Below, piece after piece: positions 1 to 64,000 of a DNA stretch of 64,000 bases. Made by a program: the position numbers and the translations under genes. Source of the stretch: Pseudomonadota bacterium (GTDB lineage Bacteria; Pseudomonadota; Gammaproteobacteria; Steroidobacterales; Steroidobacteraceae); contig JAFEDS010000014.1 in NCBI GenBank assembly GCA_018241505.1, forward strand, positions 22,125-86,124, given 5' to 3'. Position 1 is the stretch's first letter, and each line of letters begins with the position of its first letter. The notes under the pieces are model-generated. The model ran no database searches, was not told the origin of the DNA, and was given only the letters and a program-made list of their open reading frames with translations.

Positions 1-493
1 TCATGGCCTCCACGCCCGCCTTGGTAGCGGAGTAGATGCCATAGGTCGGCTGCCGCAGACCGACCATGCTCGATGAGAAGTTGATGATGCGCCCGCCGGA
101 ACGCACCCGCTGCGCCGCTTCGCGCAAGCAGTTGAATACACCCTTCAGGTTGACGGCAACGTGCCGATCGAACATCTCGTCAGTTGCGTCCGCAATCCTG
201 GCGAGCTGCATGATGCCGGCATTGTTGACCACGACATCGATACCGCCGTAGGCCGCCGCAGCCGCGTCAAACAGCGCGCGGACCGCCACCGGATCGCTGA
301 CATCGGCGCGCACCGGCAATGCCCTGCCTCCCGCCGACTGAATCCGGCTCGCGAGGCTCTCCGCTTCGCCGGCGCCGCCGGCGAAGTTGATGACAACATT
401 GAATCCGTCCCGGGCCAATCGCTGCGCCACCGCAGCGCCAATACCTCGCGACGCTCCGGTCACAATGGCGGTTCGGTTTTGAGGGGTACTCAT
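1..493 (-). CDS. SDR family NAD(P)-dependent oxidoreductase (3' end outside window)
   Basis: This is a classical short-chain dehydrogenase, a soluble enzyme that oxidises or reduces alcohol/keto groups using NAD(P)H. The first 164 codons are visible, starting from an ATG at 493-491; the C-terminus lies beyond the left edge. The N-terminal Rossmann motif TGASRGIG follows the first beta strand, NNAG sits in the middle, and the YxxxK pair is Y154/K158 in YSATK, preceded by a serine-rich active-site strand. The best family guess is 3-oxoacyl-ACP-reductase-like, but SDR substrates cannot be read from these motifs. It lies downstream of the LysR gene on the same strand with a 107-bp gap, so it could be co-regulated with the LysR/wrbA block. 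Confidence 0.9.
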   Translation of the reverse strand, partial: MSTPQNRTAIVTGASRGIGAAVAQRLARDGFNVVINFAGGAGEAESLASRIQSAGGRALPVRADVSDPVAVRALFDAAAAAYGGIDVVVNNAGIMQLARIADATDEMFDRHVAVNLKGVFNCLREAAQRVRSGGRIINFSSSMVGLRQPTYGIYSATKAGVEAM

Positions 494-600
494 GGTTGTC
501 TCCGGTTGATCGCGGCACTGCGCGGGTGACATTACAACATCCAGGGCCGCCCGGCGGCTTGAACAATTGCCATTGAAACTTTCGCGGCCGCGGGAACGCC

Positions 601-1524
601 TCAGAGGGACATCGCGCCGCGCAGCTTCTCCACCGCAAACTCAATAAATGCCGACACAGCCCGCGGAATGTGGCGCCGGCTCACGCACACCGCGTAAAAG
701 TCCGCGCCGTCACGGCGATATTCCGGCAGCACTCTGACCAACCGGCCCGCCGCCATCTCGGACGCAATGACGGGATGCGGCAGCAGCGCAATACCCAATC
801 CGGCCAGAGCCGCGCGTAACACCGCACGGGCTGTGTTGGCGCGAAAGCGACTCGACACCTCGATTTCGCCCTCACCCGCGGGGCCGATCAAGCGCCAGGT
901 CACGGGACCCGTTCGATTCGACTGCGGCAGACAATCGTGGTCGGCCAATGAAGCGAAGGTTTCCGGCGTACCGCGCGCCGCGAGGTACGCGGGGCTCGCT
1001 ACCAGATCGAATTGAGTGGCCACGATTTTGTGGCCAATGAGATTGTCATCCACGTTGTGAGCCGCCCGCAGCGCAACGTCGATGCCCTCGCCGATCAGAT
1101 CAGCCTTGGCATCGTCCAGCACAAATTCCATTCGCACCCGCGGATGGGCTTCCAGGAACTGCACAATCCACTCAATGGGAAACAGATCAAAGAAGTCCGC
1201 CGGTGCCGCCACGCGCACCACCCCGCTGGCCAGTTGAGTTTCATCGACGGAGGCCTGCCCGGCTTGCGCCAGCTCGGACACCGGCCCCGCGCAACGATCG
1301 AAGAAGGTCCGTCCTGCCGCGGTCAAGGTGAGTTTGCGGGTCGAGCGATGAATGAGCCGGCTGCCGACCTGAGCCTCCAGCTCCTGGATCTTGCGGCTCA
1401 CGGAGTTCGCGGGCATCCCCAAGCGCCGGGCCGCGGCCGCGAAGCTGTTGGCACGCACCACTTCCACGAACAGAAAGACGTGATTGAGGTCGGGCGTGGG
1501 ATTACCCCTATTTTTGGATTTCAT
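601..1524 (-). CDS. LysR family transcriptional regulator
   Basis: A 307-residue LysR-type DNA-binding regulator. The N-terminal winged helix-turn-helix (about residues 12-70) contains the typical run [19 protein letters not shown], followed by the inducer-binding domain to the C-terminus. Length is normal for the family. I chose the ATG at 1524-1522 because the longer frame to 1581 adds residues ahead of the conserved HTH and runs into the divergent intergenic region. It faces wrbA across 78 bp, the classic layout in which a LysR protein controls the divergent gene, here probably a quinone/redox-responsive one. A direct repeat overlaps its own start codon (see 1523-1539), compatible with autoregulation. 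The inducer is unknown. Confidence 0.93.
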
Positions 1525-1539
1525 TATGCCTATTATGCC
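1523..1539. promoter_or_regulatory. Direct repeat in LysR/wrbA divergent promoter
   Basis: The octamer ATTATGCC occurs twice with a 9-base period, overlapping the LysR start codon and about 65 bases upstream of the wrbA ATG. It is the most AT-rich part of the 78-bp divergent region. Position and repetition make it a candidate operator or part of a promoter, but it is not a textbook T-N11-A LysR box and no experiment supports it. Confidence 0.35.
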
Positions 1540-1602
1540 GTGTTCTCTAGTAATCGGGACGGGCCTATGCTGCCGTTTCATTCCCGCTCACAAGGAACAG
1601 TC

Positions 1603-2205
1603 ATGGCCCGAGTCCTCGTCCTCTACTACTCGTCGTACGGTCACATCGAAACGATGGCGAACGCAGTCGCTGAAGGCGCGCGCTCCGCCGGTGCCACCGT
1701 GGACATCAAGCGCGTACCCGAAACCGTCCCAGCGGATGTGGCCAAGGCGTCCTACTTCAAGCTCGATCAGAAAGCGCCCATCGCTCTGATCGACGATCTC
1801 GCCAACTACGACGCAATCATCGTGGGCGCGCCCACGCGCTTCGGCCGGATGTGCTCGCAAATGGCGAGCTTCCTGGATCAGGCGGGAGGCTTATGGATGA
1901 AGGGAGTCCTCAACGGCAAAGTGGCCGGCGCGTTCTCCTCGACCGCAACCCAACACGGGGGCCAGGAAACGACACTGTTCTCGATCATCACCAACCTGCT
2001 GCACTTCGGGTTGATTGTGGTCGGCCTGCCTTACAGCTTTCAGGGTCAGATGAAGCTCGACGAGGTCACCGGATGCAGTCCCTACGGGGCCACGACCATC
2101 GCCGGAGGCCAGGGACAGCGCCAGCCGAGCGCAAATGAGCTCGACGGCGCGCGGTTTCAGGGTAAGCTCATTGCGGAGACAGCGACAAAACTATTCCCTG
2201 GTTAA
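1603..2205 (+). CDS. wrbA: NAD(P)H:quinone oxidoreductase, WrbA family
   Basis: A 200-residue flavodoxin-like FMN enzyme that reduces quinones by two electrons, which avoids semiquinone radicals. The N-terminal phosphate-binding loop is [12 protein letters not shown] (about residues 8-19). The family signatures [13 protein letters not shown] and [16 protein letters not shown] are present, as is the [16 protein letters not shown] stretch near the C-terminus. The ATG at 1603 follows an AAGGAACAG ribosome-binding site; upstream in-frame codons overlap the LysR gene on the other strand and are not conserved. It is the first gene of a rightward run of redox and efflux genes and is divergent from a LysR regulator, suggesting induction by quinones or oxidative stress. 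Confidence 0.95.
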
Positions 2206-3114
2206 TTGAACCTCCGCGCACCGGCACAGCATCGTTTCGACGGCCTTCTGCTCGCCAGCGCGGGGGCGATTGCTTTCTCCGGCAAGGCCATCATCGTCAA
2301 GTTGGCCTATCGGTACGGCGTCGACGCCGTCACCCTCATCATGTACCGGATGCTGTTCGCGCTTCCGTTCTTCCTCGCCATGGCGTGGTGGGCGGGGCGC
2401 GGCCGGCCCTCGCTCACAGGCGCCGATCTGCGCTTGCTGACAGGACTGGGGTTCAGCGGTTACTACCTCGCGAGCTTTCTCGACTTTCTGGGGCTGCAAT
2501 ACGTCAGTGCCAATCTCGAACGCCTGATCCTGTATCTGAACCCGACCATTGTGCTCGCGATTGGAGCGCTCCGGTTTCATACGCCGGTCACCCGCGGACA
2601 GTGCGTAGCACTTGCAGTGAGTTATCTGGGTGTTTGCGTAGTGTTTGGGCACGACGTGACTGTCGTCGGCCAGCATGTCGTGCTCGGCTCGGCACTCATA
2701 CTCGCAAGCGCGATCAGTTACGCACTTTACCTCGTGTACAGCGGACAAGCCCTCAAACGCCTCGGTGCCATCCGTATCACCGGAGTCGCGTCGAGCATCG
2801 CCTGCGTGCTTTGCATCTTGCAGTTCTTCATCTTGCGACCGCCGGCCGCAATGCTCGTCGCGCCCGAAGTCATCGGCCTGTCCGTCCTCAACGCGACGGT
2901 CTGCACGGTGATGCCTGTCCTGCTGATGATGGTGGCCATCCAGCGAGTGGGAGCCTCCGTGGCGGCTCAGGCGGGGATCATTGGGCCGCTATCGACGATA
3001 TTTCTGAGCGTGCTGATCCTGGGCGAGCCGTTCACTGTGTGGATCGCGGTTGGTACGGTTCTAGTCATCTTCGGAATCTGGCTCCTGGTACGCCGCAAGA
3101 GCCAGATCGGCTAG
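2206..3114 (+). CDS. DMT superfamily (EamA) transporter
   Basis: A 302-residue inner-membrane protein with about ten hydrophobic segments arranged as two EamA repeats of five, the standard drug/metabolite transporter architecture. The second repeat shows the characteristic PVLLMMVAIQRVGAS and ILGEPFTVWIAVGTVL segments. The likely start is the TTG at 2206, directly after the wrbA stop, implying translational coupling; no good Shine-Dalgarno is visible, and no in-frame ATG occurs before the second membrane segment. Substrate unknown: family members export amino acids, metabolites or drugs. Its place between wrbA and a flavin monooxygenase suggests export of a small metabolite or xenobiotic product. 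Confidence 0.88.
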   Translation: MNLRAPAQHRFDGLLLASAGAIAFSGKAIIVKLAYRYGVDAVTLIMYRMLFALPFFLAMAWWAGRGRPSLTGADLRLLTGLGFSGYYLASFLDFLGLQYVSANLERLILYLNPTIVLAIGALRFHTPVTRGQCVALAVSYLGVCVVFGHDVTVVGQHVVLGSALILASAISYALYLVYSGQALKRLGAIRITGVASSIACVLCILQFFILRPPAAMLVAPEVIGLSVLNATVCTVMPVLLMMVAIQRVGASVAAQAGIIGPLSTIFLSVLILGEPFTVWIAVGTVLVIFGIWLLVRRKSQIG

Positions 3115-3144
3115 GATCGTGCATCGGCAACCGGAAGGCACCTC

Positions 3145-4257
3145 ATGGGTCATCGTCAGTCCCCCATTGTCGGTCAGAACAAACTCAAGCTGGGTTTCTT
3201 CTCGCCCAACTGCTCGAGCGGCATGGCGGTCACGAAGGTGGCCGAGCGCTGGCAGAACACCTGGGCGAACAACATCCGGCTGGCGCAGCTCGCCGATGAA
3301 GCCGGAATCGAGTTCCTGCTGCCGATTGCGCGCTGGATCGGCTATGGCGGCGAGACCGACTTCCACGGCAGTGTGCTGGAGACGCTCACGTGGGCAACCG
3401 GGCTGCTTGCTCACACAAAGCGAGTCAATGTGTTCGCGACCGTGCACACGGCGTTCATACACCCGGTCGTCGCGGCCAAACAGCTCGCCACGGCGGACAT
3501 GCTCGGGGCCGGCCGCCTCGGTTTGAACGTCGTCGCCGGTTGGAACAAACCCGAGTACGACGCGTTCGGCGTCGACCTGCCGCAGGAACACACAGCCCGC
3601 TATGCCCTGGCGCAGGAGTGGTTTGATGTCGTTCGCAAGATCTGGAGCCACGAGGGCCCCTTCGACTGGAACGGTCAATTCTACAAACTGAAGGGCGTCT
3701 ACGGCTTTCCCCGGCCATTCGACGGGGTGCCCCCGGTGATGAACGCCGCCGGCTCCCGGGAAGGCCGGCAATTCGCCACCCGCAACGCCGATTTCCTGTT
3801 CTGCATTTCAGTGGATCCGGACAAGTCCCGCCAGGAAGTGATCGACATCCGCGAGCAGGCCAAAAACCAGGGCCGCAACACCGGTGTGTTCACGCTGTGC
3901 CATGTTGTTTGTCGTCCGACGGCCGAGGAGGCGCAGGAGTACCTGCACTGGTACGCCGATGAAAACGCGGACTGGGCCGCTGTGGACAATCTCATGCGGC
4001 TGCAGGGCATGCACGCCCAATCCTTTCCCGCCGAAGCGTTGCAGATGCTGCGCGGACGATTTGCTGCAGGGCATGGAACTCTGCCGCTGATTGGCGATCC
4101 CGATACAATTGCCAGGGAGCTGGCACGCATCTCGGCCGCTGGATTCGCGGGCTGCACACTGTCCTTTGTCGACTACGTGAAGGAGTTTCCGTACTTCCGC
4201 GACGAGGTGCTGCCGCGGTTGGAGCGGATGGGTTTGCGTCATCCGGTCGCGGGTTGA
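3145..4257 (+). CDS. LLM class flavin-dependent monooxygenase
   Basis: A 370-residue bacterial-luciferase-like TIM-barrel enzyme that uses FMNH2 and O2 to oxygenate a small organic substrate. The family segments are clear: an N-terminal FFSPNCSSG strand, the RVNVFATVHTAFIHPVVAAK and RLGLNVVAGWNKPEYDAFG blocks, and MNAAGSREGRQFA, which contributes to flavin phosphate binding. The overall pattern is close to the RutA/dimethyl-sulfone/alkanesulfonate monooxygenase group, though no RutB-G neighbours are present, so pyrimidine degradation is not supported. ATG with GGAAGG upstream. It needs reduced flavin from a partner reductase, which is not encoded beside it. Confidence 0.9.
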   Translation: MGHRQSPIVGQNKLKLGFFSPNCSSGMAVTKVAERWQNTWANNIRLAQLADEAGIEFLLPIARWIGYGGETDFHGSVLETLTWATGLLAHTKRVNVFATVHTAFIHPVVAAKQLATADMLGAGRLGLNVVAGWNKPEYDAFGVDLPQEHTARYALAQEWFDVVRKIWSHEGPFDWNGQFYKLKGVYGFPRPFDGVPPVMNAAGSREGRQFATRNADFLFCISVDPDKSRQEVIDIREQAKNQGRNTGVFTLCHVVCRPTAEEAQEYLHWYADENADWAAVDNLMRLQGMHAQSFPAEALQMLRGRFAAGHGTLPLIGDPDTIARELARISAAGFAGCTLSFVDYVKEFPYFRDEVLPRLERMGLRHPVAG

Positions 4258-4335
4258 CGCCAGCTCGCATCGTTTGCCAGAGTCGGGAATGAGTCGTGCT
4301 CACCGGCACGGCCCGCATTGCGGAGTTCGCGCGGC

Positions 4336-7300
4336 ATGTGGATTGTCAAAGTAGCGCTGCAGCGGCCCTACACGTTCATTGTTCTAGCCATTCTGATCCT
4401 GCTCCTGGGCCTGTTTGCCATCGCGCGAACGGCTGTGGATATCTTTCCAGACATCAAGATTCCTGTAGTTGCCGCAATCTGGCGCTACGAGGGCCTGCAG
4501 CCGAAAGACATGGCCAACCGCATCGTGCTGTCGACCGAGCGCACGGCCCAGACCACCGTCAATAACATCGAGCACACGGAATCACAGTCACTCAACGGCA
4601 TCTCGGTCGTGAAGTACTTCTTCCAGCCGGGCGCCGACGAGGTGCTGTCCTACTCTCAGATCACCGCCATCTCACAAACGACGCTGCGTCAGGTCCCCCC
4701 GGGCACGAACCCGCCGTTCATCCTGGCATACAACGCCTCCAGCGTCCCCATCATCCAGTTAGCGCTGTCGAGCGACCCGCGGTCGAGCGGCGCGCTGTCG
4801 GAAGCGGCCATCTTCGACGCGGCCAACAATTCCATCCGCACCGAGCTGGCCACCATTCCCGGCGCGGCCATTCCCTACCCGTACGGCGGCCGGCAGCGGC
4901 AGGTCCAGGTCGATCTCGATCCGCAGGCGCTGCGCGCCAAGGGGTTGTCGGGTTCGGATGTGGTCGCCGCGATCGCCTCCCAGAACCTGATCATTCCGGC
5001 CGGCACCCAGAAGATCGGCGATATCGAATACTACATCAGCATGAATGCCAGCCCGGAGAAGATCGAGGAAATCAACAATCTGCCGATCACCTCGAAAGAC
5101 GGCAGCGTGGTGTTTGTCCGCGACGTGGCGCACGTGCGCGACGGCTCCTCCCCTCAGACCAACATTGCGCGCATGGAAGGCAAGCGCGCCGCGTTGATGA
5201 CCATTCTCAAGATCGGCAAAGCATCCACCCTGGATGTCATCAACGCCATCAAGACGAAGCTGCCGCACGTTCAGAGTGTCGTGCCCCAGGGGCTGAAGAT
5301 TCAGCCGATTGGCGACCAGTCGGTTTTCGTCAAGGCGTCGATTTCCGCCGTCATTCGCGAAGCCACCATTGCCGCGATGCTGACGGGGCTGATGATCCTG
5401 TTGTTCCTGGGAAGCTGGCGCAGCACCCTCATCATTTTCATTTCCATTCCACTGTCCATTCTCGCATCCATTGCCTGCCTGGCCGCATTGGGCGAGACCA
5501 TCAACATCATGACCCTGGGAGGACTTGCACTTGCGGTCGGCATTCTGGTGGATGACGCCACCGTCACCATTGAAAACATCAACTCCCACCTCGAAGAGGG
5601 TGCGGAAGTGGAAGATGCCATCCTGCAGGGTGCGCACCAGATCGCCCTGCCCGCCCTCGTATCCACTCTCGCCATCTGCATTGTGTTCGTGCCGATGTTC
5701 CTGCTGGCCGGCATCGCCAAATTCCTGTTCATTCCGCTGGCCGAAGCGGTCGTGTTCGCCATGTTGGCCTCGTACCTGCTGTCGCGGACCCTGGTGCCCA
5801 CGCTGTCGAAGTACTGGCTGCAGAAGCACGATGATCACCCGCACGGCAACGGCGGCTTCTTCGAGCGCTGGCAACGGAAATTCGAGAGCGGTTTCGAGCA
5901 ACTGCGCGATCGCTATCACGCCCTGCTCGAGAGGGCCCTGCACGGCGGCTACCGCTTCGCGGGGATTTTCCTCGCCGCCATGATCGGCACCGCCATCCTG
6001 GCATTCCCGTTCTCGAGGTACCTCCCCGGACTCGGCCAGGACTTCTTTCCGGTCGTGGATGCCGGTCAGATCAAGCTGCATCTGCGGGCGCGCACGGGGT
6101 TGCGTATCGAAGAGACGGCAGCGCTGTGCGATCACGTCGAAGCGCTGATCCGCAAAGAGATTCCGGCCGGTGAAATCGAGAGCATTGTCGACAACGTCGG
6201 CCTGCCCTACAGCGGCATCAACCTTTCCTACAGTACCTCGGCGCCCGTCGGGCCGAGCGATGCCGACATCTTCGTGGCCCTGAAACCGGACCATCATCCG
6301 AGCGAAGACTACATACGCAGGCTTCGGGTAGTGCTCGCGAACAACTTCCCCTCCACCAGCTTCGCGTTCCTGCCGGCCGACATTGTCACCCAGACCCTCA
6401 ATTTCGGCCTGCCGAGCCCCATTGATGTGCAGATCTCCGGATTCAACACCGACGCCAACCGTGAAGTCGCCAACCGTCTGCTGCAAAAGCTACGACAGAT
6501 CCCCGGCGCCGTTGACCTGCGGGTGCAACAGGCGTACGACTATCCGACCATCAACGTCGACGTCGACCGCACCAAGGCCCGACAGATGGGACTGACGCAG
6601 GAGAATGTTGCATCCAACATTCTGGTCTCATTGTCCGGCAGTTTCCAGACGACGCCTTCATTCTGGACCGATCCGCGCACCGGCACGCAGTACAACGTCG
6701 CCGCCCAGAGCCCGCAAGCCCAGCTAGAATCCATCAATGCCCTGGCAGCGACGCCGATCACCAGCGGTCCAGGCACCAACAACTCACAACTGCTGGCGAA
6801 CCTCGCGACATTCCGACGCAGCGCCAGCCCCGCGGTGGTGAGCCACTACGATGCGACGCCCGTACTCGATGTCTATGGCGCGGTACAGGGAACCGACCTC
6901 GGTTTCATTTCTACGGAGGTCAACAAGATCGTCGCCGAGGCGGAGAAGACGCTCCCGAAGGGCTCATCTATCACCGTTCGCGGCCAGGTGACAACCATGA
7001 ATGACTCATTCCGCGGCCTGCTGCTCGGCTTGGCCGGCGCCGTGATCCTGGTGTACCTGCTGATAGTCGTCAATTTTCAGTCGTGGCTCGACCCGTTTAT
7101 CATCATCACGGCCCTGCCGGCGGCGCTGGCCGGAATTGTCTGGATGTTGTTCCTGACGGGTACGACGGTCAGCGTTCCAGCGCTCACGGGCGCAATCATG
7201 TGCATGGGTGTTGCGACTGCCAATAGCGTGCTCATGGTCAGCTTTGCGCGCGAACGAATGGACGCCGGCGATGACGCGTTCAAAGCTGCGTCCGCCGCGG

Positions 7301-7536
7301 GCTTCGCGCGCTTCCGCCCGGTTTTGATGACCGCGCTGGCCATGATCATCGGCATGATTCCCATGGCCGCGAGCATCGGAGAGGGCGCGGAGCAGAACGC
7401 GCCCCTCGGCCGCGCTGTGATTGGAGGTCTGGTGTTTGCAACGGTGGCGACATTGTTTTTTGTACCAACGGTGTTCGTGTTGATTCACGGGAGGAAGGGT
7501 GATGAGCGAGAACCAACCCCAGCCCCGGCCCAATAA
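4336..7536 (+). CDS. RND efflux transporter permease (AcrB/HAE1 family)
   Basis: A 1066-residue inner-membrane proton-driven pump subunit of a tripartite efflux system. It has the usual two-fold layout: TM1 near residues 12-30, a large periplasmic domain, TM2-6 from about residue 335, a second periplasmic domain and TM8-12 at the C-terminus. The proton-relay aspartate pair lies in GILVDDATVTIENI, and the IFPDIKIPVV segment after TM1 is typical. ATG at 4336 chosen; a TTG 18 bases upstream is an alternative. The adaptor gene overlaps its last 35 bases. Here the permease precedes the adaptor, opposite to acrAB. Substrate range cannot be read; the upstream oxidoreductases suggest toxic organic compounds. 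Confidence 0.94.
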   Translation: MWIVKVALQRPYTFIVLAILILLLGLFAIARTAVDIFPDIKIPVVAAIWRYEGLQPKDMANRIVLSTERTAQTTVNNIEHTESQSLNGISVVKYFFQPGADEVLSYSQITAISQTTLRQVPPGTNPPFILAYNASSVPIIQLALSSDPRSSGALSEAAIFDAANNSIRTELATIPGAAIPYPYGGRQRQVQVDLDPQALRAKGLSGSDVVAAIASQNLIIPAGTQKIGDIEYYISMNASPEKIEEINNLPITSKDGSVVFVRDVAHVRDGSSPQTNIARMEGKRAALMTILKIGKASTLDVINAIKTKLPHVQSVVPQGLKIQPIGDQSVFVKASISAVIREATIAAMLTGLMILLFLGSWRSTLIIFISIPLSILASIACLAALGETINIMTLGGLALAVGILVDDATVTIENINSHLEEGAEVEDAILQGAHQIALPALVSTLAICIVFVPMFLLAGIAKFLFIPLAEAVVFAMLASYLLSRTLVPTLSKYWLQKHDDHPHGNGGFFERWQRKFESGFEQLRDRYHALLERALHGGYRFAGIFLAAMIGTAILAFPFSRYLPGLGQDFFPVVDAGQIKLHLRARTGLRIEETAALCDHVEALIRKEIPAGEIESIVDNVGLPYSGINLSYSTSAPVGPSDADIFVALKPDHHPSEDYIRRLRVVLANNFPSTSFAFLPADIVTQTLNFGLPSPIDVQISGFNTDANREVANRLLQKLRQIPGAVDLRVQQAYDYPTINVDVDRTKARQMGLTQENVASNILVSLSGSFQTTPSFWTDPRTGTQYNVAAQSPQAQLESINALAATPITSGPGTNNSQLLANLATFRRSASPAVVSHYDATPVLDVYGAVQGTDLGFISTEVNKIVAEAEKTLPKGSSITVRGQVTTMNDSFRGLLLGLAGAVILVYLLIVVNFQSWLDPFIIITALPAALAGIVWMLFLTGTTVSVPALTGAIMCMGVATANSVLMVSFARERMDAGDDAFKAASAAGFARFRPVLMTALAMIIGMIPMAASIGEGAEQNAPLGRAVIGGLVFATVATLFFVPTVFVLIHGRKGDEREPTPAPAQ

Positions 7537-8674
7537 TCACGAGTTCCGTCATCTCGGACGCTACGGGCTGACTCTGCTCGTGGTGGCGGTCGTTCTCGCC
7601 GTCTGGGGCGTGGCGAACCGGGTGCACTCGCGCAACAAACTCGGCGATGAGACCGCCCAGGAAGCCGTACCGGTCGTCATCGTCCGCAAGCCGGATGCCA
7701 GCCCACCATCGGAGCAACTGGTGCTGCCCGGCAACGTGCAGGCTTTTGTGGAGGCGCCCATATTCGCGCGCACGAGCGGTTACCTGCGCACCTGGTACAC
7801 CGATATTGGCGACCCGGTTAAAAAAGGTCAGTTGATGGCGGAAATCGACACGCCCGAGGTCGATGAGCAGCTTCGCCAGGCGCGGGCCGATCTGGCGACC
7901 GCCAAGGCGAACGCCGACCTGGCCCACATCACCGATGTTCGCTGGAAGGGCCTGCTGGCCAACCAGGCGGTCTCCCAACAGGATGCGGACACGCGGGCCG
8001 GACAGGCTGCCGCATCGGGCGCCCAGTTGAATTCCGCCCAGGCCAATGTGGCGCGGCTGGAGGAGTTGGAAGGGTTCAAGCGCATCGTAGCCCCGTTCGA
8101 CGGCGTGGTGACCGCGCGCAATACCGACATCGGCGCCCTCATCGCGGCGGGCCAAACAGCCGGTAACGCCCTGTTCCGGGTTGCCGATACGAAAAAGCTG
8201 CGCATCTACATTGATGTACCGGAACCTTACGCGCCGAAAACCAAGCCGGGGATCGAAGTGGAGCTGGTGTTCAACGAGCACCCCGGCAAACAGTTTCCGG
8301 CCACTCTCGTTCGCACCGCCCGCGCGCTCGATCCGACTCTACGCACACTGCGGGTTGAGCTGCAGGTCGACAACGCCTCGGGTGAGTTGTTTCCAGGTGC
8401 CTACGCGGAAGCGCACTTCAAGATCCCCGGCAACTCCACCTCCGTGCGGGTTCCGGCAACCGCCCTCATTTTCCGCGCCAAGGGACTGCAGATTGCCACG
8501 GTCGGATCGGACCGGAAGGCGCATTTGCGATCCATCATCCAGGGTCGCGACTTCGGTACGTCCATTGAAGTGTTGTCCGGCGTCACCGCCGAGGACCAGG
8601 TGATCATCAATCCGCCGGACTCCCTGAGCGATGGCGGCGCGGTGAAGATTGCCTCGCCCGAGAAGAAGTCGTAG
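7502..8674 (+). CDS. RND efflux periplasmic adaptor (membrane fusion protein)
   Basis: A 390-residue adaptor that bridges the inner-membrane pump and outer-membrane channel in the periplasm. The N-terminal membrane anchor/signal is about residues 18-38. A barrel-sandwich (lipoyl-like) hybrid domain follows, with FARTSGYLRTWYTDIGDPVK and EIDTPEVDEQL, then a short alpha-helical hairpin rich in Ala, the second lipoyl half IVAPFDGVVTARNTDIG, a beta-barrel, and the membrane-proximal domain. The ATG at 7502 sits behind GGAGGAAGG and overlaps the permease gene by 35 bases, so the two are translationally linked. Length is normal for the family. Confidence 0.93.
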   Translation: MSENQPQPRPNNHEFRHLGRYGLTLLVVAVVLAVWGVANRVHSRNKLGDETAQEAVPVVIVRKPDASPPSEQLVLPGNVQAFVEAPIFARTSGYLRTWYTDIGDPVKKGQLMAEIDTPEVDEQLRQARADLATAKANADLAHITDVRWKGLLANQAVSQQDADTRAGQAAASGAQLNSAQANVARLEELEGFKRIVAPFDGVVTARNTDIGALIAAGQTAGNALFRVADTKKLRIYIDVPEPYAPKTKPGIEVELVFNEHPGKQFPATLVRTARALDPTLRTLRVELQVDNASGELFPGAYAEAHFKIPGNSTSVRVPATALIFRAKGLQIATVGSDRKAHLRSIIQGRDFGTSIEVLSGVTAEDQVIINPPDSLSDGGAVKIASPEKKS

Positions 8675-10090
8675 GTGCGGCGTTTATTGCTCATTTTGGC
8701 CCCCTGCGGCGCTCTTGCTGCATGCTCTTTCGCTCCGCGGTACGCCACGCCGACGCCACCAACATCCCCTCCTCCTCAATACCAGGAAGGCGGCGACTGG
8801 AAACAGTCGGCGCCCGCGGATTCCGCAGCTCGCGGCGAATGGTGGAAGGTCTTCAATGAACCGCAACTGGATGCGCTGGAGGAGCGGGTAACGGCTGCGA
8901 ATCAGAACATCAAGGCAGCGTTTGCACGCCTCCAGCAGGCACGGGCGGAAACCCGCGTACAGCGGTCGTTTCTGCTTCCAACTTTAACGGCAGGCCCCAG
9001 TGTCAAACGGGACCGCACGTCCGTGAATTCTCCGGTGTACAGTCCGGGCAAACCCACCACGGGCAACGATTTCGTGCTGGGAGCCGATCTCTCCTATGAA
9101 ATCGACGTGTGGGGGCGGATTCGTAATTCAGTGGCCTCTGCGCGCGCCACGGAGCAGGCCACGGCCGCGGATCTCGCCACGCTGGATTTGAGCGCTCATG
9201 CGGAGCTCGCCACAGACTACTTCACTCTGAGCGGCCAGGATACCCAACAGGCGCTGTTGGATCAGACCGTCGCCGACTATGAGCGCGCCGTCCAGCTCAC
9301 ACAGGCGTTGTTTGCAGGCGGTGCCGCGGCCCGTGGCGATCTCGACCAGGCCAATGCGCAACTCGAATCGGCCCGGACTCAAGCGAGGGACATTCGTCTG
9401 CGGCGTGCTCAGGCAGAACACGCTATCGCTGTGCTCGTGGGCGAGTCGCCGTCGACCTTTCATCTCGACAGTCACCAACTGCGCGTCGATCTGAAGCCAC
9501 CGCCCATCGATCCGGGGCTGCCGTCGGCGTTGCTCGAGCGCCGTCCGGACGTAGCTGCCGCTGAGCGCAGGACAGCCTCCGCGAACGCCGACATCGGGGT
9601 GGCCCGCGCTGCTTACTTTCCGGTATTCAATCTCGGAGCTTCAGCAGGGTTGGAGAGCACACGGACCGGCAATTGGATCGACGCCCCCAGTCGATTCTGG
9701 TCAATCGGCCCATCTGCCGTTCTCACGGTATTCGATGCCGGCCGACATCGCGCGCTGTCAGCCCAAGCGCACGCCCGCTACGACGAGCAGGTTGCGACGT
9801 ACCGGGAAACGGTCCTGACGGCCTACCAGGAAGTGGAAGACAATCTCGCTGCCCTGAGAGATCTCGAGGCAGAAGCGGTGAGTCAGGCCGCGGCGGTCGC
9901 GGCCACGGCGAGCGCCTTGCAGCAGGCCCATTTTCAGTACGAAGGCGGCATTGTCACCTACCTGCAAGTGGTGGTGACTGAAAACGCCGCGCTGGCGGCC
10001 CAGTTGTCCGCCGCCGATATTCAGATCCGGCGAATGTCCGCCGCCGTGTTGTTGATTAAAGCGCTGGGGGGCGGCTGGAGCCCGGAATGA
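8675..10090 (+). CDS. Outer-membrane efflux lipoprotein, NodT/OprM family
   Basis: A 471-residue outer-membrane channel that completes the tripartite pump. The N-terminus is a lipoprotein signal with lipobox LAAC at about residues 14-17, so the mature protein is probably lipid-anchored. It has two outer-membrane efflux repeats; diagnostic segments are WWKVFNEPQLDALEERV near the mature N-terminus, LSYEIDVWGRIRNSVASA, and LLERRPDVAAAERR before the second repeat, with TYRETVLTAYQEVEDNLAAL in the last helix. The GTG start immediately follows the adaptor stop codon, so the three pump genes form one transcription unit. Confidence 0.93.
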   Translation: MRRLLLILAPCGALAACSFAPRYATPTPPTSPPPQYQEGGDWKQSAPADSAARGEWWKVFNEPQLDALEERVTAANQNIKAAFARLQQARAETRVQRSFLLPTLTAGPSVKRDRTSVNSPVYSPGKPTTGNDFVLGADLSYEIDVWGRIRNSVASARATEQATAADLATLDLSAHAELATDYFTLSGQDTQQALLDQTVADYERAVQLTQALFAGGAAARGDLDQANAQLESARTQARDIRLRRAQAEHAIAVLVGESPSTFHLDSHQLRVDLKPPPIDPGLPSALLERRPDVAAAERRTASANADIGVARAAYFPVFNLGASAGLESTRTGNWIDAPSRFWSIGPSAVLTVFDAGRHRALSAQAHARYDEQVATYRETVLTAYQEVEDNLAALRDLEAEAVSQAAAVAATASALQQAHFQYEGGIVTYLQVVVTENAALAAQLSAADIQIRRMSAAVLLIKALGGGWSPE

Positions 10091-10118
10091 CCCCAGGGGA
10101 GTCGGGCGCTCAACCTTC

Positions 10119-11441
10119 CTAAACGGGGGTTACCCGCTCGCCCTCGGCTTGCTGACGGCACAACCAGTAAACCGGCAGGCCCGCAGCCGCAAGGCACACC
10201 GCCCACGCCAGCGGCCGCGGCGAAATTCCAATGGTGGCCCAGGCGCAGAATACAAAAGCCCCGAGCGCGGCGGCCCGTACCAACAGAGACTGGCTCGAGC
10301 TCAGCACGACCGCCAGGGAGCAGGCAAAGTAAAATGGCAGATTCCCGGCAGTCACCACAATATTGAGAAAAGCAAACATGCCGGCAATCGAGTCACTGTA
10401 GTTTGACAGCAGCATGGCGCTGGTAATCGCGCCGGTCACAATGAGCGCGAGTGTCGGCGCGCCATGTCGATTCTCTTTCGACAAAGACCGTGGAAATGCC
10501 CCATGGCGCGCAAACGTCTGCGTTACCTCACCCAGGATCAGCGTCCAGCCGTTGAGCGCGCCGAGGCCACCCACGACGACAAAGATCGCCAGTACCTGGC
10601 CGGAGCGGTCGCCGAAGACTCGCGAGAATACGTCCGCGAGTGGCGCGTTGGACGTAGCCAGGGCTGCCTGCGGAATCAACAGCATCGGCACCACTGAAAC
10701 TCCGATGTAAATCGCGGCGGTGATAATCGTGCCGATGAGGGTGGCCCGGGGAATCGTCCTGGAGGGATCGCGTACACGGCCGGCGGGAACCATTGCGCAC
10801 TCGATGCCCAGCATGGCGAACAGAGTCAGGGTGGTCGAACCGCTGAGAGCTTTGAATGTTGCAGGCGCGAAAGGCACGTGCTCCGTGTAGGCGTGAGGGT
10901 TGGTGAACAACACCCACACCCCCAAACAGATGACACCGATAAGAGGAACCAGCTTCAACACCGTCGTCGCGATCTGCACCCAACCCACGGCGCGCGCACC
11001 GATGAGATTGATCAGGACGAAGAACCATAACAGCGAGAGGGCAGTGACAGGCGGCACCCAGACGGTCGCACTCAGTGCCGGAACGAGCACTGTCAGATAT
11101 CCCACGATGCCGATGGCAATCGTGGCGTTCGTGACCCAGGTGGAGAACCAATAACACCACATCACTATGAACGCGGTCGCATCGCCAAAGGCGCGCTTCA
11201 CGTAGCTGTAGGGTCCGTCATCGATCGGGAAGGCACGTGCGAGGTTGGAAAGTGCAATGGCCAGGAGGGAGCAGCCAACAACCGTAATCAGCCAACCGGT
11301 GAGCGCGTTCAATCCGTACGGCGCCAGGGATGCAGGCAGGACGAATATGCCAACCCCGATGACGTTTCCGACCACGAACGCCGTACACATCCACAGGCCA
11401 AGAACACGAGACCCCCCGGCCTCCGAGGTGACTGCAGTCAA
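10119..11441 (-). CDS. APC family amino acid/amine permease
   Basis: A roughly 440-residue inner-membrane permease with about 12 hydrophobic segments. The family signature VVGNVIGVGIFVLPASLAPYG lies in TM1, followed by FPIDDGPYSYVKRAFG at the TM2/3 region, both as in the arginine/agmatine and cadaverine antiporter branch (AdiC/CadB-like). I prefer the TTG at 11441 because GGGGGAGG lies about nine bases upstream; a GTG at 11471 would add ten residues without a ribosome-binding site. It is convergent with the efflux operon and divergent from the peptidase gene at 11516. Substrate is unknown; no decarboxylase partner is adjacent. Confidence 0.88.
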   Translation of the reverse strand: MTAVTSEAGGSRVLGLWMCTAFVVGNVIGVGIFVLPASLAPYGLNALTGWLITVVGCSLLAIALSNLARAFPIDDGPYSYVKRAFGDATAFIVMWCYWFSTWVTNATIAIGIVGYLTVLVPALSATVWVPPVTALSLLWFFVLINLIGARAVGWVQIATTVLKLVPLIGVICLGVWVLFTNPHAYTEHVPFAPATFKALSGSTTLTLFAMLGIECAMVPAGRVRDPSRTIPRATLIGTIITAAIYIGVSVVPMLLIPQAALATSNAPLADVFSRVFGDRSGQVLAIFVVVGGLGALNGWTLILGEVTQTFARHGAFPRSLSKENRHGAPTLALIVTGAITSAMLLSNYSDSIAGMFAFLNIVVTAGNLPFYFACSLAVVLSSSQSLLVRAAALGAFVFCAWATIGISPRPLAWAVCLAAAGLPVYWLCRQQAEGERVTPV

Positions 11442-11515
11442 TTCTTCATGCCTCCCCCAAGATTTCGACACAGTCTAGGCCATAATGGGTGCGGGGATGG
11501 AACTAGGGTGACACC

Positions 11516-13708
11516 ATGCGGATGCTTTTGGGCCTTTTGATGGGGGCAATGCTGGCGGGGAGCGCGGCCGCCGCCGAGATCCCGGCACCTCCGGTCGCCC
11601 CCGTCCGGCCCGTCACGGACACCTACTTCGGCACGAAGGTCGTCGATCCCTATCGGTGGATGGAAAACCGGCAGGATCCGGAATTCCTGGCCTGGGCACG
11701 CGGGCAGAACGAGCATGCCCGGGCCACCCTCGCTGCCATTCCGAACCGGGGCAAGCTGCTGCAGCGAATTGCAACCCTCGATGGCGCCACTACCCTGATC
11801 AGGGGGATGCAACTCGCCCCCGGCATCCTGGTCTATGAAAAGCGCCGGCCGGGCGATGACGTCTACAAGCTCTACGTGCGCAACGTGGTTTCCAACGCAG
11901 AGACCCTGCTGTTGGATCCCAACATCGGCGTCGAGAAAGGCAAGCACCAGTCGATTGACTACTTCTCACTGTCGCCGGATGGAAAACTCGTCGCCGTAGG
12001 AGTCTCCGAGGGCGGCTCCGAGGAGAGTGTCCTGCGGATCATTGACACGACCACGGGCCATACGCTGCCGGAGCGCATCGATCGGGCCGAGTACGGCTCG
12101 CCTGCCTGGAGCGCCAACAGCAAGACCTTCTTTTACAATCGCTTTGCGAAAATGGCGCCCGGCGCGCCCGAGACCGACAAATACCTCAATAGCGGCCTAT
12201 GGCAACACGCTGTTGGCACACTGGTTGTAAGAGACATGCCGATTCTCGCGGTGGGTTTGAACCCGACGGTGAGTCTCACGCCCGTTGATTCGCCTTTTAT
12301 GATCACAGCGCCCGGATCGGGCTGGGCCCTAGCAATCATCAGCCACGGTAACAGTCCCGAGAACACCGTATACCTCGCACCTCTGGCTCAGGTCCGTCCG
12401 GTCCGTGACCAACAGGCGCAGTGGGTCAAAATTGCGGATGTATCCGATGCGGTGACCAATGTCGCGCTGCATGGCGATGACATTTACCTGCTCAGCCACA
12501 AGGACGCTCCCCGTTACAAGATCCTTCGCATGAAGGCAGGCGACCCCACGCTGGCAAACGCGCAGACGGTCGTGCCCTCGGGCAATGGCGTTATCCAGGA
12601 TTTCGGCGTGGCGCAGGACGCGCTGTATTTCCGCGTTTTGGACGCCGGCGTTCAGAAGATGCGCCGTCTCACCTTCAAAGATGACAAGGTGTCCGACCTG
12701 CCGAAGGGACCCACCGGCGGCATCGGCGCCTTTGCGACGTCACCCGATGTGACCGGTGTGTTCTACCCAGTGCAGACCTGGATCTTGCCTCAGCGTTGGA
12801 TCAAGTTCGATCCGGCGGAGAGCGTTGCGAGCGATACCGGCCTGGTGCCAGGCAGCAGCCTGGACACGTCCGGCTACCAGGCGAGTGAAGTCCAGGCCAA
12901 GGCGGCGGACGGCACACTGGTTCCGTTGTCCATTGTGGCCAAGAAGGGCATTCGATTGGATGGTACGCATCCAACCATGCTGACAGGCTACGGGGCGTAC
13001 GGCATTTCCCTGACCCCGTCGTTCCTATCCGGCCAACTCGCGCTGCTCGAACGTGGTGGGGTAATAGCGATCGCGCATGTTCGGGGCGGCGGAGAGTTTG
13101 GTGAGGACTGGCACCTCGCGGGCAAGCAGGCGACCAAGCCGAATACCTACCGGGATCTGATCGCCTGTGCCGAATACCTCGTGAGCAAGGGCTACACGTC
13201 GCCCGCGCGCCTGGCTATTCGCGGCGGCAGCGCCGGCGGCATCACGGTCGGCATGGCCATGACCGAGCGCCCTGACCTGTTCCGCGTGGTGTTGAGCGAT
13301 GTCGGCGATTCCAACGCGCTGCGCGCGGAATATGAGACCGACGGAGATGCCAATTCACTGGAATATGGCAGCACCAAGACGGAGGCTGGGTTCAAGGCGT
13401 TATATGCGGTCGATGCACTCCATCATGTGAAAGACGGTACGGCGTATCCGGCGACGTTGTTGACTACGGGAATCAACGATCCCCGTGTGGCCCCCTGGCA
13501 GCCCGGCAAAATGGCGGCACGCCTGCAGGCCGCCAACACCAGCGGCCGGCCGGTGCTGTTGCGTGTCGACTATGATGCCGGTCATGGCATCGGATCGACG
13601 CGCAGTCAGCGGGATGAGCTGCAGGCGGATCAAATCGCGTTCATGCTGTGGCAGATGGGAGTCCCGGAGTTTCAACCCGCGGCGGTGCCCGGCGGGCCGC
13701 GCGGTTAG
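11516..13708 (+). CDS. Prolyl oligopeptidase family serine peptidase (S9A), exported
   Basis: A 730-residue secreted/periplasmic peptidase that cleaves short peptides after proline. A cleavable signal peptide (about residues 1-20, ending SAAAA-E) is followed by the conserved N-terminal stretch DTYFGTKVVDPYRWMEN, a seven-bladed beta-propeller, and a C-terminal alpha/beta-hydrolase domain. The catalytic triad is readable: S572 in RGGSAGG, D655 in NDPRVAP and H690 in AGHGIG. The GYGAYGISLTPSF oxyanion segment is present. Length is typical. The gene stands alone between divergent and convergent neighbours. With the M20 peptidase and proline iminopeptidase it suggests a peptide-scavenging lifestyle. 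Confidence 0.95.
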   Translation: MRMLLGLLMGAMLAGSAAAAEIPAPPVAPVRPVTDTYFGTKVVDPYRWMENRQDPEFLAWARGQNEHARATLAAIPNRGKLLQRIATLDGATTLIRGMQLAPGILVYEKRRPGDDVYKLYVRNVVSNAETLLLDPNIGVEKGKHQSIDYFSLSPDGKLVAVGVSEGGSEESVLRIIDTTTGHTLPERIDRAEYGSPAWSANSKTFFYNRFAKMAPGAPETDKYLNSGLWQHAVGTLVVRDMPILAVGLNPTVSLTPVDSPFMITAPGSGWALAIISHGNSPENTVYLAPLAQVRPVRDQQAQWVKIADVSDAVTNVALHGDDIYLLSHKDAPRYKILRMKAGDPTLANAQTVVPSGNGVIQDFGVAQDALYFRVLDAGVQKMRRLTFKDDKVSDLPKGPTGGIGAFATSPDVTGVFYPVQTWILPQRWIKFDPAESVASDTGLVPGSSLDTSGYQASEVQAKAADGTLVPLSIVAKKGIRLDGTHPTMLTGYGAYGISLTPSFLSGQLALLERGGVIAIAHVRGGGEFGEDWHLAGKQATKPNTYRDLIACAEYLVSKGYTSPARLAIRGGSAGGITVGMAMTERPDLFRVVLSDVGDSNALRAEYETDGDANSLEYGSTKTEAGFKALYAVDALHHVKDGTAYPATLLTTGINDPRVAPWQPGKMAARLQAANTSGRPVLLRVDYDAGHGIGSTRSQRDELQADQIAFMLWQMGVPEFQPAAVPGGPRG

Positions 13709-13734
13709 GGCGCGGCGGTTGGCCTTTGCGACGG

Positions 13735-14904
13735 CTACGCAATGAGCGCCCGCAGGCTCGCGAGGTCCGCGTAGCGCGTTGGAATGTCGCGACGGTCGGC
13801 CGCCGTCCGCAGGTCTCTGAGCATCTCCAACGCCCGCAGGAGCACTGACAACGGCGGCCCACTGGCCGTGACTCCCACCAGGTGCCGCGTTTCCATTTCC
13901 TGCGCCGGTTCCTCAATGAACCGCTTGACGAGCGTGTCATGATGCTGCGCGGCCGTTTGCCCGAACAAGTCACACACTTCGAGATACGCCCGGGCGTTCT
14001 GCTGGAACCACTCCGCCTTGGCATGTTCCGGCGCCAGCGCCAGCAACTCATCCAACAGGCTGGTGCGCATCATGCAATCGCGCAGCCGGGCCTGATCGGA
14101 CGGCAGCATGAACAACATCTTGTCCATCAGAAGCTGCGCGTAGTACGGGTTGTTGGCCCGGCACAGTCCCAGCAGCAGGTCGATTTCATTGATGCCGGAG
14201 AAGTCGCCGGCGTTCGCGCCGCGATATTCCTGCCGCCCTACCCTGTAGGGTTTGTAGTAAGGGCGCACCGAGTAGAAGAATCTCTGCACATCGAGCTGCT
14301 CGAACAGCCTGGCATTGAACCGGATGACATCTCTCAACGCGTCCTTCGCCGTCTCAAACAGGACATCCGCCACGGGACTGGACACGCCCAGGAAGGAAAT
14401 CCGGATCAGCGCGTCCGCCACGCGCTGCAACGACAGGATGCCGCGGGTGTTTTCATCAATGAAGAGGAACTCGTCCGGGAGTGAGGTGAAGCTTTTGCGG
14501 AGGCCTGCTTCGGCCTTGTTGTGTGTGGCCAGGTGAGCTGTTGCGAATCGGGGCGCCATGCCGAGCGACGAGCCCACGTGAAGCGCAAGTGACGAGGCCT
14601 CAACAAACGGTGACCGTTCCTCTCGTAGTGGATTGGTCAGCTCGTGGCGCCGGAGTGCCCCGAGGTACATCCCGACGCTCCCCAGAACACCGAATGCATT
14701 GTCGAATCCGTCGCCGGTATTGCCTTCGGCGAGCAACGCGACCACGTGCACGTGCCCCTCGTCGCGTAGCGTTGCCTTCAAAGATTCGCCACACCCCTCC
14801 ACCTGCGCCCGGTCCGCCTGGGCGAAATACAGATTTTCGAGCTCGGTGTTCAGCTCAACGAAGGCGGTCCGGATCCAACGATCAAAACGTTCTGAGTTGT
14901 TCAT
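13735..14904 (-). CDS. PrnB-like (DUF1864) heme protein, orphan
   Basis: A 389-residue protein I recognise as a PrnB-family member. PrnB is the heme enzyme of pyrrolnitrin biosynthesis, structurally related to indoleamine/tryptophan 2,3-dioxygenases, and converts 7-chlorotryptophan to monodechloroaminopyrrolnitrin. Matching landmarks from memory of PrnB: GSVGMYLGALRRHEL (residues 75-89), FTSLPDEFLFID (139-150), FFYSVRPYYKPYRVGRQEY (209-227), and a late helix with H321-H322 where PrnB has its axial heme histidine. No PrnA halogenase, PrnC or PrnD lies nearby, so pyrrolnitrin synthesis is not supported and the real substrate is unknown. ATG at 14904 chosen; the longer frame adds Arg/Pro-rich residues that are unlikely to be coding. 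Confidence 0.75.
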   Translation of the reverse strand: MNNSERFDRWIRTAFVELNTELENLYFAQADRAQVEGCGESLKATLRDEGHVHVVALLAEGNTGDGFDNAFGVLGSVGMYLGALRRHELTNPLREERSPFVEASSLALHVGSSLGMAPRFATAHLATHNKAEAGLRKSFTSLPDEFLFIDENTRGILSLQRVADALIRISFLGVSSPVADVLFETAKDALRDVIRFNARLFEQLDVQRFFYSVRPYYKPYRVGRQEYRGANAGDFSGINEIDLLLGLCRANNPYYAQLLMDKMLFMLPSDQARLRDCMMRTSLLDELLALAPEHAKAEWFQQNARAYLEVCDLFGQTAAQHHDTLVKRFIEEPAQEMETRHLVGVTASGPPLSVLLRALEMLRDLRTAADRRDIPTRYADLASLRALIA

Positions 14905-15131
14905 ACGCGCATTTTGGGGTGGCGGACGCAGAACATTGTTTCGCCCGCGCGTGTGGGGGTGCAAGGTGCAGAACGGGTGGCATCCGCCGGCGCCGGTTGG
15001 AAGCAGATCGTACTATCGGCGCGCGGGTGGGTTGCGGGTGACGGGCGCCAAGGCCGGGCGCGCGGATCGGCGCTTGCGCGAGGCGGCGGGCGCTTGCGCG
15101 GGGCCGGCGGCGCCACACCGCGGCATCAGCG
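14905..15131. other. GC-rich intergenic region with short direct repeats
   Basis: A 227-base gap between the selO stop and the start of the PrnB-like gene, both leftward, so it should hold the promoter of the PrnB-like gene. It is very GC-rich. The 11-mer GCGCTTGCGCG, itself able to form a small hairpin, occurs at 15070-15080 and 15090-15100. I see no convincing sigma-70 promoter, ORF or RNA gene. Confidence 0.4.
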
Positions 15132-16730
15132 CTACGAGCTGCAGGACAACGCCGAGCACCCTGCCCTGTGGCGCGCCCACTCGGGGCGGCGCTGCGCCAG
15201 GTCCTCATGCTCCGGCTGCTCGTCGTATGGCCGCGAGAGCACGCTCAGCAGCCGCTCAATCAACGACACGTCCCCCTGCGCCGCCGCATCAATTGCGAGC
15301 TGGGCCTGGTAATTGCGCAGCACATATTTGGGGTTGGCGCGGTTCATACGGGCAATACGCTCATCCGCCGGCATTGCCTCGACCTGCAACCTGCCCTCGT
15401 ACTGTCCGAGCCACTTCACCAATCGTGCGCGATGGGTTTCCGACGGCTCTCCGTCCACGTAAAACGCAGCAACCAACGGTTCGATATTCGAGGCCGACGC
15501 GCGGGCCAAGCCCCTGAAAAACAGGGTCATGTCGGTTTCAGTCTGCTGCAACACCCCGAACAGCTCCCGCACCAACTCTTCGTCCCCTGGGCGATCCAAT
15601 GTGGTCAGCCCGAGCTTCTGCGCCAACATCCCACGCCAGGTCCGGGTGAACGCATCCGCATAGACCTCGAGCCCATGCTCGAGCGCCGGCACGGACTCAA
15701 TCAGCGGATTGAGCGCGTTGGCCAACCGAGCCAGGTTCCAGGAAGCAATGTCAGGCTGGCGCCCGTATGCATAGCGCCGCCCGGGCAGATCCGTTGTGTT
15801 AGGTGTCCAGGCCGGGTCGTAACCCTCGAGCCAACCATACGGACCGTAATCGATTGTCAGGCCCAGAATCGACATGTTGTCGGTGTTCATGACGCCGTGA
15901 ACAAATCCAACTCGCATCCAGTGCGCCAGCATCACCGCCGTGCGCCGGCAGATTTCCGCAAACCACCGCGCATACACCTCAGGCGACGGGGTACCGAGAT
16001 CGCGGAAATGCTGGGTGATAATGTAGTCGGCCAGTCGCTGCAGGGACTCGTTTTCCTCGCGACTGGCGTGGATCTCGAAGTTTCCGAAGCGCACAAAGGA
16101 TGGCGCCACGCGGCAGACGACCGCACCCTGCTCGGGTTGCGGATCGCCGTTGTAGAACATATCCCGCACCACGGTATCGCCAGTGGCCACGAGGCTCAGG
16201 GCGCGGGTGGTCGGCACACCGAGAAAGTGCATGGCCTCGCTGCACAGGAATTCACGGACCGAAGAGCGAAGCACCGCCCGACCGTCCGCCGTGCGGGAGT
16301 ACGGCGTGGGCCCCGCTCCCTTCAATTGCAGCTCCCAGCGTCCACCGGATGGGGTCAGCTCGCCGAGCGTGATTGCGCGGCCGTCACCCAGTTGACCCGC
16401 CCAATGACCGAACTGGTGACCGCCATAGCGGGCGGCATAAGGGCGCATGGTGGGAGCCAACCGATTCCCGCCTAGAATTTCAACGGCGGCTTGGGTCGGA
16501 CGTGAGAGGCCGAGCAAGGCCGCGCAGTCATCGGACCATGCGAGCAGGCGGGGTGCCGATACGGTCGTCGGCGTCACGTGAGAGTAGGCGGCCGAGGCGA
16601 CCTGTCTTACGAAATTCCGGCCCTCGGGGTCGGCCGGCAAGCTCCTGGTAAAGCTGTCGTCAAACTCGAGCGTTGTGAGATCAGCGGCGGCGGAACGACC
16701 GGCCGGCGTGCTGGGCAAAGTGGGTGGCAT
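15132..16730 (-). CDS. selO: Protein adenylyltransferase SelO (YdiU family)
   Basis: A 532-residue pseudokinase-fold enzyme that transfers AMP from ATP to Ser/Thr/Tyr residues of target proteins, linked to redox homeostasis. Conserved blocks: RYGGHQFGHWAGQLGDGRA (nucleotide-binding region), WELQLKGAGPTPYSR, VLRSSVREFLCSEAMHFLG, and GVMNTDNMSILGLTIDYGPYG with the metal-binding N/D residues. The C-terminus ends SCSS, with C530 at the site occupied by Cys or selenocysteine in the family and involved in redox gating. Length matches bacterial SelO. It follows a small ORF whose 3' end overlaps its first 50 bases. Cytoplasmic. Confidence 0.96.
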   Translation of the reverse strand: MPPTLPSTPAGRSAAADLTTLEFDDSFTRSLPADPEGRNFVRQVASAAYSHVTPTTVSAPRLLAWSDDCAALLGLSRPTQAAVEILGGNRLAPTMRPYAARYGGHQFGHWAGQLGDGRAITLGELTPSGGRWELQLKGAGPTPYSRTADGRAVLRSSVREFLCSEAMHFLGVPTTRALSLVATGDTVVRDMFYNGDPQPEQGAVVCRVAPSFVRFGNFEIHASREENESLQRLADYIITQHFRDLGTPSPEVYARWFAEICRRTAVMLAHWMRVGFVHGVMNTDNMSILGLTIDYGPYGWLEGYDPAWTPNTTDLPGRRYAYGRQPDIASWNLARLANALNPLIESVPALEHGLEVYADAFTRTWRGMLAQKLGLTTLDRPGDEELVRELFGVLQQTETDMTLFFRGLARASASNIEPLVAAFYVDGEPSETHRARLVKWLGQYEGRLQVEAMPADERIARMNRANPKYVLRNYQAQLAIDAAAQGDVSLIERLLSVLSRPYDEQPEHEDLAQRRPEWARHRAGCSALSCSS

Positions 16731-16920
16731 GCCGCAACCCTAACCCGAAGTCTTCGGCGAGGCCATGGCCGTTGCCGGAGGCTGTGGACGCAGTATCAGT
16801 CGCTGCCTCATCGGACTCATCCACAACGTCGCGCGCAATGCCCACGGACGCGCGAATCGCAATGGCCACAATGGCCAGCAGAGCAAAGAGCAGCACACTC
16901 GTCAGCATCAGATGCGTCAT
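16681..16920 (-). CDS. Small putative membrane protein overlapping selO start
   Basis: A 79-residue reading frame with ATG at 16920 and GGAG eight bases upstream. The N-terminus (about residues 3-24) is a strong hydrophobic helix, followed by an acidic Asp/Glu/Ala/Thr-rich segment and an Arg-rich tail. It sits in the gap between the dehydratase and selO and overlaps selO by 50 bases in another frame. I do not recognise a family. A single-pass small membrane protein is plausible, but chance coding is not excluded because the last third lies inside selO. Confidence 0.4.
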   Translation of the reverse strand: MTHLMLTSVLLFALLAIVAIAIRASVGIARDVVDESDEAATDTASTASGNGHGLAEDFGLGLRHATHFAQHAGRSFRRR

Positions 16921-16971
16921 CTCATCGGCTCCAAAAGTCGCTCTTTGGAGACGGTAGCAAGATGCGGACCT

Positions 16972-18774
16972 TCAATGGTTGTCGCGCGGGACCCCGAAGG
17001 CCTGGTCGATCTTCTGGTATTTCTCCGTTCCTTCCAGGATCGCACCGGTGCCCAGGGGACCCACGATCCGGCGTTGAATTTCCTGCCAGGGCGTCTGCGA
17101 GGCCGGGTATTTATAGCCCCCCGCCGCCTGCAATGCGGCACGGCGGTGCTCGAGCTCTTCAGCCGAAATCAACATGTCGGCTGTGCCCTTGCGCAGGTCG
17201 ATCCGCACCCGGTCGCCTGTGCGCAGCAGCGCGAGGTTTCCGTCAGCCGCCGCCTCGGGCGATGCATTCAGGATTGAGGGGGAGCCCGAGGTGCCGGACT
17301 GACGGCCGTCACCGATACAAGGCAATGCGGTAATTCCCTGTTTAATCAGGTAGGCCGGCGGGCGCATGTTGACCACTTCGGCCGCGCCCGGATATCCCAC
17401 CGGCCCCGCGCCGCGCATGAACAGAATGTCGCGCGGTGTAATTTCCAGTGCCGGGTCGTCGATTTTTGCGTGGTAGTCCTCAGGACCATCAAACACAACC
17501 GCACGGCCCTCGAACGCCTCCGGGTCCTTCGGGTCCGACAGGTAGCGGCTGCGGAATTCCGCGGAAATGACGCTGGTCTTCATGATCGCGGATTCAAACA
17601 GATTGCCCCGCATCACAATGAAACCCGCATCGCGCTTGAGTGGATTGGCGAACGGGCGGATGACCTCCGGAAGCGCAATCGCAGCCTTGGCACAATTTTC
17701 GCCAAGGGTGTGCCCGTTGACCGTCAGCGCCGCCTCGCGAATGAGCCCCTGCTTCATCAGCTCGCCGACCACCGCCGGCACGCCGCCGGCGTGATAGTAA
17801 TCCTCACCCAGGTACTCACCCGCCGGCTGCAGATTCACGAGCAGCGGGACGCGGTGACCGTAGGTCTGCCAATCCTCGAGACTGAGCTCGACACCCAGGT
17901 GCCGCGCGATGGCGCCAAGGTGAATGGGCGCGTTGGTCGAGCCGCCAATGGCGGAATTCACCACTATGGCGTTGATGAAGGCATCGCGCGTCATGATGGC
18001 TGAAGGCCGTACATCCTCGCGCACCAGCTCAACGATCCGCTTGCCCGTCTCATAGGCAACATGCTGGCGCTGCCGATACGGCGCCGGAATTGCCGCGGAG
18101 CCGGGCAACTGCATGCCGAGCGCTTCCGCCAGCGAGTTCATGGTCGTGGCAGTACCCATCGTGTTGCAGTAGCCGGTCGAGGGGGTCGAAGAAGCCACCA
18201 ACTCGAGAAAGCCCGCGTAGTCGATCTCGCCCGCGGCCATCATCTGCCGCGCTTTCCATATTATGGTGCCTGAGCCGGTGCGCTCGCCCCGGTGCCAGCC
18301 GTTGAGCATCGGGCCGACGGACAGGGCAATGGCGGGAATATCAACAGTCGCCGCGGCCATGAGACATGCGGGCGTGGTCTTGTCGCAACCGATCGTGAGC
18401 ACGACGCCATCCAGGGGGTAGCCGTACAGCACTTCCACGAGACCCAGATACGCCAGATTTCTGTCGAGTCCGGCCGTCGGGCGCTTGCCCGTCTCCTGGA
18501 TCGGATGCACAGGGAACTCGATCGCAATGCCACCGGCCTCACGAATTCCCTCACGCACCCGCTGAGCGAGTACAATGTGGTGGCGATTGCAGGGCGACAG
18601 GTCACTGCCGGTTTGAGCGATGCCGATGATGGGTTTGCCGGATTGCAACTCTTCGCGCGTCAGGCCGTAATTCAGATAGCGCTCAATGTAGAGCGCGGTC
18701 ATATCGGGATTACCGGGATTGTCGAACCACGCGCGCGAACGTAACCGCCGGCGGCCGGCTTTCTTCTCTGTCAT
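16972..18774 (-). CDS. IlvD/Edd family sugar-acid dehydratase, D-xylonate dehydratase-like
   Basis: A 600-residue Fe-S dehydratase that removes water from an aldonic acid to give a 2-keto-3-deoxy acid. It resembles Caulobacter XylD (from memory) from end to end: [20 protein letters not shown] at the N-terminus, [49 protein letters not shown], and a C-terminus ending in PRDNH. Cluster ligands are C62, C130 and C203; catalytic/metal D131-K132 follow C130. IlvD (branched-chain amino acids) and Edd (phosphogluconate) are less likely because of these XylD-specific blocks. No other pentose genes are adjacent, so pathway assignment to D-xylonate or L-arabinonate is inference. Confidence 0.88.
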
Positions 18775-18824
18775 GAACCTGCCTCAATGATTGATCATAT
18801 TATATACCGCAGCCGCAGGGACTC

Positions 18825-18840
18825 GTAGGAGCTTTCCTAC
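18825..18840. promoter_or_regulatory. Inverted repeat upstream of DUF2934 gene
   Basis: GTAGGA-GCTT-TCCTAC forms a perfect 6-bp stem with a 4-base loop in the 153-bp region between the divergent dehydratase and DUF2934 genes. Next to it, 18791-18806 is strongly AT-rich (TTGATCATATTATATA) and contains -10-like sequence. Either could be part of the divergent promoter or an operator. Confidence 0.35.
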
Positions 18841-18927
18841 AGCGCGGTGGGATTGAGCTCCATTGTTGGGGCACTTGTGTTGAGCCATTCTCGAACCTCG
18901 GCCGGATGTGCCGAATTGAGGGGATTT

Positions 18928-19185
18928 ATGGCCCGCGAAGTTGCAATTACACGGTTTCCAGGGACTGAATCGCCGTCCGCAACGCCCGTCCGAGCGACGC
19001 CCGTTGTGAAAGGGAATTTTCTGCGACCCCTCTACCTCGTTCCACACAGGCTGACCCCCGCGGAGCGCCATCGGCGCATCTGCGATCTCGCGTACCGTCG
19101 CGCTGAGTTGCGCAACTTCGAACCCGGCCACGAGCAGGAAGATTGGCTCGAGGCTGAGCGCGAGGTTGACGCCGGACGTTTCTGA
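18928..19185 (+). CDS. DUF2934 domain small protein
   Basis: An 85-residue soluble protein. The C-terminal half, ending RNFEPGHEQEDWLEAEREVD, matches the short DUF2934 motif (a helix-turn with PG-x-E-x-DWL-x-AE), usually found alone or at the end of small bacterial proteins of unknown role. I chose the ATG at 18928 because GAGGGG lies just upstream; the longer frame to 18847 runs into the AT-rich promoter and lacks a ribosome-binding site. A GC-rich hairpin follows the stop codon, suggesting a monocistronic gene. No function should be assigned. Confidence 0.75.
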   Translation: MAREVAITRFPGTESPSATPVRATPVVKGNFLRPLYLVPHRLTPAERHRRICDLAYRRAELRNFEPGHEQEDWLEAEREVDAGRF

Positions 19186-19189
19186 CGAC

Positions 19190-19210
19190 GCGGCGGCTCG
19201 CGGCCGCCGC
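19190..19210 (+). terminator. GC-rich hairpin after DUF2934 gene
   Basis: A perfect 8-bp stem GCGGCGGC / GCCGCCGC with loop TCGCG, starting five bases after the DUF2934 stop. There is no T-tract, so intrinsic termination is not certain; it may instead stabilise the mRNA 3' end. Confidence 0.4.
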
Positions 19211-19284
19211 GGCTCCCGGCCGGGAACTTTCGCTGAAGCTCACCCGTTAGATTCTCACGACACTATAACTACGGGAGAGTGACG

Positions 19285-19680
19285 ATGATTCGTGCCGGAA
19301 CGATTCTGACTCTGACAGCCATTGCGATGTTGGGCCTGACAGCGTGCAATGAAGCGAAGTCACCGGACAAGGTGCAGGAGAATGTGGCCAAGGCCACCGA
19401 CCAGGCTTCGGAAAATGACGCCAAGGCTGCCGACAAGTTGGCCAAGGCCGATGCCAGCGCCGACAAGACTGTTGGCGATGCGCAGGCCAAGGCCGATGAG
19501 AAAACCACCGATGCCGCCGGCGATGCCGTCATCACCCAGGCGGAAGGCGACCACAAAGTAGCCATCGCACAATGTGAATCCCTTTCGGGCCAGGCCCAGA
19601 AGGATTGCAAGAAGCAGGCGGACGATCAGTTGGATGCGGTCAAGGCCAAAGTCAAACAACTGAAGAAGGATGCGGGTTGA
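19285..19680 (+). CDS. Small Ala/Lys/Asp-rich lipoprotein
   Basis: A 131-residue predicted lipoprotein: an N-terminal signal with lipobox LTAC at about residues 18-21, then a charged, Ala-rich region (about 25-90) of the kind that forms a long amphipathic helix or coiled coil, then a basic C-terminus with two cysteines (AQCESLSGQAQKDC). The ATG at 19285 is preceded by GGGAGAG; a GTG two codons upstream is possible. The composition resembles Lpp-like or stress-induced envelope proteins, but no specific family is recognised. Its last 29 bases overlap the 3' end of the convergent helicase gene. Confidence 0.8.
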   Translation: MIRAGTILTLTAIAMLGLTACNEAKSPDKVQENVAKATDQASENDAKAADKLAKADASADKTVGDAQAKADEKTTDAAGDAVITQAEGDHKVAIAQCESLSGQAQKDCKKQADDQLDAVKAKVKQLKKDAG

Positions 19681-21976
19681 TAGCCCACCACTGCGGCAGC
19701 AGTTTGCGCACCTTGGAGTGTGTGAACCGGTCGTCGATCAGGTAGAGCACGCCGCGGTCCGTTGTCGTTCGAATGACACGGCCCGCGGCCTGCACCACTT
19801 TCTGAATGCCCGGATACAGATAGGTGTACTCATAACCTGAGCCGAACCGGGTATCCATGCGGCGTTGCATCTCTTCGTTGACCGCATTGACCTGGGGTAA
19901 CCCCAGGGTCGCCACAAAGGCGCCCACCAGCCGCGAACCCGGCAGATCCACACCTTCCGCGAACGCCCCACCCAACACTGCGAATCCGACTCCTGCGCCC
20001 TCCGGAACGAAGCGCGATAGAAACGCTTCGCGGTCGGGCTCGCTCATGCCCGAATGTTGGCGCCACGTGGGAATGCTGGGGTATCGCTCGGTGAACAGCG
20101 CTGCGACGCCCTCGAGATATTCGAAGCTGCTGAGAAATACCAGGTAGTTTCCCGGTTGCGCGGCGAATTGCCTGGCCATCAGGTCAGCGATGGGTGCCAG
20201 GGAGCGGGCGCGGTCCTTGAACCGGGTGGAGATGGAGCGCACCAGGCGCACGGCCAATTGCTCGGGCCGAAACGGCGATTGCACATCGAGATAGCCGCAC
20301 GAGCCGGGTAGACCGAGGATGTCGCGGAAGAACTCGTGGGGGGCCAGGGTCGCGGAAAACAACACCGCGGATTGCGCGCCGCTGAAACGGGGCGCCAGGA
20401 ACCGTCCCGGCACCAGGTTCCTCAGACATAACACCGACTGCTCGCGACCCGATCGGGTCATTTCAAACAGTGTGCTGGAATCGTATTCCGCTGCCAGCCG
20501 TGCAAAGCTCAGCGCATCGAAGAAAAATGCCTGCAATGCCTCGTTCTGCGCGCTATGGCTGCTCAGGTAGTCCACCAGAGTGGCAATCAGTCTGTTGAGT
20601 GTTGTCAGTAGCGCTTCAGGAGGCTCATCGTAGATTCGATGCGGCTCTGGCTGCGCGGCATTCATTTCGCTCCAGATCCGGCGCACGGGCTCAAAGGCCG
20701 CGGGCAGCACATCGCGGACGGCATTGAACGAGTCGAAGTCGAGCGAAGCGGTGTACATCGCGCGCGCCCGCTCCACCAGGTTGTGAGCCTCGTCGACGAG
20801 CAGGCAAACGCGCCATTCGTGGGTGACGGTCCAGCCGAACAGCATGGCGCTTCGATCAAAGTAGTAGTTGTAGTCACCCACTACAACATCACTCCATCGT
20901 GCCAACTCCTGTCCCAGGTAGTAGGGACAGAGTTGGTGGCGCTGCGCTACCTGGCGGACGGCGTCCTGGTCGAGGAAGGCGATGCGAATCGCCTCGGCAC
21001 GTGCCGCGGGCAGGCGGTCATAGAAACCCCGCGCCAGGGGGCAGACGGCGCCGTCACACGGGAGGCCGGGGTTTTCGCAGGCTTTGCCGCGGGCGACCAG
21101 CTCGACTATTCGCACTGGCAAGGTTGCATTGGGAGGCTGGAGGCGTTTCAGGGCGTCCAGGGCCAGCTTGCGTTGGGAGGTTTTGGCGACCAGGTAGAAG
21201 AGTTTGTCCAAGGAGGTGGGGGGCGCCTGGGGTGCGCTGGGCGTGTTGGGGCCGCCGGGTGCGTGGGGCGTGGGGGCTGCGCTGGGCCCAACCGCCCCCA
21301 TCGCCTTCAGTGCGGGGAACAACGTCCCCACCGTCTTGCCTATGCCGGTAGGTGCCTGGGCCAGAAGCGCCCCTCCCGTCCTGATGCGCCTGTACACAGC
21401 ACGGGACAACTCGTGCTGCCCGCCATGAAACTCCGCGAAGGGAAAACGCAATTCGCTGAGCGCGGCGTCGCGCTCCCCACGGTGCGCAGTCTCCAACTCC
21501 GCCCAACTCACAAACGACTCGCAATGACCCGCGAAGTGTTGTTCCAGTTCTCGCGACGGCCGCTCTTCCTCGAATATCGTCTCGCGCTCGCTCGCCACAT
21601 CAAAGTACACCAGGGCCAGCTTCACGCTCGCCAGGTTCTTCTGCTGGCACAGCAACCACCCGTAGATCCGAAGCTGCGCCCAGTGGAGCGCGCGGTGGTT
21701 CTCAGGCATCCGGCTGAGATCGCCGCGGTAGGTTTTGAATTCCTCGAGTCGGTTCTGCTCGGGGTCATAACCATCCGCGCGACCCCGAACGTGGAGCAGC
21801 CCATAGTCACCCGTCAATGTCAGTTCCGTCTGGAATGAGCTGCCCCGGCGCGCCGCGATCGTGCGGTGGCCGGCCATTCCCTCCACGGCCGAGGGCGACG
21901 GGGTGAAGCGCATGTCGAGGTTGCCGCGCTTCGCCGTGAATTCGCACAAGGTGCGAACGGCGACTTCGTAGGTCAA
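19652..21976 (-). CDS. FeS-type SF2 DNA helicase (XPD/DinG-like) with N-terminal PD-(D/E)XK domain
   Basis: A 774-residue predicted DNA-repair helicase. The N-terminal 130 residues carry a PD-(D/E)XK nuclease-like pattern (D68, then E79-F-K81 in EEFKTYRG). Walker A is APTGIGKT at 208-215 and the DEAH box is at 395-398. Four cysteines, C300, C307, C312 and C350, lie between them, as in the 4Fe-4S domain of XPD/DinG helicases. Motif VI reads QAAGRVIRTTTDRG near the C-terminus. A Pro/Ala/Gly-rich insert occupies about 228-254. The TTG at 21976 overlaps the stop codon of the upstream nuclease gene (TTGA); residues right after it look conserved, supporting this start. Probable partner: the FAN1-like nuclease. 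Confidence 0.87.
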   Translation of the reverse strand: MTYEVAVRTLCEFTAKRGNLDMRFTPSPSAVEGMAGHRTIAARRGSSFQTELTLTGDYGLLHVRGRADGYDPEQNRLEEFKTYRGDLSRMPENHRALHWAQLRIYGWLLCQQKNLASVKLALVYFDVASERETIFEEERPSRELEQHFAGHCESFVSWAELETAHRGERDAALSELRFPFAEFHGGQHELSRAVYRRIRTGGALLAQAPTGIGKTVGTLFPALKAMGAVGPSAAPTPHAPGGPNTPSAPQAPPTSLDKLFYLVAKTSQRKLALDALKRLQPPNATLPVRIVELVARGKACENPGLPCDGAVCPLARGFYDRLPAARAEAIRIAFLDQDAVRQVAQRHQLCPYYLGQELARWSDVVVGDYNYYFDRSAMLFGWTVTHEWRVCLLVDEAHNLVERARAMYTASLDFDSFNAVRDVLPAAFEPVRRIWSEMNAAQPEPHRIYDEPPEALLTTLNRLIATLVDYLSSHSAQNEALQAFFFDALSFARLAAEYDSSTLFEMTRSGREQSVLCLRNLVPGRFLAPRFSGAQSAVLFSATLAPHEFFRDILGLPGSCGYLDVQSPFRPEQLAVRLVRSISTRFKDRARSLAPIADLMARQFAAQPGNYLVFLSSFEYLEGVAALFTERYPSIPTWRQHSGMSEPDREAFLSRFVPEGAGVGFAVLGGAFAEGVDLPGSRLVGAFVATLGLPQVNAVNEEMQRRMDTRFGSGYEYTYLYPGIQKVVQAAGRVIRTTTDRGVLYLIDDRFTHSKVRKLLPQWWAINPHPSSVV

Positions 21977-23721
21977 GTGCGCGTCCCCGGATGCCGCGCA
22001 TCGGCGACGTCGCGCGCAGCGGCGCCATCACGTGCAGCGGCGCCATCACGTGCAGCGGTCACGTCCGGCACCTCGGGCGACGGCACCGCCCACGACACGT
22101 GGCACACACTCACCGGAATCCCCTGCGACACACAAAACGACAACCACCGGATCTGGTTGTCCTGCAACCGATCGCCCGGTCCTTTCACCTCAATCAACCG
22201 GTAGCGGCGCTCCTGTGGCCAGAACTGCACGAGATCCGGCAACCCACAGCGGTTGGCCCGGATATCACCCAGTATCCGCGTGAAGCACACCTTCAGGTGC
22301 CGCGGCGGCAGACAGCTCAATGCCAGCTCCAACAGCGCTTCCGAAACGACGCCCCAGAACACGAACGGCGACTGAATGCCCTGCTTCTGCTCGAAGTTGC
22401 GGCGGATGGTATCCAGGTAAGCATTGCCATCCAGTTGCGCAAAGCACTGCGCGAAGTGAGCCTCGCGGCGAGTGTGAAAATCCGGGGCAAGCAAATCCGC
22501 CGGCGCGGCCTGGAACTCGTGAAAAAACGCCCCTGACACCGGCGCAAAAATGGCCTGCCAGCACAACAGCCCGAACAGCGAATTCAACAGGCCGTTTTCA
22601 ACGTAATGGACCGGTGCTTCGGGTGTCGCAAGCGCTTCGCCCGTTGCGCCCTCCAAATGATCGGGGCGCTCGGCTACCGGCAGCACGAGTTGGAACGTCG
22701 TCCAATTGTGCAAGCGTCGGGTGCGGGTGGTCTGGAGGCCGGCCTTACGTTGCAGCCGCGGCCACATGCGCCCTATCTGCTGGACTTCGACTTCATCGGC
22801 GGGCTGTTTGCGCACGGCAAATGCAAGTTGCATCGCCGAGTCAATGTCACCCAACCGCTCCAACAATCGGACCGAGCGCAGCCGGGCGCCGGCGTACTGG
22901 CAATCCCGGTAGAGTGCCAACGCGCGCTCGAGATCCTTCTGCTGTTCGTAGGTTTGAGCAATCTGGAACTGCACTTTGCGGCGGCGTCCCTCCAACCACT
23001 CATTGTCGGCAATGGGTGCAGGAAGTGCTTCGACGACGGCGGCAAGGTCGTCGCCTTCGGCCACGCGTTGGCGACATTCGAACAAAGCGTGAAAGGTGTC
23101 GATGTGCTGGCGCGTTTGGAAGGCGCGCGTTGCCGCATCACGAGGGACCTGCTCGTATTTGAAGATGCCGAGATCGGTGAGTACGAACTCGGACCAGTCT
23201 TGGTGAAAGTTGCCAAAGAATAGCAACCGGAGTCGGTCGCACAGCGGTTTCACCACCACGCGGAATATGTTGGCGGGCGCATCGGGCCACCAGTCAATGA
23301 GCCGACGCGGTGCCAGGGGCGCAGATTCGATGTGCAACAGGAGTTCAGTTTTGCGCGCACCGGCACCAGGGCACGGGACGTGCGGGGCGAACGCGCGGAG
23401 CACCTCCCCCTTCCGCAACACTCGCCCCAGCTCCACGGCGGTGAGCACTGGTTGATCATCTACCCACCCCTCGTCAATCAACGGTGCGGCAGCAGCGCGC
23501 GCGCAGCCGATCTCATCGTATTGCAGCTTGTCCGTGCGAAACAGCTCGCCCCGGCGGCCCAGCATCCGGACCAGTAGTGCGGAGGACTCGAGCGGCAGGC
23601 ACCGAAAGCGTTCGATGAACACAGCTTCGGGCGCTGTCAGAAGATCTCCGTAGCGTTGCTGGAGCCACCCGAGCGCAGTATTGAAGTTCTCGAGGTAATA
23701 ATAAGGACGCGGGTGCGGCAT
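21973..23721 (-). CDS. FAN1-like VRR-NUC structure-specific nuclease
   Basis: A roughly 582-residue nuclease of the FAN1 family, which cleaves flapped DNA during interstrand-crosslink repair. The C-terminal VRR-NUC domain holds the active site: D496 in GLPDLVQF, E511 and K513 in IEVKG, and Q523 in QDNQ. The upstream region carries the SAP-like and TPR-like helical parts (YEQQKDLERALALYRDCQYA). The N-terminus MPHPRPYYYLENFNTALGWL is typical. I chose the ATG at 23721; GTG at 23769 is an alternative. The last 25 residues contain a tandem repeat encoding AARDG units. It is translationally coupled to the helicase gene downstream, so the two products probably act together. Confidence 0.9.
   Translation of the reverse strand: MPHPRPYYYLENFNTALGWLQQRYGDLLTAPEAVFIERFRCLPLESSALLVRMLGRRGELFRTDKLQYDEIGCARAAAAPLIDEGWVDDQPVLTAVELGRVLRKGEVLRAFAPHVPCPGAGARKTELLLHIESAPLAPRRLIDWWPDAPANIFRVVVKPLCDRLRLLFFGNFHQDWSEFVLTDLGIFKYEQVPRDAATRAFQTRQHIDTFHALFECRQRVAEGDDLAAVVEALPAPIADNEWLEGRRRKVQFQIAQTYEQQKDLERALALYRDCQYAGARLRSVRLLERLGDIDSAMQLAFAVRKQPADEVEVQQIGRMWPRLQRKAGLQTTRTRRLHNWTTFQLVLPVAERPDHLEGATGEALATPEAPVHYVENGLLNSLFGLLCWQAIFAPVSGAFFHEFQAAPADLLAPDFHTRREAHFAQCFAQLDGNAYLDTIRRNFEQKQGIQSPFVFWGVVSEALLELALSCLPPRHLKVCFTRILGDIRANRCGLPDLVQFWPQERRYRLIEVKGPGDRLQDNQIRWLSFCVSQGIPVSVCHVSWAVPSPEVPDVTAARDGAAARDGAAARDVADARHPGTRT
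22016..22064. repeat. 18-bp tandem repeat in FAN1-like gene 3' end
   Basis: The unit GCAGCGGCGCCATCACGT occurs twice in full (22016-22033, 22034-22051), followed by a partial third copy. On the minus strand it encodes repeated RDGAAA-type residues beyond the nuclease domain, so copy number can change without touching the active site. Confidence 0.8.
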
Positions 23722-23788
23722 GCGCGAAGCGTAGTGTTTAAGTTGGCGCAGCGTCCATCCAGGTTCCACGCTCAGGCATTACTGTATA

Positions 23789-25735
23789 GTGCCACTTTGG
23801 ATTACAAAGGGGACCTTGGCATTGCGGTGGGCTGCGTTTGCGATCCTGGCTTCAGTGTGTGTCAACGCCGCCACAGCCCAGGACACCGTAATCGTGACCA
23901 GCGCTCGCGTCCCCTCCCTGATTGGCGACGAGCCGATCCGCATCGAGGCGGTCCCGTCGGAAGAGATCGAAGAGAATCTCACGGTTCAACCGGGAAACAT
24001 TTCCACGCTACTGAACGAGCTGCCCAGTGCTCGAATCCAGGCTGCGGCGCCCGGACTCGGAGGCGTCGGGCTGCAGCTTCGCGGCATGCCGACTCGGCAC
24101 ACGCTCGTGTTAACCGACGGTTTGCCACTTCTCGGAGGGGAGCCCGATGACTTTGGGCTTCTTCAGACGCCCCCGTTGGACCTGCAGCGAATCGAGCTGA
24201 TCAAAGGCGCCGCATCCGCGTTGTACGGAGGCTCTGCACTCGGCGGCGTACTCAACATCGTATCCAAGAGCCCCCAGGCGGAGTCCGCCGTGCTGGCGAA
24301 CGCAACGTCGCGCGGCGGGCGAGACCTGGAAGCTTTCCTCACCGACGATTCGATGAAGAACCTTACTGGGACCCTTACGGCAGGCGTGCACGATCAGTCG
24401 CGGGAGGACGTCAACCACGATGGCTGGGCCGACATACCCGGCTTTCGTCGCTACTCTGTGCGACCGCGCCTATGGTGGAATTCAGGAAAGGACCAATCGC
24501 TGTTTGTAACGGGAGGCATCACGGATGAGCGACGTGAAGGGGGCACGATGTTGGGTGCCGGGTTACCGGCCACCGGTGTCCCCTTCCCCGAAATACTGCG
24601 CACACGGCGCTTTGACGGTGGCGCAGTAGGCTACCGGAAACTGAATGATGCGGTGGCGTTCAACAGCCGTTTCTCAGTGACTTCCGCGAACCTCGATCGA
24701 ACCTTCGGCCTGCAACGGATCCCCTCGACACAGGCCACGATCTTCAGCGAGCAATCACTCACAGGTGATACCGGTGAGCATCAATGGGCGCTTGGCCTTG
24801 CATTCCAGCACGACGCCCTGCGCGTTGAAGGTGTACCTGGAGTGGGCTACACGTACAACGTGCCCGGCCTGTTTGCACAGGATGAATTTTCCCCCGCCAC
24901 CTGGGTCAAGTTGGCAGCCGCCGCGCGCATCGATTCCAACAATCGTTACGGAACCTACCTGAGCCCGCGCTTGTCCGCCCTCTTTCGGCAGCCAGGTAGT
25001 CCGTGGAGCTTGCGCGCGTCAGCCGGCAGCGGCTTCGCGGCCCCCACCCCATTTGTTGATGAAGTCGAAGCAACGGGACTGGGTGTTCTCAGGCCCCTGC
25101 AGGGGCTGCATGCCGAGCGGGCGGTGACCGAATCGCTCGACGCCAAATGGGCGCAGGGTGAGTGGGATGTGAATGTCAGTGTCTTCAATTCAGAAGTCCA
25201 TCATCCCATCGAGGCCCGGCCCGTTCCCGGCAACCAGCTCGAGTTGGCAAACGACACACAGTCGCGCAAGGCCCCGGGCAGCGAGGTCCTGATTCACTAC
25301 GTGGTCGGACCGCTGCAGATGATCGGGTCCTGGAGTTACATCAACGCCACGCAGAACGCCGACCTGATTCCGCATCACTCCGCCGAGCTGGGTGGGATAC
25401 TGGAAGACGAGTCACTCGGCCGCATCGGCCTCGAGGCCAACTATATCGGCGTGCAGCGCCTGGAAGACGACCCGTATCGGACGTTCTCGCGGCCCTACAT
25501 CACCGTCAATGCGCTGGCTGAAATCCGCTTCAGCCGCTTTTCCATTTTCATCAATGCCGTGAATCTGACCGGCACTCGCCAGACCCGTTACGACCCCCTG
25601 CTCCGACCCACCCCCGGATGGGGCGGCGATCCCATCACCGATGTCTGGGCACCCCTCGATGGGCGCACTTTCAATATCGGCATTCGCACGGGAGTCCAGG
25701 ATCGGCCGAAAATCGAATCCGAAGACGTGAAATAA
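23789..25735 (+). CDS. TonB-dependent receptor
   Basis: An outer-membrane active-transport receptor of about 648 residues, at the short end of the family and close in size to BtuB/colicin-I-type receptors. A signal peptide (to about residue 30, ending ATAQ) is followed by a TonB-box-like DTVIVTSAR, the plug domain with GLQLRGMPTRHTLVLTDG and IELIKGAASALYGGSALGGV, then the beta-barrel. The start is ambiguous: GTG 23789, or TTG 23816/23822 behind AAAGGGGA. The last strand ends near RTFNIGIRTGV with a 12-residue hydrophilic tail, slightly unusual. It is followed 33 bases later by a secreted M20 peptidase and divergent from the FAN1-like gene. Ligand unknown; peptide- or metal-chelate uptake are possibilities. 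Confidence 0.9.
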   Translation: MPLWITKGTLALRWAAFAILASVCVNAATAQDTVIVTSARVPSLIGDEPIRIEAVPSEEIEENLTVQPGNISTLLNELPSARIQAAAPGLGGVGLQLRGMPTRHTLVLTDGLPLLGGEPDDFGLLQTPPLDLQRIELIKGAASALYGGSALGGVLNIVSKSPQAESAVLANATSRGGRDLEAFLTDDSMKNLTGTLTAGVHDQSREDVNHDGWADIPGFRRYSVRPRLWWNSGKDQSLFVTGGITDERREGGTMLGAGLPATGVPFPEILRTRRFDGGAVGYRKLNDAVAFNSRFSVTSANLDRTFGLQRIPSTQATIFSEQSLTGDTGEHQWALGLAFQHDALRVEGVPGVGYTYNVPGLFAQDEFSPATWVKLAAAARIDSNNRYGTYLSPRLSALFRQPGSPWSLRASAGSGFAAPTPFVDEVEATGLGVLRPLQGLHAERAVTESLDAKWAQGEWDVNVSVFNSEVHHPIEARPVPGNQLELANDTQSRKAPGSEVLIHYVVGPLQMIGSWSYINATQNADLIPHHSAELGGILEDESLGRIGLEANYIGVQRLEDDPYRTFSRPYITVNALAEIRFSRFSIFINAVNLTGTRQTRYDPLLRPTPGWGGDPITDVWAPLDGRTFNIGIRTGVQDRPKIESEDVK

Positions 25736-25768
25736 TGACCACGGGATTGCCTGACAAAAAGTGACACA

Positions 25769-27175
25769 ATGAAAACACTCACCGTCCTGCTGACACTCGC
25801 CTGCGTTTCGGCCGCCTGGGCCGATGCACCGGGTCCCGTTCCGCCACCGGCGGATCGGGAGCTCGCCCGCCACATCCTGAGAGAGCTGATCGATATCAAC
25901 ACCACGCACGATCACGGCACGACCGCGGCGGCGGAAGTCATGAAAAAGCAGCTTCTGTCCGCCGGGTTTGCGCCCGAAGATGTGGTGCTGATTGCCCCTG
26001 CCGACAAGCCGACCAAGGACAATCTCGTGGTGCGCTATCGCGCCCGCAAGCCCGGCACGAAGGCGGTGTTGTTTCTGGGTCATGTCGATGTGGTCGAAGC
26101 CAAACGCGAGGACTGGAGCACCGATCCATTCCAACTGACGGAAAAGGATGGCTGGTATTACGGGCGTGGCACGGAGGACATGAAGGACGGGGTTGCCGCA
26201 CTGCTGGAGACGTTGATCCGCCTGAAGCGGGAACACTATGTTCCGGCGCGCGATGTCATAGTGGCTCTGACAGCCGATGAAGAAGCCGGTGGCGATGCGA
26301 ATGGCCCCGCTTTTCTGTTGAAGGAGCATCGCGATCTGATTGACGCCACGGTCGCTGTGAACCTGGATGGCGGCGGCGGCAGTTTGAAAAACGGCGAACG
26401 CCTGTTCTACGAAATCGGCACGAGCGAGAAGGTGTACGCCACTTTCACGCTCGAGACCACGAGCCCCGGCGGTCACGGCTCGCTGCCGGGTCCCGACAAC
26501 GCCATCTATCGGCTCACGGACGGGTTGAGCCGCCTGGACAAATACAAGTTTCCGGTGATGACGACGGCCACGACCCGCGCCAGTTTCGAGAAGTTCGCGG
26601 GCCTGGAAACGGGAGCTGCGCACGATGATCGCCTCGCCGTCGCCCGGGATACTCCGGATCCGGACGCCGCCGAGCGATTGAGTCAGAACGTCAAACTCAA
26701 CGCACAGCTCAGAACTACCTGTGTTGCCACATTGATTTCAGGGGGTCATGCCGAGAATGCCCTGCCCCAACGGGCCAAGGCAACGATTCAATGTCGCATG
26801 ATGCCCAACGACACCATCGAGAACGTACAGACGCTGCTGACCAACGCGCTCGCTGACCCCAAGATCAGCATCAAGCTCGATGCTCCCCCGATTCTGAGCC
26901 CCGAATCGCCGCTGACGAAGGAGATCATGGACAAGGCCACCAAGGTGGTGCACTCCATGTGGCCGAAGGTGCCGATCATTCCAACCATGGCCAGCGGGTT
27001 CAGTGATGGCCGTCAGACCCGAACCGCCGGCATTCCCACCTACGACCTGGGGGGATTGTGGATGGATGTGGATGACAACCGGGCGCATGGGCGCGATGAG
27101 CGGATCGGGGTGCGGGAATTCGACGAGAGCGTCGAGTACACGTACAGGTTGATGAAGGCGTTCGGCGCGAAGTAG
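25769..27175 (+). CDS. Exported M20 family metallopeptidase
   Basis: A 468-residue zinc hydrolase of the M20/M28-like peptidase clan that cleaves dipeptides or N-acyl amino acids. Signal peptide about residues 1-19. Metal and catalytic residues: H and D in FLGHVDVVEA, D in GRGTEDMKDG, the EE pair in TADEEAGGD, D in VNLDGGG, and the late H in DDNRAHGRDERIG. The dimerisation/lid domain begins near GHGSLPG. Size and motif order fit the family. It probably acts in the periplasm. Placement after a TonB receptor suggests uptake and hydrolysis of a peptide-like nutrient; this is inference. Confidence 0.93.
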   Translation: MKTLTVLLTLACVSAAWADAPGPVPPPADRELARHILRELIDINTTHDHGTTAAAEVMKKQLLSAGFAPEDVVLIAPADKPTKDNLVVRYRARKPGTKAVLFLGHVDVVEAKREDWSTDPFQLTEKDGWYYGRGTEDMKDGVAALLETLIRLKREHYVPARDVIVALTADEEAGGDANGPAFLLKEHRDLIDATVAVNLDGGGGSLKNGERLFYEIGTSEKVYATFTLETTSPGGHGSLPGPDNAIYRLTDGLSRLDKYKFPVMTTATTRASFEKFAGLETGAAHDDRLAVARDTPDPDAAERLSQNVKLNAQLRTTCVATLISGGHAENALPQRAKATIQCRMMPNDTIENVQTLLTNALADPKISIKLDAPPILSPESPLTKEIMDKATKVVHSMWPKVPIIPTMASGFSDGRQTRTAGIPTYDLGGLWMDVDDNRAHGRDERIGVREFDESVEYTYRLMKAFGAK

Positions 27176-27211
27176 GCCGCGGCGCGCGGGCGGGCCCGGC
27201 GGCGCGCGGCT

Positions 27212-27265
27212 TGCGATGGCGGGCGGCCTGCGATGGCGGGCGGCCTGCGATGGCGGGCGGCGGCC
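27212..27265. repeat. 17-bp tandem repeat, intergenic
   Basis: The unit TGCGATGGCGGGCGGCC is repeated three times (27212, 27229, 27246; the third carries an extra CGG) between the convergent M20 and diguanylate cyclase genes. The surrounding 27176-27290 is almost pure GC. It may be a slippage-prone simple repeat or contribute to termination of both genes. Confidence 0.8.
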
Positions 27266-27291
27266 TGCGGTGATGCGCCGGCGGCGCGCGA

Positions 27292-29118
27292 CTAGCCCGC
27301 CGCCTGTCCAGGTGTCTGGTCAGCCTCCGGCTCATCGCCGGGGGCCGCGTCGCTGTTGAGCGGCGGCGCAAAACAAACCTGGCCGCGCTGCGTCCGCTTG
27401 GCCTCATAACAAGCGGCATCGGCCCCAGCAGCCCAGGCTGCCGTGCTCTCGTAGCCGTTGGTAATCGTGGCAACGCCCAGACTAGCCCCGACAGAATACG
27501 TTTGCCCGTTCCACTCAACCTCCAGCGGATTGAGCGCCTGTTGGATCTGGTGCGCCACCGCGCGAGCGCGGTCCGGCGTCACCTTCTCCAACACGACAGC
27601 AAACTCGTCGCCTCCGAGGCGGGCGACACTGTCCTTCGCACGAATGTTCTCGCGCAGAACCTCCGTCACTCGACGCAGAACGGCATCGCCGGCCGCGTGT
27701 CCACCAACGTCGTTCACCGCTTTGAAGCGGTCGAGGTCAACCACGATCAGAGTGGCCGGAAGAATGAGGAAGCGGGCGCGGTCGAACAACACCTGCAGGC
27801 GCCGCTCGAACTCAAACCGGTTATAAGCGCCCGTGAGAACATCATGCGTCGCCAGGTGACTGAGCTTGCGATCGCGCTCATAGGTCTCGGTGGCGTCGCG
27901 CAGCACCAGGACCGCGCCAACGACCTTGTCATTCGGGCCAAACACGGGAGTCGCCGCCTTCGATACATACCGAACACCGCCATCAGGCCGATGCAACAAC
28001 ACCACATCCGTCGGCCGGATCACCTCACCGGTTTCCAGGCACTTGGCCAGCGCATGGGGAGCTATCCGCGAGGTGCGCGGATCGGTCATGGCAACAACAT
28101 CGTAGAGATTGCGGCCTTCGACCGCCTCCAACGATTGCCCCAGCAGCTCGTGGGCCGCCGTGTTTATGTAGATGATCTTTGCGTCAGCGTCGGTGGTAAT
28201 CACGGCGTCGGCAATCGCTCGTAATGTCGTTCTCAGGCGCTGCCGTTCGGCCGCCAGCTCACGATTGGCCGTGCGCCTCTTGTCGGTCGCGAGTCCAACT
28301 GCAACTGGCGGCAGTATCGTGGCGGCGAGAGCGAGAAACGGTAGTGCCGGGCCGACGCCATTCAACACTTCCGGCCGGATACCGAAGGTCCAGAGCGCAA
28401 TGACCATCGACCCACAGGCGCCAGACAGCACCGCAGCGCCAAAGGCGCCCGCGCGAAATGCGGCCACCGTCAACGGCACCGCCATCGCTATGAACGGGAA
28501 GCGCATGTAGCGGATCGACAGGTAGGTCGAGACGAAACAGAACACGGCCAGGATGATATTTTCGACCAGGAACGGTCTGGAAATCAGGCGCAGCGCCGTC
28601 CGGGTGCTGTACAGGTAAACGGCCGGTGCACACAGACAGGCGCCAATGGCACCGGAGAGCCACCAGTGCAGGGAGGCCTCATACCACGGCTTTCCGAACT
28701 CCGAATGTATCAGCCAGCCGCCTGGCAGCGCGGTGAAAAACGGCACAGCGAATGCGAACACACCGGCCATCCGCAAGCCCTGGTGAAAGGAGATGTTGGG
28801 CAGGGGAAATGTGAGCCAGTTCCGGAATATCCAGGCTGTGGTGCCGATCTCGAGCACATTGACGCAGCTCATGGACACAGAATACTGAAGCGGCAGGTGC
28901 AAGCTGAGCTCAGTGGCGAGCACACCGGCCATCACTGCACCCACCAGGACGGGCAGCCAGCGAACCCGGGGCATGCGGACCAACAGGGCCGCGGCCAAAG
29001 CATTGCCGGGCCAGACCAGATCCGAAGCCGCCGTGACCTTCAAGATACTGGTAGCCGCAAAGGCGGCGAGGAAAAACGCCGCCGCCACCGCCAACTCACC
29101 CAGAGGCAAGCGACGCAA
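27292..29118 (-). CDS. MASE1-PAS-GGDEF diguanylate cyclase
   Basis: A 608-residue membrane enzyme that makes cyclic di-GMP. The N-terminal half (about residues 8-285) is a MASE1 sensor with about eight hydrophobic segments and the typical DLVWPGNALAAALL. A PAS domain follows (about 300-410, with IADAVITTDADAKIIYINTA), then GGDEF (about 430-585). The catalytic motif is intact: GGDEF at 502-506, with an RxxD inhibitory site (RAKD) five residues upstream, so product feedback is expected. The C-terminus has an acidic low-complexity tail. The TTG at 29118 is the apparent start. It heads a large c-di-GMP signalling block. Confidence 0.9.
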   Translation of the reverse strand: MRRLPLGELAVAAAFFLAAFAATSILKVTAASDLVWPGNALAAALLVRMPRVRWLPVLVGAVMAGVLATELSLHLPLQYSVSMSCVNVLEIGTTAWIFRNWLTFPLPNISFHQGLRMAGVFAFAVPFFTALPGGWLIHSEFGKPWYEASLHWWLSGAIGACLCAPAVYLYSTRTALRLISRPFLVENIILAVFCFVSTYLSIRYMRFPFIAMAVPLTVAAFRAGAFGAAVLSGACGSMVIALWTFGIRPEVLNGVGPALPFLALAATILPPVAVGLATDKRRTANRELAAERQRLRTTLRAIADAVITTDADAKIIYINTAAHELLGQSLEAVEGRNLYDVVAMTDPRTSRIAPHALAKCLETGEVIRPTDVVLLHRPDGGVRYVSKAATPVFGPNDKVVGAVLVLRDATETYERDRKLSHLATHDVLTGAYNRFEFERRLQVLFDRARFLILPATLIVVDLDRFKAVNDVGGHAAGDAVLRRVTEVLRENIRAKDSVARLGGDEFAVVLEKVTPDRARAVAHQIQQALNPLEVEWNGQTYSVGASLGVATITNGYESTAAWAAGADAACYEAKRTQRGQVCFAPPLNSDAAPGDEPEADQTPGQAAG

Positions 29119-29215
29119 GAATCCAACCCCCGGGGTTACTTCAGCCGTTTCCCCGGAGATTACTGGCGACGCAGCGGCGCGTACCAGTGCTGCATCCCAT
29201 TACTGGGACATGTAT

Positions 29216-32200
29216 TCAACTTGTGCGCCGCACGGGGTCCTGCTCACCTCGACTGCGTCCCAGCCAGGTGGTCATGTCAGCAAACGACAGCGGCTTGCTG
29301 ATCAGATAGCCCTGCATCTGATCGCAGCGCAGCAAATGCAAAAACCGCGCCTGCTCCTCGGATTCGACGCCCTCCGCCACCACCACCAGCTTCAGTGAAT
29401 GCGCCAGTGAAATCACGGTGGATACCAGCGTCATGGTGGCCGGATCCTCCAGCATGGCGATCACAAACGAGCGGTCGATCTTCAGAGTCTGGGCCGGCAA
29501 CTTGGTGAGATAGGCGAGCGATGAGTAGCCGGTGCCGAAGTCATCGATGGCAATCCGCACGCCCAGCTCGCGCAACGCCCGCAGCTTCTCAATGTTGCCC
29601 GTGGCGTCCTTCATGATCACCGACTCGGTGACTTCAATATCGAGTCCCGGATCGTGACCGGACAACTTCAGCACGTTGGCCACCGAGCGGACAAAATCCG
29701 TACGCTGCAACTGTACCGTGGAGACATTTACGGCAATCCGTGGCGCGTGCAGGTGACGCGCCACCCACATTCCCCGATCGAGGATCGCCTGGCGCAGGGC
29801 CCAGTTTCCCACCTCGATGATCATGCCCGTCTCTTCCAGGAGCGGAATGAACTTCATGGGCGGCACCAGGCCCATCTGCGGATGCTGCCAGCGGATCAGG
29901 GCCTCGACGCCCTGCAGGCGCCGGCCGTCCAGGTCTACTTTTGGCTGGTAATACAACACAAACTCTTCCTGCTCAATGGCCCTCTTGAGTTGGTTTTCCA
30001 GATTGAGCGCTTCATTGGCGCGGGCCGTGAGATGGGGGGCGTAAAACAACAGCCGGTCGCCGGTGGTCTTGGCATTTTTCAGGGCCGCTTCGGCATTGCG
30101 GATCAGCTCCACCGGCTCATGGCCATCGGCCGGATACACGGCCACCGCCACTTTGGCTGACAGGCGCAACTCGGTGCCCTCCACCGTGAACGGTGCGCCC
30201 AGCCACTGGTGACGCCACTTTTCAATGGTCTGCGCGACTTCGGTCGCCGTTCCGACATCGAATATCACAGCAGCGAACTGGTCTGCGCCGAGGCGCGCCA
30301 CTTCGCTGGCATCACCCACACAGCCCGCCAGCCGTTCGCCCAACTGTCTGAGCAGCTCATCGCCGGCATGGCGTCCGAAAGTATCGTTGATGGTCTCGAA
30401 GCGCTCCAGGTCGGCGATGACCAGGGCAAACTTGCGCTGTCCGCGGGCTGCGGCACTGACATACTGGGCCAGGCGTTCGTAGAAGAATGTACGGTTGGCA
30501 AGTCCCGTGAGCGAGTCGTAGTAGGCGAGATAGTTGAGCCGCTCAGCTTTCTTGATGTGATCCAGCGCAAACGAGATGTCGCCGCACAACTCACTGAGCA
30601 GGCGCATTTCCGCCGCATTGAAAAAGCCGCTCTCATCCATCACCAGCACCAGGCAGCCGACCGACTCCGCCTCAATCACCAGCGGTAACGCGACAATGGC
30701 GCGGTGGCCCCGCTCGAGCATCTGCCGCGCCGGCGGCACGAGCTTTGAATCACTCAACAGATCGTCGCAGATCACCGGCTGTTGCAGCCTCATGGACGCG
30801 GAAATCAGGCTCTCCTGCGCTTCGCCCACCGCCCCCAACTTGCAGGCCATGGCCTGTGCGAGATCCGGAGCGTCGCCCGCCCAGGCCACGGGCGTGACCT
30901 GGGAAGTCTCGGGATCGAGCCAACTGCACCAGGCCATGCGGAAGCGGCCATACTCGACAGCGAGGCGACAGGCTTCCCAGAACAACTCCGTCCGGTCGGC
31001 GACCCTCACAATCAGGGAGTTGATACCACTCAACATGGCATGAACGCGGTTCAGGTGCTCAATCTGAGCTTCCGACTGTTTGCGCTGGGTGATGTCGGTT
31101 GCAACACCCACCACGCGCCCGATGCGGCCACTGTTGTCGGCGGCAATGGGAAAGGTGCGCGCGCAGATCCAGCGCACTTCACCATCCGGGCGCACGATCC
31201 GGAACTCGAGCTCGCGCTGTTCGGACAGGCCGCGGGGATCCTGTTGCACTTCAGCGCGCAGCCGCTCCAGGTCCTGCGCATGAATCGAATCGGTCCACGG
31301 CAGCGGCGCCGCGCTGCCATCGGTCCAGGGGCGACCCCAGATATGCGCATAGGCAGGGCTCATGTACAGTGTGCAGGACAGATCGCCGGCGACGACAAAG
31401 AAGGCGTCCTGGATGTTTTCGGCCAGCTCGCGAAAGCGCTCCTCACTGACTTTCAGCTCGGCGGCGGCGCGGGCTCGCTCATCGACCTGCACCTGGAGTT
31501 GGGCGGCATGATGCTGTACCTCGAAATACAACCGCCCGTTCTCGTAGATGCGCCCCGATTGCGCGCCGAGCACCGACAGAATCAGCTCGTCCTCTGCACT
31601 GAATTCCTCGGCACCCACCTTGTCGGCCAGGCACAACCAGCCGAATGACTGCGTGAGGGACATTACCGGAGCGGCCAGAAAAGCGCGGGCCGGTGGATAG
31701 CGGCCAGGCAAGCCGGCATCAATCGGGCTTGCATTGCCACTCGACACACGCCACGGGCGCCGCTCGGACGCCACGCGACCGAGCAGCCCCGCTTCCACGC
31801 AGGGTATGTCCGACACATCCACCCCGCTGCTCGCGTAGATCACGGTGCCGGCGTCACCCTCGACCGCCAGCACCGAATATTTCGCGCCCAACAAGTTGCG
31901 AGCCCCGCGGCAGACTTTCTCGAACAGCACGCGCGGCTCGCGCTCGGATGCGAGCTGCACATTCAACTCGGTGAGGGCCGCGAAGCGTGCGTTCGCAACC
32001 TTGAGCTGGTTGGCCTTCTGCGCCAGCTTGTTGGTAATGAGTTGCAGGTGCTCGCGGTCGAAACCGGGATCCACCGACTGCGGCGGGGCGTCGGGGTTGC
32101 CGGCGAGCACTTCGGAAACCGCTTTGACGATACCCGCCGCACCGCTCGAGCGCACGATGACGCGCGACACGCGGCAGGCTTCGGCCAGATTGCGCGCCTC

Positions 32201-32464
32201 GGTCTCGTGGTAGTGCGCGGTATAGAAAATGACTGCGACATTGTGGAGCTGGGGATCCGCACGCAGGCGGCGCACAAATTCAAAGCCATCCATGGAGGGC
32301 ATGAGGATGTCGGAAATCACCAGGTCCGGAATCTCGGTACGCGCTGCCTCGAGGCCTTCGAGACCATCACGGGCTTCAATCAACCGGTGGCCCTCGTGAG
32401 TCAACAAGGTGACAACGAGCTTGCGATTGCTGCCGTTGTCATCGACTACGAGGATGGTTGCCAT
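29216..32464 (-). CDS. REC-GAF-PAS-GAF-GGDEF-EAL c-di-GMP phosphodiesterase
   Basis: A 1082-residue cytoplasmic signalling protein. Order: receiver (phospho-acceptor D52 in SDILMPSMDG), coiled linker, GAF, PAS (about 340-460), second GAF (starting MLSGINSLIVRVADR), GGDEF, EAL. The GGDEF motif is altered to GADQF, so cyclase activity is unlikely. The EAL domain keeps its catalytic set: EAL at 854-856, the VTES glutamate, DDFGTGYSS, the KIDRSF lysine and EGVE. It should therefore hydrolyse c-di-GMP under control of the receiver and GTP binding. ATG at 32464 lies 15 bases after a histidine-kinase gene, the likely phosphodonor. Its GAF-GGDEF-EAL half is paralogous to the protein at 33433. Confidence 0.92.
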   Translation of the reverse strand: MATILVVDDNGSNRKLVVTLLTHEGHRLIEARDGLEGLEAARTEIPDLVISDILMPSMDGFEFVRRLRADPQLHNVAVIFYTAHYHETEARNLAEACRVSRVIVRSSGAAGIVKAVSEVLAGNPDAPPQSVDPGFDREHLQLITNKLAQKANQLKVANARFAALTELNVQLASEREPRVLFEKVCRGARNLLGAKYSVLAVEGDAGTVIYASSGVDVSDIPCVEAGLLGRVASERRPWRVSSGNASPIDAGLPGRYPPARAFLAAPVMSLTQSFGWLCLADKVGAEEFSAEDELILSVLGAQSGRIYENGRLYFEVQHHAAQLQVQVDERARAAAELKVSEERFRELAENIQDAFFVVAGDLSCTLYMSPAYAHIWGRPWTDGSAAPLPWTDSIHAQDLERLRAEVQQDPRGLSEQRELEFRIVRPDGEVRWICARTFPIAADNSGRIGRVVGVATDITQRKQSEAQIEHLNRVHAMLSGINSLIVRVADRTELFWEACRLAVEYGRFRMAWCSWLDPETSQVTPVAWAGDAPDLAQAMACKLGAVGEAQESLISASMRLQQPVICDDLLSDSKLVPPARQMLERGHRAIVALPLVIEAESVGCLVLVMDESGFFNAAEMRLLSELCGDISFALDHIKKAERLNYLAYYDSLTGLANRTFFYERLAQYVSAAARGQRKFALVIADLERFETINDTFGRHAGDELLRQLGERLAGCVGDASEVARLGADQFAAVIFDVGTATEVAQTIEKWRHQWLGAPFTVEGTELRLSAKVAVAVYPADGHEPVELIRNAEAALKNAKTTGDRLLFYAPHLTARANEALNLENQLKRAIEQEEFVLYYQPKVDLDGRRLQGVEALIRWQHPQMGLVPPMKFIPLLEETGMIIEVGNWALRQAILDRGMWVARHLHAPRIAVNVSTVQLQRTDFVRSVANVLKLSGHDPGLDIEVTESVIMKDATGNIEKLRALRELGVRIAIDDFGTGYSSLAYLTKLPAQTLKIDRSFVIAMLEDPATMTLVSTVISLAHSLKLVVVAEGVESEEQARFLHLLRCDQMQGYLISKPLSFADMTTWLGRSRGEQDPVRRTS

Positions 32465-32479
32465 GAGTCCGTGCGCCGC

Positions 32480-33259
32480 TCAAACGTCCGTGTCGTCGGG
32501 CAACGTGACGTAGAAAGTGGAGCCCTGTCCGACCTGAGATTCGGCCCAGACACGGCCACCGTGGCGGGTAACAATTCGGCGCACCTTGGCCAGCCCCATG
32601 CCGATCCCGCGGGATGCATCCGCCGCGTGCATGTGCTGGAAGGGAGTAAACAACTTGCTCGCGTACTTGAGATCGAATCCCACGCCGTTGTCGCGAACAA
32701 ACAGCAGCAGCTCGCGCGGCTGTGCCACGCGGGTGCCGATCTCGATGACGGCGGGCTCGCGCGCGCGGGTATATTTGACGGCATTGGCGATCAGGTTGAC
32801 GAACACCTCGCGCAGCAGGTTTTCATCCGCCCGGACGTTCGGCAACCGGGTCCGCTGCCATTGAATATTGCGGCCCTGAGTCCAGGGCCGTACCAGCTCC
32901 AGCGCTTCGCTGAGCACATCCTCGAGCTCCACCTCCGAGATGACCAACTCGGCGCTGTTCACCCGGGAATATTCCACCAGCGCGCCGAGCTGCTCACTCA
33001 TTGTACGGGTGGCCAGGATGATGCGCTCCAGGTGATCGCGGCTCTCGTCATCCAAAACCGCGCCGCTGGAGGTTTGCAGCAGTTGCGCAAAGCCGTCGAT
33101 GTGCATCAACGGGGTACGCAGGTCGTGTGCGATCGAGTACGTGAGCGCGTCTATCTCGCGCCCCGCGGCCTGCAGCGCCTGCTGCAGCCGGCCATTGCGG
33201 GCCTCCAGGTTTCGAACCAACGCCGCGGACGGTTGCTCGACTGTGTCAGTATCGGCCAT
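32480..33259 (-). CDS. Cytoplasmic sensor histidine kinase
   Basis: A compact 259-residue histidine kinase without a transmembrane or recognisable sensor domain. A short coiled N-terminus leads to the HisKA box with H45 in SIAHDLRTPL, then an HATPase_c domain with the N-box (VFVNLIANAVKYT), G1 (DNGVGF) and G2 (GIGMGLAKV). This arrangement is of the Cph1/bacteriophytochrome kinase type, here lacking the photosensory part. It probably senses through a partner or acts in a phosphorelay. It is transcribed just upstream of the REC-GGDEF-EAL gene and divergently from the paralogous REC-GGDEF-EAL gene at 33433, so either receiver may be its target. Confidence 0.92.
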   Translation of the reverse strand: MADTDTVEQPSAALVRNLEARNGRLQQALQAAGREIDALTYSIAHDLRTPLMHIDGFAQLLQTSSGAVLDDESRDHLERIILATRTMSEQLGALVEYSRVNSAELVISEVELEDVLSEALELVRPWTQGRNIQWQRTRLPNVRADENLLREVFVNLIANAVKYTRAREPAVIEIGTRVAQPRELLLFVRDNGVGFDLKYASKLFTPFQHMHAADASRGIGMGLAKVRRIVTRHGGRVWAESQVGQGSTFYVTLPDDTDV

Positions 33260-33432
33260 GCCCGATTGTATGGGAGTTACCGCCGAGTGGCTCCATTGTG
33301 TTGCAATGCATGATATGACCCACGTCTCAATTACCGCGAATTATGGTGTGTTTGACGGCGAACAGCCGCTGCGCCGGCAGCTCAAAATGGTAACTTCCCG
33401 TTCGCTGACGGTAGCGGGGCGGGTACGACAGC

Positions 33433-35652
33433 GTGCTGGCACGAGTGTTGTTTGTCGAAGATGTGGAAACCGACGCGGAGCTGGCGGTCCGGCGCCTGCG
33501 AACGGAGGGTGTTCCGTGCGAGTACAAACGCGTGGAGACGGAACAGCAGTATCTCGATGCGCTGCATAGCGGCGGCTACGACATCATTCTGTCGGACTTC
33601 TCCCTGCCGCAATTCGACGGCATGTCAGCCCTGGCGCTGGCCAAGCGGGAGCTGCCGGACGTTCCCTTTATCTTCCTGTCCGGCACGATCGGCGAGGAAC
33701 GTGCCATTGAAGCGTTGCGTTGCGGTGCAGTCGATTACGTACTCAAAAGTAATCTCAAGCGGCTCGCGCCGGCAGTTACGCGCGCCCTGCGCGAAGCTGA
33801 GCAGCAGCGCGAACGCACCGCCCAGCAGGCCCGCATTGCCCGCCTGACCCGCATCCTCGAGATGTTGTCCGGAATCAACACCGCGGTGGTGCGAATCCGC
33901 GACCGGCTCGAGTTGTTGCACGAGGCCTGCCGCATCGCCGTCACGACCGGACATTATGTCACCGCGTTGGTTTCTTTCATCGAGCCCGGTACGCGCACGG
34001 CGCGCCCCCACACCTGGGCCGGCGAGGCCGATGAGCAGATGGAATCGCGCGTTTTCGTCATCGCGGCCAGCGCAGAGGAGGACTCGAGCGTCACAGGCCG
34101 GGTCTTGCGTACCGGCGAAGTATTTCTGTGCAATGACATTGCCCGGGCCGACCGGATCGTGTCGCGATTCCCGAGCTTGCGGGATGCCCAGTTCCAGGCC
34201 ATTGTGGCTCTGCCGCTCACGGTCGACGGCACCATCGTCGGAACGCTGACGCTCACCGCCCAGGACCGCGACAGCATCACCGACGAAGAGTTGAATCTGC
34301 TGCGCGAGGTCGCTGCCAACCTGTCGTTCGCGCTGCAGTATTTCGAGAAGGAAAGCGCGGTTCAATTCCTGTCCTACTTCGACTCGCTCACGGGGCTGGC
34401 CAAGCGGGTCCTGTTCTGCGAGCGGCTGGCGAGCCGGCTCACCGCGCGCAAGGCGGAGGAACCCCAGCCTGCCGTCGCCATCATCGACATTGAGCACCTG
34501 AGCATCATCAACGATTCATACGGACGCCACGCGGGCGATCATCTGCTGCGTCTGATTGCCGACCGGCTGCGCAGCCGCCTGAACACCGAATCACTCGCCT
34601 ACCTGGGCGCGGGTTGTTTCGGCATGTTGCTGGAGAACGCGGACGGCCAGGACGATGCCTTGCGCGAGTTGCAACAACATATCGTGGCCATGTTCGACAA
34701 GCCATTCCGGATCGAGGCTCACGATGTGCCGGTGACGGTCAAATCCGGTCTCGCCTGTCGAGGTCCCGGCGGCCAGGACGCCGAAGCGCTCGTGCAGAAT
34801 GCGGAAGCCGGGCTGCGCCAGGCGAAGCTGGCCGGCGAGCAATATCACCACCACCGCCTGGATCTGAGCTCCAAGCTGGCCGCCCGTCTCGCCCTCGAAC
34901 ACCGGTTGCGCGGCGCACTGGAGAACGATCGCTACCTGCTCTACTACCAACCGAAGATCGACATTGCCAGCGGCGAGTTGGACGGTGTGGAAGCGCTGCT
35001 GCGTTGGGACGATCCCGAGCGGGGCATTGTGTCACCGGGGGAGTTTCTGCCCATCCTGGAATCGACCGGCATGATTGTCAGTGTAGGCGAATGGGCGCTC
35101 CATCATGCCGCCGCGCAGTGCCAGCGCTGGAAGGCTGCGGGATTACGGCCCATCCACGTGGCGGTGAACTGCTCGCCACTGCAACTGCGGCGTCCCGGCT
35201 TCGCGGAGCTCGTCCGCGATATTGTCCAGGGTTGGAGCGGGGATGGGTGGGGCCTCGACCTCGAGATCACCGAGAGCCTGCTCATCGACCCGGAATCGGA
35301 TGAGGTCCGTAAGCTACGCGCCTTGCGCGGCGCGGGTGTGCGCGTAGCCATCGACGACTTCGGCACCGGCTACTCCTCGCTCAGCCGTTTATCGGACCTG
35401 CCGGTCGACACCCTGAAGATTGATCGATGCTTCATTAACGGACTGCCGGGCGACCGGGCCTCTTCCCGCCTGGTCCCAACGGTCATCAGCCTCGCCCGCG
35501 CCTTCGATATGACCACGGTGGCCGAAGGCGTGGAGACCCGCGCCCAACTCAACTTCCTGCAGCAGGCCGGCTGTATCCAGTCCCAGGGATTCCTGCATGC
35601 GCAGCCGATGCCCGCGGCCGCCCTGGAAGCACTGTTGGCACCCAAACATTAG
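33433..35652 (+). CDS. REC-GAF-GGDEF-EAL c-di-GMP phosphodiesterase
   Basis: A 739-residue response regulator with a c-di-GMP output. Receiver residues 3-120 with D55 in LSDFSLPQFDG; a coiled linker; a GAF domain starting near MLSGINTAVVRIRDR; a degenerate GGDEF (LGAGCF replaces the motif, so not a cyclase); and an EAL domain with EAL at 520-522, VNCSPLQL, LEITES, DDFGTGYSS, KIDR and EGVE intact. It should act as a phosphodiesterase. The start is GTG at 33433, without a strong ribosome-binding site. Its closest relative in the window is the 29216 protein on the other strand; the pair flanks a shared divergent region and the kinase at 32480. Confidence 0.92.
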   Translation: MLARVLFVEDVETDAELAVRRLRTEGVPCEYKRVETEQQYLDALHSGGYDIILSDFSLPQFDGMSALALAKRELPDVPFIFLSGTIGEERAIEALRCGAVDYVLKSNLKRLAPAVTRALREAEQQRERTAQQARIARLTRILEMLSGINTAVVRIRDRLELLHEACRIAVTTGHYVTALVSFIEPGTRTARPHTWAGEADEQMESRVFVIAASAEEDSSVTGRVLRTGEVFLCNDIARADRIVSRFPSLRDAQFQAIVALPLTVDGTIVGTLTLTAQDRDSITDEELNLLREVAANLSFALQYFEKESAVQFLSYFDSLTGLAKRVLFCERLASRLTARKAEEPQPAVAIIDIEHLSIINDSYGRHAGDHLLRLIADRLRSRLNTESLAYLGAGCFGMLLENADGQDDALRELQQHIVAMFDKPFRIEAHDVPVTVKSGLACRGPGGQDAEALVQNAEAGLRQAKLAGEQYHHHRLDLSSKLAARLALEHRLRGALENDRYLLYYQPKIDIASGELDGVEALLRWDDPERGIVSPGEFLPILESTGMIVSVGEWALHHAAAQCQRWKAAGLRPIHVAVNCSPLQLRRPGFAELVRDIVQGWSGDGWGLDLEITESLLIDPESDEVRKLRALRGAGVRVAIDDFGTGYSSLSRLSDLPVDTLKIDRCFINGLPGDRASSRLVPTVISLARAFDMTTVAEGVETRAQLNFLQQAGCIQSQGFLHAQPMPAAALEALLAPKH

Positions 35653-35691
35653 CGTGTACCATACTGGTGGATTCGTCCAGGAGCACTCGCG

Positions 35692-37068
35692 GTGAACGAA
35701 AGCGCGAAAAAGGATGCGGCGCACGAGCACAAGACGCTGGTGGGATTCATCGCGGCCGTAGTGGTCCTGGTCCTCGTCTCATGCGTCGCGGTTCTCGCGG
35801 TGCGGGGTTATGCGAGCACCAACAGGTGGCTGACTCACTCGCATGAAGTGGTCACGGAGCTCGAAGGCCTGACCGCCTCTCTCGCGCAGTCGGAAGCCGC
35901 CCGGCGCGGTTATCTCAGCTCAGGCGATTCCACCTATCTCAGGGAGCGCGATTCGGCCCTGGGCACGTTGGACGAGCATCTGCAACTGGCACTTCAGTTG
36001 ACTGCCGACAATGCCAGTTTGCAATCGCGACTGCACAAACTGCATGACAGCCTCGCGCAGCGCGCAAGGCAGGTCGATGAGCTGATTGGACTGGCACAGG
36101 CGCGAGGATTGGCGGCGGCTCAGCGGGATCCGATTTCCGAGGACGTGGGCAAAGCCACAGTGCAGGTCGGCAGCGAGATCGACCAGTTGCGCAAGGAGGA
36201 AAGTGACCTGCTCGCGGCGCGCCGCGGCGAGGACGAGCTCTGGGCCAACGGGCTGATTGCCGCATTCTGCATCCTGTTGATTACGGTTGTCTCCATGTTG
36301 ACATGGCTGTGCCTGCGGGTGCGCGCCGAAGCCCGTGCGCGTGCGCGTCATGCCGACGCGCTCGATCGCCTCAACGTGAGCCTCGAAAACGCCAATCGCG
36401 AGTTGGAGAGCTTCAGCTACTCGGTCTCGCATGATCTGCGCTCGCCGCTGCGCGCAATCGACGGGTACTCGCTGATGTTGGAGGAAGACTATGCCCCGCA
36501 GCTCGACGACACCGCCCGCCGCTACATCCAAACCATCCGCGCGGGCAGCCAGCGCATGGCCGCGCTCATTGACGACCTGCTGACATTCTCCCGGTTGAGC
36601 CGCCAGGCCCTGAATCGACAGACGGTCGACATGACCATGCTGGCGCGGCGCGCGGCGGCCGAAGTACTGGAGAATCAACCGCAACCGAAGCCGAACGTCA
36701 CCATCCCGGATCTGCCGCCGGTGCTCGGCGACCCCGCCCTGCTGCGCCAGGTCTGGACCAACCTCATCAGCAATGCCGTCAAGTACAGCGCGAAATCGGC
36801 CACTCCCCAGGTGCAGGTGCGCGCAGCAGCCGAAGGGCGCCAGGTCCGCTACGAGATCGAGGACAACGGGGTCGGGTTCGACATGAAGTACGCGGACAAG
36901 TTGTTTGGTGTGTTTCAGCGCCTGCACAGCATGGACGAGTATCCAGGGACCGGCGTTGGACTGGCGATCGTCCAACGCATCATCAGCCGCCACCAGGGCG
37001 CCGTGTCCGCCAAGGGTGAGCGCGGTAAGGGCGCCACATTCGGTTTCACACTTCCGACGGAGGTCTAG
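35692..37068 (+). CDS. CHASE3-domain sensor histidine kinase
   Basis: A 458-residue inner-membrane kinase. TM1 spans about 16-38 and TM2 about 185-208, enclosing a roughly 145-residue periplasmic CHASE3 helical bundle with the telltale QSEAARRGYLSSGDSTYL. A cytoplasmic coiled linker leads to HisKA with H247 in [10 protein letters not shown] and HATPase_c with IEDNGVGFDMKYADKLFGVF and GVGLAIVQRII, again of the Cph1-like class. GTG start behind CAGGAG. Only one base separates its stop from the receiver gene downstream, so kinase and receiver form a cognate pair. The CHASE3 ligand is unknown. Confidence 0.94.
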   Translation: MNESAKKDAAHEHKTLVGFIAAVVVLVLVSCVAVLAVRGYASTNRWLTHSHEVVTELEGLTASLAQSEAARRGYLSSGDSTYLRERDSALGTLDEHLQLALQLTADNASLQSRLHKLHDSLAQRARQVDELIGLAQARGLAAAQRDPISEDVGKATVQVGSEIDQLRKEESDLLAARRGEDELWANGLIAAFCILLITVVSMLTWLCLRVRAEARARARHADALDRLNVSLENANRELESFSYSVSHDLRSPLRAIDGYSLMLEEDYAPQLDDTARRYIQTIRAGSQRMAALIDDLLTFSRLSRQALNRQTVDMTMLARRAAAEVLENQPQPKPNVTIPDLPPVLGDPALLRQVWTNLISNAVKYSAKSATPQVQVRAAAEGRQVRYEIEDNGVGFDMKYADKLFGVFQRLHSMDEYPGTGVGLAIVQRIISRHQGAVSAKGERGKGATFGFTLPTEV

Positions 37069-37069
37069 C

Positions 37070-37522
37070 ATGCCCCAAAACGGCAACTACGAGCCGGTCG
37101 AGATACTACTGGTCGAAGACAATCCGCAGGATGCGGAAATCACCTTGCGGGCTCTCAAGCGGGCCAACTTCGCCAACCACGTGCAGTGGCTGAAGGACGG
37201 CGAAGAAGCGTTGGCGTTCCTGTTTTCCGAAGGCCAGTACTCGGACCAGCCAACCCCGCGGCCGCGGGTCATGCTGCTCGACATCAAGATGCCCAAGGTA
37301 GATGGCATCGAGGTCTTGAAGCGCATCAAGGCGGACAGCCGCACCCGCTCCATCCCGGTAGTCATGTTGACATCGAGCAAGGAAGAGTCCGATCTCGTGC
37401 GCAGCTATGACCTCGGTGTCAACAGCTACCTGGTCAAGCCCGTGGACTTTCAGCGTTTCTCCGAAGAAGTGGTCCGGGTAGGCTATTACTGGGTGGCCAT
37501 GAACCAGTTGCCGGGGAGCTGA
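37070..37522 (+). CDS. Single-domain response regulator (Rcp1-like)
   Basis: A 150-residue stand-alone receiver with no output domain. Acidic pocket E16-D17 in LLVEDNPQ, phospho-acceptor D71 in LLDIKMPKVDG, threonine in MLTSSKEE, and the lysine in YLVKPVDF. The insert between beta-strands (SEGQYSDQPTPRPR) and the extended C-terminal helix are typical of phytochrome-associated Rcp receivers. The ATG follows the kinase stop by one base, with GGAGG inside the kinase 3' end. It probably relays phosphate to another protein or regulates by binding; the REC-GGDEF-EAL proteins nearby are possible partners. Confidence 0.94.
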   Translation: MPQNGNYEPVEILLVEDNPQDAEITLRALKRANFANHVQWLKDGEEALAFLFSEGQYSDQPTPRPRVMLLDIKMPKVDGIEVLKRIKADSRTRSIPVVMLTSSKEESDLVRSYDLGVNSYLVKPVDFQRFSEEVVRVGYYWVAMNQLPGS

Positions 37523-37533
37523 AGCGAGGGCGG

Positions 37534-38088
37534 TTATTTTTGCAGCGCGGTGTATAACAGCAGCCGCGCTTTCTCCCAGTCCCTGCGGATAGTCCGGGTG
37601 GTCACGCCGCGCGACTCGGCAATCTGTTCGACTGTAAAGCCCGCGAAATAACGCATCTCGACGACCTCTACCAAGCGGGGATCGAGGACTGCGAGCTCCT
37701 GCAGGGCTTCATCCACCTGGATGATCTGTTCTTCACTGACGGGCGCGTAGTCCCGAATGTCAGTGCCCAGGGTCACCCGCAACTCGTCGCCACCGCGCCG
37801 CTTCGCCAGGCGTTGACGCACGAAGTCGACCACGATAGAGCGCATAACGCGGGCGGCATATCCCAAGAAGTGCGACCGGTCTTGCGTCTGGAGTTGGCCC
37901 ACCCTGACCAGGCGCAGATAGCACTCGTGCACCAACGTGGTTGTATCGAGCGAGGTTACCCGGTTGGAGCGGTGCAGCCTCTGATGGGCCATCTCATGCA
38001 GCTCGCGATAAGTCAGGGTGAAGACCTGATCGATCGCTCCCGCTTCTCCCGCGCGCACGGCTTCCAGCAGTTGGGTGAGTTCCGCCAT
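37534..38088 (-). CDS. ECF-type RNA polymerase sigma factor
   Basis: A 184-residue sigma-70 factor with regions 2 and 4 only. Region 2 runs to about residue 100 (HFLGYAARVMRSIVVDFVRQ); region 4 holds the HTH FTVEQIAESRGVTTRTIRRDW. Sequence style matches the Sigma70_ECF group found in Xanthomonads and Planctomycetes, where it is often tied to protein kinases rather than a classical anti-sigma. Here no kinase or zinc-type anti-sigma is adjacent; the gene upstream, nine bases away, encodes a Yip1-like membrane protein. It is convergent with the receiver gene. Target promoters are unknown. Confidence 0.92.
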   Translation of the reverse strand: MAELTQLLEAVRAGEAGAIDQVFTLTYRELHEMAHQRLHRSNRVTSLDTTTLVHECYLRLVRVGQLQTQDRSHFLGYAARVMRSIVVDFVRQRLAKRRGGDELRVTLGTDIRDYAPVSEEQIIQVDEALQELAVLDPRLVEVVEMRYFAGFTVEQIAESRGVTTRTIRRDWEKARLLLYTALQK

Positions 38089-38097
38089 GCGGGCATC

Positions 38098-38688
38098 TTA
38101 CACCCGCAGGGCAAATCCAAATAGAATGCCAACACCCATGGCGCAGGCAACAACCGACGAGGCGTATCCGCCCGCGCCCTCCTCCTTTGCCTGCATCATG
38201 ACCGGAAGCCCGACATACAACACATAAACGCCGTATAAACCTGCGATGAACTGCAGCAGGCTGCCCAGGGGCGCAAACGACAGGGCCGTACCCAACCAGG
38301 CGGGAGTGAGCGAATAGGCAGCGGTTTTCACCGCTTGCCGCTGGTCCGGCCGTCCACCGAAAGCGGAAGCCAACATGTGGATCACGAGCCCCACCAGATA
38401 AAGGCCGACGAGGCCCAAACCGAACGTGAGCAGCGCCGCGAACAGTCCGTTCACCCAGGAGGCGCGGAGCACTTCGCCTGTCGAAAGCGGCACGCCTACA
38501 ACCGAGAACCGGATAAAAGACATCACGGAGGCAAACGCATTCAGCGGAATCACGTAACCGCTATAGAGCCTGGCCACTGTGGTCGGCTCGGCTCGGATGA
38601 CCTGCCATTCGCTTTTCGGTGTGAGCAGGATGTTCTTGATACGCGCAGTGAGACCAAAGTCGGTTTCACTAGCTGACGGAAACCCCAT
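38098..38688 (-). CDS. Yip1 family membrane protein
   Basis: A 196-residue inner-membrane protein with about five hydrophobic segments. It opens with a soluble stretch containing the family pattern IKNILLTPKSEWQVI, followed by YVIPLNAFASVMSFI and later AYSLTPAWLGTAL. Bacterial Yip1 proteins have no established role. ATG at 38688 preferred (GGGGAG 12 bases upstream); an ATG ten codons earlier is possible. It lies nine bases before the ECF sigma gene, so the two are almost certainly co-transcribed. Confidence 0.85.
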   Translation of the reverse strand: MGFPSASETDFGLTARIKNILLTPKSEWQVIRAEPTTVARLYSGYVIPLNAFASVMSFIRFSVVGVPLSTGEVLRASWVNGLFAALLTFGLGLVGLYLVGLVIHMLASAFGGRPDQRQAVKTAAYSLTPAWLGTALSFAPLGSLLQFIAGLYGVYVLYVGLPVMMQAKEEGAGGYASSVVACAMGVGILFGFALRV

Positions 38689-38774
38689 AGACGCGCAATC
38701 TCCCCGGTACTGCCCCATTCACAACCGGAAAGACCCGCCAAACCCGCCACCAATTCGAGGTCCGAACTGAAAAT

Positions 38775-39521
38775 TCAGTTCTCCAGGTGCGCTTCCACCT
38801 CCGACCAGAGTGCCGCATACACCAACCCCACGGCACTTCGCGGGGAGTAGGCCGGCAACGGCGCACGCCGCTGGGTCATTCGCTCGATCTCGCTCGAATA
38901 CGGCACTTCCGTGGCCAGTATCGCCGGAAACTGCTCCCGGGTGCTGGCGATGACTTCGGCGTGCAGCGACTTGCGCCGGTCCACCATGGAAAAGAACGGC
39001 AGCAGCTTCACGTCGGTCCACCCTTCAGCGTCCACAAACTCCTGCAGTTGTACGAGCATGCGAACCGACAAGGGTGTTGGTAACAACGGCACGACCACCA
39101 GGTCGGCGGCCTTGAGCACATTTTCCGACAACAGCGAAATGCCCGGCGGGCAATCCAGAAACAGCAGCGCGTAGCTTTCCGCGAGCGGGCGGCTCATCCG
39201 CAGCAGGCGTTGGGTTGGATTGCGCTTGTCGCTCAGGTGCACATCGAAGTGGCGATAGGAGAAGTCGGCGGGCAACACATCGAGCCGTTCATACTGACTG
39301 GGCACCAGCAGCTCGGGCAATTCGCGCTTGCCCGACAGAAGCTTCTTGACCGAGGCCCGCTCATTCGGCTCGCATCTCAGGGTGTAGGTCGCCGCGCCCT
39401 GGGGGTCCAGATCCCACAACACGGTCGCGCTCCCCCCGGCGCAGGCGAGGTAGGCGAGATTCACTGCCGTGGTGGTCTTGCCAACGCCCCCTTTGATATT
39501 CGTTACGGCGATGATCTTCAA
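38775..39521 (-). CDS. Orphan ParA family ATPase
   Basis: A 248-residue deviant Walker-A ATPase. The P-loop is KGGVGKTTT (10-18), with signature DPQG near 40 and FLDCPPGISLLSENVL as the Walker B region. It resembles chromosomal or plasmid ParA/Soj without an N-terminal HTH. No parB, MipZ target or replication gene is adjacent, so it is an orphan; such proteins often position other complexes such as chemosensory arrays or cellulose synthase. Its start codon is only 14 bp from that of the divergent MFS gene, so the promoters must overlap coding sequence. Confidence 0.9.
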   Translation of the reverse strand: MKIIAVTNIKGGVGKTTTAVNLAYLACAGGSATVLWDLDPQGAATYTLRCEPNERASVKKLLSGKRELPELLVPSQYERLDVLPADFSYRHFDVHLSDKRNPTQRLLRMSRPLAESYALLFLDCPPGISLLSENVLKAADLVVVPLLPTPLSVRMLVQLQEFVDAEGWTDVKLLPFFSMVDRRKSLHAEVIASTREQFPAILATEVPYSSEIERMTQRRAPLPAYSPRSAVGLVYAALWSEVEAHLEN

Positions 39522-39535
39522 ATTATACTACCCCG

Positions 39536-40753
39536 ATGCGAACAACCACTGATGCTACCACCGCCCGCAGTTCCGCCTTGACACTCGCGCTGTGTTTCTG
39601 TGCGGCCATCATCGAGGGCATTGACCTCCAGTCGATGGGAATTGCGGCCGGCGGGATAGCCTCCGAGTTTCATTTGTCAAAGGAAGCCCTCGGCACGGTG
39701 CTCACCGCCAGTCCACTGGGGCTGTTTTTCGGCGCGTTTCTCGGCGGCCGTGCCGCCGATAGCTGGGGCCGCCGCCGCGCGCTGATCCTGTCCATTATTG
39801 TATTCGGCATTTTCCAGCTCGCGACTCCCTGGGCGCCAGGCTATGCCGCCCTGGTCGTCATCCGCTTTGTGTGCGGGCTCGGATTGGGCGGCGCTTTTCC
39901 CAATCTGATTGCACTCACAGCGGAGGCCTCTGGGGGACGCAACAGCATCTTGAACGTGGTGATTACCGCAGCCGGCATGCCCGCGGGAGGCGCAGTGGCG
40001 TCGCTGATCGGGTTTTCCGGCGGCCTGAGCGGCGACTGGCGGATCCTCTTCTACGTCGGCGGACTGGCTCCGCTGGTACTGGCGCCGATCATGGCGGCGC
40101 TGTTGCCCGAATCGACCTTGTTTCAAAGCGCCCGGTCCGGCACTCATGCGAAACCCAGTGTCCTGGTTACGCTGTTTGCTCGAGCACGGGTGCGACAGAC
40201 GTTGTTGTTGTGGCTGGCATTCGTCTGCTCGGCGCTCATGCTGCATCTACTGCTCAACTGGATGCCGAGCCTGATGGTGGCCAAGGGATTCACCAAACCG
40301 CAGGCCTTTCTGATCCAGATTGTGTTCAATCTCAGCTCGGCCGCCGGCTCGGTGGGCATTGCGTGGATCATGCAAGTGCGGCCGAGCCGCTGGCTACTGC
40401 TCATATGCTATGCCGGTCTCGGCGCGGCGTTGTTGGTCATCACGGCGCTGGGTCAGGATGTGGCGTTGGTTGCGGCCACGGCCGGCATCCTCGGAACCTG
40501 CCTCATTGGCGCTCAATTTACCTTGTATGGCCTGGCTCCCACCTACTATGAAACCATGGCCCGTGGCACGGGCACTGGCGCTTCGGTTGCCGCGAGCCGG
40601 CTCGGCTCGGCCCTGGGGCCGTACCTGGCGGGTCAACTGTTGAGCGCGGGTGCGACGGCAACCCAGGTAATGCAAAGTCTCCTGCCCATCACGGGCGTGG
40701 CGGCGCTGGCGGCCCTGGTGCTGATGTTTCTGCCGCGCCCCACGGAGCTGTGA
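39536..40753 (+). CDS. MFS transporter, MhpT/aromatic-acid:H+ symporter type
   Basis: A 405-residue 12-TM major-facilitator protein. The N-terminal segment LCFCAAIIEGIDLQSMGIAAGGIA contains the D in TM1 typical of the aromatic acid:H+ symporter family; the loop 2-3 motif is GGRAADSWGRRRAL; GLGLGGAFPNLIALTAEA is close to MhpT as I remember it. Length is normal. Its stop at 40753 directly abuts the GTG of the SGNH hydrolase gene, so it is the first gene of a four-gene run. Substrate in this context may not be aromatic: the downstream enzymes suggest an amino alcohol or organic acid. Confidence 0.9.
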   Translation: MRTTTDATTARSSALTLALCFCAAIIEGIDLQSMGIAAGGIASEFHLSKEALGTVLTASPLGLFFGAFLGGRAADSWGRRRALILSIIVFGIFQLATPWAPGYAALVVIRFVCGLGLGGAFPNLIALTAEASGGRNSILNVVITAAGMPAGGAVASLIGFSGGLSGDWRILFYVGGLAPLVLAPIMAALLPESTLFQSARSGTHAKPSVLVTLFARARVRQTLLLWLAFVCSALMLHLLLNWMPSLMVAKGFTKPQAFLIQIVFNLSSAAGSVGIAWIMQVRPSRWLLLICYAGLGAALLVITALGQDVALVAATAGILGTCLIGAQFTLYGLAPTYYETMARGTGTGASVAASRLGSALGPYLAGQLLSAGATATQVMQSLLPITGVAALAALVLMFLPRPTEL

Positions 40754-41620
40754 GTGCGTAAGTGGTGGGTTCTCGTTGTTGTTGCCGCAATCCTGACGCT
40801 GAGCTCGCCCGCACCGGCGCGGGCTGCCTCCATTCTGTTTATTGGCAACAGCTTCACATTCGGCGCGCTGTCAGCGGTCAAATACTACCGGCCTGAGTCG
40901 GTTCACGACCTGAACAATGAGCATCTGGGCGGCGTGCCGGCTCTGTTCAAGGCTTTCACCGAGCAGGCCCATCTCGACTACGAGGTGAGCCTGGAGACCT
41001 CCCCCGGCAAGAACTTCGACTTCCACTTACAGCAAAAAGCGGCCGAGATCGATCGGCCGTGGGACCATGTGCTGTTGCAGGGTTACAGCACCCTGGACCA
41101 GAACAAACCTGGCGACCCGGCGCTGCTGATTGACTACGCCGGTCGACTGGCCAGACTGTTCCAGGCCAAAAACGCGCGTGTGGACATTCGCCTGGTTTCC
41201 ACCTGGTCACGCGCTGACCAGACCTACCCGCGCGCTGGCCACTGGCACGGCAAGTCGATTGACGTGATGGCCAATGACCTGCGCGAAGCGTATGACCAGG
41301 CCGCCACGACCTCGCCCGCCATCCACTCGGTGATTCCCGTGGGACAGGCATGGAATCGAGCCATCGCAGCTCATTTTGCGGCCGCGAATCCGTACGTCGC
41401 CGTGCCGAAAGCACAGATCGACCTATGGGCCCCCGATCATTACCATGGCAGCAACTACGGCTACTATCTCGAGGCGCTGGTGATTTTCGGTAACGTCACG
41501 GGACGCGATCCGAGAACGCTGGGCCCGCACGAGCAGGCTGCGGCGGCTTTGGGCATCGATCCGTCGCTTGCAAGCAATCTACAGCAGATTGCCGCTGAGA
41601 CACTGGCCGCGGAGAAGTAG
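40754..41620 (+). CDS. Exported SGNH/GDSL-like hydrolase
   Basis: A 288-residue predicted periplasmic esterase/lipase. Signal peptide about residues 1-24. Block I is ILFIGNSFTFG with nucleophile S33; a late APDHYHGSNYG carries the catalytic D-x-x-H pair (block V). The middle has the block III-like LLQGYST. The fold is consistent with the SGNH group that removes acyl or acetyl groups from lipids or glycans. GTG start directly after the MFS stop, so coupled translation is likely. Substrate unknown. Confidence 0.78.
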   Translation: MRKWWVLVVVAAILTLSSPAPARAASILFIGNSFTFGALSAVKYYRPESVHDLNNEHLGGVPALFKAFTEQAHLDYEVSLETSPGKNFDFHLQQKAAEIDRPWDHVLLQGYSTLDQNKPGDPALLIDYAGRLARLFQAKNARVDIRLVSTWSRADQTYPRAGHWHGKSIDVMANDLREAYDQAATTSPAIHSVIPVGQAWNRAIAAHFAAANPYVAVPKAQIDLWAPDHYHGSNYGYYLEALVIFGNVTGRDPRTLGPHEQAAAALGIDPSLASNLQQIAAETLAAEK

Positions 41621-41645
41621 AACAACCGCCGGAGATCCGTTCCCC

Positions 41646-42743
41646 ATGCGCAAACTGACCTCACTGCTCGGACTGCTATGCCTGACCGGGCTCATCACGC
41701 CCGCGGTGGCCGCGAAAACCCAGAACGTGGTATTGATTGTCAGCGACGGATTGCGATGGCAGGAGATGTTCCAGGGCGCCGATCCGCTGCTGCTCGATGC
41801 CAAGAACGGCGGCAACTGGGTTGATGACGCCGAGATGAAGAAGCGCTATTGGCGCGAGACCCCCCAGGCGCGCCGCGAGCTCGTCTTCCCTTTCATCTGG
41901 GGGACCGTGGCCAAACAGGGACAGATCTTCGGGAATCGAACCGAAGGCAGCGATGCCCACGTGACCAACGGGAAGGCGTTCTCCTATCCCGGTTACAACG
42001 AAATGTCGGTGGGCTATCCCAACCCCGCGATCGACAGCAACCAGTTTGGTCCCAACCCCAACCCGAGCGTGTTCGAGTGGCTCAACAAGGAGCCCGATCT
42101 CGCGGGGCACGTCGCGATCTATGGGACCTGGGAAGCCTATTACCGCATCTTCAATCAGAAGCGCAGTCAACTCGTGATACAGGCCGGTTGGACACCGCCG
42201 CCAAAGACCGGCGATGCCTCGAAGGATGCGCTGTTCGCGCGGCTGTATGACACCACGACCCGCTTCGATGAAGAGGACGTAGGCAACTCGTTCCTGCAAG
42301 TCAAATTGCTCGACTACGTGCAGCGTGCCAAACCCCGGGTGCTGTTTGTAGGTTATGGTGAGACCGACAACTGGGCGCACCAGGGGCGATACGATCTCGT
42401 GTTGGAAAGCGCGCATCGCACCGATGCCGCCATCAAGGAGCTGTGGGACACAATGCAGGCCATGCCGCAGTATCACGGCACCACAACGTTCATCATTACC
42501 ACGGATCATGGTCGTGGCAACGCCCCTGTCGAATGGAAAGAACACGGAGTCGATGAGAAGGGCTCGGAGAATGTGTGGATCGCTGTCATGGGCCCGGACA
42601 CCGCGCCGCTCGGTGAGCGCAAACAGGTGGCGGCCGTAACGCAGTCCCAGATTGCCGCGACTATTGCAGCATTTCTCGGGAAGGACTACGTGAAGGCTGT
42701 ACCCATGGCGGCACGGCCCATCAAGGATGTGTTGGGCAAGTGA
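41646..42743 (+). CDS. Exported alkaline-phosphatase-superfamily phosphodiesterase/sulfatase-like hydrolase
   Basis: A 365-residue secreted metal-dependent hydrolase. Signal peptide residues 1-22. The first metal aspartate is in VVLIVSDGLRW; the nucleophile region is around AHVTNGKAFSYPGYNEM; later metal ligands are in GYGETDNWAHQGRYD and ITTDHGRG. This pattern belongs to the type I phosphodiesterase/nucleotide pyrophosphatase and sulfatase clan. Whether it removes phosphate from monoesters or cleaves diesters is not readable. It lies 25 bases after the SGNH gene in the same run. A role in releasing phosphorylated amino alcohols outside the cytoplasm is inference. Confidence 0.86.
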   Translation: MRKLTSLLGLLCLTGLITPAVAAKTQNVVLIVSDGLRWQEMFQGADPLLLDAKNGGNWVDDAEMKKRYWRETPQARRELVFPFIWGTVAKQGQIFGNRTEGSDAHVTNGKAFSYPGYNEMSVGYPNPAIDSNQFGPNPNPSVFEWLNKEPDLAGHVAIYGTWEAYYRIFNQKRSQLVIQAGWTPPPKTGDASKDALFARLYDTTTRFDEEDVGNSFLQVKLLDYVQRAKPRVLFVGYGETDNWAHQGRYDLVLESAHRTDAAIKELWDTMQAMPQYHGTTTFIITTDHGRGNAPVEWKEHGVDEKGSENVWIAVMGPDTAPLGERKQVAAVTQSQIAATIAAFLGKDYVKAVPMAARPIKDVLGK

Positions 42744-42761
42744 CGGCGCTCCGAGGCTGAT

Positions 42762-45215
42762 TTGGAATCGCGCCCGATGGTGGAGGGTTTGCTGGCGCTT
42801 CGTGGACAACCGCCGGCGGTTGACACCACGACCGCCGAATCCGTCGCGCTCGATCTTTACGGCTTGACCGCGCGCGCAACACCTCTCGAAGGCGAGCGCG
42901 ACCGCAATTTCAGACTCGATACTTCTGACGGCCGACGGCTGGTGCTGAAGTTTATTGACCCTGAGGCTGATGAGGTTGTGGTCGACGGGCAATCGGCCGC
43001 GTTGGCCCATATCGCGGCGACGGCGCCGCTGTTGTCGGTGCCGCGGGTTGTGGGGACGCGGGGTGGAGAGTTGGTGGGGGTGGTGCCGCTGGCTGGCGGT
43101 GGCGCCGCGGCCGGCGGTGGCGTTGGCCGCGGAGGCCAAGGTAGCGCGGCGGTGTCATGCCGCGTGCGGTTGGTTAGCTTCGTGCCGGGTCGGCTCATGC
43201 AGGAGGTGCGATCGCCGGCGCCGGCGGGCCTGTTGCGGTCGGTGGGCACGCGCATCGCCCATCTCGACCGCGCGCTCGTGGGATTCTTCCACCCTGCCCT
43301 CGCGCAACCCATTGCATGGGATGTACGCCGTGCGCATGCGCTGCTGCCGATGTTGGCCCACGTGCAGCCGCCGAAATTGCAGCGCACGCTTCGCGCCGCA
43401 TTGGATCCCCTCGAACAACTTCTGCAGCGAATGCGCGGCCTGCGCTCGCAGGCGATTCATGGCGACTGCCATGGCCGGAATCTATTGGTCAACAACGCTG
43501 GTGACGCGTGCGTCGGAATCATCGACCTGGGCGATATGATCCACGCGCCGTTGGCGCTGGAGATCGCTGTCACGATGGCGGAGCTGCTGACGGATGGCAA
43601 TGCGTCGTTGGACGAATTTCCAGAGCTGCTAACCGGTTATACGAGTTTGCAGCCCCTCGAGCGCGCTGACGTCGAGGTGCTGTACGACTTGATCACTGCG
43701 CGTGTTGCTCTGGGAGTGTTGATTCAGGTATGGCGGGAGCGGGATGGCGCGCAGACTGGCAGTGATCTCGCCACCGCATCAGAAGCGGTTCTGGAGGAAC
43801 TGGCTTCACGCGGCAAAGAAGACCTGACGCAGCAGTGGCTAGACGCGACGGGCATCCAATCAGTACGCATGGGCCGCAGGCGCGTCGTACCCGCCGACCT
43901 TGTCCGGCGTCGACACAACGCGCTCGGCGCAAATGCTGAGCTATCGTACGACCAACCACTCCATCTAGTGCGCGGCGAAGGCGTATGGGTATTCACCTCC
44001 GATGCCGAACGACTACTCGACGTTTACAACAACGTTCCGCATGTTGGTCACGCGCACCCCGCCGTAGTTGCTGCCATCGCGAACCAGGCGAAACGCATCG
44101 CGAGCAATACTCGGTACCTGGATACTCGGATTATCGAGTATGTAGAGCGGTTGACCGAGACGCTGCCGCCTGATCTCGATGCGTGCTTGTTCGTCAACTC
44201 GGGAAGCGAAGCGAACGACATCGCGTGGCGCATGGCGAAGTCGCACACGGGGCACGAGGGGGCGCTCGTGATGACGTTCGCCTATCACGGCATCACCGAT
44301 GCAGTCACTGCGTTGTCACCGGCGATATGTGCGAGAGTGCCGCCATACGTGGAGCAGATCGCGGCACCGAAGATGGCGCCAAACGACAACGCGGCCGCCA
44401 GCACAACCGGCGCCGCCATCGCGGCCACCAGCACAACCAGCACCGCCACCGCGCCCCTCGCGGGAGCTGACATTGCTAACGTCATCGCGGCCACCGCGGA
44501 AGCCGATGTAACCAACGCCATCGCGCGTCTCAATTCGCGTGGCTTCCAACCCGCTGCGCTCATGATAGACAGCGCCCTAACCAGCACCGGCATCTACGAT
44601 CCGCCTCCCGCCTGGATCGCCCCCATCGCCGCAGCAGTGCGAAAGGCTGGCGGCCTGATCATCGGCGATGAAGTGCAATTTGGCCTCGGCAGGTCAGGCT
44701 CGCACTTCTGGGGCTTCACGAGACGTGGTTATCACCCCGACATTGTGACGCTCGGAAAGCCAGTCGGAAATGGCTACCCGCTAGGTGTAGTCATCACGAG
44801 GCGCGCGCTGCTCGAAAAGTTTCAGCGCGACACGGGCTTCTTCTCCACCTTCGGTGGAAACCCTGTCGCCGCGGCGGCGGGGTTGGCTGTATTAGATGTG
44901 CTGGACAAAGAGCGCCTGGTCGAGAACGCGCGAACGACAGGCGACTACTTCGCTCGAAGGTTGAAAGAGCTGGCACAAACGCAGCCCGCGATTCGCGAGG
45001 TGCGCGGTTGTGGTTTGATGATCGGGGTGGAGCTGACCGACCGAGCGACAACGAAGTATGTTGTCAACGGGCTGAGAGAACGCGGTGTGTTGACTGGCTC
45101 CGAAGGGCCGCTGGGCAATGTGTTGAAGCTGCGTCCGCCCATGCCATTTCGCATGGAACATGTGGAAATTGTGGTTGAGGCGCTGAACGCGACGCTGTCG
45201 GCCAGCCGCCCGTAA
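42762..45215 (+). CDS. Phosphotransferase (APH)-class III aminotransferase fusion
   Basis: An 817-residue bifunctional enzyme. Residues about 25-345 form an aminoglycoside/hydroxylysine-kinase-like phosphotransferase with Brenner motif HGDCHGRN at 233-240 and IDLGD at 254-258. Residues about 375-810 form a class III PLP fold close to ethanolamine-phosphate/phosphohydroxylysine phospho-lyases, with D636-E-V-Q and Schiff-base K666 in TLGKPVGNG. Together they could phosphorylate an amino alcohol and then eliminate phosphate. Many bacterial homologues carry a peptidase M23 domain between the two halves; it is absent here. Gly/Ala- and Thr/Ala-rich inserts interrupt both domains (about 111-130 and 540-570). 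TTG start behind GAGG; ATG at 42777 is an alternative. Confidence 0.87.
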   Translation: MESRPMVEGLLALRGQPPAVDTTTAESVALDLYGLTARATPLEGERDRNFRLDTSDGRRLVLKFIDPEADEVVVDGQSAALAHIAATAPLLSVPRVVGTRGGELVGVVPLAGGGAAAGGGVGRGGQGSAAVSCRVRLVSFVPGRLMQEVRSPAPAGLLRSVGTRIAHLDRALVGFFHPALAQPIAWDVRRAHALLPMLAHVQPPKLQRTLRAALDPLEQLLQRMRGLRSQAIHGDCHGRNLLVNNAGDACVGIIDLGDMIHAPLALEIAVTMAELLTDGNASLDEFPELLTGYTSLQPLERADVEVLYDLITARVALGVLIQVWRERDGAQTGSDLATASEAVLEELASRGKEDLTQQWLDATGIQSVRMGRRRVVPADLVRRRHNALGANAELSYDQPLHLVRGEGVWVFTSDAERLLDVYNNVPHVGHAHPAVVAAIANQAKRIASNTRYLDTRIIEYVERLTETLPPDLDACLFVNSGSEANDIAWRMAKSHTGHEGALVMTFAYHGITDAVTALSPAICARVPPYVEQIAAPKMAPNDNAAASTTGAAIAATSTTSTATAPLAGADIANVIAATAEADVTNAIARLNSRGFQPAALMIDSALTSTGIYDPPPAWIAPIAAAVRKAGGLIIGDEVQFGLGRSGSHFWGFTRRGYHPDIVTLGKPVGNGYPLGVVITRRALLEKFQRDTGFFSTFGGNPVAAAAGLAVLDVLDKERLVENARTTGDYFARRLKELAQTQPAIREVRGCGLMIGVELTDRATTKYVVNGLRERGVLTGSEGPLGNVLKLRPPMPFRMEHVEIVVEALNATLSASRP

Positions 45216-45237
45216 CCTCACGCGGCACCGCAGACCG

Positions 45238-45303
45238 CGGGCCAAACGCGCCGCATGCCGCGACAAATCACCCGCTACCCAGATCCCGGGCCAAACGCGC
45301 CGC
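45238..45303. repeat. 17-bp direct repeat between convergent genes
   Basis: CGGGCCAAACGCGCCGC occurs at 45238-45254 and again at 45287-45303, a 49-base period, in the 100-bp gap between the convergent fusion-enzyme and proline iminopeptidase genes. Flanking bases are partly similar too (CAGACCG / CAGATCC). Possibly a local duplication near the transcript ends. Confidence 0.8.
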
Positions 45304-45315
45304 CGCCATAGCTAC

Positions 45316-46275
45316 TCACGCCGACGGGATACGCAGCCCGTCCATAATCGTTACCAACTGCGCTCGAATCCCGGGCTCGAAGGCCGAATGCCCGGCATCC
45401 TCAATAATATGCAACGTCGATTCAGGCCACGCCTCATGCAGCGCCACCGCCGTAATCGGCGGGCACAGCAAATCATACTTACCCTGCACTATCGCGCACG
45501 GAATGTGCCGAATCCGTTCCACCCCCCGCATGAGGGCGTCATTGGGCACAAACTGATTCGACCTCATGTAGTGCACTTCCAGCCGTGCCAATCCAACGGC
45601 GGACGGCGACGCAGTCGTGCTCGCAGTCGGGGCGCTGGCAGTAGCAGCAGACCGCAGGCTCACGCTCTTAGCTTCGTAGCCCGCCCATGAGTTCGCCGCG
45701 GCGGCTCGGATCTCCGGCAACTCATGATTCAACTGTGTCCAGTAGCCATCGCATAGATCGCCCCGAAGCGATTCGGGCAGGAACTCCACAAACTCTTTCC
45801 AAGCCTGCGGCGCGAATTTCTGGATTCCGCGCACAAACCAATCCACCTCGTACGCCTGTAGCAGGAAGATCCCGCGCAGTGTCAGACTCAAGCAGGCCGG
45901 TGGATGTGTTTGCGCGTACGCGAGCGCGAGCGTGGAGCCCCACGAACCGCCGAAGACGTGCCATTGGGAAATCTTCAACATCTCGCGCAGCGCCTCAATA
46001 TCGCGCACGAGATGGGCTGTCGTGTTGCTTCTCGTTTCGCCATGAGGCGTGGATCGACCCGCGCCGCGCTGATCGAATAACACGATCCGGTAATATTGCG
46101 GATCGAAGAAGCGCCGATGTTCAGGCGAGCATCCCGCACCGGGGCCGCCATGGAGAAACAATACGGGGACCCCGGACGGGTTGCCGCACTCTTCCCAATA
46201 GATGGTGTGGAGGTCGTCTACGGGCAGACGACCGTTGCGATAAGGCTCAATAGCCGGATAGAGGTCGCCCTTCAC
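45316..46275 (-). CDS. pip: Proline iminopeptidase
   Basis: A 319-residue alpha/beta-hydrolase that releases N-terminal proline from peptides. The N-terminus (YPAIEPYRNGRLPVDDLHTIYW) and LFLHGGPGAGCSPEHRRFFDP are family signatures; the nucleophile elbow is GGSWGS with S111; the late histidine is in DAGHSAFEPG and the aspartate in GKYDLLCPP. An unusual Ala/Ser/Thr-rich insert lies at about 204-230, in the cap domain. GTG start only three bases after the stop of the Rieske gene, so both are in one mRNA. Cytoplasmic. It complements the prolyl oligopeptidase at 11516 in proline-peptide use. Confidence 0.94.
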   Translation of the reverse strand: MKGDLYPAIEPYRNGRLPVDDLHTIYWEECGNPSGVPVLFLHGGPGAGCSPEHRRFFDPQYYRIVLFDQRGAGRSTPHGETRSNTTAHLVRDIEALREMLKISQWHVFGGSWGSTLALAYAQTHPPACLSLTLRGIFLLQAYEVDWFVRGIQKFAPQAWKEFVEFLPESLRGDLCDGYWTQLNHELPEIRAAAANSWAGYEAKSVSLRSAATASAPTASTTASPSAVGLARLEVHYMRSNQFVPNDALMRGVERIRHIPCAIVQGKYDLLCPPITAVALHEAWPESTLHIIEDAGHSAFEPGIRAQLVTIMDGLRIPSA

Positions 46276-46278
46276 CGG

Positions 46279-47538
46279 TCAGATTTTCAGTCCCGCTCGC
46301 ATCCGCTCATCATACCAGCGATGGAACATGTCGACCAAAAACTCCGTGGAGCTGAGGGGTCCAGGGACGTACTCAGGGCTCGCGGTGCCGAGCTGGGTCT
46401 CCGCGACGAACTGCGCATCCTGGTGATTCGTGGCGTTCCAGACCTGCGTCAGCTTCTCGAGGTCGTAGTCCTTCCCTTCTTCCGCATCGGCGTTCACGAG
46501 CCAGGTGGTCCGTACCAGTGTGTGCGAGGAATCGATTGGGAAGACGGCAAAAGTCAGAATGTGATCGCTCAGGAAGTGGAACCAGGCATTGGGTTGTGTA
46601 TGCAGGTGCAGTGATCCGAGGCGCCGCTCAGTGAGCGACCCCAGCAACTTCGTGCAGGCGACCTTGGTGTCGACCGTCATGGACTCACCGGCTCCTTCGA
46701 GCACCAGCCGCTCCGTCCGAAATCCCGTGGGTCGGCCGTGGAGCGCTTCGATCCGCTGCCACGGCACGCCAGCGCGATTCCAACTCTCCATCGCCAGCCG
46801 CCGCGACTCTTCGTAACGAAGATAGACCCTGCGCTCTTCCTCCGACAGCGTCGCCGGGTCGATGTCACCGAGAAAGTGGAACAGTGAATTCAACAGCTCA
46901 GGGTGACCGCCGCAATGGAAGCACTCACGGTTGTTTTCCATGGTGAGCTTCCAGTTACCCCGCTCAATCAGGTCGACTTGTTTGGCGACCTTGGTGCGCG
47001 CCACGGCGTGCCCGGCCAGATAGGGCGTGACCCGGGCCGACAGATCTTCGAAATCGGCGGGCGGATTTTCCGCAACACACACAAACAGCAGGCCGGACAG
47101 GTTGCGCAAATGAACCGGCTTCAGCCGCAGGCCCCGCGCCAGCTCCACATCATTCCCCGGCCCGCAATCCACCACATTGCCGGACTGGTCGTAGCCCCAG
47201 CGATGGTACGGGCAAACTATCTTCGATCCGACGACACCGGACTCCTGTTGGAGGATCCGCGAGCCGCGATGGCGGCAGGTGTTGTGGAACGCGGCAACAG
47301 AGCCATCGTCCTGGCGCAAAATGAAGATCGGATACGGCCCGATCTGATACGCCTTGTAGTCCCCTGCTTCGGGAATTTCGGCCTCACTGGCTACAAACAG
47401 CCAGTGCCGGGCGAAGATGTGCTCGAGGTCGGCGGCATAGACCCGCTCGTCCCTGAAGAATGCACTGGGGAGTGCATATCCCGGGCGGCGGGAGTCAAGA
47501 AGGGCGGCGATGTAGGTACGCGGGTTGAAGTCGTCCAT
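46279..47538 (-). CDS. Rieske aromatic-ring-hydroxylating-type oxygenase alpha subunit, GbcA-like
   Basis: A 419-residue Rieske non-heme iron oxygenase. The Rieske cluster ligands are C88-x-H90 and C109-x2-H112 (CRHRG, CPYHRW). The mononuclear iron site is in ENNRECFHCGGHPEL with H208 and H212. That ENNREC-x-H pattern is typical of the GbcA/stachydrine/carnitine N-demethylase branch rather than ring dioxygenases, so oxidative demethylation of a quaternary amine is the best guess. The ATG at 47538 gives the normal N-terminus. No GbcB-type reductase is adjacent; electrons must come from elsewhere. Co-transcribed with proline iminopeptidase, which would fit a proline-betaine-like substrate, but this is inference. 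Confidence 0.88.
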   Translation of the reverse strand: MDDFNPRTYIAALLDSRRPGYALPSAFFRDERVYAADLEHIFARHWLFVASEAEIPEAGDYKAYQIGPYPIFILRQDDGSVAAFHNTCRHRGSRILQQESGVVGSKIVCPYHRWGYDQSGNVVDCGPGNDVELARGLRLKPVHLRNLSGLLFVCVAENPPADFEDLSARVTPYLAGHAVARTKVAKQVDLIERGNWKLTMENNRECFHCGGHPELLNSLFHFLGDIDPATLSEEERRVYLRYEESRRLAMESWNRAGVPWQRIEALHGRPTGFRTERLVLEGAGESMTVDTKVACTKLLGSLTERRLGSLHLHTQPNAWFHFLSDHILTFAVFPIDSSHTLVRTTWLVNADAEEGKDYDLEKLTQVWNATNHQDAQFVAETQLGTASPEYVPGPLSSTEFLVDMFHRWYDERMRAGLKI

Positions 47539-47641
47539 GCCGCCAAGCGTACACACCCGGGGGCGCCAGCCAAGCAAGAAAATCTATATGCCCCCAGCGA
47601 AAAAAGTCACACGGCGCCGTAGGCGCCTACGCACAGAAGCA

Positions 47642-47710
47642 GCCGGCAAAAACCACGCTTTTTGCCGGCGGAAAAGGGACCTAGGCTCCGCGCGGCCAGT
47701 GCCGCGCCAA
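47642..47710. repeat. Two-hairpin dispersed repeat, copy 1
   Basis: Between the Rieske gene and the upstream GGDEF-EAL gene. An 11-bp perfect stem GCCGGCAAAAA / TTTTTGCCGGC (47642-47652 / 47659-47669, loop CCACGC) is followed by GCGCGGC / GCCGCGC (47690-47696 / 47701-47707, loop CAGT). The 27 bases 47684-47710 are identical, in inverted orientation, to 62970-62996, and the A/T-stem part also matches copy 2. A further palindrome GGCGCC-GTA-GGCGCC sits just to the left. Candidate REP-like element and possible transcript-end structure for the GGDEF-EAL gene. Confidence 0.75.
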
Positions 47711-47715
47711 ATAAC

Positions 47716-49545
47716 CTAAACGCAGGCGACCGCCCCACTCCTCAGCAGATCGTTCAGCGGCGCAGGCCGGTGCAGCAGGAACCCCTGTGCATAGTCGATC
47801 CCCAGGGTGCGCAATTTGGCCAGCACCTCCGGCCGGTCCACGAACTCGGCAACCGTTTTGACGCCGACGACCCGGGCCACTTCGGCAAAGCAGCGTACGG
47901 CCGCCTCATCCAGGGGGTCATCGACCACATCCTGCACGAACTGGCCGTCAATCTTCAGGTAATCCACCGGCAGGTTCTTCAGATAGCCGAACGAGGAAGC
48001 ACCGGAGCCGAAATCGTCCAATGCCACCGCGACTCCCAGCGCCCGAATCCGGGCAATGAAGGCAGCGGCATCGCCAAGGTTTGTCACCGCGGCGGTTTCC
48101 GTGATTTCAACGCACACCTGCTGGCAGATGCGGGGACCGGCCTCGCGGAACGATTCAATGGCGTGCCGATGGAACGCTCGGTCGCCAATGGAGTGACCGG
48201 ACAAGTTGATGGACAGCGTGTGAATTGCAAGCGGATCGGGAAGTGCCTCGAGCCACGCGAGCGCGTGCTGCATCACCCACCTGTCGATCCGCGAAGCCAG
48301 ATGGAAGCGCTCCGCGGCAGGAAGGAACGCACCCGGCGGCACGAGATCGCCGTCATCCTGCACCATCCGGAGCAAGGCTTCTGCCCGGATGCCGTGCGAT
48401 CGTTTGCCGAGCTCTTCAATACGCTGGGCAAACAATACAAACTGGTCGTTGTCCAGCGCTTGTTCGATGCGCATCGCCCATTGCATCTCGCCGGCGCGCA
48501 CGCGGATGGCGGTATCCGTGTCAAACCACAGGTGAACGCGGTTTCGACCGCCCTCTTTCGCCGCATAGCAGGAGGCATCAGCCGCCTGCATGATGGCGGC
48601 CGCGGTCGTCCAACGATCATCGACCGGCACCAGTCCGATGCTCACGCCCACACGAAAACTTCGCTCATCGTGCATGAAGCGGAATGTCGCCATCGCATCG
48701 CAGATCTGCTGGGCGACGCGCTGGGCCTGCTCCGCCGAGCAGTGCTCGAGGATGATCGCAAACTCATCGCCGCCGAGGCGTGCAAGGGTGTCGCGCGTGC
48801 GAATGGCATCGGCAAACAACTTGCCAACCTGTTGCAGGAGCTGGTCACCGATCGCGTGGCCACAGGAATCATTCACCAACTTGAACTGATCGATGTCGAT
48901 ATATAACAGTGCGTGCTCGCTGCGATCTTCGGCCGCCTTCTGCAACACGCGGCGCAGCCGGGACTCAAACTCGCTGCGATTTACCAGGCCTGTCAACGCG
49001 TCATGCGTGGCGTGGTAGTGCATCTCACCGGACGCTTCACTCAACAGGTGGATGGCCCGTCGGCCTTTCAACGCCGCGGCCGCCGCCCGAGCTAGCCGTT
49101 GCAGCAGGTCGAGCTGTTCCGTGGTTAGTTTGTGAGGCGCCCGATCGATGACGCACAACGAACCGACACAGGCGCCGTCATCGAGACGAATCGGCGCTCC
49201 GGCATAAAAACGAATCTGGGGCCCGCCAACGACCAGTGGATTGTCGGCGAAACGCGGATCGCGCGATGCATCCTCAACCTCCATGACCTCGTCCTGGAGG
49301 ATCGTATGAGCGCAGAACGCCGCGTCGCGTGAAGTCTCGGTAATGCCGGGCAGGCCCATGTTGGCCTTGAACCATTGCCGGTGGGTATCCACCAGGCTGA
49401 GCAGCGATATGGGCGTTCCGGCAATGTATGCTGCGGCGCGCACCAACGCGTCGAATGGGTCCTCGGGCGCACTATCGAGCACGTCGAGCGCGTGCAGTGA
49501 AGCCAGTCGGGATTGTTCGTTATCGGGCTTCTTTGCCGTCAGCAT
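47716..49545 (-). CDS. GAF-GGDEF-EAL c-di-GMP enzyme
   Basis: A 609-residue cytoplasmic protein. GAF domain about residues 20-165 (FDALVRAAAYIAGTPISLLS, AAFCAHTIL); GGDEF about 170-340 with intact GGDEF in LARLGGDEFAIILE and an RxxD inhibitory site (RTRD) five residues before it; EAL about 350-600. In the EAL domain the EAL motif, the INLSG asparagine, VEITET, DDFGSG, KIDG and AQGF are kept, but the usual EGVE reads EFVD, so phosphodiesterase activity is likely but less certain. The protein could be bifunctional. ATG at 49545. It faces the hybrid kinase gene across 127 bp. Confidence 0.91.
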   Translation of the reverse strand: MLTAKKPDNEQSRLASLHALDVLDSAPEDPFDALVRAAAYIAGTPISLLSLVDTHRQWFKANMGLPGITETSRDAAFCAHTILQDEVMEVEDASRDPRFADNPLVVGGPQIRFYAGAPIRLDDGACVGSLCVIDRAPHKLTTEQLDLLQRLARAAAAALKGRRAIHLLSEASGEMHYHATHDALTGLVNRSEFESRLRRVLQKAAEDRSEHALLYIDIDQFKLVNDSCGHAIGDQLLQQVGKLFADAIRTRDTLARLGGDEFAIILEHCSAEQAQRVAQQICDAMATFRFMHDERSFRVGVSIGLVPVDDRWTTAAAIMQAADASCYAAKEGGRNRVHLWFDTDTAIRVRAGEMQWAMRIEQALDNDQFVLFAQRIEELGKRSHGIRAEALLRMVQDDGDLVPPGAFLPAAERFHLASRIDRWVMQHALAWLEALPDPLAIHTLSINLSGHSIGDRAFHRHAIESFREAGPRICQQVCVEITETAAVTNLGDAAAFIARIRALGVAVALDDFGSGASSFGYLKNLPVDYLKIDGQFVQDVVDDPLDEAAVRCFAEVARVVGVKTVAEFVDRPEVLAKLRTLGIDYAQGFLLHRPAPLNDLLRSGAVACV

Positions 49546-49672
49546 GTGCCAGGGTTCCTATCCCCAGGCGCGATTCTCGGCTGCCGGTCGGGGGAGCCGC
49601 ACTCGATTACGTCACATTGGCAGTGTTCCACCCGTAAGATGTGCCCTAGGTGCAACACAAGGCAGGATCGTA

Positions 49673-52600
49673 ATGAGCGAGGCCTCTTCGGGTGTAGAAG
49701 CTGAGTTCAGGGGCGGACCGCGCAGCGGAGCGCCTCTGCCACCCGGGCCGCTACTGGCTTATGTGCTGAAGGTGGCCGCGGTCGCCTTTATCGCATTGTT
49801 GACCTGGCAATCCCTGAAGGCTCGCTCCGTTGCTGCTGTGCGTGTCACGCACACGCTTCAGGTTTTAGAGCAACTCCAGCAGATCATGTCGCTAGCCAAG
49901 GACGCGGAAACGGGACAGAGAGGTTACCTCCTGACGGGGGAAGACCAGTACCTCGAACCCTTCAACAACGCCAAGTCACAGTTTCCAGAGGAGATGCGCA
50001 AGGCGTTCGACCTGGTCGACGCAGACCCGGTACAGGTGCAGCGGCTCAAGAACCTCGACCAGGCGGTCAAGGACAAGTTTGCAGAACTGGATCAGACGGT
50101 GGCGTTACGCGGCAAGGGTGAAACCTCATCAGCTCTCTCCGTGGTTCGCACCGATAAAGGCAAAGTGCTCATGGACCGCATCCGGTCCGTGGTGACCACC
50201 ATGTCCGCCAGCGAGCGTTCGGCCCTTACGGAAAAGGAGGACGCCTGGCAGCACGCGGAGTTCATCTCGTCCGCGGTGACATTTGGCGGCTCAACCCTCC
50301 TGATCATTCTCATTGGGTCCTCGGCCATCCTTACCTCACGTGACTATCGGGCCCGCCAAACACAGGCCTGGCTGCGTACGGGTCAGATGGCTTTCGGTCA
50401 GCGCATCCAGGGCGAACAACGCCTGGAGCGCCTCGGCGAACACGTCCTGACATTTCTTGGCTCGTTTCTCGGCGCCAAGGTCGGTGCTATGTACATAGCC
50501 GAAGGCGCGGGCGTGTTTCGGCGGTTCGCCGGCTATGCCATGGGGGCCGGCAGCGATGTTGTTCGTGCAGGTGAAGGACTGCTCGGCCAGGCAGCCAGGG
50601 ACAACCGCCCTATCCGTGTCGAGAATGTCCCGGAAGGCTACCTACCCATCACTTCAGCCCTGGGCCATGGTGCTCCGCGTGAAATCCTCATTGCCCCGGC
50701 AACGGTCGATGGCACGGTTCACGCCGTCGTCGAGCTCGGTTTCCTGCGTACGCTGCACACGGAGGACCTGGAGCTTTTGCACCGGGTGTCAGAAGCACTC
50801 GGTGTTGCCATTCGATCTTCCAAGGACCGTACCCGCCTCGAAGAGCTGTTGGAGGAAACCCAGCGCCAGGGTGAAGAGTTGCAGACCCAGCAGGAAGAGC
50901 TGCGTGTCAGCAACGAAGAGTTGGAAGTCCAATCGCGCACCTTGAAGGAGTCGCAGGCACAACTCCAGTCACAGCAGGTGGAGCTGGAGCAGACCAACTC
51001 GCAGTTGGAGGAACAGGCGCAATTGCTCGAGCACCAGAAGGACGACCTGTCGCGGGCCCAGGATGTGCTCACCGAACGGGCGGCGGAGCTCGAGCGGGCC
51101 AACCAGTACAAGAGCGAGTTCCTGGCGAACATGAGCCACGAGCTGCGCACGCCGCTGAATTCATCGCTGATTCTGGCGAAGATCCTGGCCGACAATCGCG
51201 GTGGCAATCTCACAGCCGAACAGATCAAGTACGCGCAGACCATCTCTTCCGCCGGCAACGATCTGCTGGCGATTATCAACGACATCCTCGATCTGTCGAA
51301 AATCGAAGCCGGTAAAGTGGACCTGGTACCCGAAACCGTGGTGGTGGCGCGGATTTTGGACGATCTGTCGCGCACGTTCCAACCGGTCGCGCAGAACAAG
51401 GGCCTCGGCTTCGAGATCGAAGTGGCGCCGGGTGCGCCCGATCGCATCGACACCGATCCGCAGCGGGTGGGCCAGATCCTGAAAAATCTGATTTCCAACG
51501 CCCTGAAGTTCACCGAGGCCGGGACGGTGACAGTGAGAGTGTTTGGGGGTACCAATAGAACGCTGTGCTTTGACGTACACGATACCGGTATTGGCGTGTC
51601 CGAGCATCAACGCGAAATCATTTTCGATGCATTCAGGCAGGCGGATGGCAGTACCCATCGCAAATACGGTGGTACGGGACTCGGGCTCACGATCTCGCGG
51701 GACCTGGCTCGCCTGTTAGGGGGTGACATCAGTGTTGTGAGCGCGCCGGGATCAGGCAGCACGTTCACCCTTACATTGCCGCTCGCCTATACACACAACG
51801 CCGAGGCGCGAGTCAGTCCGCTCGCCGCTGCACCAACAATGCCCGCAAGGTCGGTGGCACCCCCAGCGCCGCAACGGTTGGTGGAAGACGATTCGGAACG
51901 CATTCGAGCCGACTCGCGTTTGATCCTCATCGTGGAAGACGATCCGCCATTCGCCGCCATTTTGCGCGACCTGGCGCACGAGCAGGGTTTTCAGTGTGTC
52001 GTAACTCACACGGCCAACGACGCCCTCGCCGCGGTCGCCACCTACAGGCCGAAAGCCATTCTGCTCGATATGAACCTGCCCGACTATTCGGGTCTCGGTG
52101 TGCTGGACCAGCTCAAGCGCAACCCGCAGATGCGCCACATTCCCGTACACGTGGTATCGGTGGCGGACTACTCGCAGGAGGCCCTCGCAATGGGCGCGGT
52201 GGGCTACGCCATGAAACCCGTGAAGCGCGAGCAGTTGGCGGAAGCGCTCCAGAAGCTGGAGGCAAAATTCTCCCAGGGTGTCCGCAAAGTACTCGTCGTC
52301 GAAGACGATGAGCGCCAACGCGAGAGCATCCGCCATCTGCTGCAGAATGATGAGGTCGAGATCACCGCGGTACGAGCTGCGGCGGACGCCTTGTCACGCC
52401 TGCGCACGACCACTTTTGACTGCATGGTCATGGACCTCAACCTGCCCGACTTCAGCGGCTATGAGCTGTTGCAGAAAATGGCGGAGGCGGATGAAGTCGC
52501 CTTCCCACCGGTCATTGTCTACACCGGCCGCTCACTGACAGGGGATGAGGAACAACGCCTGCGGCGCTTCTCCAAGTCCATCATTGTCAAGGACGCCCGC

Positions 52601-53086
52601 TCGCCCGAGCGCCTGCTCGATGAGGTCACCCTTTTTCTTCACCAGGTTGAAGCGAAGCTGCCGGCCGAACGGCAACGCATGTTGCAGGTCGCGCGCGACC
52701 GCGATGCGGCGCTGGAAGGCCGGCGCATACTCGTGGTGGAAGATGACGTGCGCAACATCTTTGCGTTGTCGAGCCTGTTGGAGCCCAAGGGGGCGGTGAT
52801 TGAAATCGCCCGCAACGGCCGGGAAGCCATCGAATCGCTGACCCGAAACTCGGATGTCGACCTGGTGCTGATGGATATCATGATGCCGGAGATGGATGGG
52901 CTCACGGCCATGCGCGAGATCCGCACCCGGCCGCAATGGAAGAAGCTGCCCATCATCGCCCTCACCGCCAAGGCAATGCGCGATGACCAGGAGAAGTCGC
53001 TGGCCGCCGGCGCCAACGACTACATTGCCAAGCCGCTGGACGTGGAGAAGCTGATGTCCCTGGTGCGTGTCTGGATGCCGAAGTAA
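49673..53086 (+). CDS. CHASE3-GAF hybrid histidine kinase with three receivers
   Basis: A 1137-residue inner-membrane hybrid kinase. TM1 about 28-46, periplasmic CHASE3 bundle with DAETGQRGYLLTGEDQYL, TM2 about 200-222, GAF (about 250-385), a long Gln/Glu-rich coiled coil (about 388-478), HisKA with H489 in NMSHELRTPL, HATPase_c with DTGIGVSE and GGTGLGLTISRDLA, then three receivers with acceptor aspartates near 799, 919 and 1068. The last receiver (MDIMMPEMDG) has the best-conserved site. ATG at 49673 with AGGA upstream. The CheR gene starts eight bases after the stop, and CheB and a REC-kinase follow. Confidence 0.93.
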   Translation: MSEASSGVEAEFRGGPRSGAPLPPGPLLAYVLKVAAVAFIALLTWQSLKARSVAAVRVTHTLQVLEQLQQIMSLAKDAETGQRGYLLTGEDQYLEPFNNAKSQFPEEMRKAFDLVDADPVQVQRLKNLDQAVKDKFAELDQTVALRGKGETSSALSVVRTDKGKVLMDRIRSVVTTMSASERSALTEKEDAWQHAEFISSAVTFGGSTLLIILIGSSAILTSRDYRARQTQAWLRTGQMAFGQRIQGEQRLERLGEHVLTFLGSFLGAKVGAMYIAEGAGVFRRFAGYAMGAGSDVVRAGEGLLGQAARDNRPIRVENVPEGYLPITSALGHGAPREILIAPATVDGTVHAVVELGFLRTLHTEDLELLHRVSEALGVAIRSSKDRTRLEELLEETQRQGEELQTQQEELRVSNEELEVQSRTLKESQAQLQSQQVELEQTNSQLEEQAQLLEHQKDDLSRAQDVLTERAAELERANQYKSEFLANMSHELRTPLNSSLILAKILADNRGGNLTAEQIKYAQTISSAGNDLLAIINDILDLSKIEAGKVDLVPETVVVARILDDLSRTFQPVAQNKGLGFEIEVAPGAPDRIDTDPQRVGQILKNLISNALKFTEAGTVTVRVFGGTNRTLCFDVHDTGIGVSEHQREIIFDAFRQADGSTHRKYGGTGLGLTISRDLARLLGGDISVVSAPGSGSTFTLTLPLAYTHNAEARVSPLAAAPTMPARSVAPPAPQRLVEDDSERIRADSRLILIVEDDPPFAAILRDLAHEQGFQCVVTHTANDALAAVATYRPKAILLDMNLPDYSGLGVLDQLKRNPQMRHIPVHVVSVADYSQEALAMGAVGYAMKPVKREQLAEALQKLEAKFSQGVRKVLVVEDDERQRESIRHLLQNDEVEITAVRAAADALSRLRTTTFDCMVMDLNLPDFSGYELLQKMAEADEVAFPPVIVYTGRSLTGDEEQRLRRFSKSIIVKDARSPERLLDEVTLFLHQVEAKLPAERQRMLQVARDRDAALEGRRILVVEDDVRNIFALSSLLEPKGAVIEIARNGREAIESLTRNSDVDLVLMDIMMPEMDGLTAMREIRTRPQWKKLPIIALTAKAMRDDQEKSLAAGANDYIAKPLDVEKLMSLVRVWMPK

Positions 53087-53093
53087 GGACGAC

Positions 53094-53921
53094 GTGGCTG
53101 CCGCTGACATCGACATAGAGCTGCATCTGTTGATTGATGCGATCTACCTGAAGTATCACTACGATTTCAGGCGGTATGCGCCAGCGTCCCTGAAGCGGCG
53201 GCTCACCGCGGCCATGTCGCGTTTCAACTGCGGGACGTTCTCCGAGCTCCAGAACCGGGTGCTGCACGATCCGACCCTGTTTCCCCTGTTGCTGGACTAC
53301 CTCACCGTGCCGGTGAGCGAAATGTTCCGCGACCCGAGCTACTACCGATCGTTGCGCACCACCGTCATTCCCTTGCTGCGCACCTACCCGTCGCTCAAGA
53401 TCTGGGTCGCCGGCTGCAGCACCGGCGAAGAAGTCTATTCGCTTGCCATCCTGTTGCGCGAGGAAGGCCTGTTGGAGCGCAGCCTGATCTACGCAACCGA
53501 CATCAACCCGAGCGTGCTGCAGAAGGCCACGGCCGGGGTGTATGAGGTCGACCGCATTGCCGGCTTCACTGAAGCCCATCGCAAATCCGGCAGCAACACC
53601 TCGCTGTCGGATTACTACACGGCCGCCTATGGCCGGGCGGTCTTCGACAAGTCATTGCGCGAGCGCATCGTGTTTTCCGATCACAGCCTCGCCACGGACA
53701 GCGTGTTTGCCGAGGTGCAACTGGTTTCCTGCCGCAATGTGCTCATCTACTTCAACCGCGACCTGCAGGACCGCGCCATCGGCTTGTTTCGCGATGCGCT
53801 GTGCCGCAAGGGCTTTCTGGGAATCGGCTCCAAGGAGTCGCTGCGCTTCAGTGCGCATCACGATTCCTTCAGCGAGTTGGTAGCCAATGATCGCATCTAC
53901 CAGAAGCGGGACGTCCTGTGA
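53094..53921 (+). CDS. CheR-type protein-glutamate methyltransferase
   Basis: A 275-residue SAM-dependent methyltransferase. The N-terminal helical domain (RYAPASLKRRLTAAMSRF) precedes the SAM-binding motif WVAGCSTGEEVYSLAILL and the catalytic-domain strand LVSCRNVLIYFN, with SKESLRFSAHHDSF at the C-terminus. This matches CheR. The GTG at 53094 sits behind AAGGA. No MCP, CheA or CheW lies in the window, so the methylated target is unknown. The stop overlaps the start of the CheB gene (GTGA). Confidence 0.93.
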   Translation: MAAADIDIELHLLIDAIYLKYHYDFRRYAPASLKRRLTAAMSRFNCGTFSELQNRVLHDPTLFPLLLDYLTVPVSEMFRDPSYYRSLRTTVIPLLRTYPSLKIWVAGCSTGEEVYSLAILLREEGLLERSLIYATDINPSVLQKATAGVYEVDRIAGFTEAHRKSGSNTSLSDYYTAAYGRAVFDKSLRERIVFSDHSLATDSVFAEVQLVSCRNVLIYFNRDLQDRAIGLFRDALCRKGFLGIGSKESLRFSAHHDSFSELVANDRIYQKRDVL

Positions 53922-54502
53922 TCGCCGCGGACAGCCTGCGCGGACGGATCGAGGCCATTGTCGTCGGTGCCTCCGCCGGCGGCGTGGAGGCCCTGGGCCT
54001 GATTCTTCCCGCCCTCCCCGCCGCGTTTCGTCCCTCCCTGCTGATTGTCCTGCACCTGCCGCGGGAGCGGCCGAGCCTCCTCGTGGAGATATACGAAAAG
54101 CGCTGTGCCCTGCCCATCCGCGAAGCCGACGACAAGGAACCGATCGAGCCGGGCACGGTGTATTTCGCGCCACCGGATTATCATATGTTAGTTGAGCGGA
54201 ACCGGCAGATTGCCCTCTCCACGGAAGAGCCGGTGCACTACTCCAGGCCTTCGGTGGATGTCCTGTTTGAGTCCGCCGCGGATGTGTACGGCAACAGGCT
54301 GTTGGGAGTCATCCTGACAGGCGCCAACCAGGACGGGGCGGCCGGCCTGCACGCGATCCACCGGGCCGGCGGTGTCACCGTGGTCCAGCAACCGGACAGC
54401 GCCAAAGTACCGCTCATGATAGTGTCCGCGTTGCAGCGCAATCCGGCGGATTTTGTCCTGTCGCTGCCCGATATCGCGGCGCTGCTCGTGGGCCTCGCTT
54501 GA
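53918..54502 (+). CDS. Stand-alone CheB methylesterase domain protein
   Basis: A 194-residue protein-glutamate methylesterase without the usual N-terminal receiver. Catalytic triad S19 in VGASAGGVEAL, H46 in HLPRER and D139 in TGANQDGA. Because the receiver is missing, it cannot be activated by direct CheA-type phosphorylation; control may come from the hybrid kinase or REC-kinase next door. GTG start overlaps the CheR stop by four bases. It reverses CheR methylation on an unknown target. Confidence 0.93.
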   Translation: MIAADSLRGRIEAIVVGASAGGVEALGLILPALPAAFRPSLLIVLHLPRERPSLLVEIYEKRCALPIREADDKEPIEPGTVYFAPPDYHMLVERNRQIALSTEEPVHYSRPSVDVLFESAADVYGNRLLGVILTGANQDGAAGLHAIHRAGGVTVVQQPDSAKVPLMIVSALQRNPADFVLSLPDIAALLVGLA

Positions 54503-54524
54503 CCGACGCCCGGCCGTGCTCGAA

Positions 54525-55616
54525 ATGGAGAGTTCAGTGAAGTGCCTGCTCGTTGATGACCTGGAGGAAAACCTGCTCGCGCTGGCGGCCTTGCTGCGGC
54601 GGCCGGACCTGGAGATCCTCAGCGCGCGCTCCGGCCGGGAGGCCCTGGAGCTGCTGCTGGTTCATGATGTCGCCTTGGCCCTCGTGGATGTGCAGATGCC
54701 GGAAATGGATGGCTTCGAGCTGGCCGAGCTCATGCGCGGCAGCGAGCGCACGCGCCAGGTACCGATTATTTTCGTGACCGCCGGGGCCCGCGATCAGCAT
54801 CGGCTGTTCAAGGGTTACGAAAGCGGCGCCGTGGACTTCCTGTTCAAGCCCATTGAGGCGCACATTCTGCAGAACAAGGCGGATGTGTTCTTTCAACTGC
54901 ACCGGCACAAACAGCAATTGGCCCGCGAGCTGCGGGAGAAGACCGAGACTCTGCGCCTGAACGAGATGCTCACGGCGGTGTTGAGTCACGACCTGCGCAG
55001 CCCCCTCAATGCCGTGCTGACATCGGCCGTGCTGATCCAACGCCGTTCCACGGAACAGCCGGTGTTGGACACCGCGGCCCGGATTCTCTCGAGCGGCAAG
55101 CGCATGAGCCGCATGATCGAGGACATGCTCGACATGGCACGCGCCCGCCTCGCCGGCGGCATTCCGATCAAGCGCGAGGCCGCCGACCTCGGCGCGCTGC
55201 TGGATCGCGTGGTGGGCGAAGTCCAGGCCGCCTGGCCGGAGCGCCGTATCGAAGTGCACAAGTCGGGCAATCTCAACGGCAACTGGGACGGCGAGCGCCT
55301 GGCACAGGTCACCGCCAACCTGTTGGGTAATGCGCTCCAACACGGGGATGAAGCCGACCGCGTGCAGGTCGATGTCGATGCCGGCAGAGCCGACGCCGTC
55401 ATCATTGCGGTGACGAACTCCGGCACCATTCCGGCCGACCTGCTACCGCAGCTATTTGATCCCTTCCGCGGCACTCAGCGCCAGGCTGGCCGTGCCGAAG
55501 GACTCGGGCTGGGGCTGTACATTGTGCAGCAGATCATTCTCGCGCACGGCGGCAGCGTCGATGTGCAGTCCGGCGAAAACAACCGGACCACCTTCACAGT
55601 CTCGATTCCGCGCTAG
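54525..55616 (+). CDS. REC-HisKA-HATPase histidine kinase
   Basis: A 363-residue soluble kinase with an N-terminal receiver (D55 in [11 protein letters not shown], lysine in FLFKPIE), a short coiled linker, HisKA with H155 in [10 protein letters not shown] and an HATPase_c domain ([22 protein letters not shown]). The N box is less canonical, and the G1 box reads TNSGT rather than DxGxG, so ATP binding may be atypical. ATG 54525 or GTG 54537 (behind GGAGAG) are both possible starts. It closes the hybrid kinase-CheR-CheB unit and its last four bases overlap the convergent aminotransferase gene. Confidence 0.9.
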
Positions 55617-56869
55617 AGCGTCTTCAAGACTTGCGCAAAGCGCTGGATTTCGGCAACCGTGTTGTAATGCACGAGCGACACCCGGACCATCCCGGTTTCC
55701 TTTGCCAGCCCCATGCGCTGCATCAGCCGCGGCGCATACATATGGCCGTCGCGGATGCCGATTCCGGCACGCGCGGCGGTTTCCGTCACGGCCTGCGGCA
55801 ACACGCCCGGTATGTTGAAACAGATCGTGGGCACGCGCTCGCCGATCCGCGCCTCCGAATCGACGCCATAGATGACGGCTTTGCGGTCCTTCAACACACG
55901 CAGCAACTCAATGGACAACGTCTGCTCGTAAGCCCGGATGGCGCCCATGGCAAACCGGGTATCTTCCGCCAGGGTGCCGCTCTTGCCTGACAGCATCCGT
56001 CCCACCTGTGCCAGGTAGTTGATGGCCGCATCCATGCCCGCGACGTTTTCATAAATAAATGTGCCGGCCTCAATTTTTCCCGGCGGCTCATCCGGAATGA
56101 AGTCCTCCCGGAAAGTGGGCAATGACATCAACAGGTCGTAGCGCCCGTACATGAATCCCATGTGCGGCGCAAAGATCTTATAGCCGGAGCAAACGAGGTA
56201 GTCGCAGTCGAACGCCTGCACGTCCATCTGACCGTGCGGGCCGTAGTGCACACTGTCCAGGAAGATCTCCGCGCCCGCGGCGTGCGCGGCATCAGCGGCA
56301 GCACGCACATCAACAATGGAGCCAAGCGCATTGGATGTCAGAGTGCACGCGACCAGGCGCGTGCGAGAATTCAGTAACGGCTTCAGGTCATCGACGTGCA
56401 GGCAGCCGTCGTCACGCATCTTCCACCAGACAAATTTCGCGCCCATGCGCTCGAGAACCAGCCAGGTGGCGATGTTGGCTTCGTGATCGAGGTCGGTGAT
56501 GATGATTTCATTGCGCTTGTCGAGCGTCATCCCGATGGCGAGGCTGATGATGCGGATGAAGGAAGTTGCGTTCATGCCGAAGGCAATTTCTTCCGGCCGC
56601 TTCGCGTTGATGAAGGCGGCGACACTGGCACGCGCCCGTGCGATCGTCTCATCAACCGCCATGCTCTGACGGTAGCGGCCGCCGCGCTGCACGTTGTGAT
56701 CGATCAGGTGGAAGTTGACCGCGTCCAACACCATCTGCGGCACCTGGGCGCCGGCAGCGTTGTCGAAAAAAATCCCGGCCCCCGCGTGTTGCAACGCCGG
56801 AAATTGCTTGCGCAGGGTTTCGGCTGGAAACGCCGCCGAGGAGCCAGCCATCCGTGCGTTCATCATCAT
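55613..56869 (-). CDS. Class V PLP enzyme, VC1184-type cysteine-desulfurase-like
   Basis: A 418-residue fold-type I PLP protein. N-terminal [18 protein letters not shown] and [11 protein letters not shown] match the VC1184 subfamily; PLP ligands are D205 and H208, with Schiff-base K231 in [11 protein letters not shown]. Where SufS-like desulfurases have RTGHHC, this protein reads RDGHMY (373-378), so the persulfide cysteine is missing and sulfur transfer is doubtful. Reaction unknown: a lyase, epimerase or aminotransferase is possible. It is the last gene of the leftward cluster, 46 bases after the other class V gene. The ATG run at its start leaves a few codons of uncertainty. Confidence 0.87.
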
Positions 56870-56915
56870 TCTCCGTTGAGGTTTGAATGAATGATACTGG
56901 ACAGCCCGGCGCTCT

Positions 56916-58064
56916 CTAAGGACGAAATTCGGCCCGGTGGCCTAGAAGTGCCTGCACGATCGCATCGACATCCTTTTCATTGTTATAGAAATGAAAAGTT
57001 GCCCGCAGATTATCGTCCCGGAACGAGGTGACAATATCCTGCTCCGTCAGCCTCGCAAACAACTGCGCCACCTGGTTCGCCCGGACACAGATCATCGGCC
57101 CATGGCGCTCGTCCTCGCGCGGCGTAATGCTCGGCCAGTCGATTTCCTGGAGCCGATCCATGTACAACCGCGTGAGATACCTGACCCGTTCCTCGATCAC
57201 ATCCGTGCCGACCTCGAGGATGATCTTCAGCCCCGCCTCCACCGCGTAGCAATTGACCACGGCCGGCGTTCCGGCCTCGAAGCGCCGCGCCGTCGGTGAC
57301 GGACGGTTCGCGGTAATGTCCATGGCGGTGATGTTCGCCTGCGCGAACCAACCCGAGTTGGTGGGGGTCAGCTCCGGAATCAACTCCTGGCGCGCATACA
57401 GGAAGCCGAGGCCCGCGGTTCCCAACAGGTATTTCAGCATCCCGCCCACGGCGAAATCGACATCGAGCTTCTTGACATCGACGGTCATGGAGCCGACGGC
57501 CTGGTAGCAATCCAGCATCACCTTCGCGCCGCGCGCATGGGCGAGCTCGACGATCCCGGCAATATCGAGCTTCGCGCCGTTGCGGAAACAGACGTGAGTG
57601 ACTGCAACAATCTGCGTCTCTTCGTCGATGGCCTGCTCGAAATGCTCCAGGGGAATGTAGCCATTCGCGTCCCGATGCACGTGGACGACGCGGGCGCCGC
57701 GCAACTCCTGCGCGTGCCAGATCTGGGCGTTGGTGGGAAACTCAAAGTCGCTGATCACGACTTTGTTGCGCTTGCCGGTAAAGTTGCAGGCGCTGGCCAG
57801 GGCGTTGATTCCGGCGGACGCGGAGGCGGTCACGGCGATTTCATCCGGCTGCGCGCGCAACACCTGCGCCATGAGCGACCGCACCGCCTCGTTCTTCATC
57901 ACCCAAACATCCCAGTTCGCGCCGACGAGCAACCGGTCATCCATGTAGTTGTTGATTGCCTCCTTCACACTGTCCGCGAGCGCACAGTAGGAGCCGCTGT
58001 TCAGATACGTCTTGCGCTCCAGCACGGGAAAACGGCTGCGCAGCCCTTTGAAGTCGGTAATCAT
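56916..58064 (-). CDS. Class V PLP enzyme (isopenicillin-epimerase/kynureninase-like)
   Basis: A 382-residue PLP enzyme, different from its neighbour. Landmarks: [30 protein letters not shown] (phosphate binding), D185 and Q188 in [10 protein letters not shown], and K211 in [19 protein letters not shown]. The layout fits the class V group containing kynureninase and CefD-like epimerases; the exact reaction cannot be read. The ATG at 58064 overlaps the permease stop as ATGA, giving translational coupling, so its substrate is probably what that permease imports. Confidence 0.87.
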
Positions 58065-59425
58065 TTGTTTACTCTCGCCCATACGAAATACGCTGCCGAG
58101 ATCAGCAGCATCCAGGGAATGCCGAACTCCCAGGAGACGTTGTAGTCACTGCTCAACCCCATGGTGATGAGCACCGCTGCCAGCATCAGCAAGCCGAATA
58201 TCTGCATCCAGGGAAACAGCGGCATGCGCACAGGCAGCTTGCTGGCATCATGGTGCCGCCGGAAACTGAGGTGACTGACCAGGATCATCATCCAGACCAC
58301 GATGGCCGCGAACAGGGCAACACCCAGCAGGTAGTTGTAGGCACGCGGCGTGTAAATCGACACCCCGGCGGCCATGAGAATGCACGCCCCCGAGGTCAGG
58401 ATGGCAGCAACCGGCGTGCCGTTCCTGCTCAGCTTGCCGAGAAATTGGGGCGCATAACGGCCCCGCGACAGCGAGAACAACATCCGGGAACACAGGTACA
58501 CATTGGTGTTCATGCTGGACAAGGCGGCGCTGATCACCACGAAGTTCATGATTCCCGCGGCATGGCGTATTCCGGAGTGTGCGAACACGCTGACGAACGG
58601 ACTCTGCGCGACCACTTTCACGCCGGTCGCCGTCCAAGGAACGGTTGTCACAATGATCAACAGCGCCAGCAGGTAGAAGGAGAACAGGCGGAACACCATG
58701 GTGCGCAAGGCCGCGGGAATGGCCACCTGGGGGTTCTGCGCCTCACCCGAGGTGACGGCAATCACTTCGATGCCATTGAACGAGAAGATGCCGACAATGA
58801 CCGCCATCCACACGCCACTGAAACCGTTCGGCAGGAACCCGCCCGGCAAGCCGGTCAGGTTGTGAAAGCCGGTGGCGGGCCGGCCGATACCAAAAATCGT
58901 GACCGCGCCCAGGATGATAAACAACACAATCGCGGTGACCTTGATGGTCGAGAACCAGAATTCGATGGTGCCGAAGTTGTTGACTGAGCGGGAGTTGAAA
59001 TACAGCAGGATCAGGCAGAATCCCAAGGACCACATCCACACCGGGACGTCCGGGAACCAGAATGTCATGTACAGGCCCGCGGCGACCGCCTCGCCGCCGA
59101 TCGCAATGACCTGGGCGATCCAGTAGGTGTAACGCACTACGAACCCGGCCCACGGGTTGAGGTAGGTCTCTGCGTAGGTGCCGAAAGAGCCGGCGGTGGG
59201 ATGCACCACCGCCATTTCGGACAGGCTGAAAACCATCACCAGCGCCACGGCACCCGCCAGGGCGTAGCTGAGCACGACCGCGGGCCCCGCCGATCCGATG
59301 GCGATGCCACTGCCCATGAAAAGACCCGTACCAATGGCGCCCCCGAGGCCGATCATGACGATCTGCGCCTTGGAGAGCCCGCGGTTCAGACCGCCTTCGC
59401 GTTCGCTGATGGAGGATACGTTCAT
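58061..59425 (-). CDS. APC family amino acid permease
   Basis: A 454-residue 12-TM inner-membrane transporter of the amino-acid transporter (AAT/ProY/GabP-like) branch. Signatures: SKAQIVMIGLGGAIGTGLFMGSG in TM1, MAVVHPTAGSFGTYAETYLN, FSFNGIEVIAVTSGEAQNP and TNVYLCSRMLFSLSRG. Length is typical. It should import an amino acid or amino-acid-like compound. A long hairpin lies just upstream of its ATG, and its stop overlaps the next gene. It is the transport step of the TonB/cupin/PLP cluster. Confidence 0.93.
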   Translation of the reverse strand: MNVSSISEREGGLNRGLSKAQIVMIGLGGAIGTGLFMGSGIAIGSAGPAVVLSYALAGAVALVMVFSLSEMAVVHPTAGSFGTYAETYLNPWAGFVVRYTYWIAQVIAIGGEAVAAGLYMTFWFPDVPVWMWSLGFCLILLYFNSRSVNNFGTIEFWFSTIKVTAIVLFIILGAVTIFGIGRPATGFHNLTGLPGGFLPNGFSGVWMAVIVGIFSFNGIEVIAVTSGEAQNPQVAIPAALRTMVFRLFSFYLLALLIIVTTVPWTATGVKVVAQSPFVSVFAHSGIRHAAGIMNFVVISAALSSMNTNVYLCSRMLFSLSRGRYAPQFLGKLSRNGTPVAAILTSGACILMAAGVSIYTPRAYNYLLGVALFAAIVVWMMILVSHLSFRRHHDASKLPVRMPLFPWMQIFGLLMLAAVLITMGLSSDYNVSWEFGIPWMLLISAAYFVWARVNK

Positions 59426-59431
59426 AAAGTG

Positions 59432-59493
59432 TCCGGACCTGTACCCGGATCGGTCGCGTTCCGCGTCACGACCGAAACCGGGTACAGGCCGGA
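59432..59493. promoter_or_regulatory. Long inverted repeat between TonB receptor and permease
   Basis: Arms 59432-59456 and 59469-59493 pair over about 23 bp (5 bp, one bulged base, 11 bp containing CCTGTACCCGG, a small internal loop, 7 bp) with a 12-base loop. It fills most of the 89-bp gap between the receptor stop and permease start. No T-tract follows in either direction. It may attenuate transcription or protect the mRNA so that receptor and permease are made at different levels, or act as a protein-binding site. Confidence 0.7.
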
Positions 59494-59514
59494 TATCGAC
59501 AAGGTACTAGAAAC

Positions 59515-61806
59515 TCAGAACTTGCGGGTGACTGTTATCCCAACGGTCCGGGGCCGCACGGTGAGCAGCGCGTGCGGGTCCTGAGTCGAGTTGATCGCCG
59601 ACACTTCCGCCCGTTTATCCGTGATGTTGCGGGCGAACGCCGCCACCGTCCACGGACCATTGATGACTCCGAGCCGCAGATTGACCAGGGTGTACGGCTT
59701 CAACACGAGGTTGAAGTCCTTGTTGGAGGCGAAGTAGGCATCCACGGAATCACGATAGGTCACATCGACCGCGCCCAGGCCTTCCCAGTCGCCGGAGATC
59801 GGCCGGGTGTAGTTCAAACCAATGTTGAACTGCATTTTCGGCACGTTCGGAATGTCATCTCCAGTACGGCCCAACGTATTGTTCAACGCGTACTGATCGG
59901 CCGAGGCGCCCTCCACGAGGAACGCATCCTGGTACGAGCCGGCCAACGTCGCCGTCAAATACTCCATCGGCCGGGCCGTCAGCTCGAACTCAACGCCCTT
60001 CACGTGCGCGCGGCCCGCGTTCCCGAGGTAGACGAACGCCGCATCCGCCGTGGTTTCCTGCACCTGGATGTTGTCCCAGCGGATGAAATAACCGTCCACC
60101 TGGTATTCGAGGCTGTTGTTGAACAACCGGCCCTTGAGGCCCGCCTCGAAATTGGTCAGTGAGTCGGGCGCGTAGGCCTTCGGAATCGGCTCGAACGGCT
60201 CGCTGACGGCGTTCAAGCCGCCGCTGCGGAAACCGGTCGAGATGGTTTCATAGGCCAGCACGGCGTCACTGAACTTGTAGCTGATGTTCTCCTTCCAGGT
60301 GATCTTGTTGAAGGTCTGTTGCGGGTCGGGGATCGGTACCAGGTTCGGCGCATCAGGCGGAAAGCCGCCGAACGGATGGGTCTGAGTCTGCACGCCGTTC
60401 AAAGTCTCGGTGAAGTAGCGGATGCCCGCGATGGCCGTCAACGCATCGGTGGCCTTCCAGGTCACTTCGCCGAAACCGGCCCATTGGGTGGTGGTACGCG
60501 AGTCGGTGCGGCCGAAGAAGGTGTTGCCATTCGGGCTGCCCAGCGCGTCGTCGCTGTTGGCTGAGCTGAAGGGACCATTCACCAGGCCGAAGTCATTTGT
60601 TTTGATGACCTCGACCGCCAGGTCCTGCTTCTCGTGCTCGCGATAGCCGCCGATGACAAAGTTCACCGGCAAATCGAGCTGGCTCGCATAGCGCAACTCG
60701 CTGGAATTGACGCGCCGCGTACGCGGTTCCAGCGTCTCGGCCGGAATCGGCACATCGAAAGACACCAGGATGGGCGTCGAATCGAAGGTGAAGCCGGTCG
60801 TGCGGTTGAACTGGTTGCTGGTCGCTGTCACGGTGCCATGGTGAGTGTCGTAGGTCACCGTTGCGCCGAAGACCTGCAGATTGTCAGTCCAGGGGCTTTG
60901 CGTCACGTCCGTGTTGCACAAGTCGCAACCCTGAACCGGCGCAATCGGTCCGCCGTTGAACGCGGTGATGCCGGCGGGCGTCCAGCGGGACGAGCCTCCC
61001 GACTTTTCGGTCTGCTTGGTGTAGTTGGCATCGATCGTCAGCTCTTCGAACGGCTGATAGCGGACAGCCACCCTTGCGCCGCCGACGTCGTCGTCATTGA
61101 CGCCCTTGATCAGACCCACGGTACCGACGCGCGTCTGATCCACATAACCTGCGTTGTAGAGCTTCCAGCCAACGGCCCTGACAGCCAACACTCCATCAAT
61201 GATGGGCAGATTGACCGCACCGTTGAAATTGTAGTTTTCCTTCGGGGTATGGCTCGTGTTCGAGTACTCGGCGGTGCCATAACCTTCGACGGTGCTGAGA
61301 TTGGGCAGCTTCGGCATGAATCGAATGGTGCCGCTCATGGAGCTGGCGCCGTACAGAGTGCCCTGAGGTCCGCGCAGTACCTCGACGCGATCGAGGTCGT
61401 ACAGGCGGATGTCGGTTTCGAATCCGCCGCCATCATCAGCGTTCGAGCCGCTGATCACCGCTTCGCCATAGTAGACGCCGGTTGTGGACGCACCGGTTGA
61501 GTTGATACCGCGGATGACGTACTTCTTGTCGCCGGGACCCAGGTCCTGGATCGACAGGCCGGGAATATCGCCGGCAATGTCCATGATTTCAGCAGCGCCA
61601 TCCTTCTGCAGGGCATCGCCCGAGAGCGCCTGGATCGACGCCGGTGTGTCTAACACCTTGGTTGCGTTCAGCTTGTTGGCCGTCACCACGACTTCCGTGA
61701 GCTCGGCGCTGTCGGAAGCGGGTGCATCCGCGGCCACCGCGGCGCCGGCGGACAGGATACTGGCAACAGAAATCGCGATGATTCGTGAGCCGTTGTTGTT
61801 TGGCAC
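59515..61806 (-). CDS. TonB-dependent receptor
   Basis: A 763-residue outer-membrane receptor. Signal peptide to about residue 26 (AAVAA), TonB-box-like LTEVVVTANK, plug domain with YVIRGINSTGASTTGVYYGE and RVEVLRGPQGTLYGASSMSGTIR, then a beta-barrel ending in the canonical VGITVTRKF with terminal Phe. The type is the common receptor of nutrient-scavenging proteobacteria (iron complexes, sterols, oligosaccharides, peptides). A C-x2-C pair sits in an extracellular loop (GCDLCN). It lies 37 bases after the CDGSH-cupin gene and should import the cluster's substrate across the outer membrane. Confidence 0.94.
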   Translation of the reverse strand: MPNNNGSRIIAISVASILSAGAAVAADAPASDSAELTEVVVTANKLNATKVLDTPASIQALSGDALQKDGAAEIMDIAGDIPGLSIQDLGPGDKKYVIRGINSTGASTTGVYYGEAVISGSNADDGGGFETDIRLYDLDRVEVLRGPQGTLYGASSMSGTIRFMPKLPNLSTVEGYGTAEYSNTSHTPKENYNFNGAVNLPIIDGVLAVRAVGWKLYNAGYVDQTRVGTVGLIKGVNDDDVGGARVAVRYQPFEELTIDANYTKQTEKSGGSSRWTPAGITAFNGGPIAPVQGCDLCNTDVTQSPWTDNLQVFGATVTYDTHHGTVTATSNQFNRTTGFTFDSTPILVSFDVPIPAETLEPRTRRVNSSELRYASQLDLPVNFVIGGYREHEKQDLAVEVIKTNDFGLVNGPFSSANSDDALGSPNGNTFFGRTDSRTTTQWAGFGEVTWKATDALTAIAGIRYFTETLNGVQTQTHPFGGFPPDAPNLVPIPDPQQTFNKITWKENISYKFSDAVLAYETISTGFRSGGLNAVSEPFEPIPKAYAPDSLTNFEAGLKGRLFNNSLEYQVDGYFIRWDNIQVQETTADAAFVYLGNAGRAHVKGVEFELTARPMEYLTATLAGSYQDAFLVEGASADQYALNNTLGRTGDDIPNVPKMQFNIGLNYTRPISGDWEGLGAVDVTYRDSVDAYFASNKDFNLVLKPYTLVNLRLGVINGPWTVAAFARNITDKRAEVSAINSTQDPHALLTVRPRTVGITVTRKF

Positions 61807-61843
61807 GATTTTCAGACCCCTGATTGTGTGACGCCCGCGGCGT

Positions 61844-62902
61844 CTAGTCGTAGTAATTGATACTCGGATTGTCGCCGGGGCAGATCACCCCGACCACATC
61901 GATGCCATCCGCGGAGGTTGCTTCCAGCGAATGCAGTTGCTTGCGTGGCAGAAAGATCACGTCCCCGGCCGTGACGCGCGCCTTCTTGTTTTCCGTCCAC
62001 ATGTAGCCTTCCCCCGACAACACGATGATCGCCTCTTCATACAGGTGGCGATGCGGTGCGGCCTTGGAGGGTGGGATGTGGCCGATGAACTGAGTGATGA
62101 CATTGGAGCCGATGCGCTTGTCGACCAGGACCTGGAAGTAGCGCGGACCCATCTCGGTGCGTTGCTGCGGATCGACTGCCACGACCCGCTCGGGACACTG
62201 GGCATCGAAGTTGGTGGGCATCTCGTCCAACCAACTGATCTCCCCCAGCGGACAGGCGAGCACAAACACCTTGAGTGTCTGGCCGGCAGCGGCTGAGAGT
62301 TGGATTGCTTCCGATGGACGGATGTAGACGCCGTCGGTCGCCTTGACCGGCAGCGCGGTGCCGGAAATGGTCACGCTGCCCGACCCGGCACCAATGAAAA
62401 GAATGACATCGCGGGATCCCAGGCTGAATACCGGCGAGGGCTCGCCAGAGACCTCCATCAAAAGCTGCGTCTGATACAAGGCGCCCAACTCCGCGGACAC
62501 CATGTAGCAGTAGCGCAGGGAGCCGCGGGTCTCCATGGCAGCCAGGCCGGACGAGAAGACGTAGCAGGTACCATTCAGCAGGGCACGGGCACCGTCGCGC
62601 TCGGTCACCACTGGGATATCCCGGTTCGCGGCACTGAGCGGGTCGTCGAGGGGCGAACCACCCGGAAGGTTCGTATGCGCGCCATCGCAGAACGGGCCAT
62701 TCCGTGTGTGTTTACAGCCACAGAACAGCAGCTCGTCGTCCTGGGCAGCCTTGAACTTCATGGGTTCGAAGCCCGTGCCCTTATGCGAGCCGTCGCAAAA
62801 AGGCTGTTTTGCGGAACGTCCGCAGCTACACCAGAAATACGTCCGGCCGGCTTTTACGTTCACCAGACATGGTTTCGGGCGCGCAACAACTGGAGTGTTC
62901 AT
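61844..62902 (-). CDS. CDGSH iron-sulfur domain-bicupin fusion protein
   Basis: A 352-residue protein joining two short CDGSH [2Fe-2S] motifs to a cupin region. Cluster 1 ligands: C25, C27, C36, H40 (WCSCG, FCDGSH). Cluster 2: C61, C63, C72, H76 (FCGCK, FCDGAH). From about residue 95 two cupin halves follow. The C-terminal one keeps a full metal site, H284, H286, E290 and H324 (PHRHLYEEAIIVLSGEGY, QLHSLEA); the N-terminal half has no obvious ligands. It may be a redox- or oxygen-using enzyme whose FeS part supplies electrons, or a sensor. First structural gene after TetR; ATG at 62902. Exact reaction unknown. Confidence 0.87.
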   Translation of the reverse strand: MNTPVVARPKPCLVNVKAGRTYFWCSCGRSAKQPFCDGSHKGTGFEPMKFKAAQDDELLFCGCKHTRNGPFCDGAHTNLPGGSPLDDPLSAANRDIPVVTERDGARALLNGTCYVFSSGLAAMETRGSLRYCYMVSAELGALYQTQLLMEVSGEPSPVFSLGSRDVILFIGAGSGSVTISGTALPVKATDGVYIRPSEAIQLSAAAGQTLKVFVLACPLGEISWLDEMPTNFDAQCPERVVAVDPQQRTEMGPRYFQVLVDKRIGSNVITQFIGHIPPSKAAPHRHLYEEAIIVLSGEGYMWTENKKARVTAGDVIFLPRKQLHSLEATSADGIDVVGVICPGDNPSINYYD

Positions 62903-62969
62903 TGCGGGGTACTCTCCCCAACGGACAAGTCCTTGTACAGACCCGCTTTAGGCTGAAGGGCCTATTTTA

Positions 62970-63064
62970 TTGGCGCGGCACTGGCCGCGCGGAGCCGGGG
63001 CTGCGTTTCCGCCACCAAAAAGCGTGGTTTTTGGGGGGGCGCCCAGCCTGGCTGCTGGGTGCGC
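62970..63064. repeat. Two-hairpin dispersed repeat, copy 2, plus extra hairpin
   Basis: Inverted relative to copy 1 at 47642. GCGCGGC / GCCGCGC hairpin around 62973-62990 (27 identical bases 62970-62996), then CCAAAAA / TTTTTGG (63015-63021 / 63028-63034, loop GCGTGG). A third imperfect hairpin, GCGCCCAGC with GCTGGGTGCGC, spans 63039-63064 next to the tetR stop. The element fills the 168-bp gap between tetR and the CDGSH-cupin gene, where the operon promoter is also expected. Confidence 0.75.
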
Positions 63065-63070
63065 GGCGCG

Positions 63071-63751
63071 TCAGACCGCGGCCAAGCGGGCTTCGGCTTC
63101 GGCAGTTGCCTGGGCAGCGAGGCGCTCGATCGTGTGATAGGACTCGCGCGTGATTTGCTGCAGATCGGCGCAGAAGTAGGGTCGCAGGACCTCCAGTGTC
63201 TCGGCATAGCCTTCCAGGATGGCTTCCACCGTGACCTCCCGGTCGTGGTAATCCAGGTAGTTCAGCCAGTTCTCATTGACGATCCAAGTCACATCGATGA
63301 TGGAACGTAGCCGCTTCGGATCGGGCGGAAAGCGCATGTGACCGCCCGCCTGCAACGCCAACATGAACCTCTCCAGGTCACGCAGCCGCCTCTCCCGGTT
63401 GTCTGCGTATCGTTTGCGAAGCAGAGGGTCCTGCCGCAGGAGGTCTCCCATCTCCCGGTAGAAAAACCGGTACTTGAGTATGAGCTGTAATTGGCGCACG
63501 AACATCGTAGCCATGTGCTCCAGCGTCGGGGCCAGGTGGTCGCGGTACCAACCGGTATCCATCTCGTTGATGGCCTGTTGGAACAGGGCGTAGATGATTT
63601 CCTGCTTGTTGCGGAAGTGATATTGCAGGTTGCCCTTGCTGATGCCACACCGTTCGGCAATACGATTGGAGGAGACCGCGGCACTGCCGTGCTCATTGAA
63701 GAGCTCCAGTGCTGCTTGCAGGATTCGGAACTGCGTGGCGCGCGTAGCCAT
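63071..63751 (-). CDS. TetR family transcriptional regulator
   Basis: A 226-residue repressor-type regulator. The N-terminal HTH is SSNRIAERCGISKGNLQYHF (about residues 26-45); the rest is an all-helical ligand-binding domain, with an Ala/Glu-rich end. The YHFRNKQEI segment is the standard TetR helix after the HTH. ATG at 63751. It is divergent from a partial acyl-CoA dehydrogenase gene (99 bp between starts) and upstream of the CDGSH-cupin cluster, so it could control both. Ligand unknown. Confidence 0.94.
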   Translation of the reverse strand: MATRATQFRILQAALELFNEHGSAAVSSNRIAERCGISKGNLQYHFRNKQEIIYALFQQAINEMDTGWYRDHLAPTLEHMATMFVRQLQLILKYRFFYREMGDLLRQDPLLRKRYADNRERRLRDLERFMLALQAGGHMRFPPDPKRLRSIIDVTWIVNENWLNYLDYHDREVTVEAILEGYAETLEVLRPYFCADLQQITRESYHTIERLAAQATAEAEARLAAV

Positions 63752-63850
63752 ACGCCCTCATTTTCCCCAACGCCCCCCGCGCCGCGCAAGCAGCAGTGTG
63801 GTATCTTTAGGTCTAAACTAATTGGCCCGGCATTATTGAGGAGGGGTGAA

Positions 63851-64000
63851 GTGAACTCCCTGGATCTGTTCGACGTTCGCAGCGCACTCACTGAAGAAGA
63901 GCGCATGGTGCAGGATTCGGTGGCACGGCTGGTGGACGAGCGGATCCTGCCCATCATCCAAAAATGCTTTGAGGAACATCGCTTCCCGCGCGAGCTGGTC
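63851..64000 (+). CDS. Acyl-CoA dehydrogenase family protein, N-terminal fragment
   Basis: The first 50 codons of a gene continuing past the right edge. The peptide (TEEERMVQDSVARLVDERIL, then PIIQKCFEEHRFPRELV) matches the N-terminal helices of acyl-CoA dehydrogenases, with a glutaryl-CoA-dehydrogenase-like flavour. GTG start behind a strong GGAGGGG. Divergent from tetR. The remaining FAD-binding and catalytic parts are not visible, so the substrate class stays open. Confidence 0.8.
   Translation, partial: MNSLDLFDVRSALTEEERMVQDSVARLVDERILPIIQKCFEEHRFPRELV

What the first reader, a model, noticed from the sequence alone, without database searches (positions are those of the whole stretch)
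55613..63751. Uncharacterised uptake-and-conversion cluster built around a CDGSH-bicupin protein
Six leftward genes, tetR, CDGSH-bicupin, TonB receptor, APC permease and two unlike class V PLP enzymes, are tightly spaced (37 bp, 89 bp with a hairpin, ATGA overlap, 46 bp). This gives outer-membrane import, inner-membrane import, two PLP steps and an FeS/metal protein behind one regulator. I know of no characterised pathway with this set. Inference: catabolism of a large or scarce amino-acid-like compound, perhaps sulfur- or aromatic-containing, with the divergent acyl-CoA dehydrogenase handling the carbon skeleton.
Basis: partly seen in the sequence, partly recalled or inferred. Interest (0 to 1): 0.72.

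Follow-up and report, generated by a model that had tools for sequence, protein, structure and literature searches.

The report
Indole amino-acid uptake-and-breakdown island
A conserved set of bacterial genes appears to import an indole-bearing amino acid, most likely tryptophan or an oxidised form of it, and break it down through isatin, using a hybrid iron-sulfur/cupin protein whose job has not been tested here.

Summary
The six genes are real and conserved. In relatives the cluster is the upper half of a larger island. In three genomes (G031, G034, G036) one contig carries a PrnB/IDO-superfamily heme enzyme, an isatin operon (isatin hydrolase, IorAB, PRK08255-type flavoenzyme) and the cluster. 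The window's genome has the main parts: the heme enzyme at 13735-14964, the isatin operon on contig C28. Close isatin hydrolase occurs in 13 of 13 genomes (own included) with the full CDGSH-bicupin and 1 of 47 without it. In six relatives, not in the window, the isatin-operon and tetR promoters share a sequence element. Canonical kynurenine-pathway genes are present besides, so this is an extra route. Neither PLP enzyme keeps the desulfurase Cys; PLP1 also fails the kynureninase test. Best explanation (about 0.5): uptake of an indolic amino acid, ring oxidation, PLP cleavage to isatin plus alanine, then 2-aminobenzoyl-CoA. Substrate and individual reactions are inferred. Boldest reading: the CDGSH-bicupin is a self-contained [2Fe-2S]-plus-metal oxygenase, a Rieske analogue built from unrelated parts.

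The parts
63071..63751 (-). TetR-family regulator
   Evidence: Pfam TetR_N and PF13972; tetR near the bicupin in 14 of 39 neighbourhoods
62903..63070 (.). tetR to CDGSH-bicupin spacer with a palindrome, TTAGGC-N6-GCCTAA in relatives, one mismatch in the window, 106 bp after tetR
   Evidence: pattern in 12 of 25 other loci scanned: at or overlapping the end of tetR in 5, 18-44 bp after it in 6, and before the bicupin in L023; mononucleotide-shuffle expectation 0.05 per 64 kb. Part of it is also listed as a plus-strand terminator-like site
61844..62902 (-). CDGSH-bicupin: two CDGSH [2Fe-2S] motifs (C25 C27 C36 H40; C61 C63 C72 H76), then two cupin barrels; only the C-terminal barrel has conserved metal ligands (H284 H286 E290 H324)
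   Evidence: (cupin ligands in 20 of 20 rows; CDGSH ligands in 90% or more of rows, one row lacks the domain)
59515..61806 (-). TonB-dependent outer-membrane receptor
   Evidence: Pfam Plug and beta-barrel; a receptor match near the bicupin in 26 of 39 neighbourhoods, in some only 28-35% identical
59426..59514 (-). intergenic hairpin, possibly affecting expression of the genes after the receptor (inferred)
   Evidence: -49 kcal/mol, z -5.9; no Rfam match in 55000-64000
58061..59425 (-). APC-family amino-acid permease
   Evidence: Pfam AA_permease E 7e-106; below the cut-off of all 25 NCBIfam models listed
56916..58064 (-). PLP1, class V (fold type I) enzyme, kynureninase-like pocket without the kynureninase Tyr-Lys; start taken at the ATGA overlap. 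Residue numbers in this report count from the longer ORF (58082, 388 aa)
   Evidence: co-occurs with PrnB
55613..56869 (-). PLP2, class V enzyme nearest in the PDB by sequence to FGM3, a retro-aldol PLP enzyme; no desulfurase Cys
63851..64000 (+). divergent acyl-CoA dehydrogenase, first 50 codons only (contig end)
13735..14964 (-). The likely start is near 14904
   Evidence: PF08933 E 2.9e-164; PDB SO4414 E 1e-145, PrnB E 2.6e-12; on the island in relatives

Best explanation
The cluster is the uptake and upper-pathway half of an accessory catabolic island for an indole-bearing amino acid, most likely tryptophan or an oxidised tryptophan. Proposed order: TonB receptor (outer membrane) and APC permease (inner membrane; an NSS-type carrier in other families) bring the compound in. 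The PrnB-family heme enzyme and/or the CDGSH-bicupin oxygenate the indole ring to an oxindole/3-hydroxy-oxindole alanine. A PLP lyase (PLP1, with PLP2 in the window's genus) cleaves the Cbeta-Cgamma bond by a retro-aldol step to isatin plus alanine. Isatin hydrolase makes isatinate, IorAB turns isatinate into 2-aminobenzoyl-CoA with loss of CO2, and the PRK08255-type flavoenzyme, SDR, hydratase and acyl-CoA dehydrogenases finish it. Shown here: gene content, synteny, co-occurrence, promoter elements shared in relatives, conserved active-site residues, and the identity of isatin hydrolase by sequence and motifs. Inferred: the substrate, the reaction of every upper-pathway protein, the IorAB reaction and the substrate of the flavoenzyme.
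For: (1) One-contig islands in G031 and G034: PrnB - ACAD - RidA - ACAD2 - ... - SDR - FMO | isatin hydrolase - IorA - IorB - tetR - (two extra genes in G034) - Tat-cyclase - bicupin - receptor - APC - PLP1 - PLP2 - ApbA; G036 has PrnB, isatin operon and cluster on one contig without ApbA. (2) Isatin hydrolase with E <= 1e-90 in 13 of 13 genomes with the full bicupin and 1 of 47 without it, own genome included; Fisher p 2.7e-12, within the genus 12 of 12 and 1 of 25, p 7e-9. (3) Bicupin and isatin hydrolase 34 and 69 bp apart (match edges) on one strand in G618 and G659. (4) Own-genome isatin hydrolase matches 5nnb at E 1e-99, with HxGTHxD...H and WxW aligned; same motifs in relatives. (5) Element CTTGAGRTGTCAANTA (up to 2 mismatches) at the isatin-operon promoter, including the own genome, and 18-112 bp before tetR in 6 genomes; 0.1 expected per 64 kb. 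(6) PLP1 and PrnB co-occur, 15 of 19 versus 3 of 41 (p 4.6e-8), adjacent in G037 and G052. (7) PLP2's best PDB relative is FGM3, described as a PLP enzyme doing a retro-aldol reaction (PMC10367076, passages); [quoted passage not shown] (8) iad loci degrade IAA via isatin, and iorB/iotA are called their exclusive markers (PMC9613470, passages). (9) Canonical TDO and KynU are present in most relatives and in the own genome, so another route is being served.
Against: No activity or transcript data. In the window's genome PrnB lies 41 kb from the cluster and the isatin operon on another contig; element 5 is absent from the window, and the Tat-cyclase has only partial 34-44% matches in the own genome. 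PrnB is missing from 4 of 13 bicupin genomes (three of them 90% complete or less) and PLP1 from 2 of 13. In G047 (family f12) PLP1, PLP2 and PrnB give no match at the thresholds used and its isatin hydrolase lies near a ring-hydroxylating Rieske-type oxygenase gene, so an IAA-type route could explain that one. The four other f12 bicupin neighbourhoods examined show no isatin genes within about 10 kb. G002's bicupin sits at a contig end beside betaine-type genes. PLP1 lacks the kynureninase Tyr, so its lyase activity is uncertain, and its model is nearest to SufS folds. PrnB-PLP1 genomes without bicupin or isatin hydrolase exist (see rivals). The genomes are related, so the Fisher values overstate independence.
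Confidence: 0.5

Rival explanations
1. A second, divergent kynurenine route: the PrnB-family protein acts as a tryptophan 2,3-dioxygenase, a cyclase-family hydrolase as formamidase, and PLP1/PLP2 as kynureninase, giving anthranilate and alanine; the isatin genes only share the neighbourhood.
For: PrnB belongs to the IDO/TDO superfamily (PMC11791213, passages; match); PLP1 shares Trp60, Phe115, Trp245 and Arg360 with KynU and passes Pfam's KYNU_C cut-off; PrnB and PLP1 co-occur without full bicupin or close isatin hydrolase in G012, G022, G023, G029, G037 and G052, side by side in the last two; cyclase-PLP2-PrnB run together in L023.
Against: Canonical TDO and KynU already present; PLP1 scores 106 against a kynureninase cut-off of 246 and lacks the Tyr-Lys in 22 of 22; the Tat-cyclase has DHxGTQ or DQxGTQ instead of HxGTH; does not explain isatin hydrolase in 13 of 13 bicupin genomes.
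Confidence: 0.2
2. Uptake and degradation of an N-methylated or otherwise modified indolic amino acid (for example a tryptophan betaine), with demethylation before the isatin branch.
For: A Rieske betaine-demethylase-type gene lies 8 kb from PLP2 in the window and near the cluster in G005; G002's bicupin lies beside trimethylamine-methyltransferase-like and sarcosine/dimethylglycine-oxidase-like genes.
Against: Among the 41 sequences scanned for the Rieske motif, this type was seen only in the window and its close relative G005; the Rieske protein's best PDB matches are 4qup and 3vca, which I recall as a proline-betaine demethylase and its relative.
Confidence: 0.1
3. The CDGSH-bicupin is not an oxygenase but a metal- and redox-responsive accessory or a cupin hydrolase/isomerase (ureidoglycine-aminohydrolase-like) for the imported compound.
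For: Bicupin folds of several activities match (TMt 0.74-0.78 for three YlbA-type DUF861 proteins, 0.57-0.63 for quercetinase); cupin-only homologues exist beside a sodium-symporter gene (L041; L142); CDGSH part poorly modelled.
Against: Three-His-one-Glu site H-x-H-x3-E-x33-H in 20 of 20; tight tie to an oxidised-indole pathway.
Confidence: 0.25

Closest known systems
iad-type auxin (IAA) degradation locus via isatin to anthranilate (Variovorax, Bradyrhizobium; PMC9613470, passages)
   Same: iorB/iotA genes and an isatin-isatinate branch (here with isatin hydrolase)
   Different: no Rieske-motif ORF of 250 codons or more in the isatin-operon loci of the genus examined; instead CDGSH-bicupin, PLP lyase-like proteins, amino-acid permease and TonB receptor, pointing to an amino acid rather than IAA
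Kynurenine pathway (TDO, formamidase, kynureninase)
   Same: heme enzyme of the same superfamily, class V PLP lyase-like proteins
   Different: canonical TDO and KynU are present separately; PLP1 fails the kynureninase cut-off and catalytic Tyr
FGM3 / UstD class V PLP enzymes
   Same: PLP2 is nearest to FGM3 (E 1e-59); UstD E 4e-41
   Different: fungal peptide biosynthesis (recalled; fusaoctaxin); substrate of PLP2 unknown
Isatin hydrolase (Labrenzia, Ralstonia; 5nna, 5nnb, 5nmp)
   Same: own-genome gene on C28 matches at E 1e-99 with the metal and Trp motifs aligned
   Different: none noticed by sequence
PrnB / SO4414 heme-dependent aromatic oxygenases
   Same: E 1e-145 to SO4414, E 2.6e-12 to PrnB
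   Different: catabolic surroundings; reaction unknown
Quercetinase and other bicupins; CISD3-type tandem CDGSH proteins
   Same: bicupin fold and two CDGSH motifs
   Different: the fusion of the two; paper searches for CDGSH with cupin gave no paper and one unrelated listing

Membership tests
Isatin hydrolase (gene on contig C28) | sequence match, Mn-site HxGTHxD...H and Trp-x-Trp pocket | tested here: met
   residues named in PMC6117287 (passages)
iad-type isatin pathway | iorB/iotA marker genes | tested here: met
   IorA/IorB families for L039 (IorA 274 bits, below the IOR_alpha cut-off of 651; IorB over its subfamily cut-off); homologues in the own genome
iad-type isatin pathway | isatin formed from IAA | not testable with these tools
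   needs metabolite data
iad-type isatin pathway | Rieske-type dioxygenase iadDE in the locus | tested here: not met
   no Rieske motif in ORFs of 250 codons or more in the genus's isatin loci scanned (L029, L037, L039, L132-L139, L141, L173-L175); one in G047 (L140). The rest of the genomes was not searched
Kynureninase (PLP1) | NCBIfam TIGR01814 cut-off 246.4 bits | tested here: not met
   106.3 bits; Pfam's KYNU_C domain cut-off is passed
Kynureninase (PLP1) | Tyr before the Schiff-base Lys | tested here: not met
   Leu/Met in 22 of 22 PLP1, Tyr in 5 of 5 KynU
Cysteine desulfurase (PLP1, PLP2) | catalytic Cys in the C-terminal loop | tested here: not met
   Tyr378 in 17 of 17 PLP2 at the place of the Cys (GHxY; the GHxC motif is recalled); loop gapped in PLP1. 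PLP2 does pass the hypothetical-equivalog model TIGR01976, named cysteine desulfurase-like
FGM3-type retro-aldol lyase (PLP2) | Tyr-Lys and PLP-stacking His shared; substrate cleavage | tested here: inconclusive
   Tyr230-Lys231 17 of 17, His129 17 of 17, alignment; whether the paper's Tyr225 is this Tyr was not settled; activity untestable
PrnB/HDAO (13735-14964) | PF08933 gathering cut-off | tested here: met
   547.6 bits, cut-off 27
PrnB/HDAO (13735-14964) | heme binding and indole oxygenation | not testable with these tools
   needs protein
CDGSH (NEET) protein | C-x-C-x8-C-x3-H motif | tested here: met
   two motifs, nearly invariant; Pfam PF09360, two stretches
Bicupin dioxygenase | two cupin barrels and a 3-His-1-Glu site | tested here: met
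   predicted fold, ligands in the C-terminal barrel only
Bicupin dioxygenase | O2-dependent turnover | not testable with these tools
   needs protein

The most novel reading that the evidence does not exclude
The CDGSH-bicupin is a new, self-contained oxygenase class: its tandem CDGSH [2Fe-2S] domain delivers electrons to the single cupin metal, a Rieske-oxygenase analogue assembled from two unrelated folds. It stands in for the Rieske dioxygenase of auxin (iad) loci and, with a kynureninase-like lyase, opens a tryptophan-to-isatin route distinct from the kynurenine pathway.
Probability: 0.2. Interest if true: 0.85.

Novelty: new variant of a known kind. Interest (0 to 1): 0.68.

Why it matters
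If right, there is an enzymatic route from an indolic amino acid to isatin in these bacteria. Isatin is a bioactive compound; [quoted passage not shown] The route would also suggest a function for an unassigned CDGSH-bicupin fusion (44 of 396 order-level genomes sampled, own and a few cupin-only or partial matches included), for SO4414-type PrnB homologues and for a kynureninase-like PLP family. The proposed Rieske-like electron chain built from a NEET domain and a cupin would be a clear, directly testable surprise for iron-sulfur enzymology.

Tried and rejected
Sulfur/selenium amino-acid catabolism: rejected because neither PLP enzyme has the desulfurase Cys, although PLP1's predicted fold is nearest to SufS. 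Simple replacement of the kynurenine pathway: TDO family over cut-off in 51 of 60 and KynU over cut-off in 50 of 60 genomes. Acyl-CoA dehydrogenase as a pathway-specific gene: homologues in 54 of 60. Joining contig C5 to C28 through that gene: two stretches of the own genome (on C28 and C15) match from the same residue of such a gene onward, so adjacency is only a guess. Structured RNA: no Rfam match in 55000-64000. Sigma-70 promoter and terminator scans gave no more sites than shuffles. The inverted-repeat finder gave nothing in the 89-bp gap at its settings although folding did. Class-wide search for the bicupin gave 2 of 369 genomes including the own, so it is rare in that sample outside the order. 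Rows dropped: for the Fisher tests I counted the bicupin only at E <= 1e-90 (this leaves out the cupin-only G058 and all shorter hits) and isatin hydrolase only at E <= 1e-90 (leaves out G039, G033 and weak second copies); PrnB was counted at the tool's default threshold, with a fragment in G028 included. The KynU sequences were the 5 of 12 loci where a simple motif filter found the ORF. The 39 neighbourhoods are not all bicupin genomes: of the 44 matches, G457, G468, G475, G485, G491, G556, G623, G719, G722, G739 and G761 were not examined, and four of the 39 (G558 as L022, L023, L019, L016) came from the genome-contig scan. Another regular-expression hit for a Rieske motif, in L036, was not followed. 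Paper searches gave no paper, nothing useful.

Full report
What is there. The window is G000:C5:22125-86124 of a 7.9-Mb, 46-contig assembly with 5.67% contamination, and it ends at the contig end. A genome of the same genus by the tool's kinship (G031) carries a contig of the same length and match position as a record titled Steroidobacteraceae bacterium. Six minus-strand genes are confirmed. The APC permease falls below the cut-off of all 25 NCBIfam models listed, the bicupin matches no NCBIfam model at E <= 1e-5, and PLP2 passes only the hypothetical-equivalog model TIGR01976.

Conservation. In one search the cluster recurs in relatives, most proteins at about 48-88% identity. tabulates 39 bicupin neighbourhoods (up to 20 kb, several truncated, own included): PLP1 21, receptor 26, APC 17, NSS carrier 9 (never both), tetR 14, PLP2 13, Tat-cyclase 10, IorB 7, IorA, isatin hydrolase and FMO 6 each, PrnB 4, OCD 3, ApbA 2. 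All of tetR, receptor, APC, PLP1 and PLP2 occur in 10. PLP1 lies 42-84 bp (match edges) from the bicupin on the same strand in five genomes of families f7 and f15 and 26 bp away on the other strand in G454 (f2). So bicupin, PLP1 and an amino-acid carrier form the widest core. Close PLP2 homologues (65% or more) were seen only in the window's genus and in L023; those in four other genera are 35-40% identical.

The larger island. Flanking genes named the pathway. Upstream of tetR in several relatives lie IorA/IorB, a cyclase that is isatin hydrolase (5nmp, E 2.9e-103), a PRK08255 bifunctional salicylyl-CoA 5-hydroxylase/oxidoreductase (1237 bits, cut-off 1078), an SDR and a PRK08258 hydratase. 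A PrnB-family gene is in the window itself at 13735-14964 and on the same contig as the bicupin also in G003, G031, G034 and G036. G031, G034 and G036 carry PrnB, isatin operon and cluster on one contig. The own genome has the isatin operon on C28, next to the C-terminal part of an acyl-CoA dehydrogenase; whether C28 follows the window's contig is a guess.

Co-occurrence. Among 60 genomes including the own: full bicupin 13, close isatin hydrolase 14, overlap 13 (p 2.7e-12; within the genus 12 of 12 versus 1 of 25, p 7e-9). PLP1 19, PrnB 18, overlap 15 (p 4.6e-8). Bicupin and PrnB overlap in 9 of 13 (p 0.001). These tests ignore relatedness. G047 keeps the bicupin-isatin hydrolase association in another family, but its isatin hydrolase is near a Rieske-type ring-hydroxylating oxygenase gene, which could explain it differently.

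Regulation. A palindrome TTAGGC-N6-GCCTAA sits at or just after the end of tetR in 11 loci (overlapping the last tetR codons in 5, 18-44 bp after it in 6) and before the bicupin in L023, out of 25 loci scanned besides the window, which has one mismatch and a 106-bp spacing. In L018 the bicupin follows only 7.7 kb later. A second element, CTTGAGRTGTCAANTA, sits at the isatin-operon promoter in relatives and the own genome and also 18-112 bp before tetR in L018, L019, L020, L025, L034 and L039; it is absent from the window. Expectations came from mononucleotide shuffles. This is evidence that the two operons are co-regulated in some relatives, not in the window's genome.

Enzymes. In the bicupin family the C-terminal cupin ligands are invariant in 20 of 20 rows, no His is invariant in the N-terminal barrel, and both CDGSH motifs are nearly invariant; L041 lacks the domain. 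The model (mean pLDDT 79.5) is good for the barrels and poor for the CDGSH part; Foldseek puts quercetinase first and the YlbA-type proteins close behind. PLP1 (numbers of the 388-aa ORF) shares Trp60, Phe115, Trp245 and Arg360 with KynU but has Leu/Met for Tyr and Gln for two His; PLP2 has Tyr-Lys, a stacking-position His and Tyr in place of the desulfurase Cys (alignment built). PLP2's nearest solved relative is FGM3. FGM3 is described as carrying out a retro-aldol reaction on the same hydroxy-arginine that GntC cyclises (PMC10367076, passages). [quoted passage not shown] Run backwards, that reaction turns 3-hydroxy-oxindolyl-alanine into isatin and alanine, which is the missing link between an indolic amino acid and the isatin operon. 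Heme enzymes of this superfamily can make oxindoles (MarE; PMC11904535 passages) or other monooxygenation products (PMC12921851 passages; PMC11791213 passages).

Mechanism and its standing. Import, ring oxygenation, PLP C-C cleavage to isatin plus alanine, isatin hydrolysis, oxidative decarboxylation to 2-aminobenzoyl-CoA, CoA-bound ring degradation. Isatin hydrolase is assigned with confidence by sequence; iorB/iotA are called exclusive markers of iad-like loci, whose pathway runs through isatin and isatinic acid to anthranilate (PMC9613470, passages), but the IorAB reaction on isatinate is my inference. 2-Aminobenzoyl-CoA monooxygenase/reductase is one known anthranilate route (PMC6221969, passages); that the PRK08255 protein here acts on 2-aminobenzoyl-CoA is inferred. 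Which protein does the ring oxygenation, PrnB or bicupin or both in turn, is open. The Tat-cyclase is probably exported (twin-arginine-like start in most) and has lost the HxGTH motif; its role is unknown, and the own genome has only partial 34-44% matches.

Against it. No experiment; the window's own copy is split; some bicupin genomes lack PrnB or PLP1; family f12 shows bicupin without isatin genes nearby in the four neighbourhoods besides G047; the widespread acyl-CoA dehydrogenase adds nothing specific. A divergent kynurenine route remains possible for the PrnB-PLP1 genomes that have no bicupin.

Novelty. The lower pathway is of a known kind. The upper part (CDGSH-bicupin with a kynureninase-like lyase) did not turn up in the paper searches (listings only, in a library without most subscription journals).

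Noticed in passing
window 46279-47577 (-): Rieske oxygenase of the glycine-betaine/stachydrine demethylase type (below the GbcA cut-off; PDB 4qup E 1e-92), followed at 45316-46275 by what looks by eye like a proline iminopeptidase; also near the cluster in G005.
   Followed up: partly
window 10119-16730: The PrnB-family gene is flanked by genes that look by eye like a prolyl oligopeptidase, a second amino-acid permease and SelO; a distant prolyl-oligopeptidase-like gene (27%) and a SelO gene (Pfam) also lie beside PLP1 in L017/L198.
   Followed up: partly
window 63851-64000; L032, L036, L132: Contigs of three genomes end inside an acyl-CoA dehydrogenase gene near the cluster, perhaps a repeat or strain-mix effect.
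   Followed up: partly
L199, L200, L201, L203, L095: In genus g289 and some others the cluster also carries an ornithine-cyclodeaminase-like gene (66-69% to the one in L095, named by eye) and threonine-dehydratase-like genes (by eye), an unexplained addition.
   Followed up: no
L041, L142, L040: Distant homologues of the bicupin, two of them without the CDGSH domain, sit near sodium-symporter-type transporter genes (NCBIfam for L040 and L041; by eye for L142).
   Followed up: partly
L017, L018, L020, L021, L022, L023, L039: A cyclase-family protein with a twin-arginine-like start in most and DHxGTQ/DQxGTQ in place of HxGTH accompanies the cluster.
   Followed up: partly
window 49343-55616 (+): Next to PLP2 lies a run of what look like a hybrid sensor kinase, a CheR-type methyltransferase, a CheB-type methylesterase and a response-regulator kinase (ORFs, named by eye).
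   Followed up: no
window 59426-59514: Very stable hairpin (-49 kcal/mol, z -5.9) in the receptor-permease gap, not among the terminator-like sites.
   Followed up: partly
L030 (G002): A 53% bicupin at a contig end lies near genes for a trimethylamine-methyltransferase-like and a sarcosine/dimethylglycine-oxidase-like protein.
   Followed up: no
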